DNA of 64,000 nt from Shinella daejeonensis. GTDB taxonomy: Bacteria > Pseudomonadota > Alphaproteobacteria > Rhizobiales > Rhizobiaceae. A model generated the notes under the pieces. It worked only from the letters and a program-made list of their open reading frames with translations, had not been told where the DNA came from and did no database searches. Numbering within the stretch: position 1 is the first letter of the stretch; each line of letters opens with the position of its first letter. Below, one piece after another: positions 1 through 64,000 of this stretch. The translations under genes were made by a program, and so were the position numbers. The stretch spans positions 1 through 64,000 of the forward strand of contig NZ_JAHWXY010000008.1 in assembly GCF_024281235.1 (NCBI RefSeq), read 5' to 3'.

Positions 1-912
1 TTCCTCTATCACCTCGAAGACAACACGGTGGCGGTCGGCTTCGTGGTGCATCTCAACTACAAGAACCCGTATCTTTATCCCTTCGAGGAGTTCCAGCGCT
101 TCAAGACGCACCCGGCGATCCGCGGCACCTTCGAGGGCGGCAAGCGGCTCTCCTATGGTGCCCGCGCCATCACCGAGGGCGGCTACCAGTCGGTGCCGAA
201 ACTGTCCTTCCCCGGCGGCGCGCTGATCGGCTGCTCGGCCGGCTTCGTCAATGTGCCGCGTATCAAGGGCAGCCACAATGCGGTGCTGTCGGGCATGCTG
301 GCGGCGGAAAAGCTGGCCGACGCCATCGCGGCCGGTCGGGCCAATGACGAGCCGATCGAGATCGAGAACGGCTGGCGCGACAGCGCCATCGGCTCGGACC
401 TGAAGAAGGTGCGCAACGTCAAGCCGCTGTGGTCGAAGTTCGGCACGGCCGTGGGCGTCGCGCTCGGCGGGTTCGACATGTGGACGAACACGCTGTTCGG
501 CTTCTCGGTCTTCGGCACGCTGAAGCACGGCAAGACCGACGCGGCCTCGCTGGAGCCGGCGGCCAAGCACAAGCGCATCGACTATCCGAAGCCCGACGGC
601 GTGCTCACCTTCGACCGTCTCTCCTCGGTGTTCCTGTCGAACACCAACCACGAGGAAGACCAGCCGGTCCACCTTCAGGTGAAGGACATGGCCTTGCAGA
701 AAGCGTCGGAACTCGATGTCTATGCCGGCCCGTCGACCCGCTACTGTCCGGCGGGCGTCTACGAATGGGTGGAGAAGGACGGCGAGGACGTCTTCGTGAT
801 CAACGCGCAGAACTGCGTGCACTGCAAGACCTGCGACATCAAGGATCCCAACCAGAACATCAACTGGGTGCCGCCGCAAGGGGGCGAAGGGCCGGTCTAT
901 CCGAACATGTAA
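1..912 (+). CDS. etfD: Electron transfer flavoprotein-ubiquinone oxidoreductase, C-terminal part (5' end outside window)
   Basis: Only the last 303 codons are present; the reading frame is open from base 1. ETF-QO is an inner-membrane flavoprotein that passes electrons from reduced ETF (fed by acyl-CoA and amino-acid dehydrogenases) to ubiquinone. The visible part holds the end of the FAD/quinone domain (GALIGCSAGFVNVPRIKGSHNA) and the C-terminal ferredoxin-like 4Fe-4S domain, with the cysteine pattern YCPAGVYEW followed by NCVHCKTCDIKDP. It ends in GGEGPVYPNM, the usual type of ETF-QO C-terminus, so the gene is intact at its 3' end. A near-perfect copy of the final 28 bases recurs 74 bp downstream. 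Family identification is secure. Confidence 0.96.
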   Translation, partial: FLYHLEDNTVAVGFVVHLNYKNPYLYPFEEFQRFKTHPAIRGTFEGGKRLSYGARAITEGGYQSVPKLSFPGGALIGCSAGFVNVPRIKGSHNAVLSGMLAAEKLADAIAAGRANDEPIEIENGWRDSAIGSDLKKVRNVKPLWSKFGTAVGVALGGFDMWTNTLFGFSVFGTLKHGKTDAASLEPAAKHKRIDYPKPDGVLTFDRLSSVFLSNTNHEEDQPVHLQVKDMALQKASELDVYAGPSTRYCPAGVYEWVEKDGEDVFVINAQNCVHCKTCDIKDPNQNINWVPPQGGEGPVYPNM

Positions 913-984
913 TGTTCGGGGAGGCGGGCTCGCACGGACCCCCGCATCAAGAGTGCGGCGAAGGCCCGGTCTATCCGAACATGT
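883..984 (+). repeat. Direct repeat of the etfD 3' end (28 bp, 27 identical)
   Basis: Bases 883-910 (ggcgaagggccggtctatcc, then gaacatgt) recur at 957-984 with one difference. Copy 1 ends the etfD gene with TAA; copy 2 would encode the same EGPVYPNM ending, closed by TGA, but in another frame and without a gene in front. The 46 bp between the copies are unique. This looks like a remnant of a 3'-end exchange or local duplication. Confidence 0.85.
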
Positions 985-1405
985 GAGTGCTGCGTTAGAG
1001 CGCGAATTTGTTTTGCTGCTAGATAGTGGCCAACGGTTCGATTCCGCTCAACCGCTTCACACTACAAGTCTCTGTGCGCTCAGGCCCCCGCAACCAGAAT
1101 TGAAGAACAAGCCCCGTTGGAAACCCGACGGGGCTTTTTGCCGTTCTCGGCCAACAACATCATCGCGCCCAACGGGTGGAAACGTGCGGGAACTCAGTCA
1201 GCCGGGTGCATCCGTTTGTTGTTCGCGGGCTGACAAGCCGCGTGATCCGGTGACGAGGTGCTGGCGTATCGAGGCCGTGATCCCGGGGATCGATACGCCG
1301 GCGGGTCCCGGATGCGGACGGAATTGGCCGGGAAGAGAGGTTCTCCGGAGGGCTGCGGCTGTGCAGCCCATGGCAATGAGACCGGGCGGTGGCAGGCAGA
1401 ACGGA
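913..1405. other. 493-bp convergent intergenic region between etfD and dsdA
   Basis: No convincing gene. It contains the second copy of the etfD tail (957-984), a T-arm-like sequence around 1031-1055 without the rest of a tRNA, a terminator at 1109-1139, and two further inverted repeats: 1263-1271 with 1291-1299 (ggcgtatcg / cgatacgcc) and 1350-1356 with 1363-1369 (gggctgc / gcagccc). The last two lie downstream of dsdA on the minus strand and could help end its transcript, though neither has a clear T tract. Confidence 0.5.
1109..1139 (+). terminator. Rho-independent terminator downstream of etfD
   Basis: Stem aagccccgt (1109-1117) pairs with acggggctt (1128-1136); the stem extends inward by about three more pairs around an aaac loop, and the 3' arm runs into a T5 tract. 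A strong intrinsic terminator for rightward transcription. Confidence 0.85.
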
Positions 1406-2740
1406 TCAGCGTCGCGCCGCGGCTTCCTCCAGGAAGGCGTTGAACTGTTCCTCGGGGACGAAGGAGCCGCCGGTCGTCCAGACCACATGCGTGGCTTGCG
1501 GCAGGTGGTCCCCGATACCGAGCCTCTGGCAGAAAGCGCGTCCCTGCGGATGGCGAACGAGGAAGTCGGGGCCTGCGAAGCCGGCCGCGGCCGAGGGTTC
1601 GAGGCGGATAGCCTGGGTTTCATGGGCGAGCAGCAGCCAGCGGAAGAGCGATCCGTCGTCGACCGTGAAGATGCCGGCCAGCATCTCCCGCATGACGTTT
1701 GCGACGAAGGCGGACATGCGGGCGACGGCCATGCCGTCGGCTTCCGTCCGGTTGGTGAGGCCGACATCGTAGACGGAAAGCAGATCCGTCGAGCCGCTCA
1801 TCATCTGGACGAGCGCGCAGGGCGACTGGACCGGCTCGACGAAGAAGCAATGGACGTGATCGCCGAAGGCCTTCTTCGCGCCATAGGCCACGCCGCCGGG
1901 CGCGCCGCCGATGCCGCAGGGCAGATAGAGAAACAGCGGATGTTCGGCGTCGACGGCGATGCGGCGCTCCCGGAGCTGGTCGGCAAGCTCCTGCGCGGCG
2001 GCGCTATAGCCGAGGAAGAGCTGGCGCGACTGCTCGTCGTCGACGAAATAGATCGTCGGATCGCTTTCGGCGGCAAGACGCGCGTTTTCCACCGCCGTCG
2101 TATAGTCGGCCTCGTGCCGCACCACCTCGACGCCGAGCCGCGCCAGCCGCTCCACCTTCCAGGCCTTGGCGTCCGATGACATATGGACCGTGGCCCCGAA
2201 GCCGAGCGCGCGCGCCGCGATGCCGACGCTGAGACCCAGATTGCCCGTGCTGCCGACGGCGATCGTATGGCGGGAGAAGAAGGCTTTCGCCTCCGGGTCG
2301 GCGAGGCGGCGGATGTCCTGCCCGTCCTGCAAGAGGCCTTCGCGGATCGCCAGCGCCTCGGCGAAGGAGAAGACCTCGTAGACGCCGCCGCGCGCCTTGA
2401 TCGATCCGGCGACCGGAAGTGCATTGTCGGCCTTGACGAAGACGCGGCCGTAGCCGACGCCGCCGTAGCCGAGCGCGTCGGACAGGCTGTCGAGCCCGAT
2501 CAGTTCCGAGCGGATCCGGCCGTCCGTCGCCTGAAGCTCGGGAAAGCAGGCCTGAAGCAGCGGCGCGAGGCGCTTCCAGTTGGCTTCGGCCTCGTCCACC
2601 TGCGCCGGCTGCACCGGAAGGTCCGGATCATCGATAGCCCCGTCGCGATAGGCGGGATTGAGCCAGAGCGCCGGGCGGGCGGCGAGGACATCCGGGCGGG
2701 CGGGATCGTCAGGCAGAAGATGGGACATGGGAAAATCCAT
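1406..2740 (-). CDS. dsdA: D-serine dehydratase (D-serine ammonia-lyase)
   Basis: 444 aa, matching the roughly 440-residue DsdA family. This PLP enzyme converts D-serine to pyruvate and ammonia. The PLP lysine is K115 in AGSIKARGG; the glycine-rich phosphate loop is seen as GSTGNLGLSVG, and the YLPCGIGGAPGG segment is also family-typical. It is the last gene of a leftward series glyA-folD-purU-dsdA but is separated from purU by 263 bp containing a repeat element, so it may have its own promoter. An in-frame Met at residue 5 (MSHLL) is an alternative start. Context suggests use or detoxification of D-serine or serine-like amino acids together with the SHMT paralogue upstream. Confidence 0.93.
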   Translation of the reverse strand: MDFPMSHLLPDDPARPDVLAARPALWLNPAYRDGAIDDPDLPVQPAQVDEAEANWKRLAPLLQACFPELQATDGRIRSELIGLDSLSDALGYGGVGYGRVFVKADNALPVAGSIKARGGVYEVFSFAEALAIREGLLQDGQDIRRLADPEAKAFFSRHTIAVGSTGNLGLSVGIAARALGFGATVHMSSDAKAWKVERLARLGVEVVRHEADYTTAVENARLAAESDPTIYFVDDEQSRQLFLGYSAAAQELADQLRERRIAVDAEHPLFLYLPCGIGGAPGGVAYGAKKAFGDHVHCFFVEPVQSPCALVQMMSGSTDLLSVYDVGLTNRTEADGMAVARMSAFVANVMREMLAGIFTVDDGSLFRWLLLAHETQAIRLEPSAAAGFAGPDFLVRHPQGRAFCQRLGIGDHLPQATHVVWTTGGSFVPEEQFNAFLEEAAARR

Positions 2741-2894
2741 ATTGGCGAAGCGTTGCAGGTGGCTTCAGACGGCCGCTCCGGCGTCGGAAATGCCGTCGAT
2801 TGCGATGAACCCGGGTCGAAGCGACCTGAGTTCATAAGCGTGATCTCCTCCAGAAAGATAGAGCCGGATGCAGGCGGAAGGCCGCTGCCGGCTT

Positions 2895-3004
2895 TTCCTC
2901 ATCCGCTCTTGAGCGGTTCCGGTTTTCACAGGCTCGGTAGAACCTCTCTCTTTTAGTCGCATTTCCGGCCGCCAAACCGCTGCGCACTTTTGCTGGAAAT
3001 GCTC
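2895..3004. repeat. Rhizobial intergenic mosaic (RIME-like) palindromic element
   Basis: Two palindromes stand side by side: ccgctc-tt-gagcgg at 2903-2916 and an imperfect palindrome whose arms are gcatttcc (2959-2966) and ggaaatgc (2995-3002). The wording around the second arm (gcgcacttttgctggaaatg) is a sequence type I recognise as dispersed between genes in Rhizobiaceae genomes. It abuts the stop codon of purU. Confidence 0.55.
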
Positions 3005-3900
3005 TAGCCCAGGCGTTCGGAGGCGTAGGATCCGGGCGAGGGCGGGAAGACGATGGTCCTGTTGCCGTTCAGGAAGACACGGCCGTGGATATGGGCGTGG
3101 ATGGCCCGCGCCAGCACCTGGCTTTCCACGTCGCGGCCGAGACTGACGTAGTCGTCGGAGCTTTGCGCATGGGTCACGCGAACGGTGTCCTGCTCGATGA
3201 TCGGACCCTCGTCGAGATCGGCGGTGACGTAATGCGATGTCGCGCCGATCAGTTTCACGCCGCGCTCGAAAGCCTGCTTGTAGGGATTGGCGCCCTTGAA
3301 GGAGGGCAGGAAGGAGTGATGGATATTGATGATGCGGCCGGACATCCTGCGGCACATTTCGTCGGACAGAACCTGCATGTAGCGGGCCAGCACGACGAGT
3401 TCCGCGCCGGCCTCCTCGACGATGCGCATCTGTTCGGCTTCGGCGTCGAGTTTGTTTTCCTTCGTCACCTTGATGTGATGGAAGGGAATATCATGGTTCA
3501 CCACCAGCTTTTGATAGTCCATGTGATTGGAAATGACGCCGACGATGTCGATCGGCAGGGCGCCGATGCGCCAGCGATACAACAGGTCGTTGAGGCAATG
3601 GCCGAAGCGCGAGACCATCAGGACGACCTTGCGCTTGGCCGTCTCGTCGAAAAACTCGGCGTCGGCCTCGTATCTTGCGGCGGTATCGGCAAAGCCGTCG
3701 CGCAGCTCCTCGAGCGTGCGGCCTTCTTCCGACTGGAAGCTGATACGCATGAAGTAGCGGCCGGTGCTCTTGTCGTCGAACTGGGCGCTATCGGAAATAT
3801 TGCAGCCGTTGCTTGCCAGATAGGTGGCGATGGCGGCGGTCACGCCCCGGATGGACGGGCAGGCGACGCGCAACGCATAACGATTGGAAGGAGCGGGCAT
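3004..3900 (-). CDS. purU: Formyltetrahydrofolate deformylase
   Basis: 298 aa, about the normal family length. It hydrolyses 10-formyl-THF to formate and THF, returning free folate to the pool. An N-terminal ACT-type domain (residues about 8-85) precedes a formyltransferase domain (about 90-298) with the catalytic Asn/His/Asp segments visible in NIHHSFLPSFKGANPYKQAF and SHYVTADLDEGPIIEQD. It lies 21 bp downstream of folD on the same strand. With GlyA and FolD it forms a route from a hydroxymethyl group to formate. The TAG stop lies at the edge of a dispersed repeat, so the extreme C-terminus may differ from relatives. Confidence 0.95.
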   Translation of the reverse strand: MPAPSNRYALRVACPSIRGVTAAIATYLASNGCNISDSAQFDDKSTGRYFMRISFQSEEGRTLEELRDGFADTAARYEADAEFFDETAKRKVVLMVSRFGHCLNDLLYRWRIGALPIDIVGVISNHMDYQKLVVNHDIPFHHIKVTKENKLDAEAEQMRIVEEAGAELVVLARYMQVLSDEMCRRMSGRIINIHHSFLPSFKGANPYKQAFERGVKLIGATSHYVTADLDEGPIIEQDTVRVTHAQSSDDYVSLGRDVESQVLARAIHAHIHGRVFLNGNRTIVFPPSPGSYASERLG

Positions 3901-3921
3901 GAAGCAGTCCTTTCGGGCCGG

Positions 3922-4815
3922 TCAATCGGCTTTGACGGGATGCTGGCGGCGAAAGGCCGTCAGCGTGTTCGACAGGAGGCAGGCGATGGTCATGGGGCCG
4001 ACGCCGCCCGGAACCGGCGTGATGGCGCCTGCGTGGCGGGCTTCCTCGAAAGCGACATCGCCGACGATGCGGGATTTGCCGTCGCGCTCGACGCGGTTGA
4101 TGCCGACATCGACGACCACCGCCCCCGGCTTGATCCAGTCGCCGCGCACCAGCCCCGGCCGGCCGGCGGCGGCAATGAGGATATCCGCCATGCGGCACAG
4201 TTCCGGCGTGTTCCGGCTGCGCGAATGGACGGTGGTGACGGTGCAGTTCTCGGAAAGCAGCAATTGCGCCATCGGCTTGCCGACGATGTTGGACTTGCCG
4301 ATGACCACGGCGTGAAGACCGGACAGATCCGCGCCGAGGCGGTCCTTCAGCAGCATCAGGCAGCCGAGCGGCGTGCAGGGCACGAGCGCCGGCTGGCCGG
4401 TGGCGAGCCGGCCGGCATTGGAGATATGAAAGCCGTCGACGTCCTTGTCGGGATTGATCCCCTGGATGACGGCGCCGGCGTCGATATGGGCGGGAAGCGG
4501 CAGCTGGACGAGGATGCCGTGGACCTCCGGATCGGCGTTGAGCCGGCCGATCAACGTCATCAGTTCGTCCTCGGTCGTTTCTTCCGGCAGTTCGTATTTG
4601 AAGGAGCGCATGCCGGCCGCGACGGTCTGGCGATGCTTGGAGCCGACATAGACGGCGCTTGCCGGATCGGCCCCCAGCAGCACCACCGCAAGGCCCGGAA
4701 CGTTTCCGGTCTCGTCCTTCAGCCTGGCCACGTCGACGCTGATCGTTTCCAGCAGTCCGGCTGCGAAGCGCTTTCCGTCGATGACGGCGGCGCCGGCCAT
4801 TCTGTCCATTCCCAT
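3922..4815 (-). CDS. folD: Bifunctional methylenetetrahydrofolate dehydrogenase / methenyltetrahydrofolate cyclohydrolase
   Basis: 297 aa from the chosen ATG. It oxidises 5,10-methylene-THF to 5,10-methenyl-THF with NADP and hydrolyses it to 10-formyl-THF. The catalytic Tyr-Lys segment is in [14 protein letters not shown]; the Rossmann motif is [27 protein letters not shown] is near the C-terminus. The frame extends 11 codons upstream, but the ATG at 4815 has an AAAGGG ribosome site about 6 bases away, and the protein then starts close to [10 protein letters not shown] as in relatives; ATGs three and six codons on are alternatives. It lies between glyA and purU. Confidence 0.94.
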
Positions 4816-4947
4816 TGGGAGCCCTTTCGCATTGCGTGCGGCCCGCATGGCGCGGTTCGCGCCGGACCCGAGGCCCGCTTTCTCCGTAAGATGCGCCGCG
4901 TCCTTCGGGGGACGCGGCGACTGGCTGAGCGGGCGGAAAACCCGCGA

Positions 4948-6225
4948 TCAGTGGGCGTAGACGGGGAAGGCCTCCGTCAGGCCGGCGACCTTCGCCTTCG
5001 CCTTCTCCACGACGGCGTCCGTCGTGCCGGCGGCTTCCGATTCGAGGACGTCGGCGATGATATTGCCGAGCGTGCGGAATTCATCTTCCTTCATGCCGCG
5101 TGTCGTGGCGGCCGAGACGCCGAGGCGCATGCCGACCCATTCCGGCGGGCGCGGGCTGTCGTTGGGGATCGGATTCTTGTTGGCGGTGATATTGGCACGC
5201 GCCAGAAGATCCTCGGCCTGCTTGCCGATCAGGCCCTTGCTCGACAGATCGACCAGAACGATGTGGGTGTCCGTGCCGCCGGATACGATACGAACGCCGC
5301 GGGCGATCAGCGTCTCGGCGAGAACCCGCGCATTGGCCTTGACCTGTGCGGCATAGACCTTGAAGTCGTCCCGCAGCGCTTCGCCGAGGCAGACCGCCTT
5401 GGCGGCGAGCACGTTGCTGTGGAGAGATCCCTGCACGCCGGGGAATACGGCCGACTGGAGCTTCTTGAACCAGGCCTCGTTGTTGGTGAGGATGAGGCCG
5501 CCGCGCGGACCGCGCAGCGTCTTGGTCGTGGTGCAGGTGACGATATCGGCATGCGGGAAGGGCGACGGATGGGCGCCGCCGGCGACGAGGCCGGCGATAT
5601 GCGCCATGTCGACGAGGAACCAGGCGCCGACCTTCTTGGCGATCTTGCCCATGCGTTCGAAATCGAGTTCGCGCGGATAGGCCGAGCCGCCGGTGATCAG
5701 GAGCGTCGGGCGCACCTCTTCGGCGATCCGCTCCATCTCGTCATAGTCGATGACCTCGGTTTCCGGATCGACATTGTAGTTATGGGACTCGAACCAGCGG
5801 CCCGAGAGATTGCCCTTCATGCCGTGGGACAGGTGGCCGCCGGCGGCCAGGTCGAGAGAGAGAACCTTGTCGCCCGGCTTCAGCAGCAGGAAGAAGACGG
5901 CGAGGTTCGCCTGGGTGCCCGAATGCGGCTGTACGTTGGCATAGGCGCAGCCGAAAAGCTCTTTCGCCCGGTCGATCGCCGCCTGCTCGACGACGTCGAC
6001 GAACTGGCCGCCGCCATGGAAGCGGTTGCCGGGGTAGCCTTCCAGCGTCTTGTTCGTCATCTCGTGGCCAAGCGCGTCCAGAACGGCGCGGCTGACGATG
6101 TTCTCGGAGGCGATGAGTTCGATCTGGTCCTGCTGGCGCCGGCGCTCGTTGTCGAGGGCTTCTGCCACGAGCGGGTCGCGTTCGTGAACCGGGGTATTGA
6201 AATAGGCTTTCGTCTGTTCGCTCAT
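4948..6225 (-). CDS. glyA: Serine hydroxymethyltransferase paralogue with altered active-site residues (possible 2-methylserine hydroxymethyltransferase)
   Basis: 425 aa, full length for SHMT. These PLP enzymes exchange a hydroxymethyl group between serine (or 2-methylserine) and THF, giving glycine (or D-alanine) and methylene-THF. The PLP lysine is K235 in TKTLRGPRGG, but the residue before it is Thr (T234) where SHMTs have His. The usual EGYPGKRYYGGCEYVD segment reads EGYPGNRFHGGGQFVD, replacing the second Tyr by His and the Glu by Gln. The rest (PHSGTQAN, LVDMAHIAGLVAGG) is normal. First gene of glyA-folD-purU-dsdA, divergent from a LysR gene. Housekeeping rhizobial glyA usually sits elsewhere, so this is probably a catabolic paralogue; its exact substrate is inferred. 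Confidence 0.9.
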   Translation of the reverse strand: MSEQTKAYFNTPVHERDPLVAEALDNERRRQQDQIELIASENIVSRAVLDALGHEMTNKTLEGYPGNRFHGGGQFVDVVEQAAIDRAKELFGCAYANVQPHSGTQANLAVFFLLLKPGDKVLSLDLAAGGHLSHGMKGNLSGRWFESHNYNVDPETEVIDYDEMERIAEEVRPTLLITGGSAYPRELDFERMGKIAKKVGAWFLVDMAHIAGLVAGGAHPSPFPHADIVTCTTTKTLRGPRGGLILTNNEAWFKKLQSAVFPGVQGSLHSNVLAAKAVCLGEALRDDFKVYAAQVKANARVLAETLIARGVRIVSGGTDTHIVLVDLSSKGLIGKQAEDLLARANITANKNPIPNDSPRPPEWVGMRLGVSAATTRGMKEDEFRTLGNIIADVLESEAAGTTDAVVEKAKAKVAGLTEAFPVYAH

Positions 6226-6361
6226 GACCTGTCTCCGGCGAAAGGGGAATGGTGACTCGGCGGCAGGCTAGCGAGGCAATCGATCCAGAAAAAGTTAATA
6301 ATATTTGCACATGCGTTCTGATTTGCTAATGATTTAACGGATCGCTCAGGTGGAGGGAAGA
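6226..6361. promoter_or_regulatory. Divergent glyA / lysR control region
   Basis: 136 bp between divergent starts, with a clearly AT-rich stretch (about 6288-6338) in a GC-rich genome. Two direct atttgc copies at 6303-6308 and 6321-6326 are spaced two helical turns apart. LysR-type regulators typically bind in such shared intergenic regions. No perfect T-N11-A palindrome could be fixed. Confidence 0.35.
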
Positions 6362-7300
6362 ATGGATCTGGCTCGATTGCGCGCGCTGCGGGAATTGTCG
6401 ATCCGCAAGACGATGGCGGCGGTGGCGGAGGCGCTCTATGTCTCGCCCTCGGCGGTTTCCCAGCAGATCGCGCTTCTGGAGGAGGAAGTGGGGATCGACC
6501 TTATCGAGCGCCGCGGTCGCGGCGTCGAACTGACGCTGGCCGGCCGCCAGCTCGTGGAGCGGGCGGAACGGATCCTGATCGAGCTGGAATCCGCGCGCGC
6601 CGATATCGCGGAGCTGAAGAAGGTCATCGCCGGACAGCTGCGCGTGGCGGCCTTTCCCTCCGTGGCGGCGGCGGTGGTGGCGGGAGCGATCCAGGACCTC
6701 CACAGTCTCCATCCCCGCCTGACCGTGCAATTCGATGAAATGGAGCCCGCCGAAAGCCTGGCGGCCTTGCGGAGCTGGCAAACCGATATCGCGATCATCG
6801 ATGATCTCAATGTGCCGCCGGGCGCGCTGGATCCCAATATCGAGACGATCCCGCTGATGGAGGACGTCTTCAATGTGATGGTCTCCCAGACGCATCCGCT
6901 GGCCGAGCAGCCGACCGTCATGCTGCGCCAGCTGCGCAACGAGCGCTGGGCTCTCGACACCGCGTCGTCGACCTATAACCGGATGATCACCGACGCTTGC
7001 CAGGAGGCCGGCTTCACGCCCGATATCGTTGCGCGCTGCAAGGGGTTCGAGGTGACGATCGCGCTCATTCGCGAGGGTTACGGCATTTCGATTCTGCCGG
7101 GCCTGAGAATTAGCTATGATCTCGAGGACGTCTGGGTGTGCAAGATCGAGCCGGAAATCCGGCGAAAGATTTCTCTCGCGTTCCGCAAAGGCGAGAAGCG
7201 CAGCCCGGCGGTTCAGGCTTTCATCGCCCGGGTCAACGAGCGGGTCGGCTCCCGCCGCCGGCTGTTTGCAGAAAGGCAGGAGCCGAAAGAGGCCGGCTGA
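6362..7300 (+). CDS. LysR-family transcriptional regulator
   Basis: 312 aa from the ATG at 6362, preceded by a good GGAGGGAAG ribosome site; a GTG four codons upstream is less likely because it overlaps that site. The N-terminal winged helix-turn-helix covers about residues 1-60 (LYVSPSAVSQQIALLEEEVGIDLIER) and is followed by a substrate-binding co-inducer domain (about 90-295). It is divergent from glyA-folD-purU-dsdA, the usual arrangement of a LysR protein with its target, and is upstream of the Aap-type transporter. An effector such as a serine-like amino acid is an inference from position only. Confidence 0.9.
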   Translation: MDLARLRALRELSIRKTMAAVAEALYVSPSAVSQQIALLEEEVGIDLIERRGRGVELTLAGRQLVERAERILIELESARADIAELKKVIAGQLRVAAFPSVAAAVVAGAIQDLHSLHPRLTVQFDEMEPAESLAALRSWQTDIAIIDDLNVPPGALDPNIETIPLMEDVFNVMVSQTHPLAEQPTVMLRQLRNERWALDTASSTYNRMITDACQEAGFTPDIVARCKGFEVTIALIREGYGISILPGLRISYDLEDVWVCKIEPEIRRKISLAFRKGEKRSPAVQAFIARVNERVGSRRRLFAERQEPKEAG

Positions 7301-7593
7301 GTCTGTCGGAAGCCGGGGGCCTCCTCCTGGAGTCCGCAGCAAGATTGAACATTTTTGCTAAATAGTATGTAAAGCAGAATTAAGTAGACCTGAATAAACC
7401 GCGTTCTTATCGTCAATTTGTCGATTGCTATGGGTTCGCGGACTGGATTAGGAAAGCGAGCTTAGGCCAACCGCGGGAACATTCGCTCCAGACGGCAAGA
7501 GCCGCTGTTGCCCTATCACCCATTCGTATTTCGGCAAGAGACCCGGGCTTTGCATCGTGATGCAGGCCGTTCGCGACATAACAGGGGAATGCA

Positions 7594-8625
7594 ATGAAAC
7601 TGATCAAGCTCCTTACGGCTGGCGTGTTCGCCGGTCTCGCCTTCACCGCGGGTCAGGCGTCGGCCTCCGTTCTCGATACCGTCAAGCAGCGCGGCACGCT
7701 GAATTGCGGCACCGACAATACCGCTCCCGGTTTCGGCTATCTCAATACGACGACGGGTCAGCTCGAAGGCCTTGACGTCGACTTCTGCAAGGCCGTTGCG
7801 GCCGCCGTCCTCGGCGATGCCTCGAAGGTCAAATTCGTCACGGTGACGGACAAGAGCCGCTTCGACGCGGTGCTGACCAACCAGGTCGACGTCGTCTTCG
7901 CCCATACGACCCTGATGCCGGCCCGCGAATCCTCGATTGCGGTCGACTTCCTGCCGATCAATTTCTATGACGGCACGGGCATCATGGTGAAGACCGATTC
8001 CGGCGTCGAGACGCTCGACGATCTCGACGGCGCCACCTTCTGCACCACGCAGGGCTCGATGACCGAGACCGTGCTGACCAGCACCTTCAAGGCGCGCGGC
8101 TGGCAGGATTCCAAGGTCCTCACCTATGAGAACCTCGAAAAGCTCTTCGCGGCGCTGAACTCCGGCCGCTGCAACGCCATGAGCACCGACAAGTCGGCGC
8201 TGGCCGCCTGGGCCGGCAATTCGCCGAGCCCCTCCGACTACGTGATCCTTCCCGACACGCTCGACAAGTCGCCCTTCGGCGGTTTCGTCGTGGCCAATGA
8301 TTCCAAGTGGCGCAATGCGCTGCGCTGGACCATCTACGGCCTGTTCCAGGCCGAGGAGTCGGAGATCACCCAGGCCAATCTCGACGAGCATCTGACGAGC
8401 GAAGATCCCTTCGTCCAGCGGTTCCTCGGCGTGGGCGGCGGTCACGGCAAGGACTTCGGCCTTTCCGACGATTTCGTGGCGCAGGCGATCAAGGCGGTGG
8501 GCAACTACGGCGAAATCTACGCTCGTAACCTCGGTCCGGACACGCGGATGTATCTGGAGCGCAAGGGCACGCCGAACGCTCTGTGGACGCAGGGCGGGGC
8601 AATCTATTCGCCGCTTTGGAACTGA
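7594..8625 (+). CDS. aapJ: General L-amino acid ABC transporter, periplasmic binding protein
   Basis: 343 aa. The N-terminus (MKLIKLLTAGVFAGLAFTAGQASA) is a clear Sec signal peptide cleaved near residue 24, after which the family segment LDTVKQRGTLNCGTDNTAPGFGY begins. AapJ-type proteins bind a broad range of L-amino acids in the periplasm and deliver them to AapQM. The start has a GGGGA ribosome site. It is followed by a strong hairpin terminator before the permease gene, consistent with higher expression of the binding protein. First gene of aapJQMP. Substrate range is inferred from the family. Confidence 0.93.
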   Translation: MKLIKLLTAGVFAGLAFTAGQASASVLDTVKQRGTLNCGTDNTAPGFGYLNTTTGQLEGLDVDFCKAVAAAVLGDASKVKFVTVTDKSRFDAVLTNQVDVVFAHTTLMPARESSIAVDFLPINFYDGTGIMVKTDSGVETLDDLDGATFCTTQGSMTETVLTSTFKARGWQDSKVLTYENLEKLFAALNSGRCNAMSTDKSALAAWAGNSPSPSDYVILPDTLDKSPFGGFVVANDSKWRNALRWTIYGLFQAEESEITQANLDEHLTSEDPFVQRFLGVGGGHGKDFGLSDDFVAQAIKAVGNYGEIYARNLGPDTRMYLERKGTPNALWTQGGAIYSPLWN

Positions 8626-8643
8626 TCCTTTCTCCTTGCTGAG

Positions 8644-8675
8644 CCGAGGCGGGTTACCCGCCTCGGTTTCTTTTT
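8644..8675 (+). terminator. Hairpin with T tract between aapJ and aapQ (attenuating terminator)
   Basis: Perfect 10-bp GC-rich stem ccgaggcggg (8644-8653) / cccgcctcgg (8657-8666) with loop tta, followed by tttcttttt. It lies inside the operon after the binding-protein gene, so it probably lets only a fraction of transcripts continue into the permease genes. Confidence 0.85.
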
Positions 8676-8694
8676 CGGTTCCCGGGAACGCGAT

Positions 8695-9906
8695 ATGGAA
8701 ATGCATCAAGCGAACGTGGCCGGACCAGCGGCCGATGACGGTCTCCTGATCGCCCGGCGACGGCGCAACCGCATCCGGTATGAGGCCATCCAGTTTTCGA
8801 TCATTGCCGCGGCGATCGTCCTGCTGATCCTTTTCGCCATCGCGGTGAAGGAAGGCCTCGCCCGGCACGGGATCCGGTTCAGCTTCTCGTTTCTCTGGGA
8901 AGCCGCCGGCTTCGACATCAGCGAAGGAAAGACCTTCGTTTTCGATGGCGGCTTCTGGCCCGCCTTTACCGAATTCACCTCGGACCGGCTGATCCTCCAG
9001 GCCTTCATCACCGGGATCGTCAATACGATCAAGGTCGCCGTCCTCGCCATCGTTCTCAGCACGGTGCTGGGGGTTCTGCTCGGCGTCGGCCGGCTTTCCA
9101 CCAATTGGGTGGTGCGCAACCTTTCGTTCTGGTGCGTCGAATTCGTGCGCAACACGCCACTCCTGATCCAGCTCGTCTTCTGGTATTTCGCAGTGGTGCT
9201 GCATTTCCCGCCCATTGCTGCCGCCGCCAAATTCTACGGCGTCGTCATCAGCCAGCAGGGCCTCTATTTTCCCGCTGTCGTCTGGCAGGGTGCCGGTTCG
9301 CCGCTGGCCCTCGCGCTGGTGGCGGCAACCCTGGCGGCAGTCCTCGGACTGATCTTCGGCAAGCGCGGATCGATCCGCTGGATCTGTGCCGGCGCTGTCG
9401 TCCTGTTCGTCGGCGTCCTGTTCGCGACCGGAGGAATTGCGCTGGATTTCCCCGTGGCGTCGAAATTCCGGGCGCGCGGCGGTATCGGCATGAGCCCTGA
9501 AATGGCGGCTCTGCTGCTGGCGGTCGTCGTCAACACCGCATCCTATATCGCCGAAATCGTCCGTGGCTCGATCGATGCGCTGCCCAAGGGGCAATGGGAG
9601 GCGGCGGCCTCCCTCGGGCTGAACCGTCGCGACACCGTCAATGAGATCATCCTGCCGCAGGTCTTCCGGGTCGTGCTGCCGTCCTTCGGCAACCAGTATA
9701 TCAGCCTGACGAAGAACACGGCGCTTGGCATCGCCATCGGCTATCCCGAACTTTTTAACATCTACGGCACCATCGCGAACCAGACCGGCCACAGCCTGGA
9801 AGGCATCGTGATCGTCATGATGTCCTATCTCATCCTGAGCTGGGCGATCAGCGCGGCCGTCGGCTGGGCCGATCGCCGGCTGGCCAAACGCGGAGCGACG
9901 CGATGA
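8695..9906 (+). CDS. aapQ: General L-amino acid ABC transporter, inner-membrane permease
   Basis: 403 aa, the long form typical of AapQ/BztB. Several membrane segments are evident (for example residues about 31-50 and 105-130), with the EAA-type cytoplasmic loop near the C-terminus in EAAASLGLNRRDTVNEIILPQVFRV. It forms the channel with AapM. The last four bases overlap the start of aapM (ATGA), indicating translational coupling. The ribosome site before ATG 8695 is modest; an ATG two codons later is possible. Confidence 0.93.
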   Translation: MEMHQANVAGPAADDGLLIARRRRNRIRYEAIQFSIIAAAIVLLILFAIAVKEGLARHGIRFSFSFLWEAAGFDISEGKTFVFDGGFWPAFTEFTSDRLILQAFITGIVNTIKVAVLAIVLSTVLGVLLGVGRLSTNWVVRNLSFWCVEFVRNTPLLIQLVFWYFAVVLHFPPIAAAAKFYGVVISQQGLYFPAVVWQGAGSPLALALVAATLAAVLGLIFGKRGSIRWICAGAVVLFVGVLFATGGIALDFPVASKFRARGGIGMSPEMAALLLAVVVNTASYIAEIVRGSIDALPKGQWEAAASLGLNRRDTVNEIILPQVFRVVLPSFGNQYISLTKNTALGIAIGYPELFNIYGTIANQTGHSLEGIVIVMMSYLILSWAISAAVGWADRRLAKRGATR

Positions 9907-11029
9907 TCGCCAGATCCCTGAAATGGACACGGCACAATCTTTTCGGCAAGCCGTTCGACGTCCTGCTTTCCCTCACGGTCATTCCCGGCGTCCTCTGGAT
10001 GGTCTATCAGGCCGTGAGCTGGGCGTTGACGGCGGCGCGCTGGGACATCATCCCCCAGAGCCTTCGTGTCCTGATGATCGGGGTCTTCCCGGCCGATCAG
10101 GCTTGGCGCGCCTGGATCGCGATCGTGATCATCGCCATCCTTCTCGGTGCGGCGCTCGGCTGCGTCTTCGCCTTCAAGGGCCGTCATGCCGGCGCGCTGG
10201 TGCCGGTCTGGGCGGGATGCGCGGCGCTGGCGGGCATCGAGAACGTCACGAACGTGCTGCTGATCGCCGTCACCATCGCGGCCTTCGCCGGCGGCTGGGC
10301 GGTGGCGTCCCGGTTTCCGCCGGTTCGCAAGGCGCTTGTGCCGGCAAGCTTCATCGGCCTGATCGCTATTTTCGCGGTCATGGCGCCGCCCGGCGCCGGC
10401 CTCTGGGGCGGCCTGCTGCTCAGCATCCTGCTGACGCTGGTGACCGCCGTCCTGTCGTTGCCCATCGGCATCCTGCTCGCCTTCGGCCGCCGGAGCCGCT
10501 TTTCCGGCCTCCGCTGGATCTGCACGGGCTACATCGAGGTGATGCGCTCCGTGCCGCTGATCATGGTGGTCTACTGGATCTGGATCCTCATCCCGGTGCT
10601 GACGCCGCAGTTCAATCTGGCCGACGTCGTGCGCGGCATGATCGGCTTCACCCTCTTCTATTCGGCCTATGTCGCCGAATATGTCCGCAGCGGCCTTCAG
10701 GCTGTGCCGCGCGGCCAGACGGAGGCGGCCCGTTCCCTCGGCATGAGCGAGTTCGACATCAATCGCTCGATCGTGCTGCCGCAGGCCATTCGCGTGGTGG
10801 TGCCGCCGCTGGTCGGCAATGTGCTCGACATCTTCAACATGGCGCCGCTGGTCTTCATCATCGGTCTTACGGATTTCCTGCGCGCCGGTCAGATGATCCT
10901 CGCCAATCCGCAATTCGGCGATCGCACCTATGAAGTCTATTCGTTCCTGTTCCTTACCTATTTCCTCGTCGGCTCCCTGATCACCTTTGTGGCCCGCAAG
11001 CTTGAGGCGCACCTCGCAAGAGGCAGCCG

Positions 11030-11033
<4 letters not shown>
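9903..11033 (+). CDS. aapM: General L-amino acid ABC transporter, inner-membrane permease
   Basis: 376 aa, AapM/BztC-like. Multiple hydrophobic segments and the EAA loop ([26 protein letters not shown]) near residues 275-300 mark it as the second permease of the AapQM pair. It overlaps aapQ by 4 bp and aapP by 4 bp, so the three genes should be translated together. Confidence 0.93.
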
Positions 11034-11821
<788 letters not shown>

Positions 11822-11846
11822 GCAGCGAAACGCCAGTCCGCCCGTC

Positions 11847-12857
11847 TCAGACGCGGATGCGTTCGAGGAGCGACTTGGAGACCGGGATGCCGAGGCGGTG
11901 GCTGGTTTCCCTTTCGCGGTAGCGGCGTTCGCCGGGCAGGCGGGCGTCTTGTTCGCGGAAACCCTGGAAGAGGCTCTCGGCCGCGTCCAACGGGTCTTCA
12001 TCTCCCAGGATGCCGGGGGAAAAGGCGATGATCAGTTCGCCATGGCAGGGCGCAGCACTGGCGCCGGCGTCGAATTCCATCGAAACCCGGCTGGTGCGGT
12101 CGGCGATGAAGGGGCCGGCCATCAGTTCGATCATCGTCGCGAGCGCCGATCCCTTGTGGCCGCCGAAGGGCAGCATCGCGCCGGCGAGGATTGCCGCCGG
12201 ATCCCGTGTGTCCTCACCGTCGGAATCGAGCCCCCAGCCCTCGGGCGTGGTCCGTCCCTCCTGACGGTAGCGCGCGATTTCGGCGCGGGCGGCGGCCGAT
12301 GTCGCAAAATCGAAAACATAGGGCGGCGCGTCGCGGCGCGGCCAGGCGAAAGCGAGCGGATTGGTGCCGAGAAGCCCCTGTCGGCCGCCGCTCGGCGCGA
12401 CCCACGCATGGGTCGGATTCATGGAAAGTGCGACAAGTCCGTGGTCGGCGATCGCCTCGACCACCGGCCAGAGCGCCGTCGAATGGAAGCCGTTGTTGAC
12501 GGCGAGGATCGCCACGCCGAGCGTGCGGGCCTTTTCGACGAGGGAAGAAAGCCCTCGGTCCACCGCCAGGCAGGAAAACCCGTATTGCGCATCGATGCGG
12601 GTGATGGCGGCGCTCACATCCACGGGTTTGGGATCCGGCGTCCGGTTGAACCGCGGATGGGAGATGGTGTCGCGCGTGCCGGGCAACCGCTGCAAGCCGT
12701 GGGAGAGGCAGCCGTCGCGCTGGGCCGCCGTCAGGATCCGCGCCATCGAGCCCGCATGGTCGGCTCCAAGGCCGTGCGAGAGCAGGAAATCCGCCGCCAG
12801 CGCCAGAACCGCGCTTTCCGGCAGCCGGATGACCTCGTTCGAACCGTCTTGCGTCAT
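11847..12857 (-). CDS. Ldh2/malate dehydrogenase-type oxidoreductase, probably delta1-piperideine-2-carboxylate / delta1-pyrroline-2-carboxylate reductase
   Basis: 336 aa. NAD(P)-dependent Ldh2-family protein with the DpkA-like segments AAQRDGCLSHGLQRLPG, FHSTALWPVVEAI, GTNPLAFAWP, LPFGGHKGSALATMIEL and RLPGERRYRERE. DpkA reduces cyclic imino acids formed from D-lysine or D-proline to L-pipecolate or L-proline. The frame is open 25 codons further, but ATG 12857 has a GGAG site and matches family length. It lies 93 bp after allA on the same strand and next to an amino-acid transporter. Ureidoglycolate dehydrogenase AllD is in the same superfamily and would fit the purine context, but the wording of the motifs favours the imino-acid reductase group. 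Confidence 0.72.
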   Translation of the reverse strand: MTQDGSNEVIRLPESAVLALAADFLLSHGLGADHAGSMARILTAAQRDGCLSHGLQRLPGTRDTISHPRFNRTPDPKPVDVSAAITRIDAQYGFSCLAVDRGLSSLVEKARTLGVAILAVNNGFHSTALWPVVEAIADHGLVALSMNPTHAWVAPSGGRQGLLGTNPLAFAWPRRDAPPYVFDFATSAAARAEIARYRQEGRTTPEGWGLDSDGEDTRDPAAILAGAMLPFGGHKGSALATMIELMAGPFIADRTSRVSMEFDAGASAAPCHGELIIAFSPGILGDEDPLDAAESLFQGFREQDARLPGERRYRERETSHRLGIPVSKSLLERIRV

Positions 12858-12950
12858 GACAGCACTCCACTCCTCGTCTCTTGCCGCGCGATCGCGCCCG
12901 TTCTCCTTACCCCGCTTCCCGCGGTCGTCCAACTATGCGATCCGCCACCT

Positions 12951-13436
12951 TCAACCGATGCGGAAGGGTGCGGGATAGAAATGCTCCTCCAGGTTCACGC
13001 CGTCGCCGCCGCGATCCACCACCACGAAGTCGGTGACCGTATCGAGCGGCGTCAGGATGCCGTGCCAGACGTTGCGGCGGATGTTGACGCCCTGGCCGGG
13101 CGCGGTGCGGAAGGCGAGCGGAGCGGCGGGGCCATGCTCCGTCTCCTCCGCCACGACGACGAGGAAACCGTTGCCGGAAAGCGGAATGAAGGCCTGGCTG
13201 CCCAGCGGATGGCGTTCCACCATGTCGAGCGTGAGCGGCAGCGCATAGGGCTCGCCGCGCAAGAGGCTGATCAGTACCCGCGCCGCCTGTCCGGCCGTCT
13301 CGACGGTCGCCAGATCGTGATAGCGCATGCATTTGCCGGCGTTGATCGGAAAATGGGCGGCGCCGTCCCGTTCGATGACCTCGCCGAAGGGCGCAAAGGC
13401 GGCCCGCGTCAGCGGCTGGATCGAAATCGCTTTCAT
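12951..13436 (-). CDS. allA: Ureidoglycolate lyase
   Basis: 161 aa. It cleaves ureidoglycolate to glyoxylate and urea, the last step of allantoin breakdown before the glyoxylate carboligase route. The sequence shows the family segments FAPFGEVIE, INAGKCMRYHDLA, HPLGSQAFIPL and RRNVWHGILTPL of the beta-barrel fold. The ATG at 13436 (MKAISIQPL) has an AGGAAGGA ribosome site. It is 14 bp downstream of the allantoinase/OHCU decarboxylase fusion, certainly one operon. Confidence 0.93.
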   Translation of the reverse strand: MKAISIQPLTRAAFAPFGEVIERDGAAHFPINAGKCMRYHDLATVETAGQAARVLISLLRGEPYALPLTLDMVERHPLGSQAFIPLSGNGFLVVVAEETEHGPAAPLAFRTAPGQGVNIRRNVWHGILTPLDTVTDFVVVDRGGDGVNLEEHFYPAPFRIG

Positions 13437-13450
13437 GCCACTGTCCTTCC

Positions 13451-14869
13451 TCATGCCGGCAGCATGTCGGAAAGGCGGAAAAAGGCGATCCTTTCCACCT
13501 GCCGGCACGCCGTTTCGAATTCGCTACCGCGGTCGTTGGCGATACGGCGCTCGAAGGCCGCAAGGATCTGCGCCTTGTCGAGCCCCCTGACCGCGATGAT
13601 GAAGGGGAAGCCAAAGGTTTCGACATAGCGGGCGTTGAGCTGGGTAAAGCGCTGGCGCTCCGCGTCGGTCAGGGCGTCGAGCCCGGCGGACGCCTGTTCG
13701 GCGGTCGAGCTTTCCGTCAGCCGCCTGGCCTCGGCCAGCTTGCCGGCAAGATCGGGATGGGCGGTGAGAACGCCAAGCCGCTCCTTTTCGCTGGCCGCGC
13801 GGAACTGCCGGGTGAGCGCCGCATGCAGGCCGCCGGCGGTATCGTTTGCCGGGGAAAGCTCGTCGGCGAAAGCGCGCCGGGCGATCCAGTCGGAATGCTC
13901 GAAGACGCCGCCGTAGCGGGCGACGAAGGCCGCCTCGGAAAGTCGCGAGGGCCGTTCGGCGTCCGGGCGCGGCGGATGGGTTTTGCGCCAGTGTTCGGCG
14001 ATGTCGATGCGCCGGGCGATCCACGCCTTTTCGTGGCTGCGGACATAGTCGACGAAGCGGGCGAGGGCGGCCGTCCGGCCGGGTCTGCCGGCAAGGCGGC
14101 AATGCAGCCCGATATTCATCATGGACGCACGGCCGGCGGCGCCTTCGGCATGGAGCGTGTCGAACGTATCCTTGAGATAGCTGAAGAACTGGTCGCCGCA
14201 ATTGAAGCCCTGCGCCGTCGCGAAGCGCATGTCGTTGGTGTCGAGCGCATAGGGGATCACCAGTTGCCGGCGTCCGGCATGCTCGTGCCAATAAGGCAGG
14301 TCGTCGGCATAGCTGTCCGACACATAGGAAAAACCACCTTCCTCGGTGATAAGATCGACGGTATTGAGAGAGGAACGACCGGTGTACCAGCCGCGCGGGC
14401 GTTCGCCGGTCACCAGCCGGTGCAGGCGGATCGCCTCGCGGATGGCCTGCCGCTCCTCGTCGGGCGCCATGTCCTTGTGCTCGATCCATTTGAGGCCGTG
14501 CGAGGCGATTTCCCAGCCGGCGGCCTGCATGGCGGCGACCTGCGCCGGCGAGCGCTTCAGGGCCGTCGCGACGCCGTAGACCGTGACCGGCACCTGCCGC
14601 TCGGTGAACAGGCGGTGGAGACGCCAGAAGCCGGCGCGCGCGCCGTAGTCGTAGATCGATTCCATGTTCCAGTGGCGCTGGCCGGGCCAGGCGGCCGCGC
14701 CGACGATCTCCGACAGGAAAGCCTCCGAACCGGCGTCGCCGTGCAGCAGGCAGTTCTCGCCGCCTTCCTCGTAGTTGACGACGAATTGCACGGCGATATG
14801 CGCCCCGCCGGGCCAGGCGGCATCGGGCGGGGTCGGGCCATAGCCCAGCAGATCGCGCGGATAGCGCAT
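13451..14869 (-). CDS. puuE-uraD: Fusion protein: PuuE-type allantoinase + OHCU decarboxylase
   Basis: 472 aa with two enzyme domains. Residues about 1-305 are a polysaccharide-deacetylase-like, cofactor-independent allantoinase (PuuE: RYPRDLLGYGPTPPDAAWPGGA, NYEEGGENCLLHGD, EIASHGLKWIEH). Residues about 310-472 are 2-oxo-4-hydroxy-4-carboxy-5-ureidoimidazoline decarboxylase (SEAAFVARYGGVFEHSDWIA, GLDALTDAERQRFTQLNARYVETFGFPFIIAVRG, FETACRQVERIAFFRL). The decarboxylase forms (S)-allantoin, which the other half opens to allantoate, so the fusion joins consecutive steps. Each half has about the length of the free enzyme. Divergent from uraH, upstream of allA. Confidence 0.95.
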   Translation of the reverse strand: MRYPRDLLGYGPTPPDAAWPGGAHIAVQFVVNYEEGGENCLLHGDAGSEAFLSEIVGAAAWPGQRHWNMESIYDYGARAGFWRLHRLFTERQVPVTVYGVATALKRSPAQVAAMQAAGWEIASHGLKWIEHKDMAPDEERQAIREAIRLHRLVTGERPRGWYTGRSSLNTVDLITEEGGFSYVSDSYADDLPYWHEHAGRRQLVIPYALDTNDMRFATAQGFNCGDQFFSYLKDTFDTLHAEGAAGRASMMNIGLHCRLAGRPGRTAALARFVDYVRSHEKAWIARRIDIAEHWRKTHPPRPDAERPSRLSEAAFVARYGGVFEHSDWIARRAFADELSPANDTAGGLHAALTRQFRAASEKERLGVLTAHPDLAGKLAEARRLTESSTAEQASAGLDALTDAERQRFTQLNARYVETFGFPFIIAVRGLDKAQILAAFERRIANDRGSEFETACRQVERIAFFRLSDMLPA

Positions 14870-15031
14870 GATACGGTCCTCCCAATAATGACGATGGGCA
14901 AATGTCTAGCCGCAAGCCGTGCTGGACATTCCCCTCGAAAATTTTGAAAGTCTCGAAGGAACCCGCTGCTTTTCCGGGGAAGCCGGGTGGCGGATAGTGG
15001 AAGCTGGAGAGCGCGGCGTGGAGGAGAAGAC

Positions 15032-15400
15032 ATGCAGGCACAAGTGCAACCGGGCGGCCGCCTGACAACCCATGTGCTGGATACGGCGCGCGGCAAGCCG
15101 GCCGAGGGTCTTCGCATCGAGCTGTTTTGCATCGAGGACGGCGCGGGCCGTCATCTCAAGACAGTCGTGACCAATGACGACGGACGCTGCGACGCGCCGT
15201 TGCTTGCCGGCGAAGCATTCAGGGCGGGAGTCTATGAACTGCGTTTCCACGCGGGCGACTATCTCGGCCGGGACGATGCCGGAACGCCGCTTTTTCTCGA
15301 CGTGATCCCCATTCGCTTCGGCATCGCCGATTCATCGGCGCATTATCATGTGCCGCTGCTGATCTCTCCCTTCAGCTATTCGACCTATCGGGGGAGCTGA
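15032..15400 (+). CDS. uraH: 5-hydroxyisourate hydrolase (transthyretin-like)
   Basis: 122 aa. It hydrolyses 5-hydroxyisourate to OHCU between the PuuD and OHCU decarboxylase steps. The family signatures are present: [17 protein letters not shown] at the N-terminus, a central segment ending in [15 protein letters not shown], and the diagnostic C-terminus YRGS. The ATG at 15032 follows a GGAGGAGAAG ribosome site. The stop is 3 bp before xdhA, so it is co-transcribed with the xanthine dehydrogenase genes. Confidence 0.96.
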
Positions 15401-15403
15401 TCC

Positions 15404-16885
15404 ATGGCCGTCCGCATTCGAAACACCATCCGCTTCCTGCTGAATGATGGCGAAGTGTCGCTGTCGGATGTCCGGCCGGGGGAGACGCTGCTCGACTTCC
15501 TCAGGCTGGAGCGCCACCTCAAGGGCACCAAGGAAGGCTGTGCCGAAGGCGACTGCGGCGCCTGCACGGTGCTGGTCGGCCGGCTCACCCGCAACGGCGG
15601 CCTCGTCTATGAGAGCGTCAATGCCTGCATCCGCTTCGTCGGTTCGCTCGATGGCTGTCATGTCGTCACCGTCGAGCATCTTGCCGGCCGGGACGGTGCT
15701 CTGCATCCGGTGCAGCAGGCGCTGGTCGATTTCCACGGTTCGCAATGCGGCTTCTGCACGCCGGGCTTCGTCATGTCGCTCTACGGCCTGTGGATGCAGT
15801 CGCCCGAACCGACCGACCGGCAGATCGAGGAGGCGTTGCAGGGCAACCTCTGTCGCTGCACGGGCTATGAGCCGATCATCCGCGCCGCCCGGGCCATTTC
15901 CGGCTACGGTCCGGCGGGGGCGGACCCGCTGCTTGCGGAGCGCGAGCGGACCGTCGTCCGTCTGTCGGCTCTCAGGGACGGCGCCCGCGTCGAGATCGGC
16001 GAAGGCCGCGACCGGCTGGTCGTTCCGGCCGGTTCCGACGATTTCGCCGAGGTTCTGGAGAGCGAGCCGACGGCCACCGTGGTGGCCGGATCCACCGACG
16101 TCGGTCTCTGGGTGACCAAGCAGATGCGCGACATCGCGCCGACGATCTTCATCGCGGGGCTCGATGACCTGAAGGCGGTCTCGCTGAAGGACGGGGTCGT
16201 CACCATCGGGGCTGCCGTCACCTATACGGAGGCCGCCGGCTTCCTGTCGCAGTGCATCCCCGAACTCGGAACGCTGATCGCCCGCATCGGCGGTCAGCAG
16301 GTGCGCAACATGGGCACCATCGGCGGCAATATCGCCAACGGGTCGCCGATCGGCGACATGCCGCCGGCGCTGATCGCGCTTGGTGCGCGGCTGACGTTGC
16401 GCAAGGGGGTCGTGCGGCGTACCATTCTCCTGGAGGATTTCTTCATCGCCTACGGTCGGCAGGATCGCCAGCCGGGTGAATTCGTGGAAGCCGTCGAAGT
16501 GCCGCTTCCGGCTGCCGGCGAGGCCTTCGCCGTCTACAAGGTGACCAAGCGCCGCGACGAGGACATCACCGCGACCCTCGGCGCTTTCCGTCTCGCGCTT
16601 GCCGCCGACGGTACCGTGGCTTCGATCCACATCGCCTATGGCGGCATGGCGGCGACGCCGAAACGGGCTTCTGCCGTGGAGGCGGCGCTGGTCGGCCGGC
16701 CCTGGACGGAGACGACGGTGGAGGCGGCGATGCAAAAATATGCCGAGGACTTCACACCGCTGACCGACATGCGCGCCACCGCCGAATATCGCGCGCTGGC
16801 GGCAAGGAACCTGCTTCTGCGTTTCTATATGGAAACGACGGACGCCGGAACGCCGGCGCGGGTGTTCAGATATGAGGCTGCGTGA
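15404..16885 (+). CDS. xdhA: Xanthine dehydrogenase small subunit (2Fe-2S and FAD)
   Basis: 493 aa. The N-terminal plant-type 2Fe-2S domain has C46, C51 and C54 (GCAEGDCGACTVL); the second 2Fe-2S domain has CGFCTPGF and CRCTGYEPI near residues 115-150. An FAD-binding domain (VAGSTDVGLWVTKQ, QQVRNMGTIGGNIANGSPIGDMPP) and the CO-dehydrogenase-flavoprotein C-terminal domain follow. With XdhB it oxidises hypoxanthine and xanthine to urate, passing electrons through FeS to FAD/NAD. Tight spacing to uraH and xdhB shows one operon. Confidence 0.97.
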   Translation: MAVRIRNTIRFLLNDGEVSLSDVRPGETLLDFLRLERHLKGTKEGCAEGDCGACTVLVGRLTRNGGLVYESVNACIRFVGSLDGCHVVTVEHLAGRDGALHPVQQALVDFHGSQCGFCTPGFVMSLYGLWMQSPEPTDRQIEEALQGNLCRCTGYEPIIRAARAISGYGPAGADPLLAERERTVVRLSALRDGARVEIGEGRDRLVVPAGSDDFAEVLESEPTATVVAGSTDVGLWVTKQMRDIAPTIFIAGLDDLKAVSLKDGVVTIGAAVTYTEAAGFLSQCIPELGTLIARIGGQQVRNMGTIGGNIANGSPIGDMPPALIALGARLTLRKGVVRRTILLEDFFIAYGRQDRQPGEFVEAVEVPLPAAGEAFAVYKVTKRRDEDITATLGAFRLALAADGTVASIHIAYGGMAATPKRASAVEAALVGRPWTETTVEAAMQKYAEDFTPLTDMRATAEYRALAARNLLLRFYMETTDAGTPARVFRYEAA

Positions 16886-16888
16886 GCC

Positions 16889-19246
16889 ATGAACAAGCAC
16901 ATCCCCAATTCCAATGCGAAAAAGATCGCCGGCGGCGTCCATTCCAGCCAGCGCCACGATTCCGCCCACAAGCATGTCGCCGGCACCGCCATTTACATCG
17001 ATGACATCACCGAGCCTGCCGGCACGCTGCATGCGGGCCTCGGCCTGTCGGACGCAGCCCATGCCGTCCTGAAATCGGTCGACCTGTCGGCGGTGCGCGC
17101 CGCGCCGGGCGTGGTCGCCGTGCTGACCCATGCGGATGTGCCGGGGGTCAACGATATCTCGCCCTCCAATATGCAGGACGATCCGGTGCTCGCCGACGGC
17201 AAGGTCGAATTCCACGGCCAGCCGATCTTCTGTGTGATCGCCGGGACGCGCGATCAGGCCCGCCGCGCCGCGCGGCTTGCGAAGATCGAATATGAAGAAC
17301 TGCCGGCGGTCATCGACATCTGGGATCTCGACGTCGAGACCCATCGGCAGGTCACCACGCCGCTGACGCTGAAGCGCGGCGATGCGGCAACGGCGCTGGC
17401 CGATGCGCCACGCCGCATCACGGGTCGCATGCGGCTTGGGGGGCAGGATCATTTCTATCTCGAAGGACAGGTCTCCCTTGCCGTTCCGGGCGAAGATGAC
17501 GAGGTCACCGTCTATTGCTCGACGCAGGGACCGAGCGAAACGCAGCATATGATCGCCCACGCGCTCGGCGTGCCGAGCCATGCCGTGACGGTGGAGGTGC
17601 GCCGCATGGGTGGCGGTTTCGGCGGCAAGGAGACGCAGGCCAACCAATGCGCGGTGCTTGCCGCCATCGCCGCCCGGAAGCTGGGCCGCGCCGTCAAGCT
17701 GCGTCTCGACCGTGACGAGGACATGACCGCCACCGGCAAGCGGCACGATTTCGCCATCGACTATGACGTCGGCTTCGACGACGAGGGCCGCATCCTCGGC
17801 ATCGACTACACGTTCGCGCTCCGGGCCGGTTTTTCCGCCGACCTGTCAGGCCCGGTGGGCGACCGGGCGCTGTTTCATTGCGACAACGCCTATTTCTTCC
17901 CGCATGTGCATGCGAAATCCGCGCCGCTCTATACCAATACCGTCTCCAATACGGCGTTTCGCGGTTTTGGCGGCCCGCAGGGCATGGTGGGAGCCGAGCG
18001 CGTCATCGACGAGATCGCCTTTGCCGTCGGCAAGGATCCGCTGGAGATCCGCAAGCTGAATTTCTACGATGCGATGGGCGTGGCGGGGACGCGCAATCTT
18101 ACTCCCTATCACCAGAAGGTCGAGGACTGCATCATCCAGCGCATCGTCGCCGAACTGGAGGAAAGCGCCGATTACGCCGGCCGCCGCCGGGCGATCGCCG
18201 AGTTCAATGCCGCAAGCCGTCTCGTCAAGCGGGGCATGGCGCTGACGCCGGTGAAATTCGGCATCTCCTTCACCAAGACGGAATCGAACCAGGCCGGCGC
18301 GCTGGTCCATGTCTATACCGACGGCTCGGTGCATATGAACCACGGCGGCACCGAAATGGGCCAGGGCCTGCACCTGAAGGTGGCGCAGGTGGTCGCGGAG
18401 GAATTCCAGATCGACATCGACCGGGTGAAGATCACCGCCACCACCACCGCCAAGGTGCCGAACACCTCGCCGACAGCCGCCTCGTCCGGTGCGGACCTGA
18501 ACGGCATGGCGGCGCAGAATGCGGCGCGGCAGATCAAGGACCGGCTGATCGACTTCGCCGCCAGGACGCACCGGATCGCGCGGGACCAGGTGGTGTTTCT
18601 GCCCAACCGGGTGCGCATCGGCAATCTGGAAATCTCCTTCAACGAACTGGTTCGGCAGGCCTATATGGACCGCGTCCAGCTTTCGGCAGCGGGCTTCTAC
18701 AAGACCCCGAAGATCCATTGGGACCGCGCCAGGGGCCGCGGCCACGCCTTCTACTATTACGCCTATGGCGCGGCCTGTTCGGAGGTTTCCGTCGATACGC
18801 TGACCGGCGAATATGTGGTCGAGCGCACCGACATCCTGCATGACACCGGCCGCTCGCTGAACGCGGCGATCGATATCGGCCAGATCGAGGGCGGCTTCAT
18901 CCAGGGCATGGGCTGGCTCACCACGGAGGAACTGTGGTGGGACGGCAAGGGGCGGCTTCGCACCCATGCGCCCTCGACCTACAAGATCCCGCTGGCCTCC
19001 GACCGGCCCAAGGTCTTCAATGTGGCGCTGACCGACTGGTCGGAGGCCTTCGAGCCGACGATCCATCGCTCCAAGGCGGTGGGTGAGCCGCCCTTGCCGC
19101 TCGGCCTTTCGGTGCTGCATGCGCTTTCGGATGCGGTGGCGAGCGTCGCGGATCACCGCATCTGCCCCCGCCTCGATGCGCCCGCCACGCCCGAACGGGT
19201 GCTGATGGCCGTGGAGCGCCTGAAGGCGGCGGCCAGGCAGGGATAG
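16889..19246 (+). CDS. xdhB: Xanthine dehydrogenase large subunit (molybdopterin-binding)
   Basis: 785 aa, normal length. It carries the molybdenum active site. Landmarks are HVAGTAIYIDDITEPAGTLHAGLG at the N-terminus, GGQDHFYLEGQ, RMGGGFGGKETQA, AFRGFGGPQGM, HMNHGGTEMGQGLHLK and the late active-site region KAVGEPPLPLGLSVLHAL with the catalytic Glu in VGEPP. It pairs with XdhA in a cytoplasmic enzyme and depends on XdhC for insertion of sulfurated cofactor. It starts 3 bp after xdhA. Confidence 0.97.
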   Translation: MNKHIPNSNAKKIAGGVHSSQRHDSAHKHVAGTAIYIDDITEPAGTLHAGLGLSDAAHAVLKSVDLSAVRAAPGVVAVLTHADVPGVNDISPSNMQDDPVLADGKVEFHGQPIFCVIAGTRDQARRAARLAKIEYEELPAVIDIWDLDVETHRQVTTPLTLKRGDAATALADAPRRITGRMRLGGQDHFYLEGQVSLAVPGEDDEVTVYCSTQGPSETQHMIAHALGVPSHAVTVEVRRMGGGFGGKETQANQCAVLAAIAARKLGRAVKLRLDRDEDMTATGKRHDFAIDYDVGFDDEGRILGIDYTFALRAGFSADLSGPVGDRALFHCDNAYFFPHVHAKSAPLYTNTVSNTAFRGFGGPQGMVGAERVIDEIAFAVGKDPLEIRKLNFYDAMGVAGTRNLTPYHQKVEDCIIQRIVAELEESADYAGRRRAIAEFNAASRLVKRGMALTPVKFGISFTKTESNQAGALVHVYTDGSVHMNHGGTEMGQGLHLKVAQVVAEEFQIDIDRVKITATTTAKVPNTSPTAASSGADLNGMAAQNAARQIKDRLIDFAARTHRIARDQVVFLPNRVRIGNLEISFNELVRQAYMDRVQLSAAGFYKTPKIHWDRARGRGHAFYYYAYGAACSEVSVDTLTGEYVVERTDILHDTGRSLNAAIDIGQIEGGFIQGMGWLTTEELWWDGKGRLRTHAPSTYKIPLASDRPKVFNVALTDWSEAFEPTIHRSKAVGEPPLPLGLSVLHALSDAVASVADHRICPRLDAPATPERVLMAVERLKAAARQG

Positions 19247-19303
19247 CAAGGTCCCGGCCATATGTCGGGCGTTTGAGTGGAAACGAGGAGAAAGGGTGCT
19301 GCC

Positions 19304-20143
19304 ATGCCGGCATCGCGCGAGAATATCCGGGATTTCCTGCGCCGGGATCCGGCCGCCGTGCTGGTCGAGGTCACGGGCGTTGCCGGTTCCACGCCGCGCG
19401 ATGCCGATGCCTGGATGCTGGTGTCGGAAACCGCGATCTTTGCGACCATCGGCGGCGGCCAGCTCGAATATATGGCGATCGATCAGGCGCGCCGGGCGCT
19501 CAGGTCCGGCCGGGCGGCGGACCCCATGGCCGTGCCGCTCGGTCCGGAGATCGGCCAGTGCTGCGGCGGCCGGGTCGGCCTCGCCTTCACACCGGTCGAC
19601 GCGGCGCTCGCCGAACGACTGATCGCCCGCAGCGACCGGGAGATTGCGGCGCGCCCGCATGTCTACGTCTTCGGGGCCGGCCATGTCGGCGATGCGCTCG
19701 CCATGGCGCTCTCGCTTGCCCCGTTGCGGGTGGTGCTGGTCGATACGCGCGAGGACGAACTCGTCGCCTCCTGCGTGCCGAATATCGAAACCTGCCTGAC
19801 GGCGATGCCCGAGGCGGTGGTGCGCGATGCGCCCTGCGGCAGCAGCTTCGTCATCCTGACGCATGATCACGCACTGGATTTCCTGATCGCCGCCGAGGCG
19901 CTGCGGCGTGCCGATGCCGCCTATGTCGGGATGATCGGCTCGAAGACCAAGCGCGCCACCTTCCGCAACTGGCTGACCCGCGAGACAGGCCGGCCGGAAA
20001 CCTTCGAACGCCTGATCTGCCCGATCGGCGGAACGGCGGTCAAGGACAAGCGACCAAGCGTCATCGCAGCCCTTGCCGCCGCCGAGATCGTGACGGCCGC
20101 GCTGACGTTTGCCAAGGCCGGCGAGATGGTTCGATCGGGCTGA
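19304..20143 (+). CDS. xdhC: Xanthine dehydrogenase accessory protein (molybdenum cofactor maturation)
   Basis: 279 aa. XdhC binds molybdenum cofactor, promotes its sulfuration and hands it to XdhB. Seen here are the N-terminal XdhC/CoxI domain with IGQCCGGRVGLAF (candidate MoCo-ligand cysteines) and a C-terminal Rossmann domain (VYVFGAGHVGDALAMAL). The ATG at 19304 has an AGGAGAAAGGG site; a GTG nine codons upstream is less likely. Last gene of uraH-xdhABC, convergent with a LysR gene. Confidence 0.94.
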   Translation: MPASRENIRDFLRRDPAAVLVEVTGVAGSTPRDADAWMLVSETAIFATIGGGQLEYMAIDQARRALRSGRAADPMAVPLGPEIGQCCGGRVGLAFTPVDAALAERLIARSDREIAARPHVYVFGAGHVGDALAMALSLAPLRVVLVDTREDELVASCVPNIETCLTAMPEAVVRDAPCGSSFVILTHDHALDFLIAAEALRRADAAYVGMIGSKTKRATFRNWLTRETGRPETFERLICPIGGTAVKDKRPSVIAALAAAEIVTAALTFAKAGEMVRSG

Positions 20144-20188
20144 CGGCGGGGTGGAGCCGATGCTTTTCCCGCCGCGCCCGCGGCCTCG

Positions 20189-21133
20189 TCAGCTTTCGGC
20201 TTCCGCGTCCTGCGGGCCGCCGGCCAGTATGCGACCGATCAGGCGCTGGCAGCGCTCGGCCATGAAATCGATCATCAGCCGCACCTTGGGATCCTGGAAA
20301 CGCTTGTGCGGATAGATGGCGGCAAGCTGCACCGGCGTCGGCGGCGTCTCTTGCAGGATTTCCGTGAGCGTCCCGTCGTCGAGATGGTGCTTCACCTCGA
20401 ACAGCGGCTTGTTGATGATGCCGCGTCCTTCCAGCGCCCATTGGGTGAGCACGTCGCCGTCGTCGCTGTCGTAGGGGCCGCCGACCTCGAACTTGCGTGC
20501 GCCCCCGGCGGTCTGCAAGGTCCAGTAATATTCCTTCGATCCCGGATAGCGCAGCAGGAGACAGTCGTGGCGGTCGGCGATCAGCGCATCCGCGTCGGCC
20601 GGCATGCCGCGCCGCTCCAGATAGGCCGGTGCGGCGCAAAGCACCCGCTCGCAATTGAGGATGCCGCGCATGCGCAGGTTCGAATCCTCCAGCACGCCGA
20701 GCTTGAAGGCCACGTCGACGCCCTCGCTCAGGATGTCGATATTGTGGTCGGACAGGCGCAGCCGCACCTCGATATCGCGATAGCGGTCGTGGAATTCGGG
20801 AACGCCCGGCGCGATCAGCCGGCGGCCGATGCCGAGCGGCGCGGTGATGCGCAGCGAACCCTTGGGGTTGCGCGAGAGGTCGGCGATGGCCGCCTCCGCC
20901 TCGTTCACCGCCTCGATGATCTTGACCGCGCCGTCGTAGAACACCCGGCCATGTTCGGTCGGCGAAAGCTTGCGGGTCGTGCGGTTGAAAAGCCGCACGC
21001 CGAGATGCCGTTCCAGTTCCTTGACGCGGTTGCTCGCCACCGCCGGGGTGACGCGCTGATCGCGCCCGGCCGCCGAAAGGGTTCCAAGTTCGACCACGCG
21101 AACGAAGACCCGCACATTATCGAGATAGGACAT
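20189..21133 (-). CDS. LysR-family transcriptional regulator (CrgA-like)
   Basis: 314 aa from the ATG at 21133 (MSYLDNVRVFVRV), which has an AGAGGAA site; an upstream start five codons earlier is less likely. Winged HTH at residues about 1-60 (TPAVASNRVKELERHLGVRLFNRTTRKL) and a co-inducer domain afterwards with a KEYYWTLQ segment typical of the CrgA/DsdC-like group. It sits between xdhC and divergent puuD-guaD, so it is a good candidate regulator of urate formation or use; the effector is unknown. Confidence 0.88.
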   Translation of the reverse strand: MSYLDNVRVFVRVVELGTLSAAGRDQRVTPAVASNRVKELERHLGVRLFNRTTRKLSPTEHGRVFYDGAVKIIEAVNEAEAAIADLSRNPKGSLRITAPLGIGRRLIAPGVPEFHDRYRDIEVRLRLSDHNIDILSEGVDVAFKLGVLEDSNLRMRGILNCERVLCAAPAYLERRGMPADADALIADRHDCLLLRYPGSKEYYWTLQTAGGARKFEVGGPYDSDDGDVLTQWALEGRGIINKPLFEVKHHLDDGTLTEILQETPPTPVQLAAIYPHKRFQDPKVRLMIDFMAERCQRLIGRILAGGPQDAEAES

Positions 21134-21270
21134 GGGTTCCTCTACCATATCGTATTGCAGGGCACAGCCGGACCTATCTTATAGTTTTTTTTGAAAGTGT
21201 TGGGGAATCACCGGGATTTCCGTGAAAATCATCCGGTGGCAGAAGACGATGTAACGTCTGGGAGGTCTTC

Positions 21271-22512
21271 ATGTACGAATATGCCATCGCCTGGGACTGG
21301 CTGACATTCGCCATGCGCTGGCTGCATGTCATCACCGCCATCGCCTGGATCGGCTCGTCCTTCTATTTCGTCGCGCTCGATCTCGGCTTGAGAAAACATG
21401 CGGAACTGCCGCCCGGCGCCCATGGCGAGGAATGGCAGGTGCACGGCGGCGGCTTCTATCACATCCAGAAATATCTGGTCGCGCCGGACCACATGCCCGA
21501 GCATCTCATATGGTTCAAATGGGAAAGCTACGTCACCTGGCTGTCCGGTTTCGGCATGCTCTGTCTCGTCTATTACGCCGGCGCGGATCTCTATCTGATC
21601 GATCCGAATGTGCTCGACGTCTCCAAGCCGGTGGCGATCGCCATTTCGCTCGCCTCCATCGCGCTCGGCTGGATTTTCTACGACCTCATCTGCAAGTCGC
21701 CCTTCGGCAACGACAACACGCGGCTGATGGTCCTGCTCTATTTCATCCTGGTGGCGGTCGCCTGGGGCTATACGCAGTTGTTCACCGGCCGCGCCGCCTT
21801 CCTGCATCTCGGCGCCTTCACGGCGACGATCATGTCGGCCAATGTCTTCTTCATCATCATCCCGAACCAGAAGATCGTGGTGGCCGATCTCATCGCCGGC
21901 CGCACGCCCGACGCCAAATACGGCAGGATCGCCAAGCAGCGTTCGACGCATAACAATTATCTGACGCTGCCGGTCCTGTTCCTCATGCTGTCGAACCATT
22001 ATCCGCTGGCCTTCGCGACCGCTTACAACTGGATCATCGCCTCGCTCGTCTTCCTCATGGGCGTCACCATCCGCCATTACTTCAATACCCGCCACGCCAA
22101 TGCCGGCAATCCGACCTGGACCTGGCTGGTGACCGCCCTGCTCTTCGTCGCGATCATGTGGCTGTCGACGGTGCCGAAGGTGCTGACCGGCGAAGCGGAC
22201 GAGACGAGGACGAGCGCCGCGAACACGCCCTTCCTGACGGCGGAGGCCTTTCCGCAGGTGCGCGACACGGTGCTCGGCCGCTGCGCCATGTGCCATGCCC
22301 GGGAGCCCGGCTGGGAGGGGCTGATCGTGCCGCCGAAGGGCGTCGTGCTGGAAACCGATGGCGACATCGCCGACCACGCCCGCGAAATCTACCTTCAGGC
22401 CGGCCGGTCGCACGCCATGCCGCCGGCCAATGTCACCCAGATTTCCGATAACGAGCGCCGCCTGCTCGCTGCCTGGTATGAAAACGCCGTCGACGGAGGA
22501 AAAACCCGATGA
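21271..22512 (+). CDS. puuD: Urate hydroxylase PuuD (membrane, cytochrome c domain)
   Basis: 413 aa. An integral-membrane urate-oxidising enzyme unrelated to cofactor-free uricase; it forms 5-hydroxyisourate and passes electrons to a C-terminal cytochrome c domain rather than making peroxide. About eight hydrophobic helices occupy residues 10-300 (MRWLHVITAIAWIGSSFYFVALD at the first), followed by CAMCH at 338-342 and the likely haem-ligand Met in HAMPPANVTQ near 386. It overlaps guaD by 4 bp (ATGA). It fits between xdhABC and uraH, so no separate uricase is needed. Confidence 0.95.
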   Translation: MYEYAIAWDWLTFAMRWLHVITAIAWIGSSFYFVALDLGLRKHAELPPGAHGEEWQVHGGGFYHIQKYLVAPDHMPEHLIWFKWESYVTWLSGFGMLCLVYYAGADLYLIDPNVLDVSKPVAIAISLASIALGWIFYDLICKSPFGNDNTRLMVLLYFILVAVAWGYTQLFTGRAAFLHLGAFTATIMSANVFFIIIPNQKIVVADLIAGRTPDAKYGRIAKQRSTHNNYLTLPVLFLMLSNHYPLAFATAYNWIIASLVFLMGVTIRHYFNTRHANAGNPTWTWLVTALLFVAIMWLSTVPKVLTGEADETRTSAANTPFLTAEAFPQVRDTVLGRCAMCHAREPGWEGLIVPPKGVVLETDGDIADHAREIYLQAGRSHAMPPANVTQISDNERRLLAAWYENAVDGGKTR

Positions 22513-23837
22513 GCGATCTGATCATTCGCGGCCGCGTGCTGACCTTCCTGTCCGAACCGCAGGGCATCGATGATAGCGGGGCCTATCGCTACATCGAGGA
22601 CGGCGCCGTGCTGGTGCGCGACGGCAGGATCGTCGAGACGGGCGACCATGCCGACATCCTCCGGCTTGCCGGTGCGGATGCGCGGGTGGCCGATCACCGT
22701 CCGAACCTCGTTCTGCCCGGTTTCATCGACGCGCATCTGCATTTCCCGCAGACGCAGGCGATCGCCTCCTACGGCGCGCAGCTTCTCGAATGGCTGAACA
22801 CCTATATCTTCGTCGAGGAACAGCGGTTCCAGGACCCCGGGCATGCCGCGCTCGTCGCCGGCCGTTTCATGGATGAGCTGCTGGCGAACGGCACCACGAC
22901 CGCCGCCGCCTATTGCTCGGTGCACCCGCAAAGCGTCGACGCCTATTTCACGGCGGCCGAGGCGCGGGGCATGCGGATGATCGGCGGCAAGGTGATGATG
23001 GACCGCAATGCGCCCGAAGGGCTGCGCGACACGCCGCAGCAGGGTTATGACGAGACGAAGCGGCTCATCGGGACCTGGCACGGCCGCGGCCGCGCCCATT
23101 ATGCGATCAGCCCGCGCTTCGCCATCACCTCGACGCCGGAACAGCTGGAAATGAGCGGGGCGCTGGTCGCCGAGCATCCCGATTGTCATATACAGACGCA
23201 TCTGTCGGAAAACCACGACGAGATCGCCTTCGCCACCGCGCTCTATCCGGAGGCGAAGGACTATACGGATATCTACGCCCGCTACGGACTGCTGACCGAC
23301 AGGATGCTGCTTGGCCATTGCATCCATATGAGTGACAGGGAGATTTCGGTTCTGGCGGAAACCGGGGCCGTCGGCGTCTTCTGCCCGACGTCCAACCTGT
23401 TCCTCGGCTCCGGTCTGTTCGACCGTGACCGTTTCGACCGGCTCGGCGCGCGCTGGGCGGTGGCGAGCGATGTGGGGGCTGGCACCAGTTTCTCCATGCT
23501 GGAGACGATGGACGAGGCCTACAAGGTGCTGCACCTGCAAGGCCAGCGGCTGACGCCGTTCAGTTCCTTCTATCGCCTGACGCTTGGAAATGCCCGGGCG
23601 CTCGGTCTCGATGCCCATATCGGATCGCTCCATGCGGGCGCGGACGCCGATATCGTCGTTCTGGATGCGCGCGCCAAACCGGCGATGGAATTCCGCATGC
23701 GCCGGGCCGCCTCGCTTGCCGAGGAACTGTTCATTCTCCAGACGATGGGCGACGACCGCTGCGTCGCGGAAGTCTATGTCGCCGGCGCGGAGATGAAGGC
23801 GAAGACGGTGCCGGCGCGCGTTTACGAAACGGCCTGA
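22509..23837 (+). CDS. guaD: Guanine deaminase
   Basis: 442 aa amidohydrolase converting guanine to xanthine, the substrate of XdhAB. The zinc-binding motif is GFIDAHLHFPQT, followed by the family segments QTHLSENHDEIAFA, LGHCIHMSDREI and the late Asp in SDVGAGTSFSMLETMDEAYKV. Length matches bacterial GuaD. It is translationally coupled to puuD (ATGA) and its 3' end overlaps the convergent iclR gene by 16 bp. Confidence 0.94.
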   Translation: MSDLIIRGRVLTFLSEPQGIDDSGAYRYIEDGAVLVRDGRIVETGDHADILRLAGADARVADHRPNLVLPGFIDAHLHFPQTQAIASYGAQLLEWLNTYIFVEEQRFQDPGHAALVAGRFMDELLANGTTTAAAYCSVHPQSVDAYFTAAEARGMRMIGGKVMMDRNAPEGLRDTPQQGYDETKRLIGTWHGRGRAHYAISPRFAITSTPEQLEMSGALVAEHPDCHIQTHLSENHDEIAFATALYPEAKDYTDIYARYGLLTDRMLLGHCIHMSDREISVLAETGAVGVFCPTSNLFLGSGLFDRDRFDRLGARWAVASDVGAGTSFSMLETMDEAYKVLHLQGQRLTPFSSFYRLTLGNARALGLDAHIGSLHAGADADIVVLDARAKPAMEFRMRRAASLAEELFILQTMGDDRCVAEVYVAGAEMKAKTVPARVYETA

Positions 23838-24655
23838 GGCCGCCGTCCGCCCATCGCCCGGGTCAGGTCGTCGGCCGCCGTCCGGATTGCCGGGCCGAGC
23901 GTGGCGATCCGTTCGTCGGGCAGCCGCACGGCCGGTCCGGAAATCGAGATCCCGGCGATAGCCTCGCCATATTCATCGAAGATCGGCGCGGCCACGCAGC
24001 GCATGCCAAGCGTATGCTCCTCGTCGTCGATCGACCAGCCGCGCGCCCGGATCGCCGCGATGTCGGCCAGAAGGGCGGGCAGCGTATCGCAGGTCTTGCC
24101 GGTGAAGCGCTGGAGCGTGCGTCCGGAAAGCAGCGTCTCGACCCGGTCGTCCCGCCATGTCGAAAGGATCGCCTTGCCGATGCCCGAGGCGTGGATCGGG
24201 CCGCGTCGGCCGGGACGGAAGAAGGCGCGCATCGGCGCATGGCTTTCCACCTGCGAGATGAAGACCACGTCGCCCTCGTCCTCGATGGCGATATTGGCGG
24301 TCTCGCCGCAGTCTTCCATCAATTGCTTGAGAAAGGGCCGGCTGACCGTGCCGATCTTGCGGAAGCGCAGATAGGCCGTGCCGATCTCGAAGGCCTTGAC
24401 GCCGATCGTCCAGGCCCCGGTCTCCGCGTCATGCGCCACCATCCCGTGACCGGAAAGCGAGGTCAGAAGGCGATGGACGGTGGAAGGCGCCATGCCGGAG
24501 CGCTCGGCAAGATCGGTCAGCACCGCGCCGTCGGCATTGGCGACGAGTTCCAGCAGCGTCAGGCTGCGGTCCAGCACCTGCACCGAGGAGGGGGCGGCAT
24601 TCTCGCCGGCCTTGCGGCCCGGTCTGCCCCGCGTCTTTTCCCGATGCTCCGCCAT
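23822..24655 (-). CDS. IclR-family transcriptional regulator, probably of glyoxylate/allantoin use
   Basis: 277 aa. Winged HTH at residues about 25-85 (LTDLAERSGMAPSTVHRLLTSL) and a C-terminal effector domain (about 95-270) with GRRGPIHASGIGKAILS and MRCVAAPIFDEYGEAIAGISISGPAVRL. The start has a GGAGAG site. It is divergent from gcl-hyi-glxR-ttuD; the intergenic region has alternating TTCCAT/ATGGAA half-sites that suit an IclR dimer. By analogy with AllR it may respond to glyoxylate or a ureide, which is inference. Confidence 0.9.
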   Translation of the reverse strand: MAEHREKTRGRPGRKAGENAAPSSVQVLDRSLTLLELVANADGAVLTDLAERSGMAPSTVHRLLTSLSGHGMVAHDAETGAWTIGVKAFEIGTAYLRFRKIGTVSRPFLKQLMEDCGETANIAIEDEGDVVFISQVESHAPMRAFFRPGRRGPIHASGIGKAILSTWRDDRVETLLSGRTLQRFTGKTCDTLPALLADIAAIRARGWSIDDEEHTLGMRCVAAPIFDEYGEAIAGISISGPAVRLPDERIATLGPAIRTAADDLTRAMGGRRPQAVS

Positions 24656-24765
24656 CCGTCTTCTCTCCGTTGTTCCGGGATGCAGGCCCGGCCGTTCCGT
24701 TCATCGATCCGTCGCCATGGCATAGCCGTCTCGCGGCGATTATTCCAGATTCGTTGAAAATGTTT

Positions 24766-24794
24766 ATTTCCATAGAATGGAATTGATTTCCATT
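24766..24794. promoter_or_regulatory. Probable IclR-regulator operator upstream of gcl
   Basis: Three alternating half-sites: ttccat (24768-24773), atggaa (24777-24782) and ttccat (24788-24793). The last two form a perfect 19-bp inverted repeat aatggaa-ttgat-ttccatt (24776-24794); the first two form ttccat-aga-atggaa. IclR/AllR operators are of this TGGAA/TTCCA type. It lies about 60-90 bp before gcl, between divergent iclR and gcl. Confidence 0.6.
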
Positions 24795-24854
24795 TTGCTG
24801 TTGCGGTGTTGGCCGGATGCGCTAACCTCGGGGCAAGAGATGGAGGAAACCCCC

Positions 24855-26639
24855 ATGACGAAGATGCGTGCGGTCGATGCGGCAGTCCTGATTCTGGAGA
24901 GGGAGGGCGTCGAATGCGCCTTCGGCGTCCCCGGTGCCGCGATCAATCCCTTTTACTCGGCGCTGCGGGCGCGGGACACGATACGTCATGTCCTTGCCCG
25001 TCATGTCGAGGGCGCAAGCCATATGGCCGAGGGCTATACGCGGGCGAAAGCCGGCAATATCGGCGTATGCATCGGCACCTCCGGCCCGGCCGGAACGGAC
25101 ATGATCACCGGCCTCTATTCCGCCTCGGCGGATTCGATCCCGATCCTCTGCATCACCGGCCAGGCGCCGCGCGCCCGGTTGACCAAGGAGGATTTCCAGG
25201 CCGTCGACATCGCCCGGATCGCCGAGCCGGTCACCAAATGGGCCACAACCGTCATGGAGCCGGCGCTGGTCCCCTTCGTTTTCCAGAAGGCGTTCCACCT
25301 CATGCGCTCCGGCCGTCCCGGCCCGGTGCTGATCGACCTGCCGGTCGACGTCCAGCTTGCGGAAATCGAGTTCGACATCGAAACCTATGCTCCGCTTGCG
25401 CCCTATAAGCCGGCGGCGACCCGCGCCCAGGCGGAAAAGGCGCTGTCCATGCTCAACGCGGCCGAGCGGCCGCTGATCGTCGCCGGCGGCGGCATCATCA
25501 ATGCGGACGCCTCGGACCTGCTCGTCGAATTTGCCGAGATCACCGGTGTCCCGGTCATCCCGACGCTGATGGGGTGGGGCGCGATCCCCGACGACCATCC
25601 GCTGATGGCCGGCATGTGCGGCCTGCAAACCTCGCATCGCTACGGCAATGCGACGCTGCTTGCCTCCGATTTCGTCTTCGGCATCGGCAACCGCTGGGCG
25701 AACCGCCATACCGGAACGGTCGAGACCTATACCGAGGGCCGCACGTTCGTTCATGTCGATATCGAGCCGACTCAGATCGGCCGGGTCTTCGCGCCCGACT
25801 TCGGCGTTGTCTCGGATGCCGGCGCGGCGCTGAAGCTCTTCCTCGACGTCGCCACCGAATGGAAGGCGGCCGGCAGGCTCCGGGACTGGTCGGGCTGGGC
25901 GCAGGAATGCCGCGCCCGCAAGCGCACCATGCTGCGCAAGACCCATTTCGACCAGACGCCGCTGAAGCCGCAGCGCGTCTACGAGGAAATGAACAAGGCC
26001 TTCGGCCGCGACACCTGCTATGTCTCGACCATCGGTCTCAGCCAGATCGCCGGCGCGCAGTTCCTGCATGTCTACAAGCCGCGAAACTGGATCAACTGCG
26101 GCCAGGCCGGTCCGCTCGGCTGGACGCTGCCGGCTGCGCTCGGCGTTCGCGCCGCCGATCCGGATCGGCCGATCGTGGCGCTTTCCGGCGACTATGACTT
26201 CCAGTTCATGATCGAGGAACTGGCCGTCGGCGCACAGCACAAGCTGCCCTATCTGCATGTCGTCGTGAACAATTCCTACCTCGGCCTCATTCGCCAGGCC
26301 CAGCGCGGCTTCAACATGGATTTCGAGGTTTCCCTCGCCTTCGATAACATCAATGCCTCAGGGGATGCGGAGGCGGGCTATGGCGTCGACCATGTCGCCG
26401 TCGCCGAAGGGCTGGGCTGCAAGGCGATCCGCGTGCGCTCCGTCAACGAATGCCAGGACGCCTTCGCCCGCGCGATGGCGCTGATGGAGGAACACCGCGT
26501 GCCGGTGGTCATCGAGTTCATCCTCGAACGGGTCACCAATATCGCCATGGGCGCGGAGATCGATGCCGTGGTCGAATTCGAGGAACGCGCCGACAAGGAC
26601 GGGGACGCTCCCACCGCAACGCTGGCCTTGCTCGACTGA
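24855..26639 (+). CDS. gcl: Glyoxylate carboligase (tartronate-semialdehyde synthase)
   Basis: 594 aa, ThDP-dependent: two glyoxylate give tartronate semialdehyde and CO2. The segment [14 protein letters not shown] has Val where most ThDP enzymes carry the catalytic Glu, a Gcl hallmark. The ThDP/Mg motif is in [42 protein letters not shown]. The frame is open 26 codons upstream, but ATG 24855 follows GGAGG and begins [14 protein letters not shown] as expected. First gene of gcl-hyi-glxR-ttuD, receiving glyoxylate made by AllA. Confidence 0.96.
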
Positions 26640-26659
26640 CGGCCGGACAGGAGAAAGAC

Positions 26660-27475
26660 ATGCCGAAATTCGCGGCCAATCTCACCATGCTTTTCACCGA
26701 AGCGCCGTTTGCGGAGCGTTTCGCGCTTGCCGCCGAAGCCGGCTTCAAAGGGGTGGAATATCTCTTCCCCTATGATTTCGACAAGGCGGCGCTGCGGCAG
26801 GCGCTCGACGACAACGGTCTTGAGCAGGTGCTGCACAATCTGCCGGCCGGCGACTGGGCGGCGGGCGAGCGCGGCATCGCGATCCTGCCCGACAGGACCG
26901 AGGAGTTCCGCCACGGCGTCGCGCTGGCGGCCGACTATGCCGCAGCGCTCGGCTGCGCCCAGGTCAACTGCCTCTCCGGCATCGTGCCGGAAGGCGTGGA
27001 TGCGGCGATATTGCGCGCGACCTTCGTCGAGAACCTCGCTTACGCCGCCGCCGAACTTAGCCGGCACGGCATCCGTCTGCTGATCGAGCCGATCAACCGT
27101 TTCGATATTCCGGGTTTCTATCTGAACACCGTCGAACAGGCGGCCGGGATCATCCGCGAGGTCGGTGGCGACAACCTGTTCATTCAGTACGACCTCTATC
27201 ACCAGCAGCGCACCGGCGGCGAACTGCTGGGCACGTTCGAACGTCACCGCGGTGACATCGCCCATATACAATTGGCCGACAATCCCGGCCGCCACGAGCC
27301 CGGCACCGGTGAGATCGCCTGGCCTTTCGTTTTCGCACGGCTCGCCGCGCTCGGCTACGACGGCTGGATCGGCTGCGAATACAAACCCCGCACCACCACG
27401 GCGGAAGGGCTCGGCTGGTTCGCCGGCGCGGACCGGCGCGACAGCGGCGCGGATATCATCGAGATGAGGAACTAG
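26660..27475 (+). CDS. hyi: Hydroxypyruvate isomerase
   Basis: 271 aa TIM-barrel protein that interconverts hydroxypyruvate and tartronate semialdehyde. Recognised by PKFAANLTMLFTEAPFAERFALAAEAGFKGVEYLFPYD, LLIEPINRFDIPGFYLNTV and GRHEPGTGEIAWPFVF, with metal-ligand Glu/Asp/His residues in these segments. ATG 26660 has an AGGAGAAAG site 20 bp after gcl. It ends 5 bp before glxR. Confidence 0.94.
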   Translation: MPKFAANLTMLFTEAPFAERFALAAEAGFKGVEYLFPYDFDKAALRQALDDNGLEQVLHNLPAGDWAAGERGIAILPDRTEEFRHGVALAADYAAALGCAQVNCLSGIVPEGVDAAILRATFVENLAYAAAELSRHGIRLLIEPINRFDIPGFYLNTVEQAAGIIREVGGDNLFIQYDLYHQQRTGGELLGTFERHRGDIAHIQLADNPGRHEPGTGEIAWPFVFARLAALGYDGWIGCEYKPRTTTAEGLGWFAGADRRDSGADIIEMRN

Positions 27476-27480
27476 AGACC

Positions 27481-28365
27481 ATGGCGAGAATCGGATTCAT
27501 CGGCCTCGGCATCATGGGGACGCCGATGGCGCGTCATCTTCAGAATGCGGGCCACACGATCATCACCTCGAAATTCGTCGTCCCGCCGCGACAGGAACTG
27601 GTCGACAACGGCCTGCAAATCGTCGAGACGCCGAGGCTGCTTGCCGAAACCGTCGACACGATCATCCTGATGCTGCCGGACACGCCGGAAGTGCAGGACG
27701 TGCTCTTCGGTGAGAACGGCGTCGCCTATGGTCTTTCGGCCGGCAAGCTGGTCATCGACATGAGTTCGATCTCGCCGATCGAAACGAAGGCGTTCGCCGG
27801 CAGGGTCCGCGAGACCGGCGCCGAATATATCGACGCGCCGGTGTCCGGCGGCGAGGTCGGCGCGAGGAACGCCTCGCTCTCGATCATGGCCGGCGGCGCG
27901 CAGGAAAGCTTCGACCGCGCGTTGCCGCTCCTCCGGCTCATGGGCAAGAATATCACGCTGGTCGGGGATTGCGGCGACGGCCAGGTGACGAAAGTCGCCA
28001 ACCAGATCATCGTCGCCCTGACGATCGAGGCGGTGTCCGAGGCGCTGGTCTTCGCCTCCAAGGCCGGGGCCGATCCCGCCCGCGTTCGCGCCGCGCTGAT
28101 GGGCGGCTTTGCCTCCTCCCGTATTCTCGAAGTGCATGGCGAACGCATGATCAACCGCACCTTCGAGCCGGGTTTTCGCATCTCGCTGCACCAGAAGGAC
28201 CTGAATCTGGCGCTTCAGGGCGCAAAGGCGCTCGGCGTCGCCCTGCCGAACACCGCCATGACGCAGGAGCTGTTCAATTCCTGCGCCGCGCATGGCGATA
28301 GCGGGCTCGATCATTCCGGTCTCGTCACGGCGCTCGAGCGCATGGCGAACCACGCCGTCGCATGA
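27481..28365 (+). CDS. glxR: Tartronate semialdehyde reductase (2-hydroxy-3-oxopropionate reductase)
   Basis: 294 aa beta-hydroxyacid dehydrogenase reducing tartronate semialdehyde to D-glycerate. The NAD-binding motif is GFIGLGIMGTPMARHLQNAGH; the substrate motif is DAPVSGGEVGARNASLSIMAGG; the catalytic Lys is in DGQVTKVANQIIVALTIEAVSEAL. It follows hyi with 5 bp spacing. Confidence 0.94.
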   Translation: MARIGFIGLGIMGTPMARHLQNAGHTIITSKFVVPPRQELVDNGLQIVETPRLLAETVDTIILMLPDTPEVQDVLFGENGVAYGLSAGKLVIDMSSISPIETKAFAGRVRETGAEYIDAPVSGGEVGARNASLSIMAGGAQESFDRALPLLRLMGKNITLVGDCGDGQVTKVANQIIVALTIEAVSEALVFASKAGADPARVRAALMGGFASSRILEVHGERMINRTFEPGFRISLHQKDLNLALQGAKALGVALPNTAMTQELFNSCAAHGDSGLDHSGLVTALERMANHAVA

Positions 28366-28370
28366 CGGCG

Positions 28371-28410
28371 GGCCGGGCGGGGAGGGGAGCCCCGTCCGGC
28401 CAGGTTTTCC
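28371..28410 (+). terminator. GC-rich hairpin between glxR and the glycerate kinase gene
   Basis: 12-bp stem ggccgggcgggg (28371-28382) / ccccgtccggcc (28390-28401), one G-T pair, 7-base loop, followed by aggttttcc. It could stop or slow transcription from gcl-hyi-glxR before ttuD; the T tract is short. Confidence 0.5.
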
Positions 28411-28521
28411 AGCCGATCGGAAGGCGATGCCTCTTGTTTCTTCCGCTCATCGGGGAGAAAGTGCCGGCCGCGAACGGGGGCCGCCGCCATGCCGTTCGCG
28501 ACGTTGTACCGGAGGAAACCC

Positions 28522-29790
28522 ATGCCGACCATCGCCGACCCCCGCGCCTTTCTGGAGGCGCTTTTTCATGCCGCGGTCGCCGCCGCCGACCCGGAAAAGG
28601 TGCTGGCTGCCCATCTGCCGGAAAAGCCGAAAGGCCGGACCGTGGTCGTCGGGGCCGGAAAGGGTGCGGCGCAGATGGCGCGCGCCTTCGAAAAATTGTG
28701 GCGCGGTCCCCTGGAAGGGGTGGTCGTCACCCGTTACGGCTACGCCGTGCCCTGCGAGCGTATCGAGGTCCTGGAGGCCGCCCATCCGGTGCCGGATGAA
28801 AACGGCCTGGCCGCGGCCGCCCGGCTCCTGCAAACGGTGCGCGGCCTCGGCCCGGACGATCTGGTCGTCGCGCTCGTCTGCGGCGGCGGATCGGCGCTGC
28901 TGCCGGCGCCGCCGGAGGGACTGACGCTTGAAGACGAGATCGCCGTCAACCGGGCGCTGCTGGCCTCCGGCATGCCGATTGCCGGCATGAACGCCGTGCG
29001 CAAGCAGGTGTCTCGCATCAAGGGCGGCCGGCTTGCGGCCCTTGCCCATCCGGCCCGCGTCGTCTCGCTGGTCGTTTCCGATATTCCGGGCGACGATCCC
29101 GCGCTCGTCGCCTCCGGCCCCACCGTGCCCGACCGCAGCACCCGCGCCGATGCGCTCCGCCTGATCGAGCGCTACGGCCTTGCGCTGCCGGAGGCCGTAT
29201 TGCGCCATATTCGCGAGGGCGGCGAGGATGCGCCGACGCCGGACGATCCGCGCTTTGCCGGCCACGAGGTCCGCGTCGTGGCCTCCGCCGCCGTTTCGCT
29301 GGAAGCCGCAGCCGCCCTTGCCCGCCGTCAGGGCGTCGAGGCGGCGATCCTCTCCGATGCGATGGAAGGAGAGGCGTCCGAGGTTGGCCGGGTGCATGCC
29401 GCCATCGCCGCGGAGATCGCCCGCCGTAACCGGCCGTTCTCTAAGCCGGTCGTGGTGCTGTCCGGCGGCGAGACGACGGTGACGGTGAAGGGCAAGGGCA
29501 AGGGCGGCCGCAACGGCGAGTTCCTCCTGTCTTTTGCCTGCGGCATCGACGGGCTGGATGGTGTCTCGGCGCTGGCCGCCGATACTGACGGGATCGATGG
29601 ATCGGAGGACAATGCCGGCGCCTTCGCCGATGGCGGCACGGTCGGCCGCCTTGCCGGCAAACGGCTGGATGCGGCGGAATTCCTCGCCCGCAACGATAGC
29701 TGGACGGCCTTCGATGCGCTCGGCGATCTTTTCGTGCCGGGGCCGACCGGCACCAATGTCAACGATTTCCGCGCCATCCTCGTGCAGTAA
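28522..29790 (+). CDS. ttuD: Glycerate 2-kinase (MOFRL family)
   Basis: 422 aa. Phosphorylates D-glycerate, most likely to 2-phosphoglycerate, feeding glyoxylate carbon into glycolysis. The N-terminal DUF4147 domain (VVGAGKGAAQMARAFEKLW, ALVCGGGSALLPAPPEGLTLEDEI, NAVRKQVSRIKGGRLA) and the C-terminal MOFRL domain (LSGGETTVTVKGKGKGGRNGEFLLS, PTGTNVNDFRAILV) are both complete. ATG 28522 follows GGAGG; an upstream start in the same frame lacks such a site. The last step of the gcl operon, though a hairpin precedes it. Confidence 0.93.
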   Translation: MPTIADPRAFLEALFHAAVAAADPEKVLAAHLPEKPKGRTVVVGAGKGAAQMARAFEKLWRGPLEGVVVTRYGYAVPCERIEVLEAAHPVPDENGLAAAARLLQTVRGLGPDDLVVALVCGGGSALLPAPPEGLTLEDEIAVNRALLASGMPIAGMNAVRKQVSRIKGGRLAALAHPARVVSLVVSDIPGDDPALVASGPTVPDRSTRADALRLIERYGLALPEAVLRHIREGGEDAPTPDDPRFAGHEVRVVASAAVSLEAAAALARRQGVEAAILSDAMEGEASEVGRVHAAIAAEIARRNRPFSKPVVVLSGGETTVTVKGKGKGGRNGEFLLSFACGIDGLDGVSALAADTDGIDGSEDNAGAFADGGTVGRLAGKRLDAAEFLARNDSWTAFDALGDLFVPGPTGTNVNDFRAILVQ

Positions 29791-29863
29791 GGCGTCTTTC
29801 TCCCGGGCGAGAGTGCGGGGAACATCGCCGAAAGGCTGCCACGCGCGTGCGCCCTGAAACGAT

Positions 29864-29896
29864 AAACGGCCCGGGATCCTTCGATCCGGGCCGTTC
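29864..29896 (-). terminator. Terminator downstream of the peroxiredoxin gene
   Basis: Stem aacggccc/gggccgtt plus inner ggatc/gatcc with one bulged G, loop cttc. Read on the minus strand it is followed by tttatcgttt, so it best serves the leftward peroxiredoxin gene, and may also stop ttuD transcripts. Confidence 0.65.
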
Positions 29897-29918
29897 GCAT
29901 GCTTGCCGGCAGTGACGG

Positions 29919-30578
29919 TCAGGCGGCCGGCTGACGCGTCTTGCGCAGATAGGGCAGGACCGTCTCGAAGGCGCCGAAACGGGCAATGGCGTCCTCGTTG
30001 GAAACCGCACCGGTGATGATCACGTCATCGCCCTGCTGCCAGTTGGCGGGGGTGGCGACCTGATGCTTGCTGGTGAGCTGGATGGAGTCGATGGCGCGCA
30101 GGATTTCCGCGAAGTTGCGGCCGGTGGTCATCGGATAGGTCAGGACAAGCTTGATTTTCTTGTCGGGTCCGATGACGAAGACCGAACGCACGGTGGCGTT
30201 GTCGGCGGGCGTGCGGCCTTCCGCGCTGTCGCCCGCGCCGGCCGGCAGCATGCCGTAGAGCTTGGCGACCTTGAGGTCGTTGTCGCCGATCAGCGGATAT
30301 TCGACGTCGAAGCCGGTGGCGACACGGATGTCGTCCTTCCACTTGCCATGGCTTTCGACCGGATCGACGGAGATGCCGATGATCTTGACGCCGCGCTTGC
30401 GGAATTCGCCTTCGATGCCGGCCATCGCGCCGAGTTCGGTGGTGCAGACTGGCGTGAAATTCTTGGGATGCGAGAAGAGGACGGCCCAGCCGTCGCCGAT
30501 CCAGTCGTGGAAGCGGATCGGGCCGACCGTCGTCTCGGCGGTGAAATCGGGGGCGGTGTCGTTGATACGCAGGCTCAT
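29919..30578 (-). CDS. 1-Cys peroxiredoxin (Prx6 type)
   Basis: 219 aa. It reduces hydrogen peroxide and organic peroxides using the Cys in FTPVCTTELG (near residue 47). The long C-terminal part (residues about 150-219: TGRNFAEILRAIDSIQLTSKHQVATPANWQQGDDVII) is typical of Prx6/1-Cys proteins. ATG 30578 (MSLRINDTAPDF) has an AAAGGG site at good spacing; an ATG three codons upstream sits directly on that site. Single-gene unit with its own terminator. Confidence 0.93.
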   Translation of the reverse strand: MSLRINDTAPDFTAETTVGPIRFHDWIGDGWAVLFSHPKNFTPVCTTELGAMAGIEGEFRKRGVKIIGISVDPVESHGKWKDDIRVATGFDVEYPLIGDNDLKVAKLYGMLPAGAGDSAEGRTPADNATVRSVFVIGPDKKIKLVLTYPMTTGRNFAEILRAIDSIQLTSKHQVATPANWQQGDDVIITGAVSNEDAIARFGAFETVLPYLRKTRQPAA

Positions 30579-30844
30579 GGTCTTCATCCCTTTCGCTGTC
30601 TTTCGGCGCTTGCAGGCGCTGCCCGGGGAGAGCGGATCTCCGTCGCGGCAAGGCGTCCGCGGCAAGCCGTTCAGGCGCTAGATAAACCGAAAAGACCGGG
30701 TTGCCTATAGCCGGCGGCCTTGCGCCGGCCCGGCCGGGAACGCAACTTTTGCGTCCTTTCGCGCCCTGCCGCCAAGCCGTTCGGCCAGACCCGCCGCCGG
30801 CGCGAAAAACGACCTCTCGGCCGCCCGAATTTGGAAAGGCGATT

Positions 30845-31456
30845 TTATTTCGCCCCGTCCGGGAAATCCGGCTTCGGCTCAAGAATGTCGGCGCGCCCGC
30901 TGGTCAGGTCGAGGATCATCCGCAGCGTCGCCTCCACCGTCGCCTCAGGCACCCGGAACGACAGCGTCGCGCCCGTGTCATGAAAGGTTTCCTGGTCCTT
31001 CAGCGCGTCGTCGAGGGTGGCAAGGCGCGCCTGCACCAGCGCAAGATCGGAAAAGCCGACCGACACGGTGATCGTCCTGCGTGCGACGACGGGCGTGCGC
31101 GCGGCGGCGCGCAGGCAGGACGCGGCAGTGCCGCCATAGGCGCGGATCAGCCCGCCGCTGCCGAGCAGGATGCCGCCGAACCAGCGCGTGACGACGACGA
31201 GCGTGCGGTCGAATTCCTGTCCGTCGATCGCCTGGAGGATCGGCTTGCCGGCGGTGCCGCCGGGCTCGCCGTCGTCGCTGAAGCGATAGGCCTGCCCGAT
31301 GCGCCAGGCCCAGCAATTGTGGTTGGCGGAAGGATCGGAAATCTCGCCAAGCCGCGCTTTGGCCTCCGCTTCGTCCTCGACCGGAAAGGCGGCGGCGCGG
31401 AACCGGCTCTTGCGGATCTCCTGTTCGTAGGTTTCGGTGCGGTCGAGCGTATACAA
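30845..31456 (-). CDS. yigZ: IMPACT/YigZ family protein
   Basis: 203 aa if it starts at TTG 31456 (LYTLDRTETYEQEIRKSRF), which gives the normal family length of about 200. No ATG or GTG lies near the conserved N-terminus; the next Met is 45 codons upstream in sequence that looks non-coding. The N-terminal UPF0029/IMPACT domain has RKSRFRAAAF, NHNCWAWRIG, FSDDGEPGGTAGKPILQ and VTRWFGGILLGSGGLIRAYGG; a DUF1949-type domain follows. Cellular role of the family is poorly known (translation-related). Confidence 0.88.
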   Translation of the reverse strand: MYTLDRTETYEQEIRKSRFRAAAFPVEDEAEAKARLGEISDPSANHNCWAWRIGQAYRFSDDGEPGGTAGKPILQAIDGQEFDRTLVVVTRWFGGILLGSGGLIRAYGGTAASCLRAAARTPVVARRTITVSVGFSDLALVQARLATLDDALKDQETFHDTGATLSFRVPEATVEATLRMILDLTSGRADILEPKPDFPDGAK

Positions 31457-31644
31457 GAAACGATATCCGGTGGCGTGGCGTTCGCTTCTTCCTTGCCGTG
31501 TCCGGGTGGCGGCATCAAGCCGCCGGGTGGCAGGAAACCGGTCTTTTCGCCCGTTTCCGCCGCAATGCCCGCCCCGGCGGCGGCGATTCATCCGGCTTTA
31601 AGAGTTTGCCGACACATGATGACGGGAACGGGCGAATGGATGTC

Positions 31645-31682
31645 CCGGGCCTGCTGTTTGAAGCCGGGCCTGCTGTTTGAAG
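31645..31682 (+). repeat. Perfect 19-bp tandem duplication before the GT2 gene
   Basis: ccgggcctgctgtttgaag occurs twice head to tail at 31645-31663 and 31664-31682, with no mismatch. The second copy ends inside the ribosome-binding region (agaaggtaag) of the glycosyltransferase gene, so repeat number could change the leader. Confidence 0.9.
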
Positions 31683-31693
31683 AAGGTAAGCGC

Positions 31694-32560
31694 ATGTCAT
31701 CGAACAATCCGGCCATCTTCGTCTCGATGGTCGTCGCCACGCTCGGCCGGTCGAGCGAATTCGACGAGCTTCTTGCATCGCTTGCCGCCCTGAAGCGTCG
31801 CGATTTCGAGGTTATCGTCGTCGACCAGAATCCCGACGACCGCCTCGTTCCGATCATCGCGCGCTTTCAGGGCGTTCTCGATATCCGGCACCTGCGGCCA
31901 AAGATCCGGGGCCTGAGCCGGGCGCGCAATCTGGGAGCCGCCGAGGCGAAAGGGCAATGGATCCTCTTTCCGGACGACGATTGCTGGTATGCGCCCGATT
32001 TCCTCGACCGTTTCGCCGCGCTCGTCGCAAGCCGTCCGGCCGATTTCTACTGCGGCCGCGCCATCAATGCCGAGGGCGAGACGATCATGGCGCGCTTTCC
32101 CGCCGAGCCCGAAACGATCCGGCGCGAGAATGTCTGGACGACCCTGATCGAATGGGTGTTCTTCGTGCGCCGGGAGACCTTCGCCCGCTCGGAGGGTTTC
32201 GACGAGCAGCTGGGTGTCGGTGCGGGAACGCCCTGGGGCGCCTACGAGGGTCCCGACCTGGTGCTCAAGCTTCTCAAGGGTGGGGCGAGCGGTGTCTACG
32301 AACCCTCGCTGACCGGCTATCATCCGGACGAACGCGCCGGGCCGCCCTCGCCGGAAGCGGCGCGCAAGATGCGCAATTACGGCGCCGGTCTCGGTTATGT
32401 GATGCGCCGCCACGGCTACGGCTTCCTGACGTTCGCGCCGCATCTCCTGCGCCCGCTCGCCGGCATGTTCGTTTATACGGCGACGGGCCGGCCGAAGCTT
32501 GCCTATCGCTCGCGCCAGCTCCTGCTCGGCCGCTGGACGGGCTGGCGATCGGCCGCCTGA
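31694..32560 (+). CDS. Glycosyltransferase family 2 protein
   Basis: 288 aa. GT-A fold glycosyltransferase: VSMVVATLGRSSEFDELLASL at the N-terminus, the acidic sugar-nucleotide/metal motif LFPDDDCWYAPDF near residues 93-106, and a distal acceptor region (YEGPDLVLKLLKGG). No membrane segment is obvious except a weak hydrophobic stretch near the C-terminus. ATG 31694 has an AGAAGG site. It is convergent with the GH2 gene of the aminoacyl-carrier-protein operon and may belong to the same glycan pathway; donor and acceptor are unknown. Confidence 0.88.
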   Translation: MSSNNPAIFVSMVVATLGRSSEFDELLASLAALKRRDFEVIVVDQNPDDRLVPIIARFQGVLDIRHLRPKIRGLSRARNLGAAEAKGQWILFPDDDCWYAPDFLDRFAALVASRPADFYCGRAINAEGETIMARFPAEPETIRRENVWTTLIEWVFFVRRETFARSEGFDEQLGVGAGTPWGAYEGPDLVLKLLKGGASGVYEPSLTGYHPDERAGPPSPEAARKMRNYGAGLGYVMRRHGYGFLTFAPHLLRPLAGMFVYTATGRPKLAYRSRQLLLGRWTGWRSAA

Positions 32561-32581
32561 CCCGTGAAACCGGAAACGACC

Positions 32582-35026
32582 TTAGAACGAAACCGCCGCC
32601 TCTATGCCGAGGCCCCGTATCTCGCCTGACGGGCGTCCGGTCCTGTCCGGCGCCAGCGGGGTGAGGCGCACGGTCTTCACATCGCCCGGCGCCAGATGGA
32701 ACCAGTTGTCGGAAGGGCTGAAGCCCTTCGCCTCGATCATCACCGACTGGGCGAAACGATCCGCCGACAAGGCGAGCGCCCAGCCCGTCGCATCCTGTTC
32801 CAGCACCGCCGTCACCACGGCCGGGAAGATCGCGGCGCGCCGGCCTTGCGGAAAATGGAAGGCTTCGGCGAGCGTCGCGCCGTCGGCGTCCTTCAGCCGC
32901 GCCACCGTGACGTCATGGGCGGGCGGGCCGAAACGGAAGGCATAGGTCGTGTCGAAGAACGCGCCGAACAGCGCGGTCGCCGGCAGCGTGGCGTTAGAGC
33001 GGGGCGCAAGCGCCAGTTCCCGCCGGCCGCTGACGACCGGCTGCCGGCCGTGGCGAAGGCAGGAAAGCTCGATGGCGAGCGCCATGTCTTCGGGCTTTTC
33101 GTTGAGGACATGCAGATCAAGCCCGTTGGTGCCTTCGTCGGCAAGCAGGATCTGAACCGGCCGGAAGGCGCGGCGCAGGGCGTGCCAGGCGGGTTTCGGC
33201 ATGCCGGCCGCGTCGACGACGCCCCAGCCGGGACCGGCGAGCAGGTCCTGAAAGGTCCAGACCAGCGCGCCGTTGCAGGTGGAGCCGGGTCGGCGCCATT
33301 CCGCGAAGGTCGCCTCCATCACCGCGCCGCTTGCCGCGCGGGAAAGATCGAGATAGCGCGCCGGATCCTCCCGGCGCAGGCGGGCGGGATCGACGTCATA
33401 AAGCAGCGCCAGATAGTGGTCGCGAATATCCTCGAAATCCCAGGATGCGTTGCGGTCGCGCGGCACCCGGGCCTTCCAGCGCGGATCGTGCACGGCCGGC
33501 ACCGGCAGATGCGCATCGAGCGTCTGCTGTTCCGGCACATTGGCGAAGGCCAGGCTCTCGGCGGCGAAGCGCACATTGGCCCGGCGCGCGTCCTCCAGCG
33601 GCCGGCAATAGGCTCCGACGCCATAGTAATGGGTGACGCCGGCATCGGGTGAGAAGGGCATCGCCCCGCCGCTCGGCGAATTCTCCACATAGGGTACGTC
33701 CGCCCGATAGAGGGCGGCCAGTTCCGGCAGGATTTCGGTGGTGAGCGGGCCGCGACGGGCGCTTTCCGGCAGGCCGAGCATCGCCGCCTGCTGATCGATC
33801 TCGCTGCCGCCGCACAGGATGGAAAGCGACGGCGCGGCGGCTGTCGCATCGAGGAATTGCCCCACCTCGCGCCGCACGTCGGCAAGAAAGGTGTCGTCGC
33901 CGACCGGATAGTCGAAATTGGCGAACATGAAGTCCTGCCAGACCATCAGACCAAGCTCGTCGCAGAGCGCGAAGAAGTCCGGGCTCTCATAGACCATGGT
34001 GCCGCCGATGCGCAGCATATTCATGCCCGCCCGGGCCGCAAGTTGGAGCAGCGGCGCGTAGCGCGCCCGTTCGCCCGGCAGGTCGACGATGTCGGCGGTG
34101 GTCCAGACCACGCCGCGACAGAAGATGCGGACGCCGTTGACGTGGAGGGCGAAGTCGCGCCCGTCCGCTCCCCGGTCGATCTCGATGCGGCGAAAGCCGG
34201 TGCGGCCAAGCGGGCGGCGGGTGTCGCCGATCACCAGTTCGACCGGATGGAGCGCCGGGCGACCATGCGTATGCGGCCACCATGCCTCGACCTGCGGGAT
34301 CGCGAGACGGGCGGAGAAGCACCCGTCCTCGCCGCGTCGCAGCGTCGCCGCGACGCCGGCGCATTCCACCGTCGGCGGGTCGTCGCAATCCAGCGTGAGG
34401 CGCACGTCGAGCTGCCCCGTTCCGTCTTCGAGCAGGCGGGCGGCGATATGCACGTCGCGCGGGTCGCGCGGTTCCTGCCGGACGAGGCGCACCGGTCGCC
34501 AGGGGCCGGCGGCATGGATTTCCGGGCACCAGCCCGGCATCCGGCCGAGCAGCGTGGTGCGCACGAGCCGCAGGCCTTGCGGCGTGATCATCTGCGGCCG
34601 CCAGCGCGCGCGGGGCCTGCGTTTTTCGATATGGGGTCTCAGCGCCCGGAAGCAGAGGGCGAGACGGTCCTGGCCGGAAAGCTCGATCGGCAGGCGATGG
34701 CGAACATACATGCTGCCCGACGAGAGGATCGGTACGCCATTCCAGTAGACCTCGCACAGCGTGGCGAGTCCGTCGAGGACAAGCTCCGCCGCGCCGGGAG
34801 GCTCGCCGGAAAGATCGAGCAGATACCAGGCGTCGAGATGGTCGAGCGGCGCGGGCGCGGCGCGATCGAACCGGCCCGCCCGTTCCAATGCGCCGGCGAC
34901 GGTGCCGGGAACCGGCGCATCGATTGCGCCGTCGAGACCGGCAAGCCCGGCAGGATCCGCCACCGCTCCCGCCGGGGTCGTCAGCAGCCTCCAGCCCTCC
35001 GAAAGGCTCTTGCCATCCGCCGTCAT
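32582..35026 (-). CDS. Glycoside hydrolase family 2 protein (beta-mannosidase-like)
   Basis: 814 aa, no signal peptide, so probably cytoplasmic. Order: N-terminal sugar-binding jelly roll (about 10-180, DAWYLLDLSGEPPGAAELVLDGLATLCEVYWNG), Ig-like domain (about 185-285), TIM barrel (about 290-640) and C-terminal beta domains. GH2 mannosidases use a Glu in GNNE as acid/base; here the segment is ILCGGSEIDQQ (E409). The nucleophile region reads FAAESLAFANVPEQQ (E490). Both glutamates are retained in divergent surroundings. It lies 10 bp after the DUF1839 gene, last in the ACP operon. It might trim or transfer onto a small glycoside; substrate unknown. Confidence 0.85.
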   Translation of the reverse strand: MTADGKSLSEGWRLLTTPAGAVADPAGLAGLDGAIDAPVPGTVAGALERAGRFDRAAPAPLDHLDAWYLLDLSGEPPGAAELVLDGLATLCEVYWNGVPILSSGSMYVRHRLPIELSGQDRLALCFRALRPHIEKRRPRARWRPQMITPQGLRLVRTTLLGRMPGWCPEIHAAGPWRPVRLVRQEPRDPRDVHIAARLLEDGTGQLDVRLTLDCDDPPTVECAGVAATLRRGEDGCFSARLAIPQVEAWWPHTHGRPALHPVELVIGDTRRPLGRTGFRRIEIDRGADGRDFALHVNGVRIFCRGVVWTTADIVDLPGERARYAPLLQLAARAGMNMLRIGGTMVYESPDFFALCDELGLMVWQDFMFANFDYPVGDDTFLADVRREVGQFLDATAAAPSLSILCGGSEIDQQAAMLGLPESARRGPLTTEILPELAALYRADVPYVENSPSGGAMPFSPDAGVTHYYGVGAYCRPLEDARRANVRFAAESLAFANVPEQQTLDAHLPVPAVHDPRWKARVPRDRNASWDFEDIRDHYLALLYDVDPARLRREDPARYLDLSRAASGAVMEATFAEWRRPGSTCNGALVWTFQDLLAGPGWGVVDAAGMPKPAWHALRRAFRPVQILLADEGTNGLDLHVLNEKPEDMALAIELSCLRHGRQPVVSGRRELALAPRSNATLPATALFGAFFDTTYAFRFGPPAHDVTVARLKDADGATLAEAFHFPQGRRAAIFPAVVTAVLEQDATGWALALSADRFAQSVMIEAKGFSPSDNWFHLAPGDVKTVRLTPLAPDRTGRPSGEIRGLGIEAAVSF

Positions 35027-35036
35027 GGCTTCTTCC

Positions 35037-36005
35037 TCAATCGAGACGCGCCGAAAGCGCGGCCATCAGCCTGTCCCAGGCCTCCACGGCCGGATCGAGC
35101 GCGGTGCCGAGCGGCTCGAATTTGCGGCGGGTCACGGCGCGAGCGAGCTGGAACTGCACCGATTTGGCGGTTTCGGAGATCTTTTTCGCGGCCTCCGCAG
35201 CGTCGCCGAGGCGGCCGTCCGGTGCGATCCAGTCGAAATGGGTTGCCGCCAGCTCGAAATTCGCGCCGAGCTGACGCAGCGTGTTGAACGCATATTTGTG
35301 GAAGAAGCCGAAGGGTCGCCCGGCCACGTCCTCCACCTGCGCGGGAAAGATGCTCGCGAAGGCGGCGACGGGATTGTCCTGCGGCCGGCGCTTGAAATGG
35401 AAGGCGAGCAGGCGGGCCGCCTCGCGGCGAAGATGGGCCTCGTCGGGGCGTGTGGAGGGGAGTTTCGCGAATTCCGCATAGGGCAGGAAGGGCAGGTCGT
35501 CCGGCCCGTCGTTGCGGTGGAACAGGCCGTCGAAATCCTCGCCCTCCAGGCGGAAGAAACCGCCGTTGTGAAAATAGTCGAGCACGCGGCCGTCGAGGTC
35601 GAGCCGGTTGATCGCCACCGTCGTCTTGCCGTGCTCCTGGCGGTAGGAGACGCCGCGGGTATCCGGCATGTAGTAGCTATCCATCTCCACAAGGCAGATC
35701 CGCCCGCGCGCAAGCTGCGCCAGCAGATGCGCCTCCACCCGGTCGTAGACGGCAAGCTCCGTGCAGCGGATGCCGTAGAGGGTTTCGAGATCCTCCAGCG
35801 GCACCTTGAAGAAGGTGAACTGGTCGCCCTCGAAATCCTGGGTCAAGGTGAAGCCGAGCATGGCCTCCGGCGCGGCGCCCCAGGCGTTCAGCACCTCGAT
35901 CCACAGGTCGACGTAGCAATTCGTCTCCGGCCACATGCGCTCCGCGTCGTGGAGGGCGTGCGGCCGGTAGGTCTCGGGCGAAAGCCCGGGGAAGACCGTA
36001 TCCAT
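35037..36005 (-). CDS. DUF1839 protein, proposed papain/C39-like aminoacyltransferase
   Basis: 322 aa. Named by family (DUF1839), which has no assigned function. The N-terminal half resembles the C39-peptidase/BtrH_N fold: C30 in ETNCYVDLWIEVL at the start of a helix, H125 in YRQEHGKTTVAINRLD, and D143 in GRVLDYFHNGGFFRLEGEDF, spaced like a Cys-His-Asp triad, with GRICLVEMDSYYMPDT between. The C-terminal half (about 165-322) is mainly helical. ATG 36005 lies 2 bp after the ligase stop. In butirosin synthesis BtrH moves an acyl group from a carrier protein to an amine; the same is inferred here for an aminoacyl group. Only the family and the residues are seen directly. Confidence 0.8.
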   Translation of the reverse strand: MDTVFPGLSPETYRPHALHDAERMWPETNCYVDLWIEVLNAWGAAPEAMLGFTLTQDFEGDQFTFFKVPLEDLETLYGIRCTELAVYDRVEAHLLAQLARGRICLVEMDSYYMPDTRGVSYRQEHGKTTVAINRLDLDGRVLDYFHNGGFFRLEGEDFDGLFHRNDGPDDLPFLPYAEFAKLPSTRPDEAHLRREAARLLAFHFKRRPQDNPVAAFASIFPAQVEDVAGRPFGFFHKYAFNTLRQLGANFELAATHFDWIAPDGRLGDAAEAAKKISETAKSVQFQLARAVTRRKFEPLGTALDPAVEAWDRLMAALSARLD

Positions 36006-36007
36006 GT

Positions 36008-36922
36008 TCAGCCCGGGTATCCGAGCGCCTCGCGAACGGCTTGCGGCCATTCGGCGATCTCCATCCCGTGGCGCGAGAACAGTGCGAGCGCGATGCGTTC
36101 CAGGCCGAAACCGACGCAGGCGGTGTGCGCCACGCTGCCGTCTTCGAGCGTGAGGCCCCATTTCGCGCCGAAGGCGTCCTGATGATAGTTGAAGCTCATG
36201 CAGGCCGTCGGCTTGGCCGCCGAGGTGACGGGAATGAGCAGTTCGAACTTGAGGTTCTGGTCGCGCTGGTTGTTGGCCAGCATGCGCCCGGCACGGCCGA
36301 AGAACGGATCGTTGGCGACGTCGATCGCCACGTCGAGCCCGACCTTGTCCATCATCTCCAGCCCGCGATCCATCCAGCTCTGGCGGAAGTTCGTGACGTG
36401 TTCCTGCGTGCCCATGCAGACATATTCGCGCATGCGGAACAATTGCTGGCGGGCCGGATCGTTCGACGGTTCGTGGCGGAAGCAATAGGATTGCAGGTCG
36501 TAGAGCCCGCCGCCGGCCGGCAGCGGCCCGCGCCTGGCGATCGTCGGATAGAGCGGATAGCAGGCCGCCGGCGTCAGCACGATATCGGTGGCCTTCTGCT
36601 CCTGCGTCCAGTCGCTGCCGACCTCCATGCATTGCAGCAGGCTCATGTGGTCGAGGTCGCCGCCGCAGAAACTGTGCACGGTGCCGGCAAGCTGGGGAAA
36701 GCTCTTCATGTAGCCGCTGGTTTCGAAATGCGCGCGGTTCATGCCCGGCGGAAAGCGCATGGCCTCCGCGCCGTCGCCGCCGCCATAGGCGTCGATCATC
36801 CGCTCGAAGCGGGCGATCACGTCCTCGAAGGCGCCGCCGCGGCCGTAGAGGCCTTCGACGCCGGTGTCGATCAGCAGACCGGCGTCGAACAGGCGGTCGA
36901 GAAGGGAAGATTGCATATCCAT
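36008..36922 (-). CDS. Amino acid:[carrier protein] ligase (class II aaRS-like, SerRS homologue)
   Basis: 304 aa, equivalent to the catalytic core of seryl-tRNA synthetase without the tRNA-binding coiled coil. Class II motif 2 is [21 protein letters not shown] (R149, E151, R163, R165) and motif 3 is [12 protein letters not shown] (271-282). C121, E166 and C269 match the zinc ligands of the Bradyrhizobium glycine:CP ligase described by Mocibob and colleagues (C131, E176, C279 as I recall, a constant offset of 10). The enzyme activates a small amino acid, probably glycine or alanine, as aminoacyl-AMP and loads it on the phosphopantetheine of the nearby carrier protein. It is 4 bp downstream of the dehydrogenase-like gene. 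Confidence 0.92.
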
Positions 36923-36926
36923 GGTT

Positions 36927-38099
36927 TCACCCCGTCAGGCTGGTGTCCTGCTTGTGAACGAGCAGCAGGTTCGATGTATTGCCGAGAATGCGGTCGTTCG
37001 AGATCATGAGCTGCGCCGAATGGGCGTCGCGCAGATGCCGGCCGAGACTGTAGGGCGTGCCGTTCTTGTAGCCCATGATGCCGCAGATCAGCATGGCGTG
37101 GTTGACGATGGAAAGGATCGTCTCCGAGGAGGCGACCTTCACATTGTTCATCGTGACGGCGAAGCCCATGGAGGAAAGCCGGTCGGCATCCGCCCTGGCG
37201 GCCTCGTATTCCCCAAGGCCGGCGATGGTGTTCGACCTCACCAGTTGCAGAAGGTTGGAGGCTTCCGCCAGCCGCAGCGCGCCGGGCGGCGTGACGCCGG
37301 GGGTCTTGCGCGCGGCGGCGCGGACGAAGGCCTGCGCGCGGGCGACCGCGTTGACCGCGATGCCGTACCAGACCGCGCTCCACAGGAGATGCGAGGTGGC
37401 GAGCATTGACTGGGCGGCGATTTCGGCAAACGGTTTCGGCAGGATCTGCTCCGCCGGCGCTTCGCCCTGAAAGAGATAGCCGTCGGAACAGGTGCCGCGC
37501 ATGCCGAGCGTGTCCCAGACATGGGTGCGCTCCAGCGTGTATTGGTCCCGGGTGAAGACGGTCATCACCTGATCGGCGGAGGCCGCATCCGCATGGGAGC
37601 GGGAGGTGACGAGAATCGCGTCGGCATGCGCGCCGTAGGAAATGACGGTCGCATCCTTGGTCAGCCGGCAACGGCCATCCGCAACCTCGATGGCGCAGAT
37701 GCTGTTGCGCAGGTTGCCGCCGATGCCGCCTTCCGTCGTGGCGGAGGCGAGCAGCAGCTGCCCGTCGACGATGCGGCGCATGAAGGCGCGGTGCCAGTCG
37801 CTGTCGGCCCCGTGCGACACCAGGCTCGAAAGCTTGATGTGGTGCATGGCGAACACCATCGCGGCTGCCGAGCAGCCCTGGCCGATCAGCGAGCAGATCT
37901 CGGCGATATCGGAGAGGCCGGCGTCCTCGCCGCCCAGGTCCTCCGGAATCTGGATGGAAAGCAGGCGCTCGGCGATCATCGCGTCGACCGCTTCCTGCGG
38001 GAAGCGCGCGTCGACGTCCACCGTGTCGGCGTGCGCAGCGGCCACGGCGGCAACGCGCTGGGCGCGTGCGGCGAGGCTCGAACCGGCGCTCATGGTCAT
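36927..38099 (-). CDS. Acyl-CoA dehydrogenase-like flavoprotein of the aminoacyl-carrier-protein operon
   Basis: 390 aa with acyl-CoA-dehydrogenase architecture: helical N-domain (about 5-115), beta domain with the FAD segment ([16 protein letters not shown], about 120-135) and a C-terminal four-helix domain. The usual C-terminal YEGTxEIQR motif that supplies the catalytic Glu is replaced by [15 protein letters not shown], so ordinary alpha,beta-dehydrogenation is doubtful. It overlaps the carrier-protein gene by 4 bp (ATGA) and is followed after 4 bp by the ligase gene. It may oxidise the carrier-bound aminoacyl group, as prolyl-PCP oxidases do, or act on the acceptor; both are inference. 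Confidence 0.87.
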
Positions 38100-38350
38100 G
38101 CGACGGCTTCCCTGTCGCCGACCAGACTTCCCACCGCATCCGTGATGGCGGCGATGTTCTGGAAGGATTTGCGGTTCAGCAGGTTGTCGGGAAACTCCAC
38201 GTCGAAGGCTTCCTCGACCGCCAGCATGACCTGCACGGAGGCGAAGGAGGAAAGGCCCGCCGCATAGAGATCGGCAGTGTCGGCAATCTGGTCGACCGGC
38301 ATCGCAAGGCCGCCGTGTTTCGTCAGAATGTCACGAATCGTCTGTTGCAT
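38096..38350 (-). CDS. Acyl/aminoacyl carrier protein
   Basis: 84 aa. Four-helix carrier protein with the phosphopantetheine attachment Ser at S35 in AAGLSSFASVQVMLAVEEAFDVEFPD; the usual DSL is SSF, as in the small carrier proteins served by aaRS-like ligases. ATG 38350 has an AAGGAGA site; an in-frame start 21 codons upstream is not supported. First gene of the five-gene leftward operon ACP - dehydrogenase-like - ligase - DUF1839 - GH2, whose junctions are overlaps of 4 bp or gaps of 2-10 bp. It presumably holds the activated amino acid. Confidence 0.9.
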   Translation of the reverse strand: MQQTIRDILTKHGGLAMPVDQIADTADLYAAGLSSFASVQVMLAVEEAFDVEFPDNLLNRKSFQNIAAITDAVGSLVGDREAVA

Positions 38351-38689
38351 GGCCGTCGTCTCCTTCTTGCCGTTCGGTGTCCCGTGCACGTGGCAGGCGT
38401 ATTCTTGCGGCAAGCAATAGCGCCGGGATCATAAGATCGGCTGAAAGGATATGGATAAGAATCGGTGAAAGGGAATTTCAGGACAACCACCGGGTGAGGG
38501 CGCTTCCGGCCGGGAAGACAGCGTTTTCCGGGAGGGCCCGCACTTTCCTTGCGCCGCGGGAGCGGAGAATTGAAGCTTTGTTAACCATCTTCTGGGAGCC
38601 TGTACCTATCGGTCGTCGTGCGTCCCGCCCGCACGGCGATATCCCTCAAACAGGCATGCCGGCCCATCTGGCGGCCATTCGGGCACGCG
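38351..38689. other. 339-bp divergent intergenic region between the carrier-protein operon and the polysaccharide operon
   Basis: No gene seen. It should hold the promoters of both divergent operons. Only weak candidates are visible (for example ttgtta near 38580 with a later tacctat), and no palindromic operator could be identified. Confidence 0.4.
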
Positions 38690-40726
38690 ATGGATATCGA
38701 CGTCTTTCAATTGCCGGCGATCATCTGGAGAAGGTTTCACTATGTGATCCTTTGCGTGCTGGTCTGCGTCCTCCTCGCACTCGCCTTCGTGCTGACGCAG
38801 AAGCCGTTCTATCGCTCGACGGCGGAAATCTACATCGACGTGCAGCGGGGGCCGGTGGTCGGCGCCGATACGGGGATCACGACGGATGCCCAGCAGGTGG
38901 TCGCAAGCCAGATCTACGTCCTGCAATCGCGCCATGTCCTCAGCGATGTGGTGAAGCGGCTGGAGCTCGAAAAGGATCCCTATCTTGCCGGCGGTCTGCG
39001 CGCCGCCGCCGGCGGCGATCCCGTCGATCGCGTGGTCAATGCGCTTCTCGACAACCTGATCGTCGAGCGGGCCGGCGATTCCTACGTCTTCTCCATTACC
39101 GTCAAGCATCGTGACGGCGAAACGGCCGCCCGTATCGCCAATGCCATCGGCGAGAGCTATCTGCATCTGTCCGACGCCTCCCATTTCGATGCCAGCGTCC
39201 GCACCTCCGAAAGCATCGCCGGACAGACGGTGGAATTGCGCAAGCGCGTGCTCGATGCGCGTGCGGCGGTGGAAAGTTTCCGTACGGAGAGCGGCCTGCT
39301 TAGCACCGGCCAGCAGGGTCTCATTACGGATCAGGAGCTTGCCGCGCTCAACCAGCAACTCATCGTTGCGCGCCAGCAGGCCGAACAACAGAAGACGGCC
39401 TATGAACAGGCGCACCAGCTCAACCTTTCCGCCGTGGAATCGGGAGCGATTCCGGAGGCGTTGCAATCGGCCGCGCTCACCGCGTTGCGCAATCGCTATG
39501 CCCTGATGCTCGACCGGCAGGCCGAGCTTGCCGCCAATCTCGGCAATGGCCATCCGCAGATGAAGGCGGTGCGCTCGCAGGTCGCCAGCATGAAATCGGC
39601 CGTCGAAGGAGAACTCGGCCGCATTCGTGAAATGACCGAGAACACCTACGAGCGCGCCAAGGCCAATCTCGATTTCGTGCAGAAGCGTTTTGACGAGCAG
39701 ACCGCCGCCAACGGCGACAACGGCAAGCTTCGCTTCCGCCTGGCGCAATTGATCAGCGAGGCGGACGCCCTCGATGCGGTCTACAAGGCGTTTCTGACGC
39801 GCGCCGAGGAACTCGGTCGCCAGCAGGGTCTCGACAGCGGCAATTCACGGATCATCTCGCAAGCGGTTCCCTCCGGAAAGCCGATCCGTGCGCCACGCCT
39901 GCTGGTGCTGATCGCCGCGGTGCTGTTCGGCACGGCGGCCGGAGGGGCTCTTGCCGTGCTGCGGGAGATCCTGGCTGGCGGAAAACGCCCGGAAAGGGAT
40001 CTGGAGGCGAAGACCGGCGCGCCCGTGCTTGCGGTCATCGAGAAGGAGCGGCAGGCCCCCGCCCGGCAGGGCTGGAGCGGAAAGCTCGCCCGCGTCGTCC
40101 CCTTCATCCGCGAGCCGGCCGGCCATGACGGTCCGCCGCGTATTTCCGGTTTCACCCGCGCAGCCTATCTTCTGGACGCGCAACTGACGGCGGACGGTCC
40201 CGTCGCCGTCGCGGTGCTGTCGGCTGGCGGCGCGGGCCGGGGCGTGGCCGCCATCGGCATCGCCGGGGAATTGCGTGCGCTCGGCAAGGACGTGCTCTTC
40301 GCCGACGGCCGTTTGCGCGCGCCCGAGCGCGGCCTGCTGCCGCGTTCGCACGGTTCTGTTCGCATCTCCACGGCGACCGCCCGGCTGCGGGACGGCGGGG
40401 AGCGTCCCGACCGGACGCAGGGCCTCGCCGATCTGTTGCAGATCCGGCGGCTTGGCGCGGGCGGCCTGCGTCAGGTGACGGCGCTGTCTTCGGCCCGCGT
40501 CAGCACGGCCGTCCGGGATATGCATGCCGATATTCTCGTTATCGATTGCTGCGGCACGCCGGCGGAAGCGAACCTGCCGGCGATCCTGCGCCGGGTCGAT
40601 GCGATTGTCGTCGTTTCCGCCGCCGGTGCGGCTGGCGGTGAGACGCTCGACGCGCTCGTCGCCGAGATTGCGCCGTGGCGTGACCGCCTCGTCGGCAATA
40701 TCCTTGTCGGCGACCGGGCGGCTTAG
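38690..40726 (+). CDS. Polysaccharide chain-length/export protein (Wzz/ExoP type) with degenerate kinase domain
   Basis: 678 aa from ATG 38690 (MDIDVFQLPAIIWRRFHYVIL). N-terminal membrane helix (about 17-36), Wzz periplasmic domain, a long coiled coil (about 180-370, ELRKRVLDARAAVESF and RQQAEQQKTAYEQAHQ), a second helix (about 405-425), then a cytoplasmic domain like a BY-kinase. At the Walker A position it reads VLSAGGAGRGVAAIG: the GKS/GKT is gone, and no Tyr-rich tail is present. The Walker B-like DILVIDCCGTP remains. It probably controls polysaccharide polymerisation or export without phosphorylation. The ribosome site is weak. Confidence 0.87.
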   Translation: MDIDVFQLPAIIWRRFHYVILCVLVCVLLALAFVLTQKPFYRSTAEIYIDVQRGPVVGADTGITTDAQQVVASQIYVLQSRHVLSDVVKRLELEKDPYLAGGLRAAAGGDPVDRVVNALLDNLIVERAGDSYVFSITVKHRDGETAARIANAIGESYLHLSDASHFDASVRTSESIAGQTVELRKRVLDARAAVESFRTESGLLSTGQQGLITDQELAALNQQLIVARQQAEQQKTAYEQAHQLNLSAVESGAIPEALQSAALTALRNRYALMLDRQAELAANLGNGHPQMKAVRSQVASMKSAVEGELGRIREMTENTYERAKANLDFVQKRFDEQTAANGDNGKLRFRLAQLISEADALDAVYKAFLTRAEELGRQQGLDSGNSRIISQAVPSGKPIRAPRLLVLIAAVLFGTAAGGALAVLREILAGGKRPERDLEAKTGAPVLAVIEKERQAPARQGWSGKLARVVPFIREPAGHDGPPRISGFTRAAYLLDAQLTADGPVAVAVLSAGGAGRGVAAIGIAGELRALGKDVLFADGRLRAPERGLLPRSHGSVRISTATARLRDGGERPDRTQGLADLLQIRRLGAGGLRQVTALSSARVSTAVRDMHADILVIDCCGTPAEANLPAILRRVDAIVVVSAAGAAGGETLDALVAEIAPWRDRLVGNILVGDRAA

Positions 40727-40736
40727 GGAGGCGGAG

Positions 40737-41972
40737 ATGACCTATGCGTCCCCGGCCGGACGCCTGGACCTGGCGATGGCCCGCGACACGCCGGCCGCCG
40801 CGGCCGCGCGGCTTGTCGCGACGTTTGCGGTTATCGGCGGCCTCGTCTTCAACGCCGGCCTGTGTTTCGTCAACACCCGCGTCATGGGGATTTCCGAAAG
40901 TCATGTGATGATGGCGGAAATGGTCATCGTCGCCGCCGCCTTCCTTGCGGCGATGACGCGCCGGTCCGCGCTCTATCTGCTCGTCGCGGTCTTCGTCAGC
41001 TACATGATGCTGCTTTTCATGCTGCGGGGCGGTCAGATCAACCTCAAGTCGCTCCGCGACATCCTGATCCCCTTCGCCTTCTTCTTCCTCGGCCGTCGCA
41101 TCGCCGATCCGCGCGTCGGCGACCGGCTGGTGATGGTCAGCGCGGTGATCGTCGTCGCCTTCGGCCTCTTCGAATACCTGTTCCTTGAGACCTTCCTCGA
41201 TTACTTCAACGTCATCGGCTATTATCTCGCGCGCGGCTCGGTCTCGCTCAAGCAGACCTATGGCGAGACGCGCGGCCTGTTCATTTCCGGGGAACGGCCG
41301 GAAGCGCGGACCATCCTGCCCTTCCTCGGCCAGCATCGGGTGTCGTCGGTGTTCCTGGAGCCGGTCTCCATGGGAAATTTCGCGGTGGTGATCTATAGCT
41401 GGGCGCTCTTTCGCGGCCGGGCTTTCGCCGGCCGTTTCCTCGTCTTCGCCCTCGCCTTTGCGGTGGTGGCGCTGGCGGATGCCCGTTTCGGCCTCTACAC
41501 CTGCCTCCTGGCGACGCTGCTCTATCCCGTCTATCGCTTTCTGCCGCGGCTTCTGTGGGGCGTGCTGCCCTTCCTGCTGCTCGCGGTGCTGGCGATCTAT
41601 GGCATCACCTCCGTCGAGGGCGGCGGGCCGAACGATATCTCCGGCCGCTTCGCGGTGACGGCGCATATCCTGACGCAATTGTCGCCGGGTGTGGTGTTCG
41701 GTGTCGAGACGACGGATATCTTCGTCGCCGATTCGGGCCTGGCCTATTCGCTGACCGCCTTCGGCCTTTTCGGCTTCATCGCGCTGTGGATGCTCTTCGT
41801 GCATACACCTTTCGCCGATGCGAAGGCCTGGCGCTTCCATTCGATGATGATCGTCTATCTGCTGCTGCTGATGCTGATCAGCGACTCGTTCTATTCGATC
41901 AAGACGGCGGCGCTTCTGTGGTTCCTGCTCGGCGTTTCGGCGGTCGTGCGCTGGAGCGACCGGCCGGGCTGA
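40737..41972 (+). CDS. Wzy/O-antigen ligase-like membrane protein
   Basis: 411 aa, about ten hydrophobic segments (for example 25-45, 55-95 and 100-150 region pairs, and 250-300), with a hydrophilic periplasmic loop around residues 165-215 (YYLARGSVSLKQTYGETRGLFISGERPEARTILPFLGQHRVSSVF) and the EPVSMGNF segment of the Wzy_C type. Likely polymerises repeat units of an exopolysaccharide. ATG 40737 has a GGGAGGCGGAG site 11 bp after the Wzz-like gene. Ligase versus polymerase cannot be told from sequence alone; the Wzz neighbour favours polymerase. Confidence 0.82.
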   Translation: MTYASPAGRLDLAMARDTPAAAAARLVATFAVIGGLVFNAGLCFVNTRVMGISESHVMMAEMVIVAAAFLAAMTRRSALYLLVAVFVSYMMLLFMLRGGQINLKSLRDILIPFAFFFLGRRIADPRVGDRLVMVSAVIVVAFGLFEYLFLETFLDYFNVIGYYLARGSVSLKQTYGETRGLFISGERPEARTILPFLGQHRVSSVFLEPVSMGNFAVVIYSWALFRGRAFAGRFLVFALAFAVVALADARFGLYTCLLATLLYPVYRFLPRLLWGVLPFLLLAVLAIYGITSVEGGGPNDISGRFAVTAHILTQLSPGVVFGVETTDIFVADSGLAYSLTAFGLFGFIALWMLFVHTPFADAKAWRFHSMMIVYLLLLMLISDSFYSIKTAALLWFLLGVSAVVRWSDRPG

Positions 41973-41984
41973 CAAACTGGCCGG

Positions 41985-43022
41985 CTACCGCCGAAGCGCC
42001 ATGCAGCCGGCCTTGTCCGCGCCGGAAAGGACGGCCGCCGTCTGCGGCCTGTCCTCGCCATCGACGGGCTGGATGTTGAGCGGCTCCTCCTTCGGCCACC
42101 AGTCGCCGCCCGCCCAATAGGTCCATCCCAGCCAGACGTCGGCTTCGCGCGCCATCAGGTCCGTCATGCGCGAAAGCCCGTCGAGGCAGGCCTTGTCGGC
42201 CGAGCCGCCGAACTCGCCGAGAAAACCTCGCTGGCCGTTGCGGCGCAGCCATTGCGTGAAGCGTTCCAGCGCGGCGACCGCGTCGTCCGCCCGTGCGCAT
42301 CCCGGCGTCGTGCCGGAAAAATCGTCGTCGAGATATTGATGGACTTCATAGGCGTAATTGTCCTGCGGGTCGCGGACGCCGAGCATGACGGTGCCGTTCG
42401 CCCCGCCCGGCCGCTCGTTTTCCCAGCTGTGGGCGCCCGACCAGATCGTCCCGGGCACAAGAACGAGGTTCTTCGCGCCCGTTTCGCGGATGGAGGCGAT
42501 GGCTGCATTGGCGGCGGAAAGCCACTGCGTCGCGGTGACGTCGTAGGGTTCGTTCATCAGACCGAAGAAGACGCCGTCGTCCTTGCCGTAGTCTTCGGCG
42601 AGGCGACGCCAGAGGTCCGCGAAAGCGGCGTCGGGAAGGTCGGGCGTGCCGATCTGCGCCTTGCCGTAATAGCCGTAATTATGCGGATCGAGGATCACCG
42701 TCAGGCCGGCGCGGCGCAAGGCGGAGACAGCCTCGGCGAGCCGTTCGCGTTCCGCCGTGTCGAAGGCGCGGCCGGGATGCGGCTGCAAGCGTTCCCAGAG
42801 AAATGGCAGGCGGACGGCATTGAAGCCCTTGCCGGCGAAATAGGCGACCGCCTTTTGCGTGGGGTAGATATAGTCGCGTCCGTGGACACCCGCGCCGTCG
42901 CCGAATTCCGCACCCGCGAGATTGACCCCGCGCAGGCAGGCGGCCTGTGCCTGAAGCGGCAGCGCCAGTGCTATGGCGAAAGACAGTAGCCGGCTAAAGA
43001 AAATCTTGAGGGAAGGGCGCAT
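41985..43022 (-). CDS. Secreted glycoside hydrolase family 5 (endoglucanase-like)
   Basis: 345 aa. Signal peptide MRPSLKIFFSRLLSFAIALA continuing to LPLQAQA, cleaved before ACLRGVNLAGAEFGD. Catalytic residues of GH5 are visible: acid/base Glu in FGLMNEPYDVT and nucleophile Glu in GFLGEFGGS; the substrate-site His/Tyr are in YEVHQYLDDDFSG. It is 43 bp downstream of the GT4 gene. A periplasmic or exported glucanase beside polymerase genes usually edits or releases the nascent polysaccharide. ATG 43022 has a GGAGAC site. Confidence 0.9.
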   Translation of the reverse strand: MRPSLKIFFSRLLSFAIALALPLQAQAACLRGVNLAGAEFGDGAGVHGRDYIYPTQKAVAYFAGKGFNAVRLPFLWERLQPHPGRAFDTAERERLAEAVSALRRAGLTVILDPHNYGYYGKAQIGTPDLPDAAFADLWRRLAEDYGKDDGVFFGLMNEPYDVTATQWLSAANAAIASIRETGAKNLVLVPGTIWSGAHSWENERPGGANGTVMLGVRDPQDNYAYEVHQYLDDDFSGTTPGCARADDAVAALERFTQWLRRNGQRGFLGEFGGSADKACLDGLSRMTDLMAREADVWLGWTYWAGGDWWPKEEPLNIQPVDGEDRPQTAAVLSGADKAGCMALRR

Positions 43023-43065
43023 GGTCGTCTCCGTTTCGGCGATGGCCGGGAGGGGTGCGCAGGCG

Positions 43066-44271
43066 CTATGCGCGACCGCCTCTTTCGGCAAGCCCGGTGG
43101 CCGGCAGGCGGCGGCGGCTGTCCTGAAGGATCGTGTGATAGACCTCCAGGTAGCGGTCGGCCACCCGTTCCCAGGAATAGGTTGCCGCTGCCGTCATCGC
43201 CGCGCGGCGATAGCCGGCCGGATCCTTTTCCAGCAGCGCGAAGGCGGCGGTCATGTCCGCGGCGGCCTTGCGGGCGTCGGAAAAGTCGCAAAGCCGGATT
43301 TCCGGATGGTTTCCGGCAAGATCGGCATAGGCGGTATTGGGGTGGAGAAGCGGCATCAGCCCGGCGCTCATCGCCTCGACGGCGACGAGGCCGAAACCCT
43401 CGTATTGCGAGGCGGAGGCAAAGAGCGAGACCTTGCCCAGAAGGTCGCGCACGGCGGCGTCCGGCAGGCCGGCGTGCAGGCCGATCCGGTCGCGCAGGCC
43501 CCGCGCCGCGATCATCGCGGCGACATCGTCGAGCGAATGATCGCCGGGCACGCCCACCACGTCGAGATGCCAGTCGGCATTTTCCGCGACAAGCTGCGTC
43601 ATGGCGTCGAACAGCCGGTCGAGCCGCTTGTTGACGGAAAAACGGCCAATGGTCACCAGACGCCGTTGCGGCGCCGGTGCGCCGGCATCGGCGAATTTCG
43701 CCGTATCCGCGCCGTTGTCGATATGGACCACGCGCCGGCCGGCGACGGTTGCGAAGGTGCGGGCGTCCTGCGCGCTGCAACCGACGATGCCGCGATAGCC
43801 AAGCGAGGAAACGCGGGTGATCGTGTTGAACCAGATCTTTTTCAGGCCGGAGAATTTCGCCGTGTGGAAGAAGCCGCCATGGGTCGTGGCGACAAGCGGC
43901 CGGCGATGCAGCGGCCACCCCCAGGCAAGCGCGTCGAAGAAGAAGTCGACCGCATGGACATGCACGATGTCGGCGTCGCGGATATAGCGGAACACCTGCG
44001 GCGCGAGCGGGTAACGGCGGCTGCCGGAAAAGGGGATGCGCACCACCTCCACGCCGTCGATCGTCTCGCGGGCGGGCAGCGTGCGGTCGGGTGCGGAAAA
44101 CAGCCGGTCGAGCGTGACGACGCGGACGCGGAAGCCGCGTGCCAGCAACTGTCCGGAAAGCTGGCGAACCACATCCTCCAGCCCGCCCCGGTTGGGCGCA
44201 TATTGCCGCACGACCTGCACGGCGAGCGGTGCGGAGCGGGCGGGCGGCGGCGGAGCATGCATTCCGGTCAT
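43066..44271 (-). CDS. Glycosyltransferase family 4 protein
   Basis: 401 aa GT-B fold enzyme. N-domain with VVRQYAPNRGGLEDVVRQLSGQLLARGFRV; C-domain with LVTIGRFSVNKRLDRLFDAM and the EX7E motif SQYEGFGLVAVEAMSAGLMPL. It adds a sugar from a nucleotide donor during polysaccharide assembly. Upstream of and co-directional with the GH5 gene, convergent with the Wzz/Wzy pair, so probably the same polysaccharide. A second Met at residue 4 is an alternative start. Confidence 0.9.
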   Translation of the reverse strand: MTGMHAPPPPARSAPLAVQVVRQYAPNRGGLEDVVRQLSGQLLARGFRVRVVTLDRLFSAPDRTLPARETIDGVEVVRIPFSGSRRYPLAPQVFRYIRDADIVHVHAVDFFFDALAWGWPLHRRPLVATTHGGFFHTAKFSGLKKIWFNTITRVSSLGYRGIVGCSAQDARTFATVAGRRVVHIDNGADTAKFADAGAPAPQRRLVTIGRFSVNKRLDRLFDAMTQLVAENADWHLDVVGVPGDHSLDDVAAMIAARGLRDRIGLHAGLPDAAVRDLLGKVSLFASASQYEGFGLVAVEAMSAGLMPLLHPNTAYADLAGNHPEIRLCDFSDARKAAADMTAAFALLEKDPAGYRRAAMTAAATYSWERVADRYLEVYHTILQDSRRRLPATGLAERGGRA

Positions 44272-44489
44272 CCAGTCTCTGGCGGTTTCGGCCTATCCCG
44301 GCGAAGTGCGTCGATGGGGCGGGCCGGCGGGCGAGCAGGTCGCCCGTCCTTCCGGCCGATCAGAGACGATACGGTCTTAAGACCATGTTAAGACGGGATT
44401 GCCGTCGCCTCTCCGTGCAAAACAGGATTAAGAGTTTGCAAGCGCAAGCCCCTTGGGGAGAGGGGGACGCGTGGCGCGCCGCGCGCCGC

Positions 44490-47441
44490 TCAATGCGCCT
44501 CGTCCCAATTGTGCGCGGCGCGGGCGTCGACCTTCAGCGGCACCTTCATGGAAAGCGCCGGCATCGAGGCGTTCTCCATCACCTCGACGACGACCGGCAC
44601 GGTTTGATCCACCTCGCCGTCCTCGACCTCGAAGATCAGTTCGTCGTGCACCTGCAACAGCATGCGTGCGCCAAGCCCGGCCTGTTGCAGCGCCGGTTCC
44701 ATCCGGATCATCGCGCGGCGGATGATGTCGGCGGCCGATCCCTGGATCGGGGCGTTGATCGCCGCGCGCTCGTTGAAGGCGCGCATGGACGGATTCGAGG
44801 AGGCGATATCCGGATAATGGGCCCGGCGGCCGAAGATCGTCTCGACATAGCCGTGTTCGCGGGCGAAGGCCTTGGTCTTGTCCATATAGTCCCGGATGCC
44901 GGGGAAGCGCTCGAAATATTTCTTGATGTATTCGGCGGCTTCCGAGCGCTCGATGGAGAGCTGGTTGGCGAGGCCGAAGGCGGAGATGCCGTAGATGATG
45001 CCGAAGTTGATCGCCTTGGCGCGCCGGCGGATTTCCGCGGGCATGCCTTCGACCGGCACGCCGAACATTTCCGAGGCCGTCATGGCGTGAATGTCGATAC
45101 CGTCGGCAAACGCCTGGCGCAGCTGGGGGATCTCGGCGACATGGGCGAGCACGCGAAGCTCGATCTGGCTGTAGTCGGCCGAGATCAGCTTGTGGCCGGG
45201 CGCGGCGATGAAGGCGGTTCGGATCTTGCGGCCCTCGGCCGTGCGCACGGGAATGTTCTGGAGGTTGGGATCGGAGGAGGAAAGCCGTCCGGTCGTCGTC
45301 GCCGCCAGCGCATAGGACGTGTGCACCCGTTTCGTGTCGGGATGGACGAAGCCCGGCAGCGCGTCGGTATAGGTGGATTTCAGCTTGGTGAGCTGCCGCC
45401 AGTCGACGATCCGGCGTGGCAGCGGAATGCCCTGCGCGGCAAGGTCCTCCAGCACCTGCGCCGAGGTCGACCACTGGCCGGTCCGCGTCTTCGAAGCGCC
45501 GGGCAACCCCATTTTTCCAAACAGGATGTCGCCGAGCTGCTTTGGCGAGCCGATATTGAAGCGCTCGCCGGCAAGCTCGTAGATCTCTTCCTCAAGGGCT
45601 GCGGCGCGCTGCGCCAGCTCGCCGGAAAGGCGCGAGAGCACCTGCCGGTCGATGGTGATGCCACGCTCCTCCATGCGGGCGAGGACGGGAGCCAGCGGGC
45701 GCTCCAGCCGCTCGTAGACGGCCGTCAGGCGTTCGCCGGCAAGGCGCGGCTTCAGCACGTGCCAGAGCCTCAGCGTCACGTCGGCGTCCTCGGCCGCATA
45801 GGTGGTCGCCCGTTCCAGATCGACCATGTCGAAGGTCTGCGCGTTCCTGCCGGAGCCGGCCACTTCCTTGTAGGGGATCGGCTTGTGCCCCAGCCAGCGC
45901 TCCGAAAGCGCGTCCATGCCGTGCGTGGTCGTGCCCGCGTCGAGTGCATAGGAGAGGAGCATCGTGTCGTCGAAGCTCTCAAGCTCGATACCGTGGCGGC
46001 GCATCACGAGATAGTCGTATTTGAGATTCTGGGCGACCTTGAGGACCGAGGGATCCTCAAGCAGCCCCTTCAGCCGATCGAGCGCCGCGCGCATCGGGAT
46101 CTGTCCTTCGACCAGCCCGCCGCCGAGCAGGTCGCCGTGCCCGGTCTTGTGACCGAGCGGCACATAGGCCGCGCGGATCGTCGCGCCGGAAGGATCAAGG
46201 CTGTTGTCGGCGATCGCCAGCGACAGGCCGCACAGTTCCGCCTGCATGGGGTCGATCGATGTCGTCTCCGTGTCGAAGCCGACGATGCCGGCCTCGTGCG
46301 CGTCGGCGATCCATCGGTCGAGCGTTTCCAGATCGCGGATCGTCACATAGGCCGACCGATCGATCGGAAGCGCTGCGAAGCGCGCGGCCCGCGCCTTCGC
46401 CAGCGCGCCGGGCGTGGCCTCGTCCGGCAGGTCCGTGTCCGGCGCGACTGCGGGCGTCTTTCCGCCGGCGTCTTTCCTGTCGAGATCCGGCCCGCGCGCC
46501 TGCGCGCCCCATTCGACCGGGACGTCGGCCGGATCGATGGCGCTGGCATCGCAGTCGCAGGCCTCCGCCACCCGCCGGGTCAGCGTGTTGAACTCCATGG
46601 TTTTCAGGAAGGCAATCAGCTTTGCGCCGTCCTGCGGATGCAGGATCAGCGCGTCGAGCGGCACGTCGAGGGGTGTCTCCGTCTCCAGCGTCACAAGCCG
46701 TCGCGACAATAAAACCAGTTCGCGGTTTGCGATGATGTTTTCGCGCCGCTTGACCTGCTTGATCTCTTCGGCGCGGGCCAGCAGCGTGTCGAGATCGCCA
46801 TATTCGGCGAGAAGCTGGGCGGCCGTCTTGGGGCCGATGCCGGGAACGCCGGGAATATTGTCGGTCGAATCACCGGTCAGCGCCTGTAGATCGATCATCT
46901 TTTCAGGCGGCACGCCCCATTTCTCGATCACCTCGGGAACGGAGATCTGCTTGTCCTTCATGCCGTCGTACATCGACACCTTGTCGGTGACGAGCTGCAT
47001 CAGATCCTTGTCGGAGGAGATGATGGTGACATCCGCGCCTGCCGCCTCGGCAAGCCGCGAATAGGTGGCGATCAGGTCGTCGGCCTCATAACCCTCCTTC
47101 TCGATGCAGGGCAGGTTGAACGCCCGCGTAGCGTGGCGGATGAGGCCGAACTGCGGAATCAGGTCTTCCGGCGGCGCGGTGCGGTTCGCCTTGTACTGGT
47201 CGTAGAGATCGTTGCGGAAGGTCTTCGAGGAATAGTCGAAGATGACGGCGAAATGGGTCGGCGCCACCCCGAGATCGGTGTTGCGGGCATCCTTCAGGAG
47301 CTTCCACAGCATATTGCAGAAACCCGACACGGCATTGACGGGCAGTCCGTCCGATTTGCGGTTGAGCGGGGGAATGGCGTGGAAGGCGCGGAAGATGAAG
47401 CCCGAGCCGTCGACGAGGAAGAGATGATCACCGTTTTTCAT
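44490..47441 (-). CDS. polA: DNA polymerase I
   Basis: 983 aa, typical for alphaproteobacteria. 5'-3' exonuclease domain (about 1-290, FLVDGSGFIFRAFHAIPPL), 3'-5' exonuclease domain with intact acidic residues (GFDTETTSIDPMQAELCGLSLA) and polymerase domain with motif A DYSQIELRVLAHVAEIP, motif B region RRRAKAINFGIIYGIS and motif C LLQVHDELIFEVEDGE. Functions in Okazaki-fragment processing and repair. Divergent from marR across a 414-bp gap holding a small-RNA candidate. Confidence 0.98.
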   Translation of the reverse strand: MKNGDHLFLVDGSGFIFRAFHAIPPLNRKSDGLPVNAVSGFCNMLWKLLKDARNTDLGVAPTHFAVIFDYSSKTFRNDLYDQYKANRTAPPEDLIPQFGLIRHATRAFNLPCIEKEGYEADDLIATYSRLAEAAGADVTIISSDKDLMQLVTDKVSMYDGMKDKQISVPEVIEKWGVPPEKMIDLQALTGDSTDNIPGVPGIGPKTAAQLLAEYGDLDTLLARAEEIKQVKRRENIIANRELVLLSRRLVTLETETPLDVPLDALILHPQDGAKLIAFLKTMEFNTLTRRVAEACDCDASAIDPADVPVEWGAQARGPDLDRKDAGGKTPAVAPDTDLPDEATPGALAKARAARFAALPIDRSAYVTIRDLETLDRWIADAHEAGIVGFDTETTSIDPMQAELCGLSLAIADNSLDPSGATIRAAYVPLGHKTGHGDLLGGGLVEGQIPMRAALDRLKGLLEDPSVLKVAQNLKYDYLVMRRHGIELESFDDTMLLSYALDAGTTTHGMDALSERWLGHKPIPYKEVAGSGRNAQTFDMVDLERATTYAAEDADVTLRLWHVLKPRLAGERLTAVYERLERPLAPVLARMEERGITIDRQVLSRLSGELAQRAAALEEEIYELAGERFNIGSPKQLGDILFGKMGLPGASKTRTGQWSTSAQVLEDLAAQGIPLPRRIVDWRQLTKLKSTYTDALPGFVHPDTKRVHTSYALAATTTGRLSSSDPNLQNIPVRTAEGRKIRTAFIAAPGHKLISADYSQIELRVLAHVAEIPQLRQAFADGIDIHAMTASEMFGVPVEGMPAEIRRRAKAINFGIIYGISAFGLANQLSIERSEAAEYIKKYFERFPGIRDYMDKTKAFAREHGYVETIFGRRAHYPDIASSNPSMRAFNERAAINAPIQGSAADIIRRAMIRMEPALQQAGLGARMLLQVHDELIFEVEDGEVDQTVPVVVEVMENASMPALSMKVPLKVDARAAHNWDEAH

Positions 47442-47555
47442 GCGGAAATGGATAGCGCGGGCGGCTGGCGGCGTCCATCTTTCATTCGTATTTCGGCTCG
47501 CCGAAGGGTCACGCCAACGTTACCGATTTGTAATTTTCACGCGGACCGGAATCCC

Positions 47556-47584
47556 TTGAAAAGCCACATTCCCGGCCACAAATA
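47556..47584 (+). promoter_or_regulatory. Candidate sigma70-type promoter of the small RNA
   Basis: -35 ttgaaa at 47556-47561, 17 bp, -10 caaata at 47579-47584; transcription would start near 47591. The form matches the alphaproteobacterial CTTGAC-N17-CTATAT pattern only partly. Confidence 0.4.
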
Positions 47585-47590
47585 ACAACC

Positions 47591-47740
47591 ATCGGCAGAT
47601 TAAAAGCCGTTGTCTGGCATTCCGGCCCGTCCCCCGCCGCGCCAGACGAGGACAAAGGCCTTATCCCCCCTCTCCGGGCCTTTGTCCATTATTCGAAGAC
47701 GCCGCCGCGACGCGCCTCCCGTCGCCGGCGGCGTCTTCAA
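47591..47740 (+). ncRNA. Candidate trans-acting small RNA, alpha-r7 (Smr7C) type
   Basis: About 150 nt with three hairpins in series: gtctggc/gccagac (47612-47618, 47641-47647); ggacaaaggcc/ggcctttgtcc (47650-47660, 47677-47687, loop with CCCCCCTCTCC); and an 18-bp stem gaagacgccgccg/cggcggcgtcttc plus inner cgacg/cgtcg (47695-47738, loop cgcctcc). Loops are C-rich and able to pair with Shine-Dalgarno sequences. As I recall, the Sinorhizobium alpha-r7 RNA Smr7C is about 150 nt, has three stem-loops and lies beside polA. The terminal T tract is poor, and the opposite strand could form the same stems. Confidence 0.5.
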
Positions 47741-47855
47741 TTGCGCGGGTCGCTGGCTGTCATTCTTCCCGTCCGTCCGCTCGCATCCCTCGCGTTCCGG
47801 CCCCCGAAGCGCCTGCGTTCTTGTCTTCCCCCGGAAACAGGCATAGCCTTGCCCC

Positions 47856-48296
47856 ATGGATTTTGACCGGAGGGAGTCGGCAGCCTATCTCGCCAGCCTG
47901 TTGGCGAAGGAGGCTTCTCGCGCCTTGCAGGAGCATGCCGGGGACGCCGGTCTTGCGCCCGGCCAGTTTCCCGTCCTGCTCGAACTGTGGAACGGCGACG
48001 GGGTGACCCAGCGCGAGCTTGTCGACCGCCTCGATATCGAACAGGCGACGATGGCCAGCACGCTGGCCCGCATGGAGCGGGACGGGCTGGTGTCGCGCCG
48101 CCGGCATCCGACGGACAGGCGGGCGCAACTGATCTTCCTCACGGCGCGCGGCCGCAATCTGCGGGAAACGGCCGTGACGGCGGCTCAGGCGACGGAAGAC
48201 GCCCTGTTCCAGGGCTTTCGCCAGTTCGAGCGCGCCCTTCTCCTCGAATATATGCGCATGACGCTCGCCAATCTCGGCCGCCGCCGCAGATCGTGA
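47856..48296 (+). CDS. MarR-family transcriptional regulator
   Basis: 146 aa. Winged HTH with LWNGDGVTQRELVDRLDIEQATMASTLARMERDGLVSRRRHPTDRRAQLIFLTARGR, the complete MarR core including the wing Asp-Arg. Dimerisation helices at both ends. No typical target such as an efflux pump is adjacent; the nearest downstream gene is an M20 peptidase on the same strand 77 bp away. Target unknown. Confidence 0.9.
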   Translation: MDFDRRESAAYLASLLAKEASRALQEHAGDAGLAPGQFPVLLELWNGDGVTQRELVDRLDIEQATMASTLARMERDGLVSRRRHPTDRRAQLIFLTARGRNLRETAVTAAQATEDALFQGFRQFERALLLEYMRMTLANLGRRRRS

Positions 48297-48373
48297 TGCT
48301 CCATGTGCGACATCGGGTTTGCCCTGCCCTGCGCGATCGGTCTAATGTTCGCTTGTCATCAAGGGATTCGATC

Positions 48374-49765
48374 ATGACCAACCTTCTGCCCGTGCTTGAT
48401 CGCGCCAGCGCGAACGTTTCGGCGAGCCTCGAGCGCCTGTTCGAACTCGTGCGCATCAGGTCCATCTCCACCGATCCGGCCTATAAGGCGGAATGCCGGC
48501 GCGCCGCGGAATGGTTGGTGACGGAACTGCGCTCGCTCGGCTTCGACGCGACGGTGCGCGACACGGCCGGCCACCCGATGGTCGTCGCCCATCATGAAGC
48601 GGGCCGGCCGGATGCGCCGCATGTGCTTTTCTACGGGCATTACGATGTCCAGCCGGTCGATCCGCTCGATCAGTGGGACCACGATCCCTTCGAGCCCGCC
48701 GTGCGCGACATGCCGGGAGGCCGCCGCATCATCACCGGCCGCGGCACCTCCGACGACAAGGGCCAGTTGATGACCTTCGTCGAGGCTTGCCGTTCCTACA
48801 AGGAAACGACGGGGTCGCTGCCCTGCCGCGTGACGATCCTGTTCGAGGGCGAGGAGGAGTCCGGTTCGCCCTCGCTGAAACCTTTCCTGGAGGCGAACGC
48901 GTCCGAACTGACGGCGGATTTCGCGCTCGTCTGCGACACCAGCATGTGGGATGCCGATACGCCGGCCATCGCCGCCGGCCTGCGCGGCCTCGTCGGCGAG
49001 GAAATCGTCGTGCGGGCGGCCGATCGCGACCTCCATTCCGGTTATTTCGGCGGTGTCGCGGCCAATCCGGTTCATATCCTGGCCGATGTGCTCGCCGGCC
49101 TGCACGATGCGGATGGCCGCGTCACGCTCGACGGCTTCTACGAGGGGGTCGAGGAGACCCCGGCCGCCATCCTTGCCGACTGGGAGGCGCTCGGCTGCAC
49201 GGCGGAGAGCTTTCTCGGCGAGATCGGCCTTTCCATTCCCGCCGGCGAGAAGGATCGCTCGGTGCCGGAACTGACCTGGGCGCGCCCGACCGCCGAAGTG
49301 AACGGCATCACCGGCGGCTATACGGGCGAAGGCTTCAAGACGGTGATCGCCGCGGAAGCATCCGCGAAGATCTCCTTCCGCCTCGTCGGCAAGCAGGACC
49401 CGGCGCGGATCCGCGACAGTTTTCGCGCCTATGTGCGCTCGCGCCTGCCGGCCGACTGCTCCGTGACCTTTCATGCCCACGGTGGCTCGCCGGCCATCCA
49501 GCTTCCCTACGATTCGCCGCTTCTCAACAAGGCGAAGGCCGCGCTCTCCGCGGAATGGCCGAAGCCCGCCCTCGTCATCGGTATGGGCGGCTCGATCCCG
49601 ATCGTCGGTGATTTCCAGAAGATGCTCGGCATGGAATCGCTGCTTGTCGGCTTCGCGCTTTCCGACGACCGGATCCACTCCCCGAACGAGAAATACGAAC
49701 TGCGCTCCTTCGAAAAGGGAATCCGGTCCTGGATCCGCATCCTGGCGGCGCTCGAAAACCGTTGA
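48374..49765 (+). CDS. M20 family metallopeptidase (dipeptidase, ArgE/DapE/CPG2 type)
   Basis: 463 aa. Zinc-site segments are VLFYGHYDVQPVDPLDQW (His and Asp), TGRGTSDDKGQLMTF (bridging Asp) and ILFEGEEESGSPSL (catalytic Glu pair), with a dimerisation lid domain in the middle (about 200-330). Probably a cytoplasmic di- or aminoacyl-peptidase. ATG 48374 (MTNLLPVLDRASANV); the upstream in-frame extension overlaps marR and is not used. Length and the EGEEE motif argue against allantoate amidohydrolase, which is shorter with different motifs. Confidence 0.9.
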   Translation: MTNLLPVLDRASANVSASLERLFELVRIRSISTDPAYKAECRRAAEWLVTELRSLGFDATVRDTAGHPMVVAHHEAGRPDAPHVLFYGHYDVQPVDPLDQWDHDPFEPAVRDMPGGRRIITGRGTSDDKGQLMTFVEACRSYKETTGSLPCRVTILFEGEEESGSPSLKPFLEANASELTADFALVCDTSMWDADTPAIAAGLRGLVGEEIVVRAADRDLHSGYFGGVAANPVHILADVLAGLHDADGRVTLDGFYEGVEETPAAILADWEALGCTAESFLGEIGLSIPAGEKDRSVPELTWARPTAEVNGITGGYTGEGFKTVIAAEASAKISFRLVGKQDPARIRDSFRAYVRSRLPADCSVTFHAHGGSPAIQLPYDSPLLNKAKAALSAEWPKPALVIGMGGSIPIVGDFQKMLGMESLLVGFALSDDRIHSPNEKYELRSFEKGIRSWIRILAALENR

Positions 49766-49891
49766 AGCAACCGGAAAGACCGAAAGGCGGAGGGCGTTCG
49801 GCGTTCGGCCGGAAAGGAAGGCGATGGCATTTTCAGGATGGATCAAGCCGCAGGCGCAGCGCCGGCGGCCTCCCGTGAAGGGAGCGACGGC

Positions 49892-50839
49892 ATGAAGCGG
49901 ATCGGAAAATTCTTCTGGCCGCTCGTCAGTACCATCGCAATCATCGTTTCGATCTATATTCTCTACAAGGACCTTCGCGGCCTGTCGCTCGACGAATTCC
50001 TGGCGAGCCTTCAGGCCATCCCCTATTCGGGGTGGTTGCTGGCGATGGGCGCGACGTTTGTCGCCTATGCGGCGCTCGCCGGCTACGACCATCTGGCGCT
50101 GGAGCATATCGGCCACCGGGTCTCGCTGTGGTTCATCACCGTCACCTCCTTCACCACCTATGCGCTTTCGCACAATATCGGCGCCTCGGTCTTCTCCGGC
50201 GCGCTCGTGCGCTACCGTGCCTATACGTCGAAGGGACTTTCGGGGTCGGAGGTGGGCCTTCTGGTCGCCTTCTGCTCCTTCACCTTCTTTCTCGGAACGG
50301 TGATGATGTTCGGGCTCGTGCTGGTTCTGGAACCCGAGATCATCGAGCGTTTCGCCGATTTCCTGCCGATCGAAGCCGCATTTTCTACCGGCTGGCTGAT
50401 CCTCGCGCTGGTCGGGCTCTATGTCGTCGGCAGCCTCGTCGGCTTCCGGCCGCTTCGCACCCGCTGGTTCAAGCTGGAATATCCGAAGCCCTCGCTGGTT
50501 TTCCGCCAACTCGCCATCGCCCCGGTCGAACTGCTCGGCGCGGCGGCGATCATCTATTTCGTGCTTCCGGCCGAAGGCAATCCCGGCTACTTCGTCGTGC
50601 TGGGCATTTTTCTCGCCTCCTTTTCCGTCGCCCTGCTTTCCCATGCCCCGGGCGGGATCGGCGTTCTGGAACTGGTGTTCATCGCCGGCCTGCCGGAGAT
50701 GGATCCGGCGGACGTGCTGGCGGCGCTTGCCGTCTTCCGGCTCTTCTACCTGATCGTTCCCTTCGTGATCGCGCTTTTCGTGATTCTCGTGTTCGAACGG
50801 GCGAACTTCCTGGCGCGCTTGAAATCGGGTGATGAATAG
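49892..50839 (+). CDS. UPF0104 / flippase-like integral membrane protein
   Basis: 315 aa, about eight membrane helices, of the UPF0104 family related to the lipid-flippase half of MprF. Characteristic segments include SHNIGASVFSGALVRYRAYTSKGLS and LLSHAPGGIGVLELVFIAGLP. Likely moves or binds a membrane lipid or precursor; function unproven. ATG 49892 has a GAAGGGAG site; an in-frame ATG at 49838 would add 18 hydrophilic residues and is less likely. Confidence 0.82.
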   Translation: MKRIGKFFWPLVSTIAIIVSIYILYKDLRGLSLDEFLASLQAIPYSGWLLAMGATFVAYAALAGYDHLALEHIGHRVSLWFITVTSFTTYALSHNIGASVFSGALVRYRAYTSKGLSGSEVGLLVAFCSFTFFLGTVMMFGLVLVLEPEIIERFADFLPIEAAFSTGWLILALVGLYVVGSLVGFRPLRTRWFKLEYPKPSLVFRQLAIAPVELLGAAAIIYFVLPAEGNPGYFVVLGIFLASFSVALLSHAPGGIGVLELVFIAGLPEMDPADVLAALAVFRLFYLIVPFVIALFVILVFERANFLARLKSGDE

Positions 50840-50939
50840 GCAGAATGCGATCATTCCGGTTCATCTGTCGTTCAGCCGAGATATTCCATTCTGTCACCCG
50901 TCTTGATTGCTTGCAGTAGGTGAAAACCAGGAGATCGAT

Positions 50940-51374
50940 ATGAAGAACATGATCAAGGGCGGTATTGCCGCGGCACTTGCCGCCGCGATGTTCGCAACGA
51001 CCTTCGTTCCGGTGCAGGCGACGGCCGTGCCGCTGCCGAAGATCGGGGTTTCGCAGTCGACGGACGTCGAGCAGGCCCAGTACCGCCGCGATCGCCGGGG
51101 CTGGCACCGCGGCCATCGCGGTTACCGTCACCATCGTCCCGGCTATCGCCGTCATTCGGACGGCTGGTGGTATCCGCTGGCCGCCTTCGGAGCGGGCGCG
51201 ATCATCGGTGGGGCCATCGCCAACGACGGCTATGCACGGCCTCCCCGCAACGCCGGCATCAATCCGCGTCACACCGACTGGTGCTATGCGCGCTACCGGT
51301 CCTACCGGGCCTACGACAATACGTTCCAGCCTTATAACGGGCCGCGCCAGCAGTGCTATTCGCCCTATTTCTGA
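50940..51374 (+). CDS. BA14K family lectin-like protein
   Basis: 144 aa. Signal peptide (MKNMIKGGIAAALAAAMFAT then TFVPVQATA), a basic His/Arg/Tyr-rich middle (YRRDRRGWHRGHRGYRHHR) and a short hydrophobic segment (AFGAGAIIGGAIA), then the BA14K core with DWCYARYRSYRAYDNTFQPYNGPRQQC. The Brucella homologue is an immunoreactive, sugar-binding surface protein. ATG 50940 follows AGGAGATCG. Stands alone between the UPF0104 and PBP genes. Confidence 0.87.
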   Translation: MKNMIKGGIAAALAAAMFATTFVPVQATAVPLPKIGVSQSTDVEQAQYRRDRRGWHRGHRGYRHHRPGYRRHSDGWWYPLAAFGAGAIIGGAIANDGYARPPRNAGINPRHTDWCYARYRSYRAYDNTFQPYNGPRQQCYSPYF

Positions 51375-51543
51375 GAACGAAGATTTTCGGGCGGCCCGGG
51401 GCCGCCCGAAAAGCATCGGGCCCATCGTGTTCGCTCCGGCCCTCCAGGCTTCTCCCGCATCTTCCTCCTGCTTAACGCCCCCTTAAATCGCCGTAATTAA
51501 GGTTCAGACGACGGCGACAACGACGAGGGCATATCCACCGCGC

Positions 51544-53763
51544 ATGGCAGGCAACCGTAAATCCGGGCGTATCGAACCTTCGTTCGAGAGCGCCGCGCCT
51601 CGCGACGATGACGATTTCCATCTCGATGCGGACGAGCGTGTCGTCGGCGGACCGGGCAAGCGCAAGGCGAAAGCCGCCGGCGGCAGGCGTGGCCGCCGCG
51701 ATCCGGCATCATCGCGTGGTCGCCGCGGTTCTGCGGGCGGTTTTCCGCGTCTTCTGCGCCGCCTCGTCTATTGGTGCCTGGTGCTCGGCCTGTGGGGCGC
51801 GATGGGCCTTGGCGGCCTTTTCCTCTATTATGGCGCGCGCATGCCGAGCGCCACGAGCTGGTCGATTCCCGATCGCCCACCGAATGTGAAGATTCTCGCG
51901 GTGGACGGCACCGCCATCGCCAATCGCGGGACGACGGGCGGCGAGGCGCTCTCGCTGGAAACCATGTCGCCCTATATTCCGCAGGCCGTCATCGCCATCG
52001 AGGACCGGCGCTTCTACTCCCATTTCGGCGTCGACCCGCTGGGCCTTGCCCGCGCCATGCTTGCCAATGTCACGTCCGGCCGGATGGTGCAGGGCGGCTC
52101 GACGCTGACGCAGCAGCTCGCCAAGAACCTGTTCCTGTCGCCCGAGCGCACCCTGGAGCGCAAGGTGCAGGAAGTGCTGCTCGCCTTCTGGCTGGAACAT
52201 AAGTATTCCAAGGACCAGATCCTCGCGATGTATCTGAACCGCGTGTTCTTCGGTTCCAATTCCTACGGCGTCGAGGCAGCGTCGCGGCGCTATTTCGGCA
52301 AGTCGGCGCGCGACGTGAACCTCGGTGAGGCGGCGACGCTCGCGGGCCTGCTGAAAGCGCCTTCGCGCTTGTCGCCGGCGCGCAATCCGGAGGCGGCGGA
52401 AGCGCGCGCGCAGGTGGTTCTTGCGGCCATGCGCGAAGAGGGTTTCGTCACCGACAGCGAGATCAAGACCGCGATGTCGCAGACGCCGGCCCGCGCGCGT
52501 AGCTATTGGTCGGGCGCCGAGCACTATGCCGCCGACATGGTGATGGCCCAGCTTTCCGGCATGATCGGCGACGTCACCGAGGATCTGGTGATCGACACCA
52601 CCCTCGATCTCGACCTGGAAAGGAAGGCCGAGGAATCGCTCGTCGCCATCCTCGATGCGGACGGTGCGAAACTCGATGTGTCGCAGGCCGCGCTCGTGTC
52701 GATCGACGGGACGGGTGCGATCCGCGCGCTGGTCGGCGGCCGCGACTATGCCGCAAGCCAGTTCGACCGCGCCTCCCGGGCCAAGCGCCAGCCGGGTTCG
52801 GCCTTCAAGCCTTTCGTCTATGCCGCCGCGCTGGAGGCCGGCCGTTCGCCGCTTTCGGTGCGTAATGACGCGCCGGTGAAGATCGGCAAATGGACGCCCG
52901 AGAACTACGACCAGAAATATCGCGGCGAGGTCACGCTTTCTTCCGCGCTCACCCATTCGCTCAACACCATCGCCGCCCAGCTCGTCATGGAGGTCGGTGC
53001 GGAGGAGGTGGTGAAGCTTTCCCGCCGGCTGGGTATCGAATCGGAGCTTCAGGCCAATGCCTCCATCGCGCTCGGCACGTCGGAGGTGACGCTGGTGGAA
53101 CTGACCGCCGCCTATGCGCCCTTCATGAACGGCGGCTACAAGGCGACGCCGCATATCATTCGCCGCGTTTCGACCGCAAGCGGCCGGGTGCTTTATGAAA
53201 ACACCTATGACAATCCGCCCCGGGTGCTGGCGCCGGAGATCGTCGCCATGATGAACGGGATGATGACCCGCGTCATCACCGAGGGAACCGGCCGGAATGC
53301 CCGTATCCCCGGCTGGCAGGCGGCCGGCAAGAGCGGCACGACGCAATCCTTTCGCGACGCCCTTTTCGTCGGCTACACCAGCAATCTGACGACCGGTGTC
53401 TGGTTCGGCAACGACGACGGCAAGTCGATGCGGAAGGTGACGGGCGGCGGCTTGCCCGCCAAGGCCTGGAGCAGCTTCATGACGGCGGCCCATGCCGGCC
53501 TTGCGCCTTCTCCGCTTTTTGGAACCGTGCCCTCCGCCCCGCCGACGCCGGATCCGCCGCGCGAGGAAGGCCGGGATCCGCTCTACGATCTCGTCTCCCG
53601 GGCGCTCGGCGTCGGTGACCGTCCGCTGGACGATGCGGTCGCCGGACAGGAGCCGGGTTCCACGGTGGCGATCGGCGACGGCCCCGTTCCGCCCGCAGAG
53701 GTGGGCGGCGGATCGTCGGGCGCGAAACGCACGACACTTCTCGATATTCTCGTCGGCGGCTAG
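51544..53763 (+). CDS. Class A penicillin-binding protein (transglycosylase/transpeptidase, PBP1A type)
   Basis: 739 aa. Cytoplasmic basic tail (1-75), one membrane anchor (about 76-100), GT51 transglycosylase domain with EDRRFYSHFGVDPLGLARA and GGSTLTQQLAKNLFLSPERTLERKVQE, then transpeptidase domain with active-site Ser in PGSAFKPFVYAA, the SLN triad in HSLNTIAAQL and the KSG motif AGKSGTTQSFRDALFVGYT. Polymerises and cross-links peptidoglycan at the periplasmic face. The ATG at 51544 has no strong ribosome site, so the exact start is less certain. Confidence 0.95.
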   Translation: MAGNRKSGRIEPSFESAAPRDDDDFHLDADERVVGGPGKRKAKAAGGRRGRRDPASSRGRRGSAGGFPRLLRRLVYWCLVLGLWGAMGLGGLFLYYGARMPSATSWSIPDRPPNVKILAVDGTAIANRGTTGGEALSLETMSPYIPQAVIAIEDRRFYSHFGVDPLGLARAMLANVTSGRMVQGGSTLTQQLAKNLFLSPERTLERKVQEVLLAFWLEHKYSKDQILAMYLNRVFFGSNSYGVEAASRRYFGKSARDVNLGEAATLAGLLKAPSRLSPARNPEAAEARAQVVLAAMREEGFVTDSEIKTAMSQTPARARSYWSGAEHYAADMVMAQLSGMIGDVTEDLVIDTTLDLDLERKAEESLVAILDADGAKLDVSQAALVSIDGTGAIRALVGGRDYAASQFDRASRAKRQPGSAFKPFVYAAALEAGRSPLSVRNDAPVKIGKWTPENYDQKYRGEVTLSSALTHSLNTIAAQLVMEVGAEEVVKLSRRLGIESELQANASIALGTSEVTLVELTAAYAPFMNGGYKATPHIIRRVSTASGRVLYENTYDNPPRVLAPEIVAMMNGMMTRVITEGTGRNARIPGWQAAGKSGTTQSFRDALFVGYTSNLTTGVWFGNDDGKSMRKVTGGGLPAKAWSSFMTAAHAGLAPSPLFGTVPSAPPTPDPPREEGRDPLYDLVSRALGVGDRPLDDAVAGQEPGSTVAIGDGPVPPAEVGGGSSGAKRTTLLDILVGG

Positions 53764-53894
53764 AGGATCCGTTTCACCGCAATGGCGCACCGGCTCCGCT
53801 TGACGGGACGGGGAGGCGCAACCACATTGCCGGAGAAGCGGAAGGGCGGTTCCGCCGGAGGGCTGATTTCAGGCGCTTTGCGCCGCCGCGCTCT

Positions 53895-53924
53895 CTTGCA
53901 GTCGTCCGGGCCGCTCCTTATATA
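53895..53924 (+). promoter_or_regulatory. Candidate heat-shock (RpoH) promoter of dnaK
   Basis: cttgca at 53895-53900 and ccttatata at 53916-53924, spaced as in alphaproteobacterial sigma-32 promoters (CTTG ... CCTTATAT-like). It lies 110 bp before dnaK; no CIRCE element is present. Confidence 0.55.
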
Positions 53925-54034
53925 CGCCGCAAGAGCGCGGTTTGAACTGCGCTTTCGCGTAAGGACCATACGACTAGGTGCTGCCAAACGAATGCCTGAA
54001 CGGGTTCCGGCAGTTCGCTTCAAGGAGAGAATGA

Positions 54035-55954
<1,920 letters not shown>

Positions 55955-55974
55955 CCTGCCGAAACTGTAGAGAG

Positions 55975-56000
55975 CCCGTCCGCGATTTATCGCGGGCGGG
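55975..56000 (+). terminator. Hairpin in the dnaK-dnaJ gap
   Basis: 11-bp stem cccgtccgcga (55975-55985) / tcgcgggcggg (55990-56000) with one G-T pair and loop ttta, followed only by tactttgg. It may be a weak terminator or mRNA-processing site that lowers dnaJ relative to dnaK. Confidence 0.45.
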
Positions 56001-56214
56001 TACTTTGGTAAGGCGTCACGGCGCAGATTCCGGCATATACGACGATCCCGTGACATTGCGGCGGCTTTTGGCGGATGCCGGGCGGCCGGAGCAGCAGGAC
56101 AACGTGTCGAAGGGATCGGCTGCGGCGGCGGCTTTTGACAAGCGACGCGGTGTCGGCGCGCAAGAGGCTCGAAGAACACGGGTGTCGATATCTCTTTGTT
56201 AGGATCGCCAACGA

Positions 56215-57339
56215 ATGGCAAAAGCTGATTTTTACGAGACGCTCGGCGTCTCCCGGACCGCCGATGAGAAGGAACTGAAGAGCGCCTTCCGCAAGATGGC
56301 GATGAAGTACCATCCCGACAAGAATCCGGGCGACGCATCGGCCGAGCAGACGTTCAAGGACGTCAACGCGGCCTATGAAACGCTGAAGGACCCCCAGAAA
56401 CGCGCGGCTTACGATCGTTTCGGCCATGCGGCCTTCGAACAGGGCGGCATGGGTGGCGGCGCCGGCGGTTTCGGCGCAGGCGGATTTTCGGACATCTTCG
56501 AGGATATTTTCGGGGAAATGATGGGGGGCGGCCGTCAGCGCCGCTCTGCCGGCGGCCGCGAGCGCGGCGCTGACCTGCGGTACAATATGGAGATCTCGCT
56601 GGAGGAAGCCTACTCCGGCAAGGCCGCGCAGATCCGCGTCCCGACGTCGATCACCTGCGATGTCTGCACCGGTTCGGGCGCCAAGCCCGGCACCAGTCCC
56701 AAGACCTGCGCCACCTGTCAGGGCTCCGGACGCGTGCGGGCGGCGCAGGGCTTCTTCTCGATCGAGCGCACCTGCCCCACCTGTCACGGCCGCGGCCAGA
56801 CGATCAGCGATCCCTGCGGCAAGTGCCACGGCCAGGGCCGCACGACCGAGGAGCGCTCGCTTTCCGTCAACATTCCGGAAGGCATCGAGGACGGCACGCG
56901 CATCCGGCTTTCCGGCGAGGGCGAGGCGGGCCTGCGCGGCGGTCCTTCTGGCGACCTTTATATCTTCCTGTCGGTGAAGCCGCACGAATTCTTCCAGCGC
57001 GACGGCGCGGATCTTTATTGCGCGGTGCCGATCTCGATGACGACGGCGGCGCTCGGCGGCACCTTCGATGTCGGCACGCTCGACGGTTCGAAGTCGCGCG
57101 TCAGCGTGCCGGAAGGCACCCAGGCCGGCCGCCAGTTCCGGCTGAAGGGCAAGGGCATGCCCGTCTTGCGGTCCAGCCAGGTCGGCGACCTCTATATCCA
57201 GATCCAGATCGAAACGCCGCAGAAGCTCACCAAGCGTCAGCGTGAACTCCTGCGGGAATTCGAGGAGATATCCTCCCAGGACAATAATCCGGAATCGTCG
57301 GGCTTCTTCGCCCGCATGAAGGAATTCTTCGACGGCTGA
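56215..57339 (+). CDS. dnaJ: Chaperone protein DnaJ (Hsp40)
   Basis: 374 aa. J domain (1-70) with the HPD tripeptide in [15 protein letters not shown], a Gly/Phe-rich linker ([19 protein letters not shown]), four CxxCxGxG zinc repeats ([32 protein letters not shown]) and two C-terminal substrate-binding domains. Stimulates DnaK ATPase. 260 bp after dnaK. Confidence 0.98.
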
Positions 57340-57350
57340 GGCGGCATTCT

Positions 57351-57369
57351 CACGGGATCTTTCCCCGTG
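57351..57369 (+). terminator. Possible terminator after dnaJ
   Basis: 6-bp stem cacggg / cccgtg with loop atctttc, followed by ggtctgctttt. Weak; it lies in the convergent dnaJ-BTLCP gap. Confidence 0.35.
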
Positions 57370-57425
57370 GGTCTGCTTTTGCGGGTCTTCGCTCTACCCG
57401 GCGGGGATGGACCAGGCCGTGCCGC

Positions 57426-58046
57426 TTACTTGCCGACGGACGACACCATCATGGCGTCGCCGTTCTCGATGGAAACCCAGCGGCCCGCATGGAAGCTCGC
57501 CTGCCGCTTCAGGTAGCGGTAGGGCGTCGCGGTCCAGGGCTTCACCGCGTCGTCGAGATTGTCGAGGATGAAGTCGCCTTCCGTGGTGCGCACGGTCAGA
57601 ACGGCATGGCCCTCGCCGTCCGGCTTGCGCACGACCGTGATGAGCAGGTCACCGACGGAAAATCCTTTTTCGATCAGCATCTTGCGCTTCAGGAGTACGA
57701 AGTCCTCGCAGTCGCCCGCCTCTTCGGGATAGGACCAGAATTCGTCCTGTCCGTAGAGGTCCCTGTCGGTCATCGGAGTGATCGTGCCGTTGACCTCGGC
57801 GTTGACCTCGCGGATGACGGACCAGCCATAGGCGGTGACCCGGGCCGGCGTATTGTTGCGCACGCCGGCCCGGCATTCGTCGGCGTGGGTTTCGCAGAAT
57901 TCGTAATGGCCGATGGGTTGCGAGGTGATCGCGCCGACCCGCATGGACTGCGCGGAGGCGGCCGGTGCCGTGTAAGCGGAAGGAGAAGAAACGAGCAGGG
58001 CGAAAATCGCCGCAATCCCCGCCTTCGCACCGAACATCTGCGCCAT
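57426..58046 (-). CDS. Transglutaminase-like cysteine peptidase (BTLCP family)
   Basis: 206 aa. Signal peptide MAQMFGAKAGIAAIFALLVS continuing to SPSAYTAPAASA. The Cys-His-Asp triad is seen in EEAGDCEDFVLLKR, GEGHAVLTVRTTEGDF and ILDNLDDAVKPW. BTLCPs such as LapG cut periplasmic or surface adhesins; no LapD/GcbC-type partner gene is adjacent, so the target is unknown. Convergent with dnaJ. Confidence 0.88.
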   Translation of the reverse strand: MAQMFGAKAGIAAIFALLVSSPSAYTAPAASAQSMRVGAITSQPIGHYEFCETHADECRAGVRNNTPARVTAYGWSVIREVNAEVNGTITPMTDRDLYGQDEFWSYPEEAGDCEDFVLLKRKMLIEKGFSVGDLLITVVRKPDGEGHAVLTVRTTEGDFILDNLDDAVKPWTATPYRYLKRQASFHAGRWVSIENGDAMMVSSVGK

Positions 58047-58161
58047 GAACCGTCCCCTATCGTTAACAAAAGGTTAAGGTTCGGGAGGCGGTGCCGTCAA
58101 TCGTCAAGTTCGGATATGCGATATTATGGTTAAAATGCGCCGTGAGGCGGGCGGGATCGCC

Positions 58162-58974
58162 TCATCCGGTTCTTGCCAGCGCCTCGGCCGCTTCGAGGAT
58201 CTTCGCGATATCCTGCGGCCGCGCGAGCCGATGGTCGCCATCCCGGATCATCGTCATCACGACATCGTCGCCGGCAAGATGCTCCATCAGCCGCACGGCG
58301 TGGGCATAGGGCACGTCCGGATCGGCCATCCCCTGGAGGATATGGACGGGGCAGCCGGTCTCGATGATCCCGGTCAGGACCCGGTTCCTGCGGCCGTCCT
58401 CGATCAGCCCCAGCGTATAGATGTTCGGATCGGGGCCATAGGGGGTGGGTTCCTCCAGCCGGCCGTCTTCGATCAGCGTGCGGCGTTCCGCCTCGGTGAG
58501 CTTCGGCTCGATCAGCTCGGAGGTGAAGTCCGGTGCGGGCGCGATCAGCACGAGGCCGGCGATCCCGACGCCGCCACGCCTGGAAAGTTCGCTTGCCGCG
58601 CGCAGGGCGATCCATCCGCCCATGGACGAGCCGACGAGGATCGCGCGGCGGGTGCCGATCGTCTCGCGGGCATGGTCGATGACGGCCAGTGTTTCTTCCA
58701 GCCAGCGTGAGATGGTGCCGTCGACGAAAGCGCCGCCGGACGCGCCGTGTCCGGAATAATCGAAGCGTATGCAGCCTGTGCCGAGCCGTTCGGCAAGGCC
58801 GGCGATCTCCACCGCCTTCGTGCCGCTCATGTCCGAGCGATAGCCGCCGAGCCAGATGAAATGGGCAAGCGTATTGTCCGTTTTGGGCGTAACGACCTGC
58901 ATGGCGATTTTCCGCCCGTCGTCTTCCATCGTCAGGAATTCGGGATTGGTCTTGTCCGTTGCAGGTGCCGTCAT
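58162..58974 (-). CDS. Alpha/beta hydrolase
   Basis: 270 aa from ATG 58974 (MTAPATDKTNPEF), preceded by GGAGGAAAA. Nucleophile Ser in LVGSSMGGWIAL, acid Asp likely in GMADPDVPYAHAV, catalytic His in IRDGDHRLARP. FIWLGGYRSDMSGTKA and FDYSGHGASGG resemble the ABHD10/palmitoyl-thioesterase-like group of rhizobial serine hydrolases. Substrate unknown. Divergent from infC. Confidence 0.87.
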   Translation of the reverse strand: MTAPATDKTNPEFLTMEDDGRKIAMQVVTPKTDNTLAHFIWLGGYRSDMSGTKAVEIAGLAERLGTGCIRFDYSGHGASGGAFVDGTISRWLEETLAVIDHARETIGTRRAILVGSSMGGWIALRAASELSRRGGVGIAGLVLIAPAPDFTSELIEPKLTEAERRTLIEDGRLEEPTPYGPDPNIYTLGLIEDGRRNRVLTGIIETGCPVHILQGMADPDVPYAHAVRLMEHLAGDDVVMTMIRDGDHRLARPQDIAKILEAAEALARTG

Positions 58975-59092
58975 GCCGCTTTTCCTCCGTCTGTGCCGAT
59001 GCGCAAGGGCTTGCGCGCAGATGATCGCGCTCCAGCTAGACCAGATTCGTTTCCGCAAGGACAGGTGGTGATTTTTTCCGCGCGCCATGCTA

Positions 59093-59121
59093 TTGACTTC
59101 CCGCGCGTGCTCGTTCCATAG
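59093..59121 (+). promoter_or_regulatory. Candidate infC promoter
   Basis: -35 ttgact at 59093-59098, 17 bp, -10 ccatag at 59116-59121, about 90 bp upstream of the infC start. The -35 is near consensus; the -10 is modest. Confidence 0.45.
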
Positions 59122-59209
59122 GCCGCCGACCGCCTGCGGGGCGGGGTGGCGACCCGGGCAGCGCGCCTATTCAGACCTTTAATTGAAACAGTTCGAGGAG
59201 AACACGACC

Positions 59210-59746
59210 ATTCGCAGACCCTTCAAAGCGGAAGGCCCCGTCAAGGACGGCCCGCGTTCCAACAAGGAGATCCGGATTCCCCGGGTCCAGCTTATCGATG
59301 CCGAGGGCACGAATCACGGCACCGTTTCCACCGATCAGGCGCTCCAGATGGCCGAAGAAGCCGGCCTCGATCTCGTGGAGATCGTGCCGAACGCCGAACC
59401 GCCAGTCTGCAAGATCCTCGACCTCGGCAAGCTGAAATACGCCAACCAGAAGAAGGCGGCCGAAGCGCGCAAGAAGCAGAAGGTCGTCGAACTCAAGGAA
59501 GTCAAGATGCGTCCCAACATCGACACCCATGACTATGAGGTGAAGATGAGGGCGATGAACCGCTTCTTCGCCGAGGGCGACAAGGTCAAGGTGACATTGC
59601 GTTTTCGCGGCCGCGAAATGGCCCACCAGGAAATCGGCATGAAACTGCTGATGCAGGTGAAGGAAGATACCCATACCATCGCCAAGGTCGAGTCCGAGCC
59701 GAAGCTCGAGGGCCGTCAGATGATGATGGTGCTTGCACCGAAATGA
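59210..59746 (+). CDS. infC: Translation initiation factor IF-3, apparently starting at ATT
   Basis: 178 aa if it begins at ATT 59210 (translated as M, then [22 protein letters not shown]). This codon stands 9 bases after GAGGAG, whereas the in-frame TTG at 59183 has no ribosome site and would put GAGGAG inside the gene. There is no ATG before the conserved N-domain ([23 protein letters not shown]). The linker and C-domain are complete ([39 protein letters not shown]). IF-3 proofreads initiation codons and in E. coli represses its own AUU-started gene; the same control is inferred here. Confidence 0.93.
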
Positions 59747-59779
59747 GCTTTTATGCGCGGCGTGAAAGCGCCCTGCGCG

Positions 59780-59808
59780 AAGCCGCCCTTTTTCGGGCGG
59801 CTTTTTCT
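59780..59808 (+). terminator. Rho-independent terminator after infC
   Basis: Stem aagccgccc (59780-59788) / gggcggctt (59795-59803), loop tttttc, followed by T-rich tttctt. Separates infC from rpmI-rplT, which then need their own promoter in 59808-59960, or readthrough. Confidence 0.85.
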
Positions 59809-59967
59809 TGCCGTCGCCTGCGTGACGCAGGATTCCGGTTGCGCTTGTAGAGCGCTTCGGTTACAAGACGCACCGTCTGAACGGTCCGGCAGGGCATGCC
59901 GTGGCCGTTCTTTACGCTGGGGACGCGTCTCGTCAACCGTCCCGAACCAAAAGAATGGAGTAGCAAA

Positions 59968-60177
59968 ATGCCCAAGATGAAGACGAAGTCGTCTGCCAAG
60001 AAGCGGTTCAAGATCACCGCGACGGGCAAGGTCATGGCGGCTGCCGCAGGCAAGCGCCACGGCATGATCAAGCGTACCAACAAGTTCATTCGCGACGCGC
60101 GCGGCACCATGGTGCTGGCCGACGCCGATGGCAAGAAGGTCATCAAGAACTACCTGCCTAACGGCGGCGGCATCTGA
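59968..60177 (+). CDS. rpmI: 50S ribosomal protein L35
   Basis: 69 aa, normal L35: [40 protein letters not shown] and a C-terminus NYLPNGGGI. The ATG at 59968 is preceded by GGAG; longer in-frame starts are not supported. Binds 23S rRNA. 31 bp before rplT. Confidence 0.97.
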
Positions 60178-60208
60178 GCCGGTTGGAACGATATAAGGAG
60201 ATCATGAC

Positions 60209-60610
60209 ATGCGCGTGAAAAGAGGCACCACCGGCCACGCCAAGCACAAGAAGGTCCTGAAGGCCGCCAAGGGTTTTTACGGCCGTCGCAAGAACACGAT
60301 CCGCGCCGCCAAGGCAGCGGTGGACCGTTCCAAGCAGTACGCCTACCGCGACCGCAAGGCCAACAAGCGCAATTTCCGTTCGCTGTGGATTCAGCGCATC
60401 AATGCCGCCGTGCGCGAGCACGGGCTGACCTATGGCCGTTTCATCGACGGTCTGAACAAGGCTGGCATCGAAGTCGACCGCAAGGTCCTGTCTGACATGG
60501 CGATCCATGAGACGGCCGCTTTCGGCGCGCTCGTCGCGGCCGCCAAGACGGCGCTGGAGTACCTCAAGGAATCCGGCACGGAAAACGAGTTCGAAGCCGC
60601 CGTAAGCTGA
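60209..60610 (+). CDS. rplT: 50S ribosomal protein L20
   Basis: 133 aa. [40 protein letters not shown] at the rRNA-binding N-terminus and the globular C-domain ([50 protein letters not shown]). Needed early in 50S assembly. Ends before a strong terminator. Confidence 0.98.
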
Positions 60611-60650
60611 CCGGCGCGCCACAACTCGCAGAGTTTATTTTGTTGTGAAG

Positions 60651-60679
60651 CCCGCGCCGGGAAACCGGCGCGGGTTTTT
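60651..60679 (+). terminator. Rho-independent terminator after rplT
   Basis: Perfect 10-bp stem cccgcgccgg (60651-60660) / ccggcgcggg (60665-60674), gaaa tetraloop and a T5 tract. Confidence 0.92.
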
Positions 60680-60699
60680 GCTTGAGAGGGCCGACGCAA

Positions 60700-61572
60700 G
60701 TGCAGGGCAGGGACGGAACGCTGAAGGATTTTGCCATTCCCCCGCAGGTGACGCCAGCGGATGTCGAGAGGCTTCTGGCCGTGCTCGCGCGCGGTGCGCG
60801 GCGTATCGAGCGGGTGGAGCTTTCCTCCGGCGCGGTGTGGATCAAGCGCTATGGCCGGAAAAGGGCGCTCGTCGGGATGCGGGCGCAGAACGCTCTGGCC
60901 CGCCTGTTTCGCCAGCCGTTTCTGCGGGCCTCCCCCCGGCTGGCGCCGTCCGCGATGGTCGGGCGGGAAATACGGCGCATCGCGCTGTTCCGGGAGCGCG
61001 GCCTGCCGGTCCCTCATGTTCTCTACCGATCCGCAGGCGCGGTGGTGCTTTCGGACGCCGGCAGCACCGTCAGCATGCGGCTTGCCGCCCTCAGGACGAG
61101 CGACCCTGTCGCCCATGAGGACCTGCTCGTCGCCTGCGCGGCCGATCTCGGCGCTCTCCACGGCAAGGGCCTGTGCCACGGCCGGCCGCACCCGCGCGAC
61201 TTCTTCCTGGAAAACGGCCGCATCGGCTTCATGGATTTCGAGGAGGAGCCGGAAGCCGTCATGCCGCTCGCCATGGCCCAGGCACGCGACCTGTGGCTGC
61301 TTTTCCTCCAGCTGACGCAGCGGGCGCTTGAAGGCGATGCGACCCTCGACCGGGCCTTCGCCGCATGGGAGACGGCGGCGCCGGCGGCTGCGCGACGGGA
61401 GCTTGGCGCTCTGGTCGGCTTCCTCGGCAAGTTTTTATCCCTCACCCGATTGATCGGGCGGATGCACATGGGTAGTGATCTGCGACGCTTCCTTGCCGCA
61501 ACCCGCTATCTGTCGCGGGTTTGCGAGATCCCTCGCCCGGCTGGTGCCAGCAAAGCAGGTAAAGATGACTGA
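60700..61572 (+). CDS. Lipopolysaccharide-kinase/RIO-like protein, catalytic Asp apparently missing
   Basis: 290 aa from GTG 60700, 8 bases after GAGAGGG; a TTG six codons earlier is the alternative. Resembles the WaaP/InaA/RIO kinase-like fold: N-lobe with [12 protein letters not shown] (candidate ATP Lys) and [21 protein letters not shown], hinge [11 protein letters not shown], catalytic loop [21 protein letters not shown] and metal motif [10 protein letters not shown]. The loop should read HGDxHxxN; here Asp is replaced by Arg, so it may be a pseudokinase, unless the Asp two residues after PH substitutes. It overlaps pheS by 8 bp, suggesting coupled expression. Function unknown. Confidence 0.78.
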
Positions 61573-62650
61573 ACTCGATACTCTTGAACATCAGCTCATG
61601 GCCGACGTGGCCGCCGCCGGGGACGAGGCGGCCATCGAGGCGGTCCGTGTCGGCGCCCTCGGGAAGAAAGGCTCGGTCTCCGAGCTTCTGAAGACGCTGG
61701 GCGGCATGTCGCCGGAAGAGCGCCAGACACGCGGTGCGGCGATCAACGCGCTGAAGAGCCGCGTGGCCGATGCGATCGGCGCGCGCAAGACGGTGCTGCG
61801 CGATGCGGCGATCGAGGCGCGTCTCCTGGCGGAGACGGTGGACGTCAGCCTGCCGGTGCGCGCATCGCCCGCCGAGCGCGGCCGCATCCATCCGATCAGC
61901 CAGATCGTCGACGAGATCACCGCGATCTTCGCCGATATGGGCTTTTCCATCGCCGAAGGCCCGGATATCGAAACGGACTATTATAATTTCACGGCGCTGA
62001 ATTTCCCCGAGGGCCATCCGGCCCGTGAAATGCACGACACGTTCTTCTTCCCGGCCGATGAGACGGGCGAGCGCAAGGTGCTGCGCACGCATACCTCGCC
62101 GGTGCAGATCCGCACGATGGAGGCGCAAAAGCCGCCGATCCGCATCATCATCCCCGGCAAGACCTACCGGCAGGATTCGGACGCCACCCATTCGCCGATG
62201 TTCCATCAGGTCGAAGGCCTTGTGGTCGATACGAAGGCGAATGTCGCCAACATGCGCTGGGTGCTGGAGGAATTCTGCAAGGCCTTCTTCGAGGTCGATG
62301 GCGTCACCATGCGCTTCCGCCCGTCCTTCTTCCCGTTCACCGAGCCGTCCTTCGAGGTCGACATCCAGTGCGACCGCTCGTCAGGCCCGATCGTCAAGTT
62401 CGGCGAGGGTACGGACTGGATGGAGATTCTCGGCTGCGGCATGGTCCATCCGAACGTGCTGCGCGCCGGGGGGCTCGACCCGGACGAATATCAGGGCTTT
62501 GCCTGGGGCATGGGCCTCGACCGCATCGCCATGCTGAAATACGGCATGCCGGACCTGCGCGATTTCTTCAACGCCGACGTCCGCTGGCTCAGCCACTACG
62601 GCTTCCGCCCGCTCGACATGCCGACCCTGTTCGGCGGTTTGAGCGCATAA
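61565..62650 (+). CDS. pheS: Phenylalanyl-tRNA synthetase alpha subunit
   Basis: 361 aa. N-terminal coiled coil (1-90) and class II catalytic core with [48 protein letters not shown] (motif 2), [24 protein letters not shown] and [21 protein letters not shown] (motif 3). Forms the alpha2beta2 enzyme with PheT. ATG 61565 overlaps the stop region of the kinase-like gene. Confidence 0.98.
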
Positions 62651-62671
62651 CCGGCACCCAAGGAGAAAACC

Positions 62672-64000
62672 ATGAAATTCACGCTCTCCTGGCTGAAGGA
62701 TCATCTCGACACCGACGCCACGCTCGACGAGATCTGCGAGCGCCTGACGGCGATCGGCCTCGAAGTGGAGGAGGTCGACGACAAGGCGGCCTTCAGGCCG
62801 TTCGTGATCGCCAGGGTCGTCTCGGCCGAACAGCATCCGAATGCCGACAAGCTGCGCGTCCTGATGGTCGATACCGGCAAGGGCGATCCCGTCCAGGTCG
62901 TCTGCGGCGCGCCCAACGCGCGTGCCGGCCTCGTCGGCGCGTTCGCGGCGCCCGGCACCTATGTGCCCGGCATCGACGTGACGCTTGCCATCGGCACCAT
63001 TCGCGGCGTCGAGAGCCGCGGCATGATGTGCTCGGAAAAGGAGCTGGAAATCTCCGACGACCACGACGGCATCATCGACCTGCCCGATGACGCGCCGGTC
63101 GGCGAAAGCTATGCCGCCTATGCCGGCCTCGATGATCCGGTCATCGAGATCAACCTGACGCCGAACCGTCCGGACTGCACCAGCATTTTCGGCATCGCCC
63201 GCGATCTTGCGGCCTCCGGCCTCGGCACGCTGAGGACCCCGAAGCCCCCGTCCTTCGAGGTGGAAGGCGAGACGCCGGTCAAGGTAAGGCTCGATCTCGG
63301 CGGCGACGGTCACCTGTGCCCCGGTTTCGCGCTCCGGATCGTGCGTGGCGTGAAGAATGGTCCAAGCCCGCGCTGGATGCAGCAGCGGCTGCTCGCTATT
63401 GGCCTTCGTCCGATCAATGCGCTCGTCGACATCACCAACTACATGACCTTCGACCAGGGCCGTCCGCTGCACGTCTTCGATGCGGCGAAGGTGAAGGGCA
63501 ATCTCACCGTGCGCCGGGCGAAGGATGGCGAGACGGTGCTGGCGCTCGATACCCGCGAATATACGCTCAACCCCTCCAATATCGTCATCGCCGACGACAA
63601 CGGTATCGAATCGATCGGCGGGGTCATGGGCGGCGAGAAGTCCGGCTGCGATGGGAACACCACCGACGTGCTGATCGAATCGGCGCTCTGGGACCCGATG
63701 AACATCGCCCGGACCGGCCGCTCGCACGGCATCATCACCGATGCGCGCTACCGCTTCGAACGCGGTGTCGATCCGGAATACATGGTGCCGGGACTGGAGC
63801 GGGCGACCGAACTGGTGCTGGAGCTTTGCGGCGGCACGCCGGCGGAGGCCGACGTGGTCGGTTACAGGGGATATTCCGCAAGGGCCGTCGATTTTCCCGT
63901 CTCCGAAGTGAAGCGCCTGACGGGTCTCGATGTCTCGTCAGACGAGAGCGTGGATGTCCTCACGCGCCTCGGCTTCACGGTGACGGGATCCGGCGAGCGC
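62672..64000 (+). CDS. pheT: Phenylalanyl-tRNA synthetase beta subunit, N-terminal part (3' end outside window)
   Basis: 443 codons are present and the frame is still open at the window end; the complete protein is usually about 800 aa. It begins [21 protein letters not shown] and shows the tRNA-binding/OB domain ([43 protein letters not shown]), then the B3/B4 editing domain ([46 protein letters not shown]) and the start of B5. AAGGAG site before ATG 62672, 21 bp after pheS. Confidence 0.98.

Follow-up and report, generated by a model that had tools for sequence, protein, structure and literature searches.

The Dlt system (DltA, DltC and DltB/DltD) uses a discrete ligase and a discrete carrier to feed the modification of a glycan. 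Homologous ligases of Bradyrhizobium and Agrobacterium reportedly load small amino acids on carrier proteins (Mocibob and colleagues). The structures of the Bll0957 ligase of Bradyrhizobium and the Atu2571 carrier of Agrobacterium (PDB entries 3mey, 4h2w-4h2y and 2jq4) cover the ligase and the carrier alone, and a passage of a review describes the biological role of the amino acid:[carrier protein] ligases as unknown (PMC9437257). A pathway outline was proposed from gene neighbourhoods by Iyer and colleagues in 2010 (PMC2922099), in a note in proof which predicts that DUF1839 acts as a ligase joining an amino acid to an amino sugar of the cell surface. The pathway, whose product the original prediction regarded as undescribed, is thus not wholly undescribed. 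The neighbourhood described there is similar to the one described here, having an ACP, a redox enzyme, the uncharacterised protein Atu2574, a glycosidase and liposaccharide genes, and the idea of an amide linkage is also shared; as far as the text of that note in proof goes, it gives no fold for Atu2574, no co-occurrence test, no tandem hydrolase and no glycosidase signature. Added here to the 2010 outline are the fold matches of DUF1839, a sixth gene, a variant gene group in genome G512, the restriction of a Wzy-like protein and a GT4 glycosyltransferase to cassette genomes, and an SE motif in the GH2 glycosidase.

The locus lies in a window of 64,000 nucleotides (positions 1-64,000, forward strand, of contig NZ_JAHWXY010000008.1 of Shinella daejeonensis), and the coordinates are given relative to this window. 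The cassette consists of five genes, all on the minus strand, in the order carrier protein (84 aa, 38096..38350), ACAD-fold flavoprotein (390 aa, 36927..38099), SerRS-like amino acid:[carrier protein] ligase (304 aa, 36008..36922), DUF1839 protein (322 aa, 35037..36005) and GH2 beta-mannosidase-like glycosidase (814 aa, 32582..35026). The carrier and ACAD-like genes overlap by 4 bp, and the gaps that follow are 4 bp (to the ligase), 2 bp (to DUF1839) and 10 bp (to GH2), so that the predicted five-gene layout and its spacings are borne out by the coordinates and the family matches. The carrier matches PF00550 and NF005480 (114.5 bits, cut-off 72) and has its phosphopantetheine site, Ser35, in the motif YAAGLSSFAS. 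The ligase is labelled amino acid--[acyl-carrier-protein] ligase by NCBIfam NF005479 (509.5 bits versus a cut-off of 357), and its match to Pfam tRNA-synt_2b is below the cut-off of that family. It is a class II aaRS core without the tRNA-binding domain, having C121, E166 and C269 at putative zinc places, within segments alignable to the Bll0957 ligase of known structure; these three residues and Ser35 of the carrier, all named beforehand, are indeed present. The ligase (matching 4h2w and 3mey) and the carrier (matching 4h2w_C and 2jq4) belong to the same families as Bll0957 and Atu2571, and in the sequence search they match two chains of one solved entry, PDB 4h2w; the cassette has further genes. 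The proposed activation of an amino acid on the carrier is strengthened to the extent of this close homology. By analogy with the homologues, the ligase would adenylate a small amino acid and load it on the Ser35-phosphopantetheine of the carrier.

The cassette is surrounded by genes of polysaccharide synthesis. A GT2 glycosyltransferase gene (31700..32560, plus strand, PF00535) is convergent with the GH2 gene, and a Wzz/GumC-like chain-length protein (38618..40726, plus strand, PF02706 and PF13807; TIGR01005 and TIGR03017 scores under cut-off in the profile search) is encoded divergently from the cassette. It is followed by a probable Wzy-like polysaccharide polymerase (40605..41972, plus strand), which is labelled from its position and hydrophobicity, the family profile searches having given no match. 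A GH5 cellulase-family glycosidase (41985..43091, PF00150) and a GT4 glycosyltransferase (43066..44271, PF00534 and PF13439), both on the minus strand, belong to the same polysaccharide locus. A promoter/terminator scan of 38300-38700 found none and is uninformative. When compared with the Dlt system, the cassette would likewise have a discrete ligase and a discrete carrier feeding glycan modification; unlike it, the cassette has no MBOAT acyltransferase (a scan of ten genes at 31700-44271, the cassette and its neighbours, shows none), its parts look cytosolic, and it includes a redox protein and a glycosidase. A Dlt-like trio is found in genomes G066 and G142, where a SerRS-like ligase gene lies between those of an MBOAT protein and a carrier. 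In our judgement the cassette probably forms the donor side of a pathway by which a surface polysaccharide, or its cytoplasmic repeat unit, receives an amino acid.

The gene-neighbourhood survey that accompanied the original prediction as a proposal finds the five genes travelling together, with their order kept in 78 of the 80 named loci. The exceptions are L155, whose GH2 match is split into three, and L122, a locus of R. leguminosarum Vaf-46 that is not truncated by its contig and is without the carrier and the ACAD-like gene. The five genes are found together in 41 loci read from genomes and plasmids; 8 of the 59 plasmid records were read, and they hold six full cassettes, one lone DUF1839 and one partial cassette. 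A lone DUF1839 is seen at L044, and partial cassettes at L089 and L122. In the family sample (n=199), DUF1839 and the ligase (over its cut-off) are present in the identical 40 genomes, 30-138 bp apart at all 41 places. These are plain genome counts, Fisher values having been set aside since they ignore kinship. The hydrolase of L051 and the ligases of L072 and L087, which have a stop within the extended frame, are excluded, as is L078 from the gene-cluster count. Urate oxidase, a control gene of the same window, is found in 29/29 cassette genomes and 27/29 of the cassette-free genomes tried; being near-universal, it shows that gaps in the genomes do not explain the co-occurrence pattern, and it is not a control for patchy genes. 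That the genes are a remnant or a chance cluster without a common function, as the partial cassettes of two R. leguminosarum strains might suggest, has practically no probability left, because the survey refutes it by the conserved order, the conserved active sites and the joint presence or absence within genera.

Genes encoding EF-P, a paralogue of class II aaRSs and an enzyme of the radical SAM type lie just upstream of the carrier gene in many relatives; the distance is 147-363 bp in 41 of the 44 loci measured, the remaining ones having 854, 2070 and 5301 bp. This efp-epmA-epmB neighbourhood would point to translation factors, as part of an explanation in which a lipid or a protein is decorated instead. 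The gap is, however, too wide for operon overlap, and the same five genes sit elsewhere in Shinella, in most Agrobacterium loci, in Azospirillum and in Burkholderiales, which makes this explanation very unlikely; the position of EF-P, repeated yet absent in other lineages, is not read as a functional link.

The DUF1839 protein (PF08893, 448 bits) is predicted to be a cysteine amide synthase dependent on a carrier protein, which would pass the aminoacyl group on to an acceptor. For the structure predictions, 48 DUF1839 and 34 ACAD sequences were taken from the 80 named loci by filtering on length and at 93% identity. The AF2 model of DUF1839 (pLDDT 91.2, pTM 0.90) gives 19 Foldseek matches at E<=0.001, and all 19 are AziU2-U3, CtaG or CcbD. 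These matches are nearly full-length (316-366 alignment columns, query TM 0.52-0.60) and include the helical C-terminal half. The hand-over to an acceptor that had been supposed earlier thereby gains structural support from the model. AziU2-U3 and CtaG are enzymes of small-molecule pathways, and therefore a polysaccharide is not made more likely by the fold taken by itself. When the DUF1839 sequence was compared with those of the PDB, the best E was 0.005, judged to be chance. The candidate active site is C30, T129 and H146: C30 and T/S129 are kept jointly in 44/47 sequences and lost jointly in the remaining three, and H146 is present in 47/47. The alignment of DUF1839 has 29 of the 46 collected sequences together with that of the window. 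DUF1839 shares with CcbD/LmbD and CtaG the fold over nearly its full length and a cysteine, at an identity of 14-16%. According to a passage of PMC12945683, CcbD uses a Cys-His-Glu site to join the proline on its carrier to a thiooctose amine; the catalytic order of DUF1839, according to an excerpt of PMC10318531, is C-T/S-H, versus Cys-His-Glu in CcbD. CcbD thus provides an analogy for the chemistry proposed for DUF1839, with an aminoacyl-carrier donor and an amino-sugar acceptor. Judging from fold, residues and gene order, DUF1839 would take the acyl group onto Cys30 and then form an amide with the nitrogen of an amino sugar, as CcbD does.

The nature of the acceptor can be approached through a gene outside the window, on another contig of the same genome, which encodes a tandem alpha/beta-hydrolase. 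When the best six first-look candidates per genome of the family sample (n=199) are considered, a hydrolase of at least 448 bits is found in all 40 cassette genomes and in none of the other 159, where the best score is 53 bits; it lies within 20 kb of the cassette in 31 of these 40 genomes. In the phylum sample (n=398, best three candidates per genome), all 16 genomes with DUF1839 have the tandem hydrolase, as does G512, which is without DUF1839, and two more matches (160 and 145 bits) each cover one half only. Hydrolase and cassette are jointly present or absent within genera g22 and g108 of the family sample and g74 and g112 of the phylum sample. Because all cassette genomes of these samples have this sixth gene, which is not always near the operon, the operon by itself is not the complete system. 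Where the hydrolase gene is not near the cassette, a glycosyltransferase or flippase gene is close by in 8/9 cases; for the G011 hydrolase, a scan of eight neighbouring genes shows no polysaccharide gene. The G011 and G094 hydrolases are on short contigs (18.8 and 9.7 kb) and may therefore truly be near the cassette.

The window's own polysaccharide genes show a related restriction. The Wzy-like protein is found in 20/199 family genomes and an ortholog of the GT4 protein (at least 367 bits) in 23/199, all of them cassette genomes. A strong Wzy-like ortholog is present in 14/40 cassette genomes and GT4 in 23/40, and therefore the polysaccharide need not be the same throughout. In the Agrobacterium loci the polysaccharide genes of the window are all missing within 10 kb, and a Phyllobacterium plasmid has no annotated polysaccharide gene. 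It is conceivable that the product is instead a soluble small molecule (an aminoacyl-amino-sugar or a dipeptide-like metabolite), released or kept, and that the link with polysaccharide genes is regulatory or historical. This would agree with the natural-product enzymes that are the nearest solved structures to DUF1839, with the weak likeness of the carrier to the cispentacin carrier AmcB (30.6 bits, cut-off 80), with the cassettes that lie on plasmids away from polysaccharide genes, and with the transporter genes near three plasmid loci. We regard a soluble product as improbable in view of the exact co-occurrence with the hydrolase, the off-cassette copies beside glycosyltransferase or flippase genes in 8/9 genomes, and the confinement of the Wzy-like protein and the GT4 ortholog to cassette genomes. 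Taken together, this evidence suggests a surface polysaccharide as the candidate acceptor. The modified repeat unit would then be polymerised and exported by Wzx/Wzy/Wzz-type proteins.

The tandem hydrolase would be the constant partner on the polysaccharide side. In all 27 hydrolases collected, the catalytic elbow of the second half has Cys, not Ser, and the elbow of the first half is Gly in 15, Arg in 9 and Ser in 1 of the 25 that were aligned. The conserved Cys elbow suggests thioester-dependent acyl transfer, for which PHA synthase offers an analogy; hydrolysis is also possible. Carrier systems commonly have editing thioesterases with an alpha/beta-hydrolase fold, and together with the amide-synthase fold of DUF1839 this allows an explanation in which the tandem hydrolase frees mischarged carrier of its load, the transfer being left to DUF1839 alone. 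We find this division of labour rather doubtful, since the Cys elbow (27/27, and 6/6 of the hydrolases discussed below) fits thioester transfer and since the hydrolase is the sole candidate acceptor-side enzyme in the three-gene group of G512. In that group the hydrolase gene follows that of an amino-acid adenylation enzyme (TIGR01733, 346 bits, cut-off 317), a carrier of the cassette family is included (NF005480, 110 bits, cut-off 72), and a Wzz/Wzc protein is encoded upstream. DUF1839 is absent from G512, and the 20 kb read there hold no relative of the ligase, the ACAD-like protein or the GH2; DUF1839 is therefore not needed in every version that contains the hydrolase.

Relatives of the two halves are separate proteins in exosortase A (XrtA) loci. 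The one tandem hydrolase tested, that of L045, matches hydrolase 2 and then hydrolase 1 of these loci at about 109 bits each, versus the TIGR03100 and TIGR03101 cut-offs of 168 and 203, being thus related and not a member; the copy of the source genome scores 75 bits to TIGR03100, also below cut-off. The XrtA hydrolase 1 proteins have Cys at the aligned elbow place in 6/6, as in the tandem hydrolase. Three of the six loci over cut-off were read. In L194 and L195 an AMP-ligase, an ACP and both hydrolases are adjacent, and in L193 there are the hydrolases, a decarboxylase and an ACP, with no AMP-ligase within 20 kb. These loci thus have separate hydrolases and an adenylating AMP-ligase, versus the tandem hydrolase and SerRS-like ligase of the cassette, and our literature search found no published function for the XrtA hydrolases. 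A general, hitherto unrecognised scheme of Gram-negative polysaccharide aminoacylation is a possibility that we put forward tentatively. In it, interchangeable activators (SerRS-like ligase, stand-alone adenylation enzyme, XrtA AMP-ligase) would charge related small carriers, and the transfer of the aminoacyl group onto the polysaccharide repeat unit would fall to the Cys-elbow tandem hydrolase. The DUF1839 cassette would then be a version with three additions: an amide synthase like CcbD, an ACAD-fold flavoprotein without the catalytic base and a GH2 that tolerates substituents at C2. If the amino acid does end up on a surface polysaccharide, this would answer what these carrier-loading enzymes are for, suggest what DUF1839 and the hydrolase 1/2 genes in XrtA loci do, and mean that relatives of aminoacyl-tRNA synthetases feed glycan chemistry. 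The exact presence pattern of the sixth gene is a handle that needs no guess of the product.

The ACAD-like protein belongs to the Acyl-CoA_dh_N family (PF02771), and its ACAD fold is confirmed by the profile, PDB and fold searches; the fold search does not decide between dehydrogenases and DszC or KijD3. In the alignment of 17 of the 41 collected sequences with that of the window, the place that we take to be MCAD-376, from a PDB alignment and the presumed numbering, is Ile in 17/18 (Ile366 in the window protein) and Val in 1/18. The usual catalytic Glu is found in none, and the oxidation envisaged by the original prediction is therefore doubtful as acyl-CoA-dehydrogenase chemistry, which is set aside; the protein is not classed as a dehydrogenase. 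It may modify the carrier-bound aminoacyl group, perhaps by flavin-dependent oxygenation sooner than by dehydrogenation of the acyl-CoA type.

The GH2 glycosidase (Glyco_hydro_2_N2, Ig_mannosidase) is probably cytosolic, no signal peptide being seen by eye, and might act on the same amino sugar or its glycoside, in trimming, recycling or quality control. According to a passage of PMC12243196, the GH2_14 signature is an SE motif together with Gly in place of the His/Trp near C2/C3, and the Ser before the acid/base removes a clash with C2 amination. This signature is compared here by residues, not by a subfamily model, in an alignment of 15 of the 41 collected sequences with that of the window. 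SE instead of NE is found at the acid/base in 16/16, both catalytic Glu are invariant, and the position corresponding to the His/Trp is, by eye, Gly in 12/16, Ser in 3, Pro in 1 and Trp in 0. The SE motif suggests, from these residues, a link with C2-substituted sugars and room at C2.

The names that the original prediction gave to the five cassette genes (carrier protein, ACAD-fold protein, SerRS-like ligase, DUF1839 and GH2; 38350-32582, minus strand) were confirmed by family searches, and the genes are tightly packed, with one 4-bp overlap followed by gaps of 4, 2 and 10 bp. A convergent GT2 gene lies on one flank, and the opposite flank encodes a Wzz/GumC-like protein, a GH5 and a GT4 (these and the GT2 being recognized by family search), together with a polymerase-like membrane protein without a family match. 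The cassette is thus embedded in a polysaccharide locus of the window.

The five genes travel together, as had been predicted. DUF1839 and the ligase (matches over the cut-off) occur in an identical set of 40 of the 199 Rhizobiaceae genomes, separated by 30-138 bp at all 41 places, and the order carrier-ACAD-ligase-DUF1839-GH2 is intact in 78 of the 80 named loci, these being the best 80 of at least 577 relatives. The two other named loci are L155, with a GH2 match in three pieces, and L122, which is without the carrier and ACAD genes. All five genes are also found together in Azospirillum, Methylobacterium, Phyllobacterium, Mycetohabitans and Cupriavidus plasmids, and therefore the range of the cassette covers Alpha- and Betaproteobacteria. 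Another frame lies between the GH2 pieces of L155, which is possibly a disrupted gene. Partial cassettes are seen in two R. leguminosarum strains (L089:11468-13468 and L122); in the former, a whole DUF1839 gene is flanked by ligase and GH2 pieces, with transposase genes and an NRPS gene nearby. A lone DUF1839 gene is present on a conjugative Rhizobium plasmid (L044:11971-12957). In many of the Rhizobium-type loci L101-L166, a gene set that is probably efp-epmA-epmB, encoding EF-P, a paralogue of class II aaRS and a radical SAM enzyme, is located upstream of the carrier gene at a distance of about 150-360 bp.

Many loci also encode, near GH2, a protein with two alpha/beta-hydrolase domains and a length of about 590 residues, referred to here as the tandem hydrolase. 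Its profile scores at least 448 bits in exactly the 40 cassette genomes, the best match in the 159 cassette-free family genomes being 53 bits. Among the 398 genomes of the phylum sample it is present in all 16 DUF1839 genomes and in one further genome, G512, and two more genomes have half-length matches (160 and 145 bits). The cassette and the tandem hydrolase are also jointly present or absent within genera g22 and g108 of the family sample and g74 and g112 of the phylum sample. In 31 of the 40 genomes, the tandem hydrolase gene lies no more than 20 kb from the cassette; the nine others include G011 and G094, where the contigs are short, such that closeness to the cassette remains possible. 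In eight of these nine, a glycosyltransferase or flippase gene is found close to it, in some with further polysaccharide genes: a Wzx-type flippase, a GT2 and a polysaccharide deacetylase in the genome of the window, where it is on a different contig (C34, L170) from the cassette; a flippase, GH10, Wzy and Wzz in G128; a flippase and glycosyltransferase-like genes (recognized by eye) in G017; GH5 and a flippase in G061; three GT4 genes in G120; a GT4 in G153; and a GT2 in both G057 and G094. No polysaccharide gene was found among the eight adjacent frames scanned in G011.

The polymerase-like gene and the strong GT4 ortholog are seen only in cassette genomes of the family sample. The former is present in 20 of the 199 genomes (14 at 370 bits or more) and the latter scores at least 367 bits in 23, every one of these genomes belonging to the set of 40; GT4 matches of any strength occur in 176, so that weaker relatives are present in most genomes. 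Of the strong matches, 13 of 14 (polymerase-like) and 22 of 23 (GT4) lie at most 20 kb from the cassette. Since both are found in just part of the 40 genomes, the cassette is not tied to one polysaccharide. The cassette and the tandem hydrolase are a real, conserved six-part system, for which gene order, co-occurrence, conserved residues and fold are shown by computation, and which is best read as a system for surface polysaccharide aminoacylation.

Homologues of the cassette ligase and of the carrier occur together in one PDB entry, and homologous ligases charge carriers with amino acids, as described in a review (PMC9437257). The original prediction regarded the product of the pathway as undescribed; this is only partly right, because a 2010 note in proof (PMC2922099) proposed its outline, with Atu2574 linking the amino acid to an amino group on a surface sugar and a redox enzyme modifying the amino acid. 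Elsewhere in the open-licence literature, a search with six Atu locus tags found Atu2573 listed once as an expression-module hub gene (PMC11941606) and Atu2577 mentioned once (PMC9790009).

By name, DUF1839 was found in the open-licence literature only in PMC10318531, which assigned it to the papain-like fold, its triad being swapped to C-T/S-H, and guessed that it acts on cell-wall glycans. Our AlphaFold2 model, calculated with 49 input sequences, has a mean pLDDT of 91.2 and a pTM of 0.90. When compared with the PDB using Foldseek, it gives 19 matches with E ≤ 0.001, every one being AziU2-U3, CtaG or CcbD; the remaining matches have E values of 0.02 or worse and query TM scores below 0.31. 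In CcbD, a cysteine takes over the carrier-bound proline and hands it on to a thiooctose at its amino group (PMC12945683). The cassette system would probably likewise form an amide to an amino sugar, with transfer onto polysaccharide, in which the tandem hydrolase may take part; a redox step by the ACAD-fold protein and a GH2 step could, at a guess, belong to the same route. The triad residues are conserved: C30 in 44 of 47 sequences, T or S129 in 44 and H146 in all 47. The three exceptions, all in-cassette, have lost both C30 and T129 (L047:14741-15721, L077:9434-10417, L081:7400-8377), and their genomes also encode a second copy with C30, nearby in L047 and L081 and on another contig (L078) in genome G447. 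Judged by these residues, the two copies are likely a pair with a non-catalytic partner.

The one tandem hydrolase tested (L045) resembles exosortase A hydrolase 2 in its first half and hydrolase 1 in its second, with scores of about 109 bits each, under the cut-offs. The first-half nucleophile elbow residue is Gly in 15, Arg in nine and Ser in one of 25 sequences. The second-half elbow, G-x-C-[SA]-G, has the cysteine in all 27 collected sequences and also in the copies of the window's genome and G512. True exosortase A hydrolase 1 (L180-L185) has a cysteine at the aligned position in 6/6, and the name "hydrolase" may therefore be a misnomer for it. Of the three XrtA loci read, two have the hydrolases next to an AMP-ligase and an ACP; the remaining one has them next to a decarboxylase and an ACP, with no such AMP-ligase within 20 kb. 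In the XrtA locus L195, the ACP was assigned by alignment and the hydrolase 2 match is just 44 bits.

Outside the set of DUF1839 genomes, G512 has a row of genes (L186:8013-11808) for an amino-acid adenylation enzyme (346 bits to TIGR01733, above the cut-off; 277 bits to the DltA model, below it), a carrier from the same family as that of the cassette (110 bits to NF005480, above the cut-off) and the tandem hydrolase, with a Wzz/Wzc gene upstream and no relative of the ligase, ACAD, DUF1839 or GH2 within the 20 kb read. We read this single genome as a case in which an unrelated amino-acid activating enzyme is swapped in and the carrier and acceptor-side enzyme are kept. Weaker ligase matches without DUF1839 occur in three family genomes. 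In G066 and G142 (L087:1215-4166; L086, about 9090-12177), the SerRS-like ligase is flanked by an MBOAT protein and a carrier-like protein, the latter identified by eye in G066 and by PF00550 in G142. This trio is Dlt-like, but with a SerRS-like ligase, and again suggests glycan acylation. The partially matching ligase of G022 is flanked by an AMP-binding enzyme and a carrier.

The ACAD-type fold of the flavoprotein is clear. With positions equated by pairwise alignments and MCAD numbering, 17 of 18 sequences have Ile, and one has Val, in place of the usual catalytic Glu; N368 and R370 are invariant in these 18, and His237 is near the position of a conserved Arg. DnmZ and KijD3 are amine-oxidizing relatives; both are among the matches, but ordinary dehydrogenases are likewise.

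The nearest solved relatives of GH2 by sequence are beta-mannosidases. The nucleophile Glu is invariant, and in all 16 sequences the acid/base motif is SE instead of NE and the beta-mannosidase Trp is missing (Gly in 12); because of these two features, GH2 may meet a C2-substituted sugar. According to PMC12243196, beta-glucosaminidases have SD as the motif and GH2_14 has SE together with a Gly, and the Ser is said to relieve a clash of the C2 amino group with the usual Asn. The two GH2_14 enzymes assayed in the same source acted slowly as beta-galactosidases on pNP substrates and were inactive on mannobiose, a result that gives no indication either way on an amino sugar. Ser468 is noted in CsxA (PMC6566704).

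The window also carries purine catabolism genes (15404-23837), encoding xanthine dehydrogenase subunits, XdhC, a LysR regulator, a urate oxidase N-domain protein and an amidohydrolase; the urate oxidase is present in 56 of the 58 family genomes tried.
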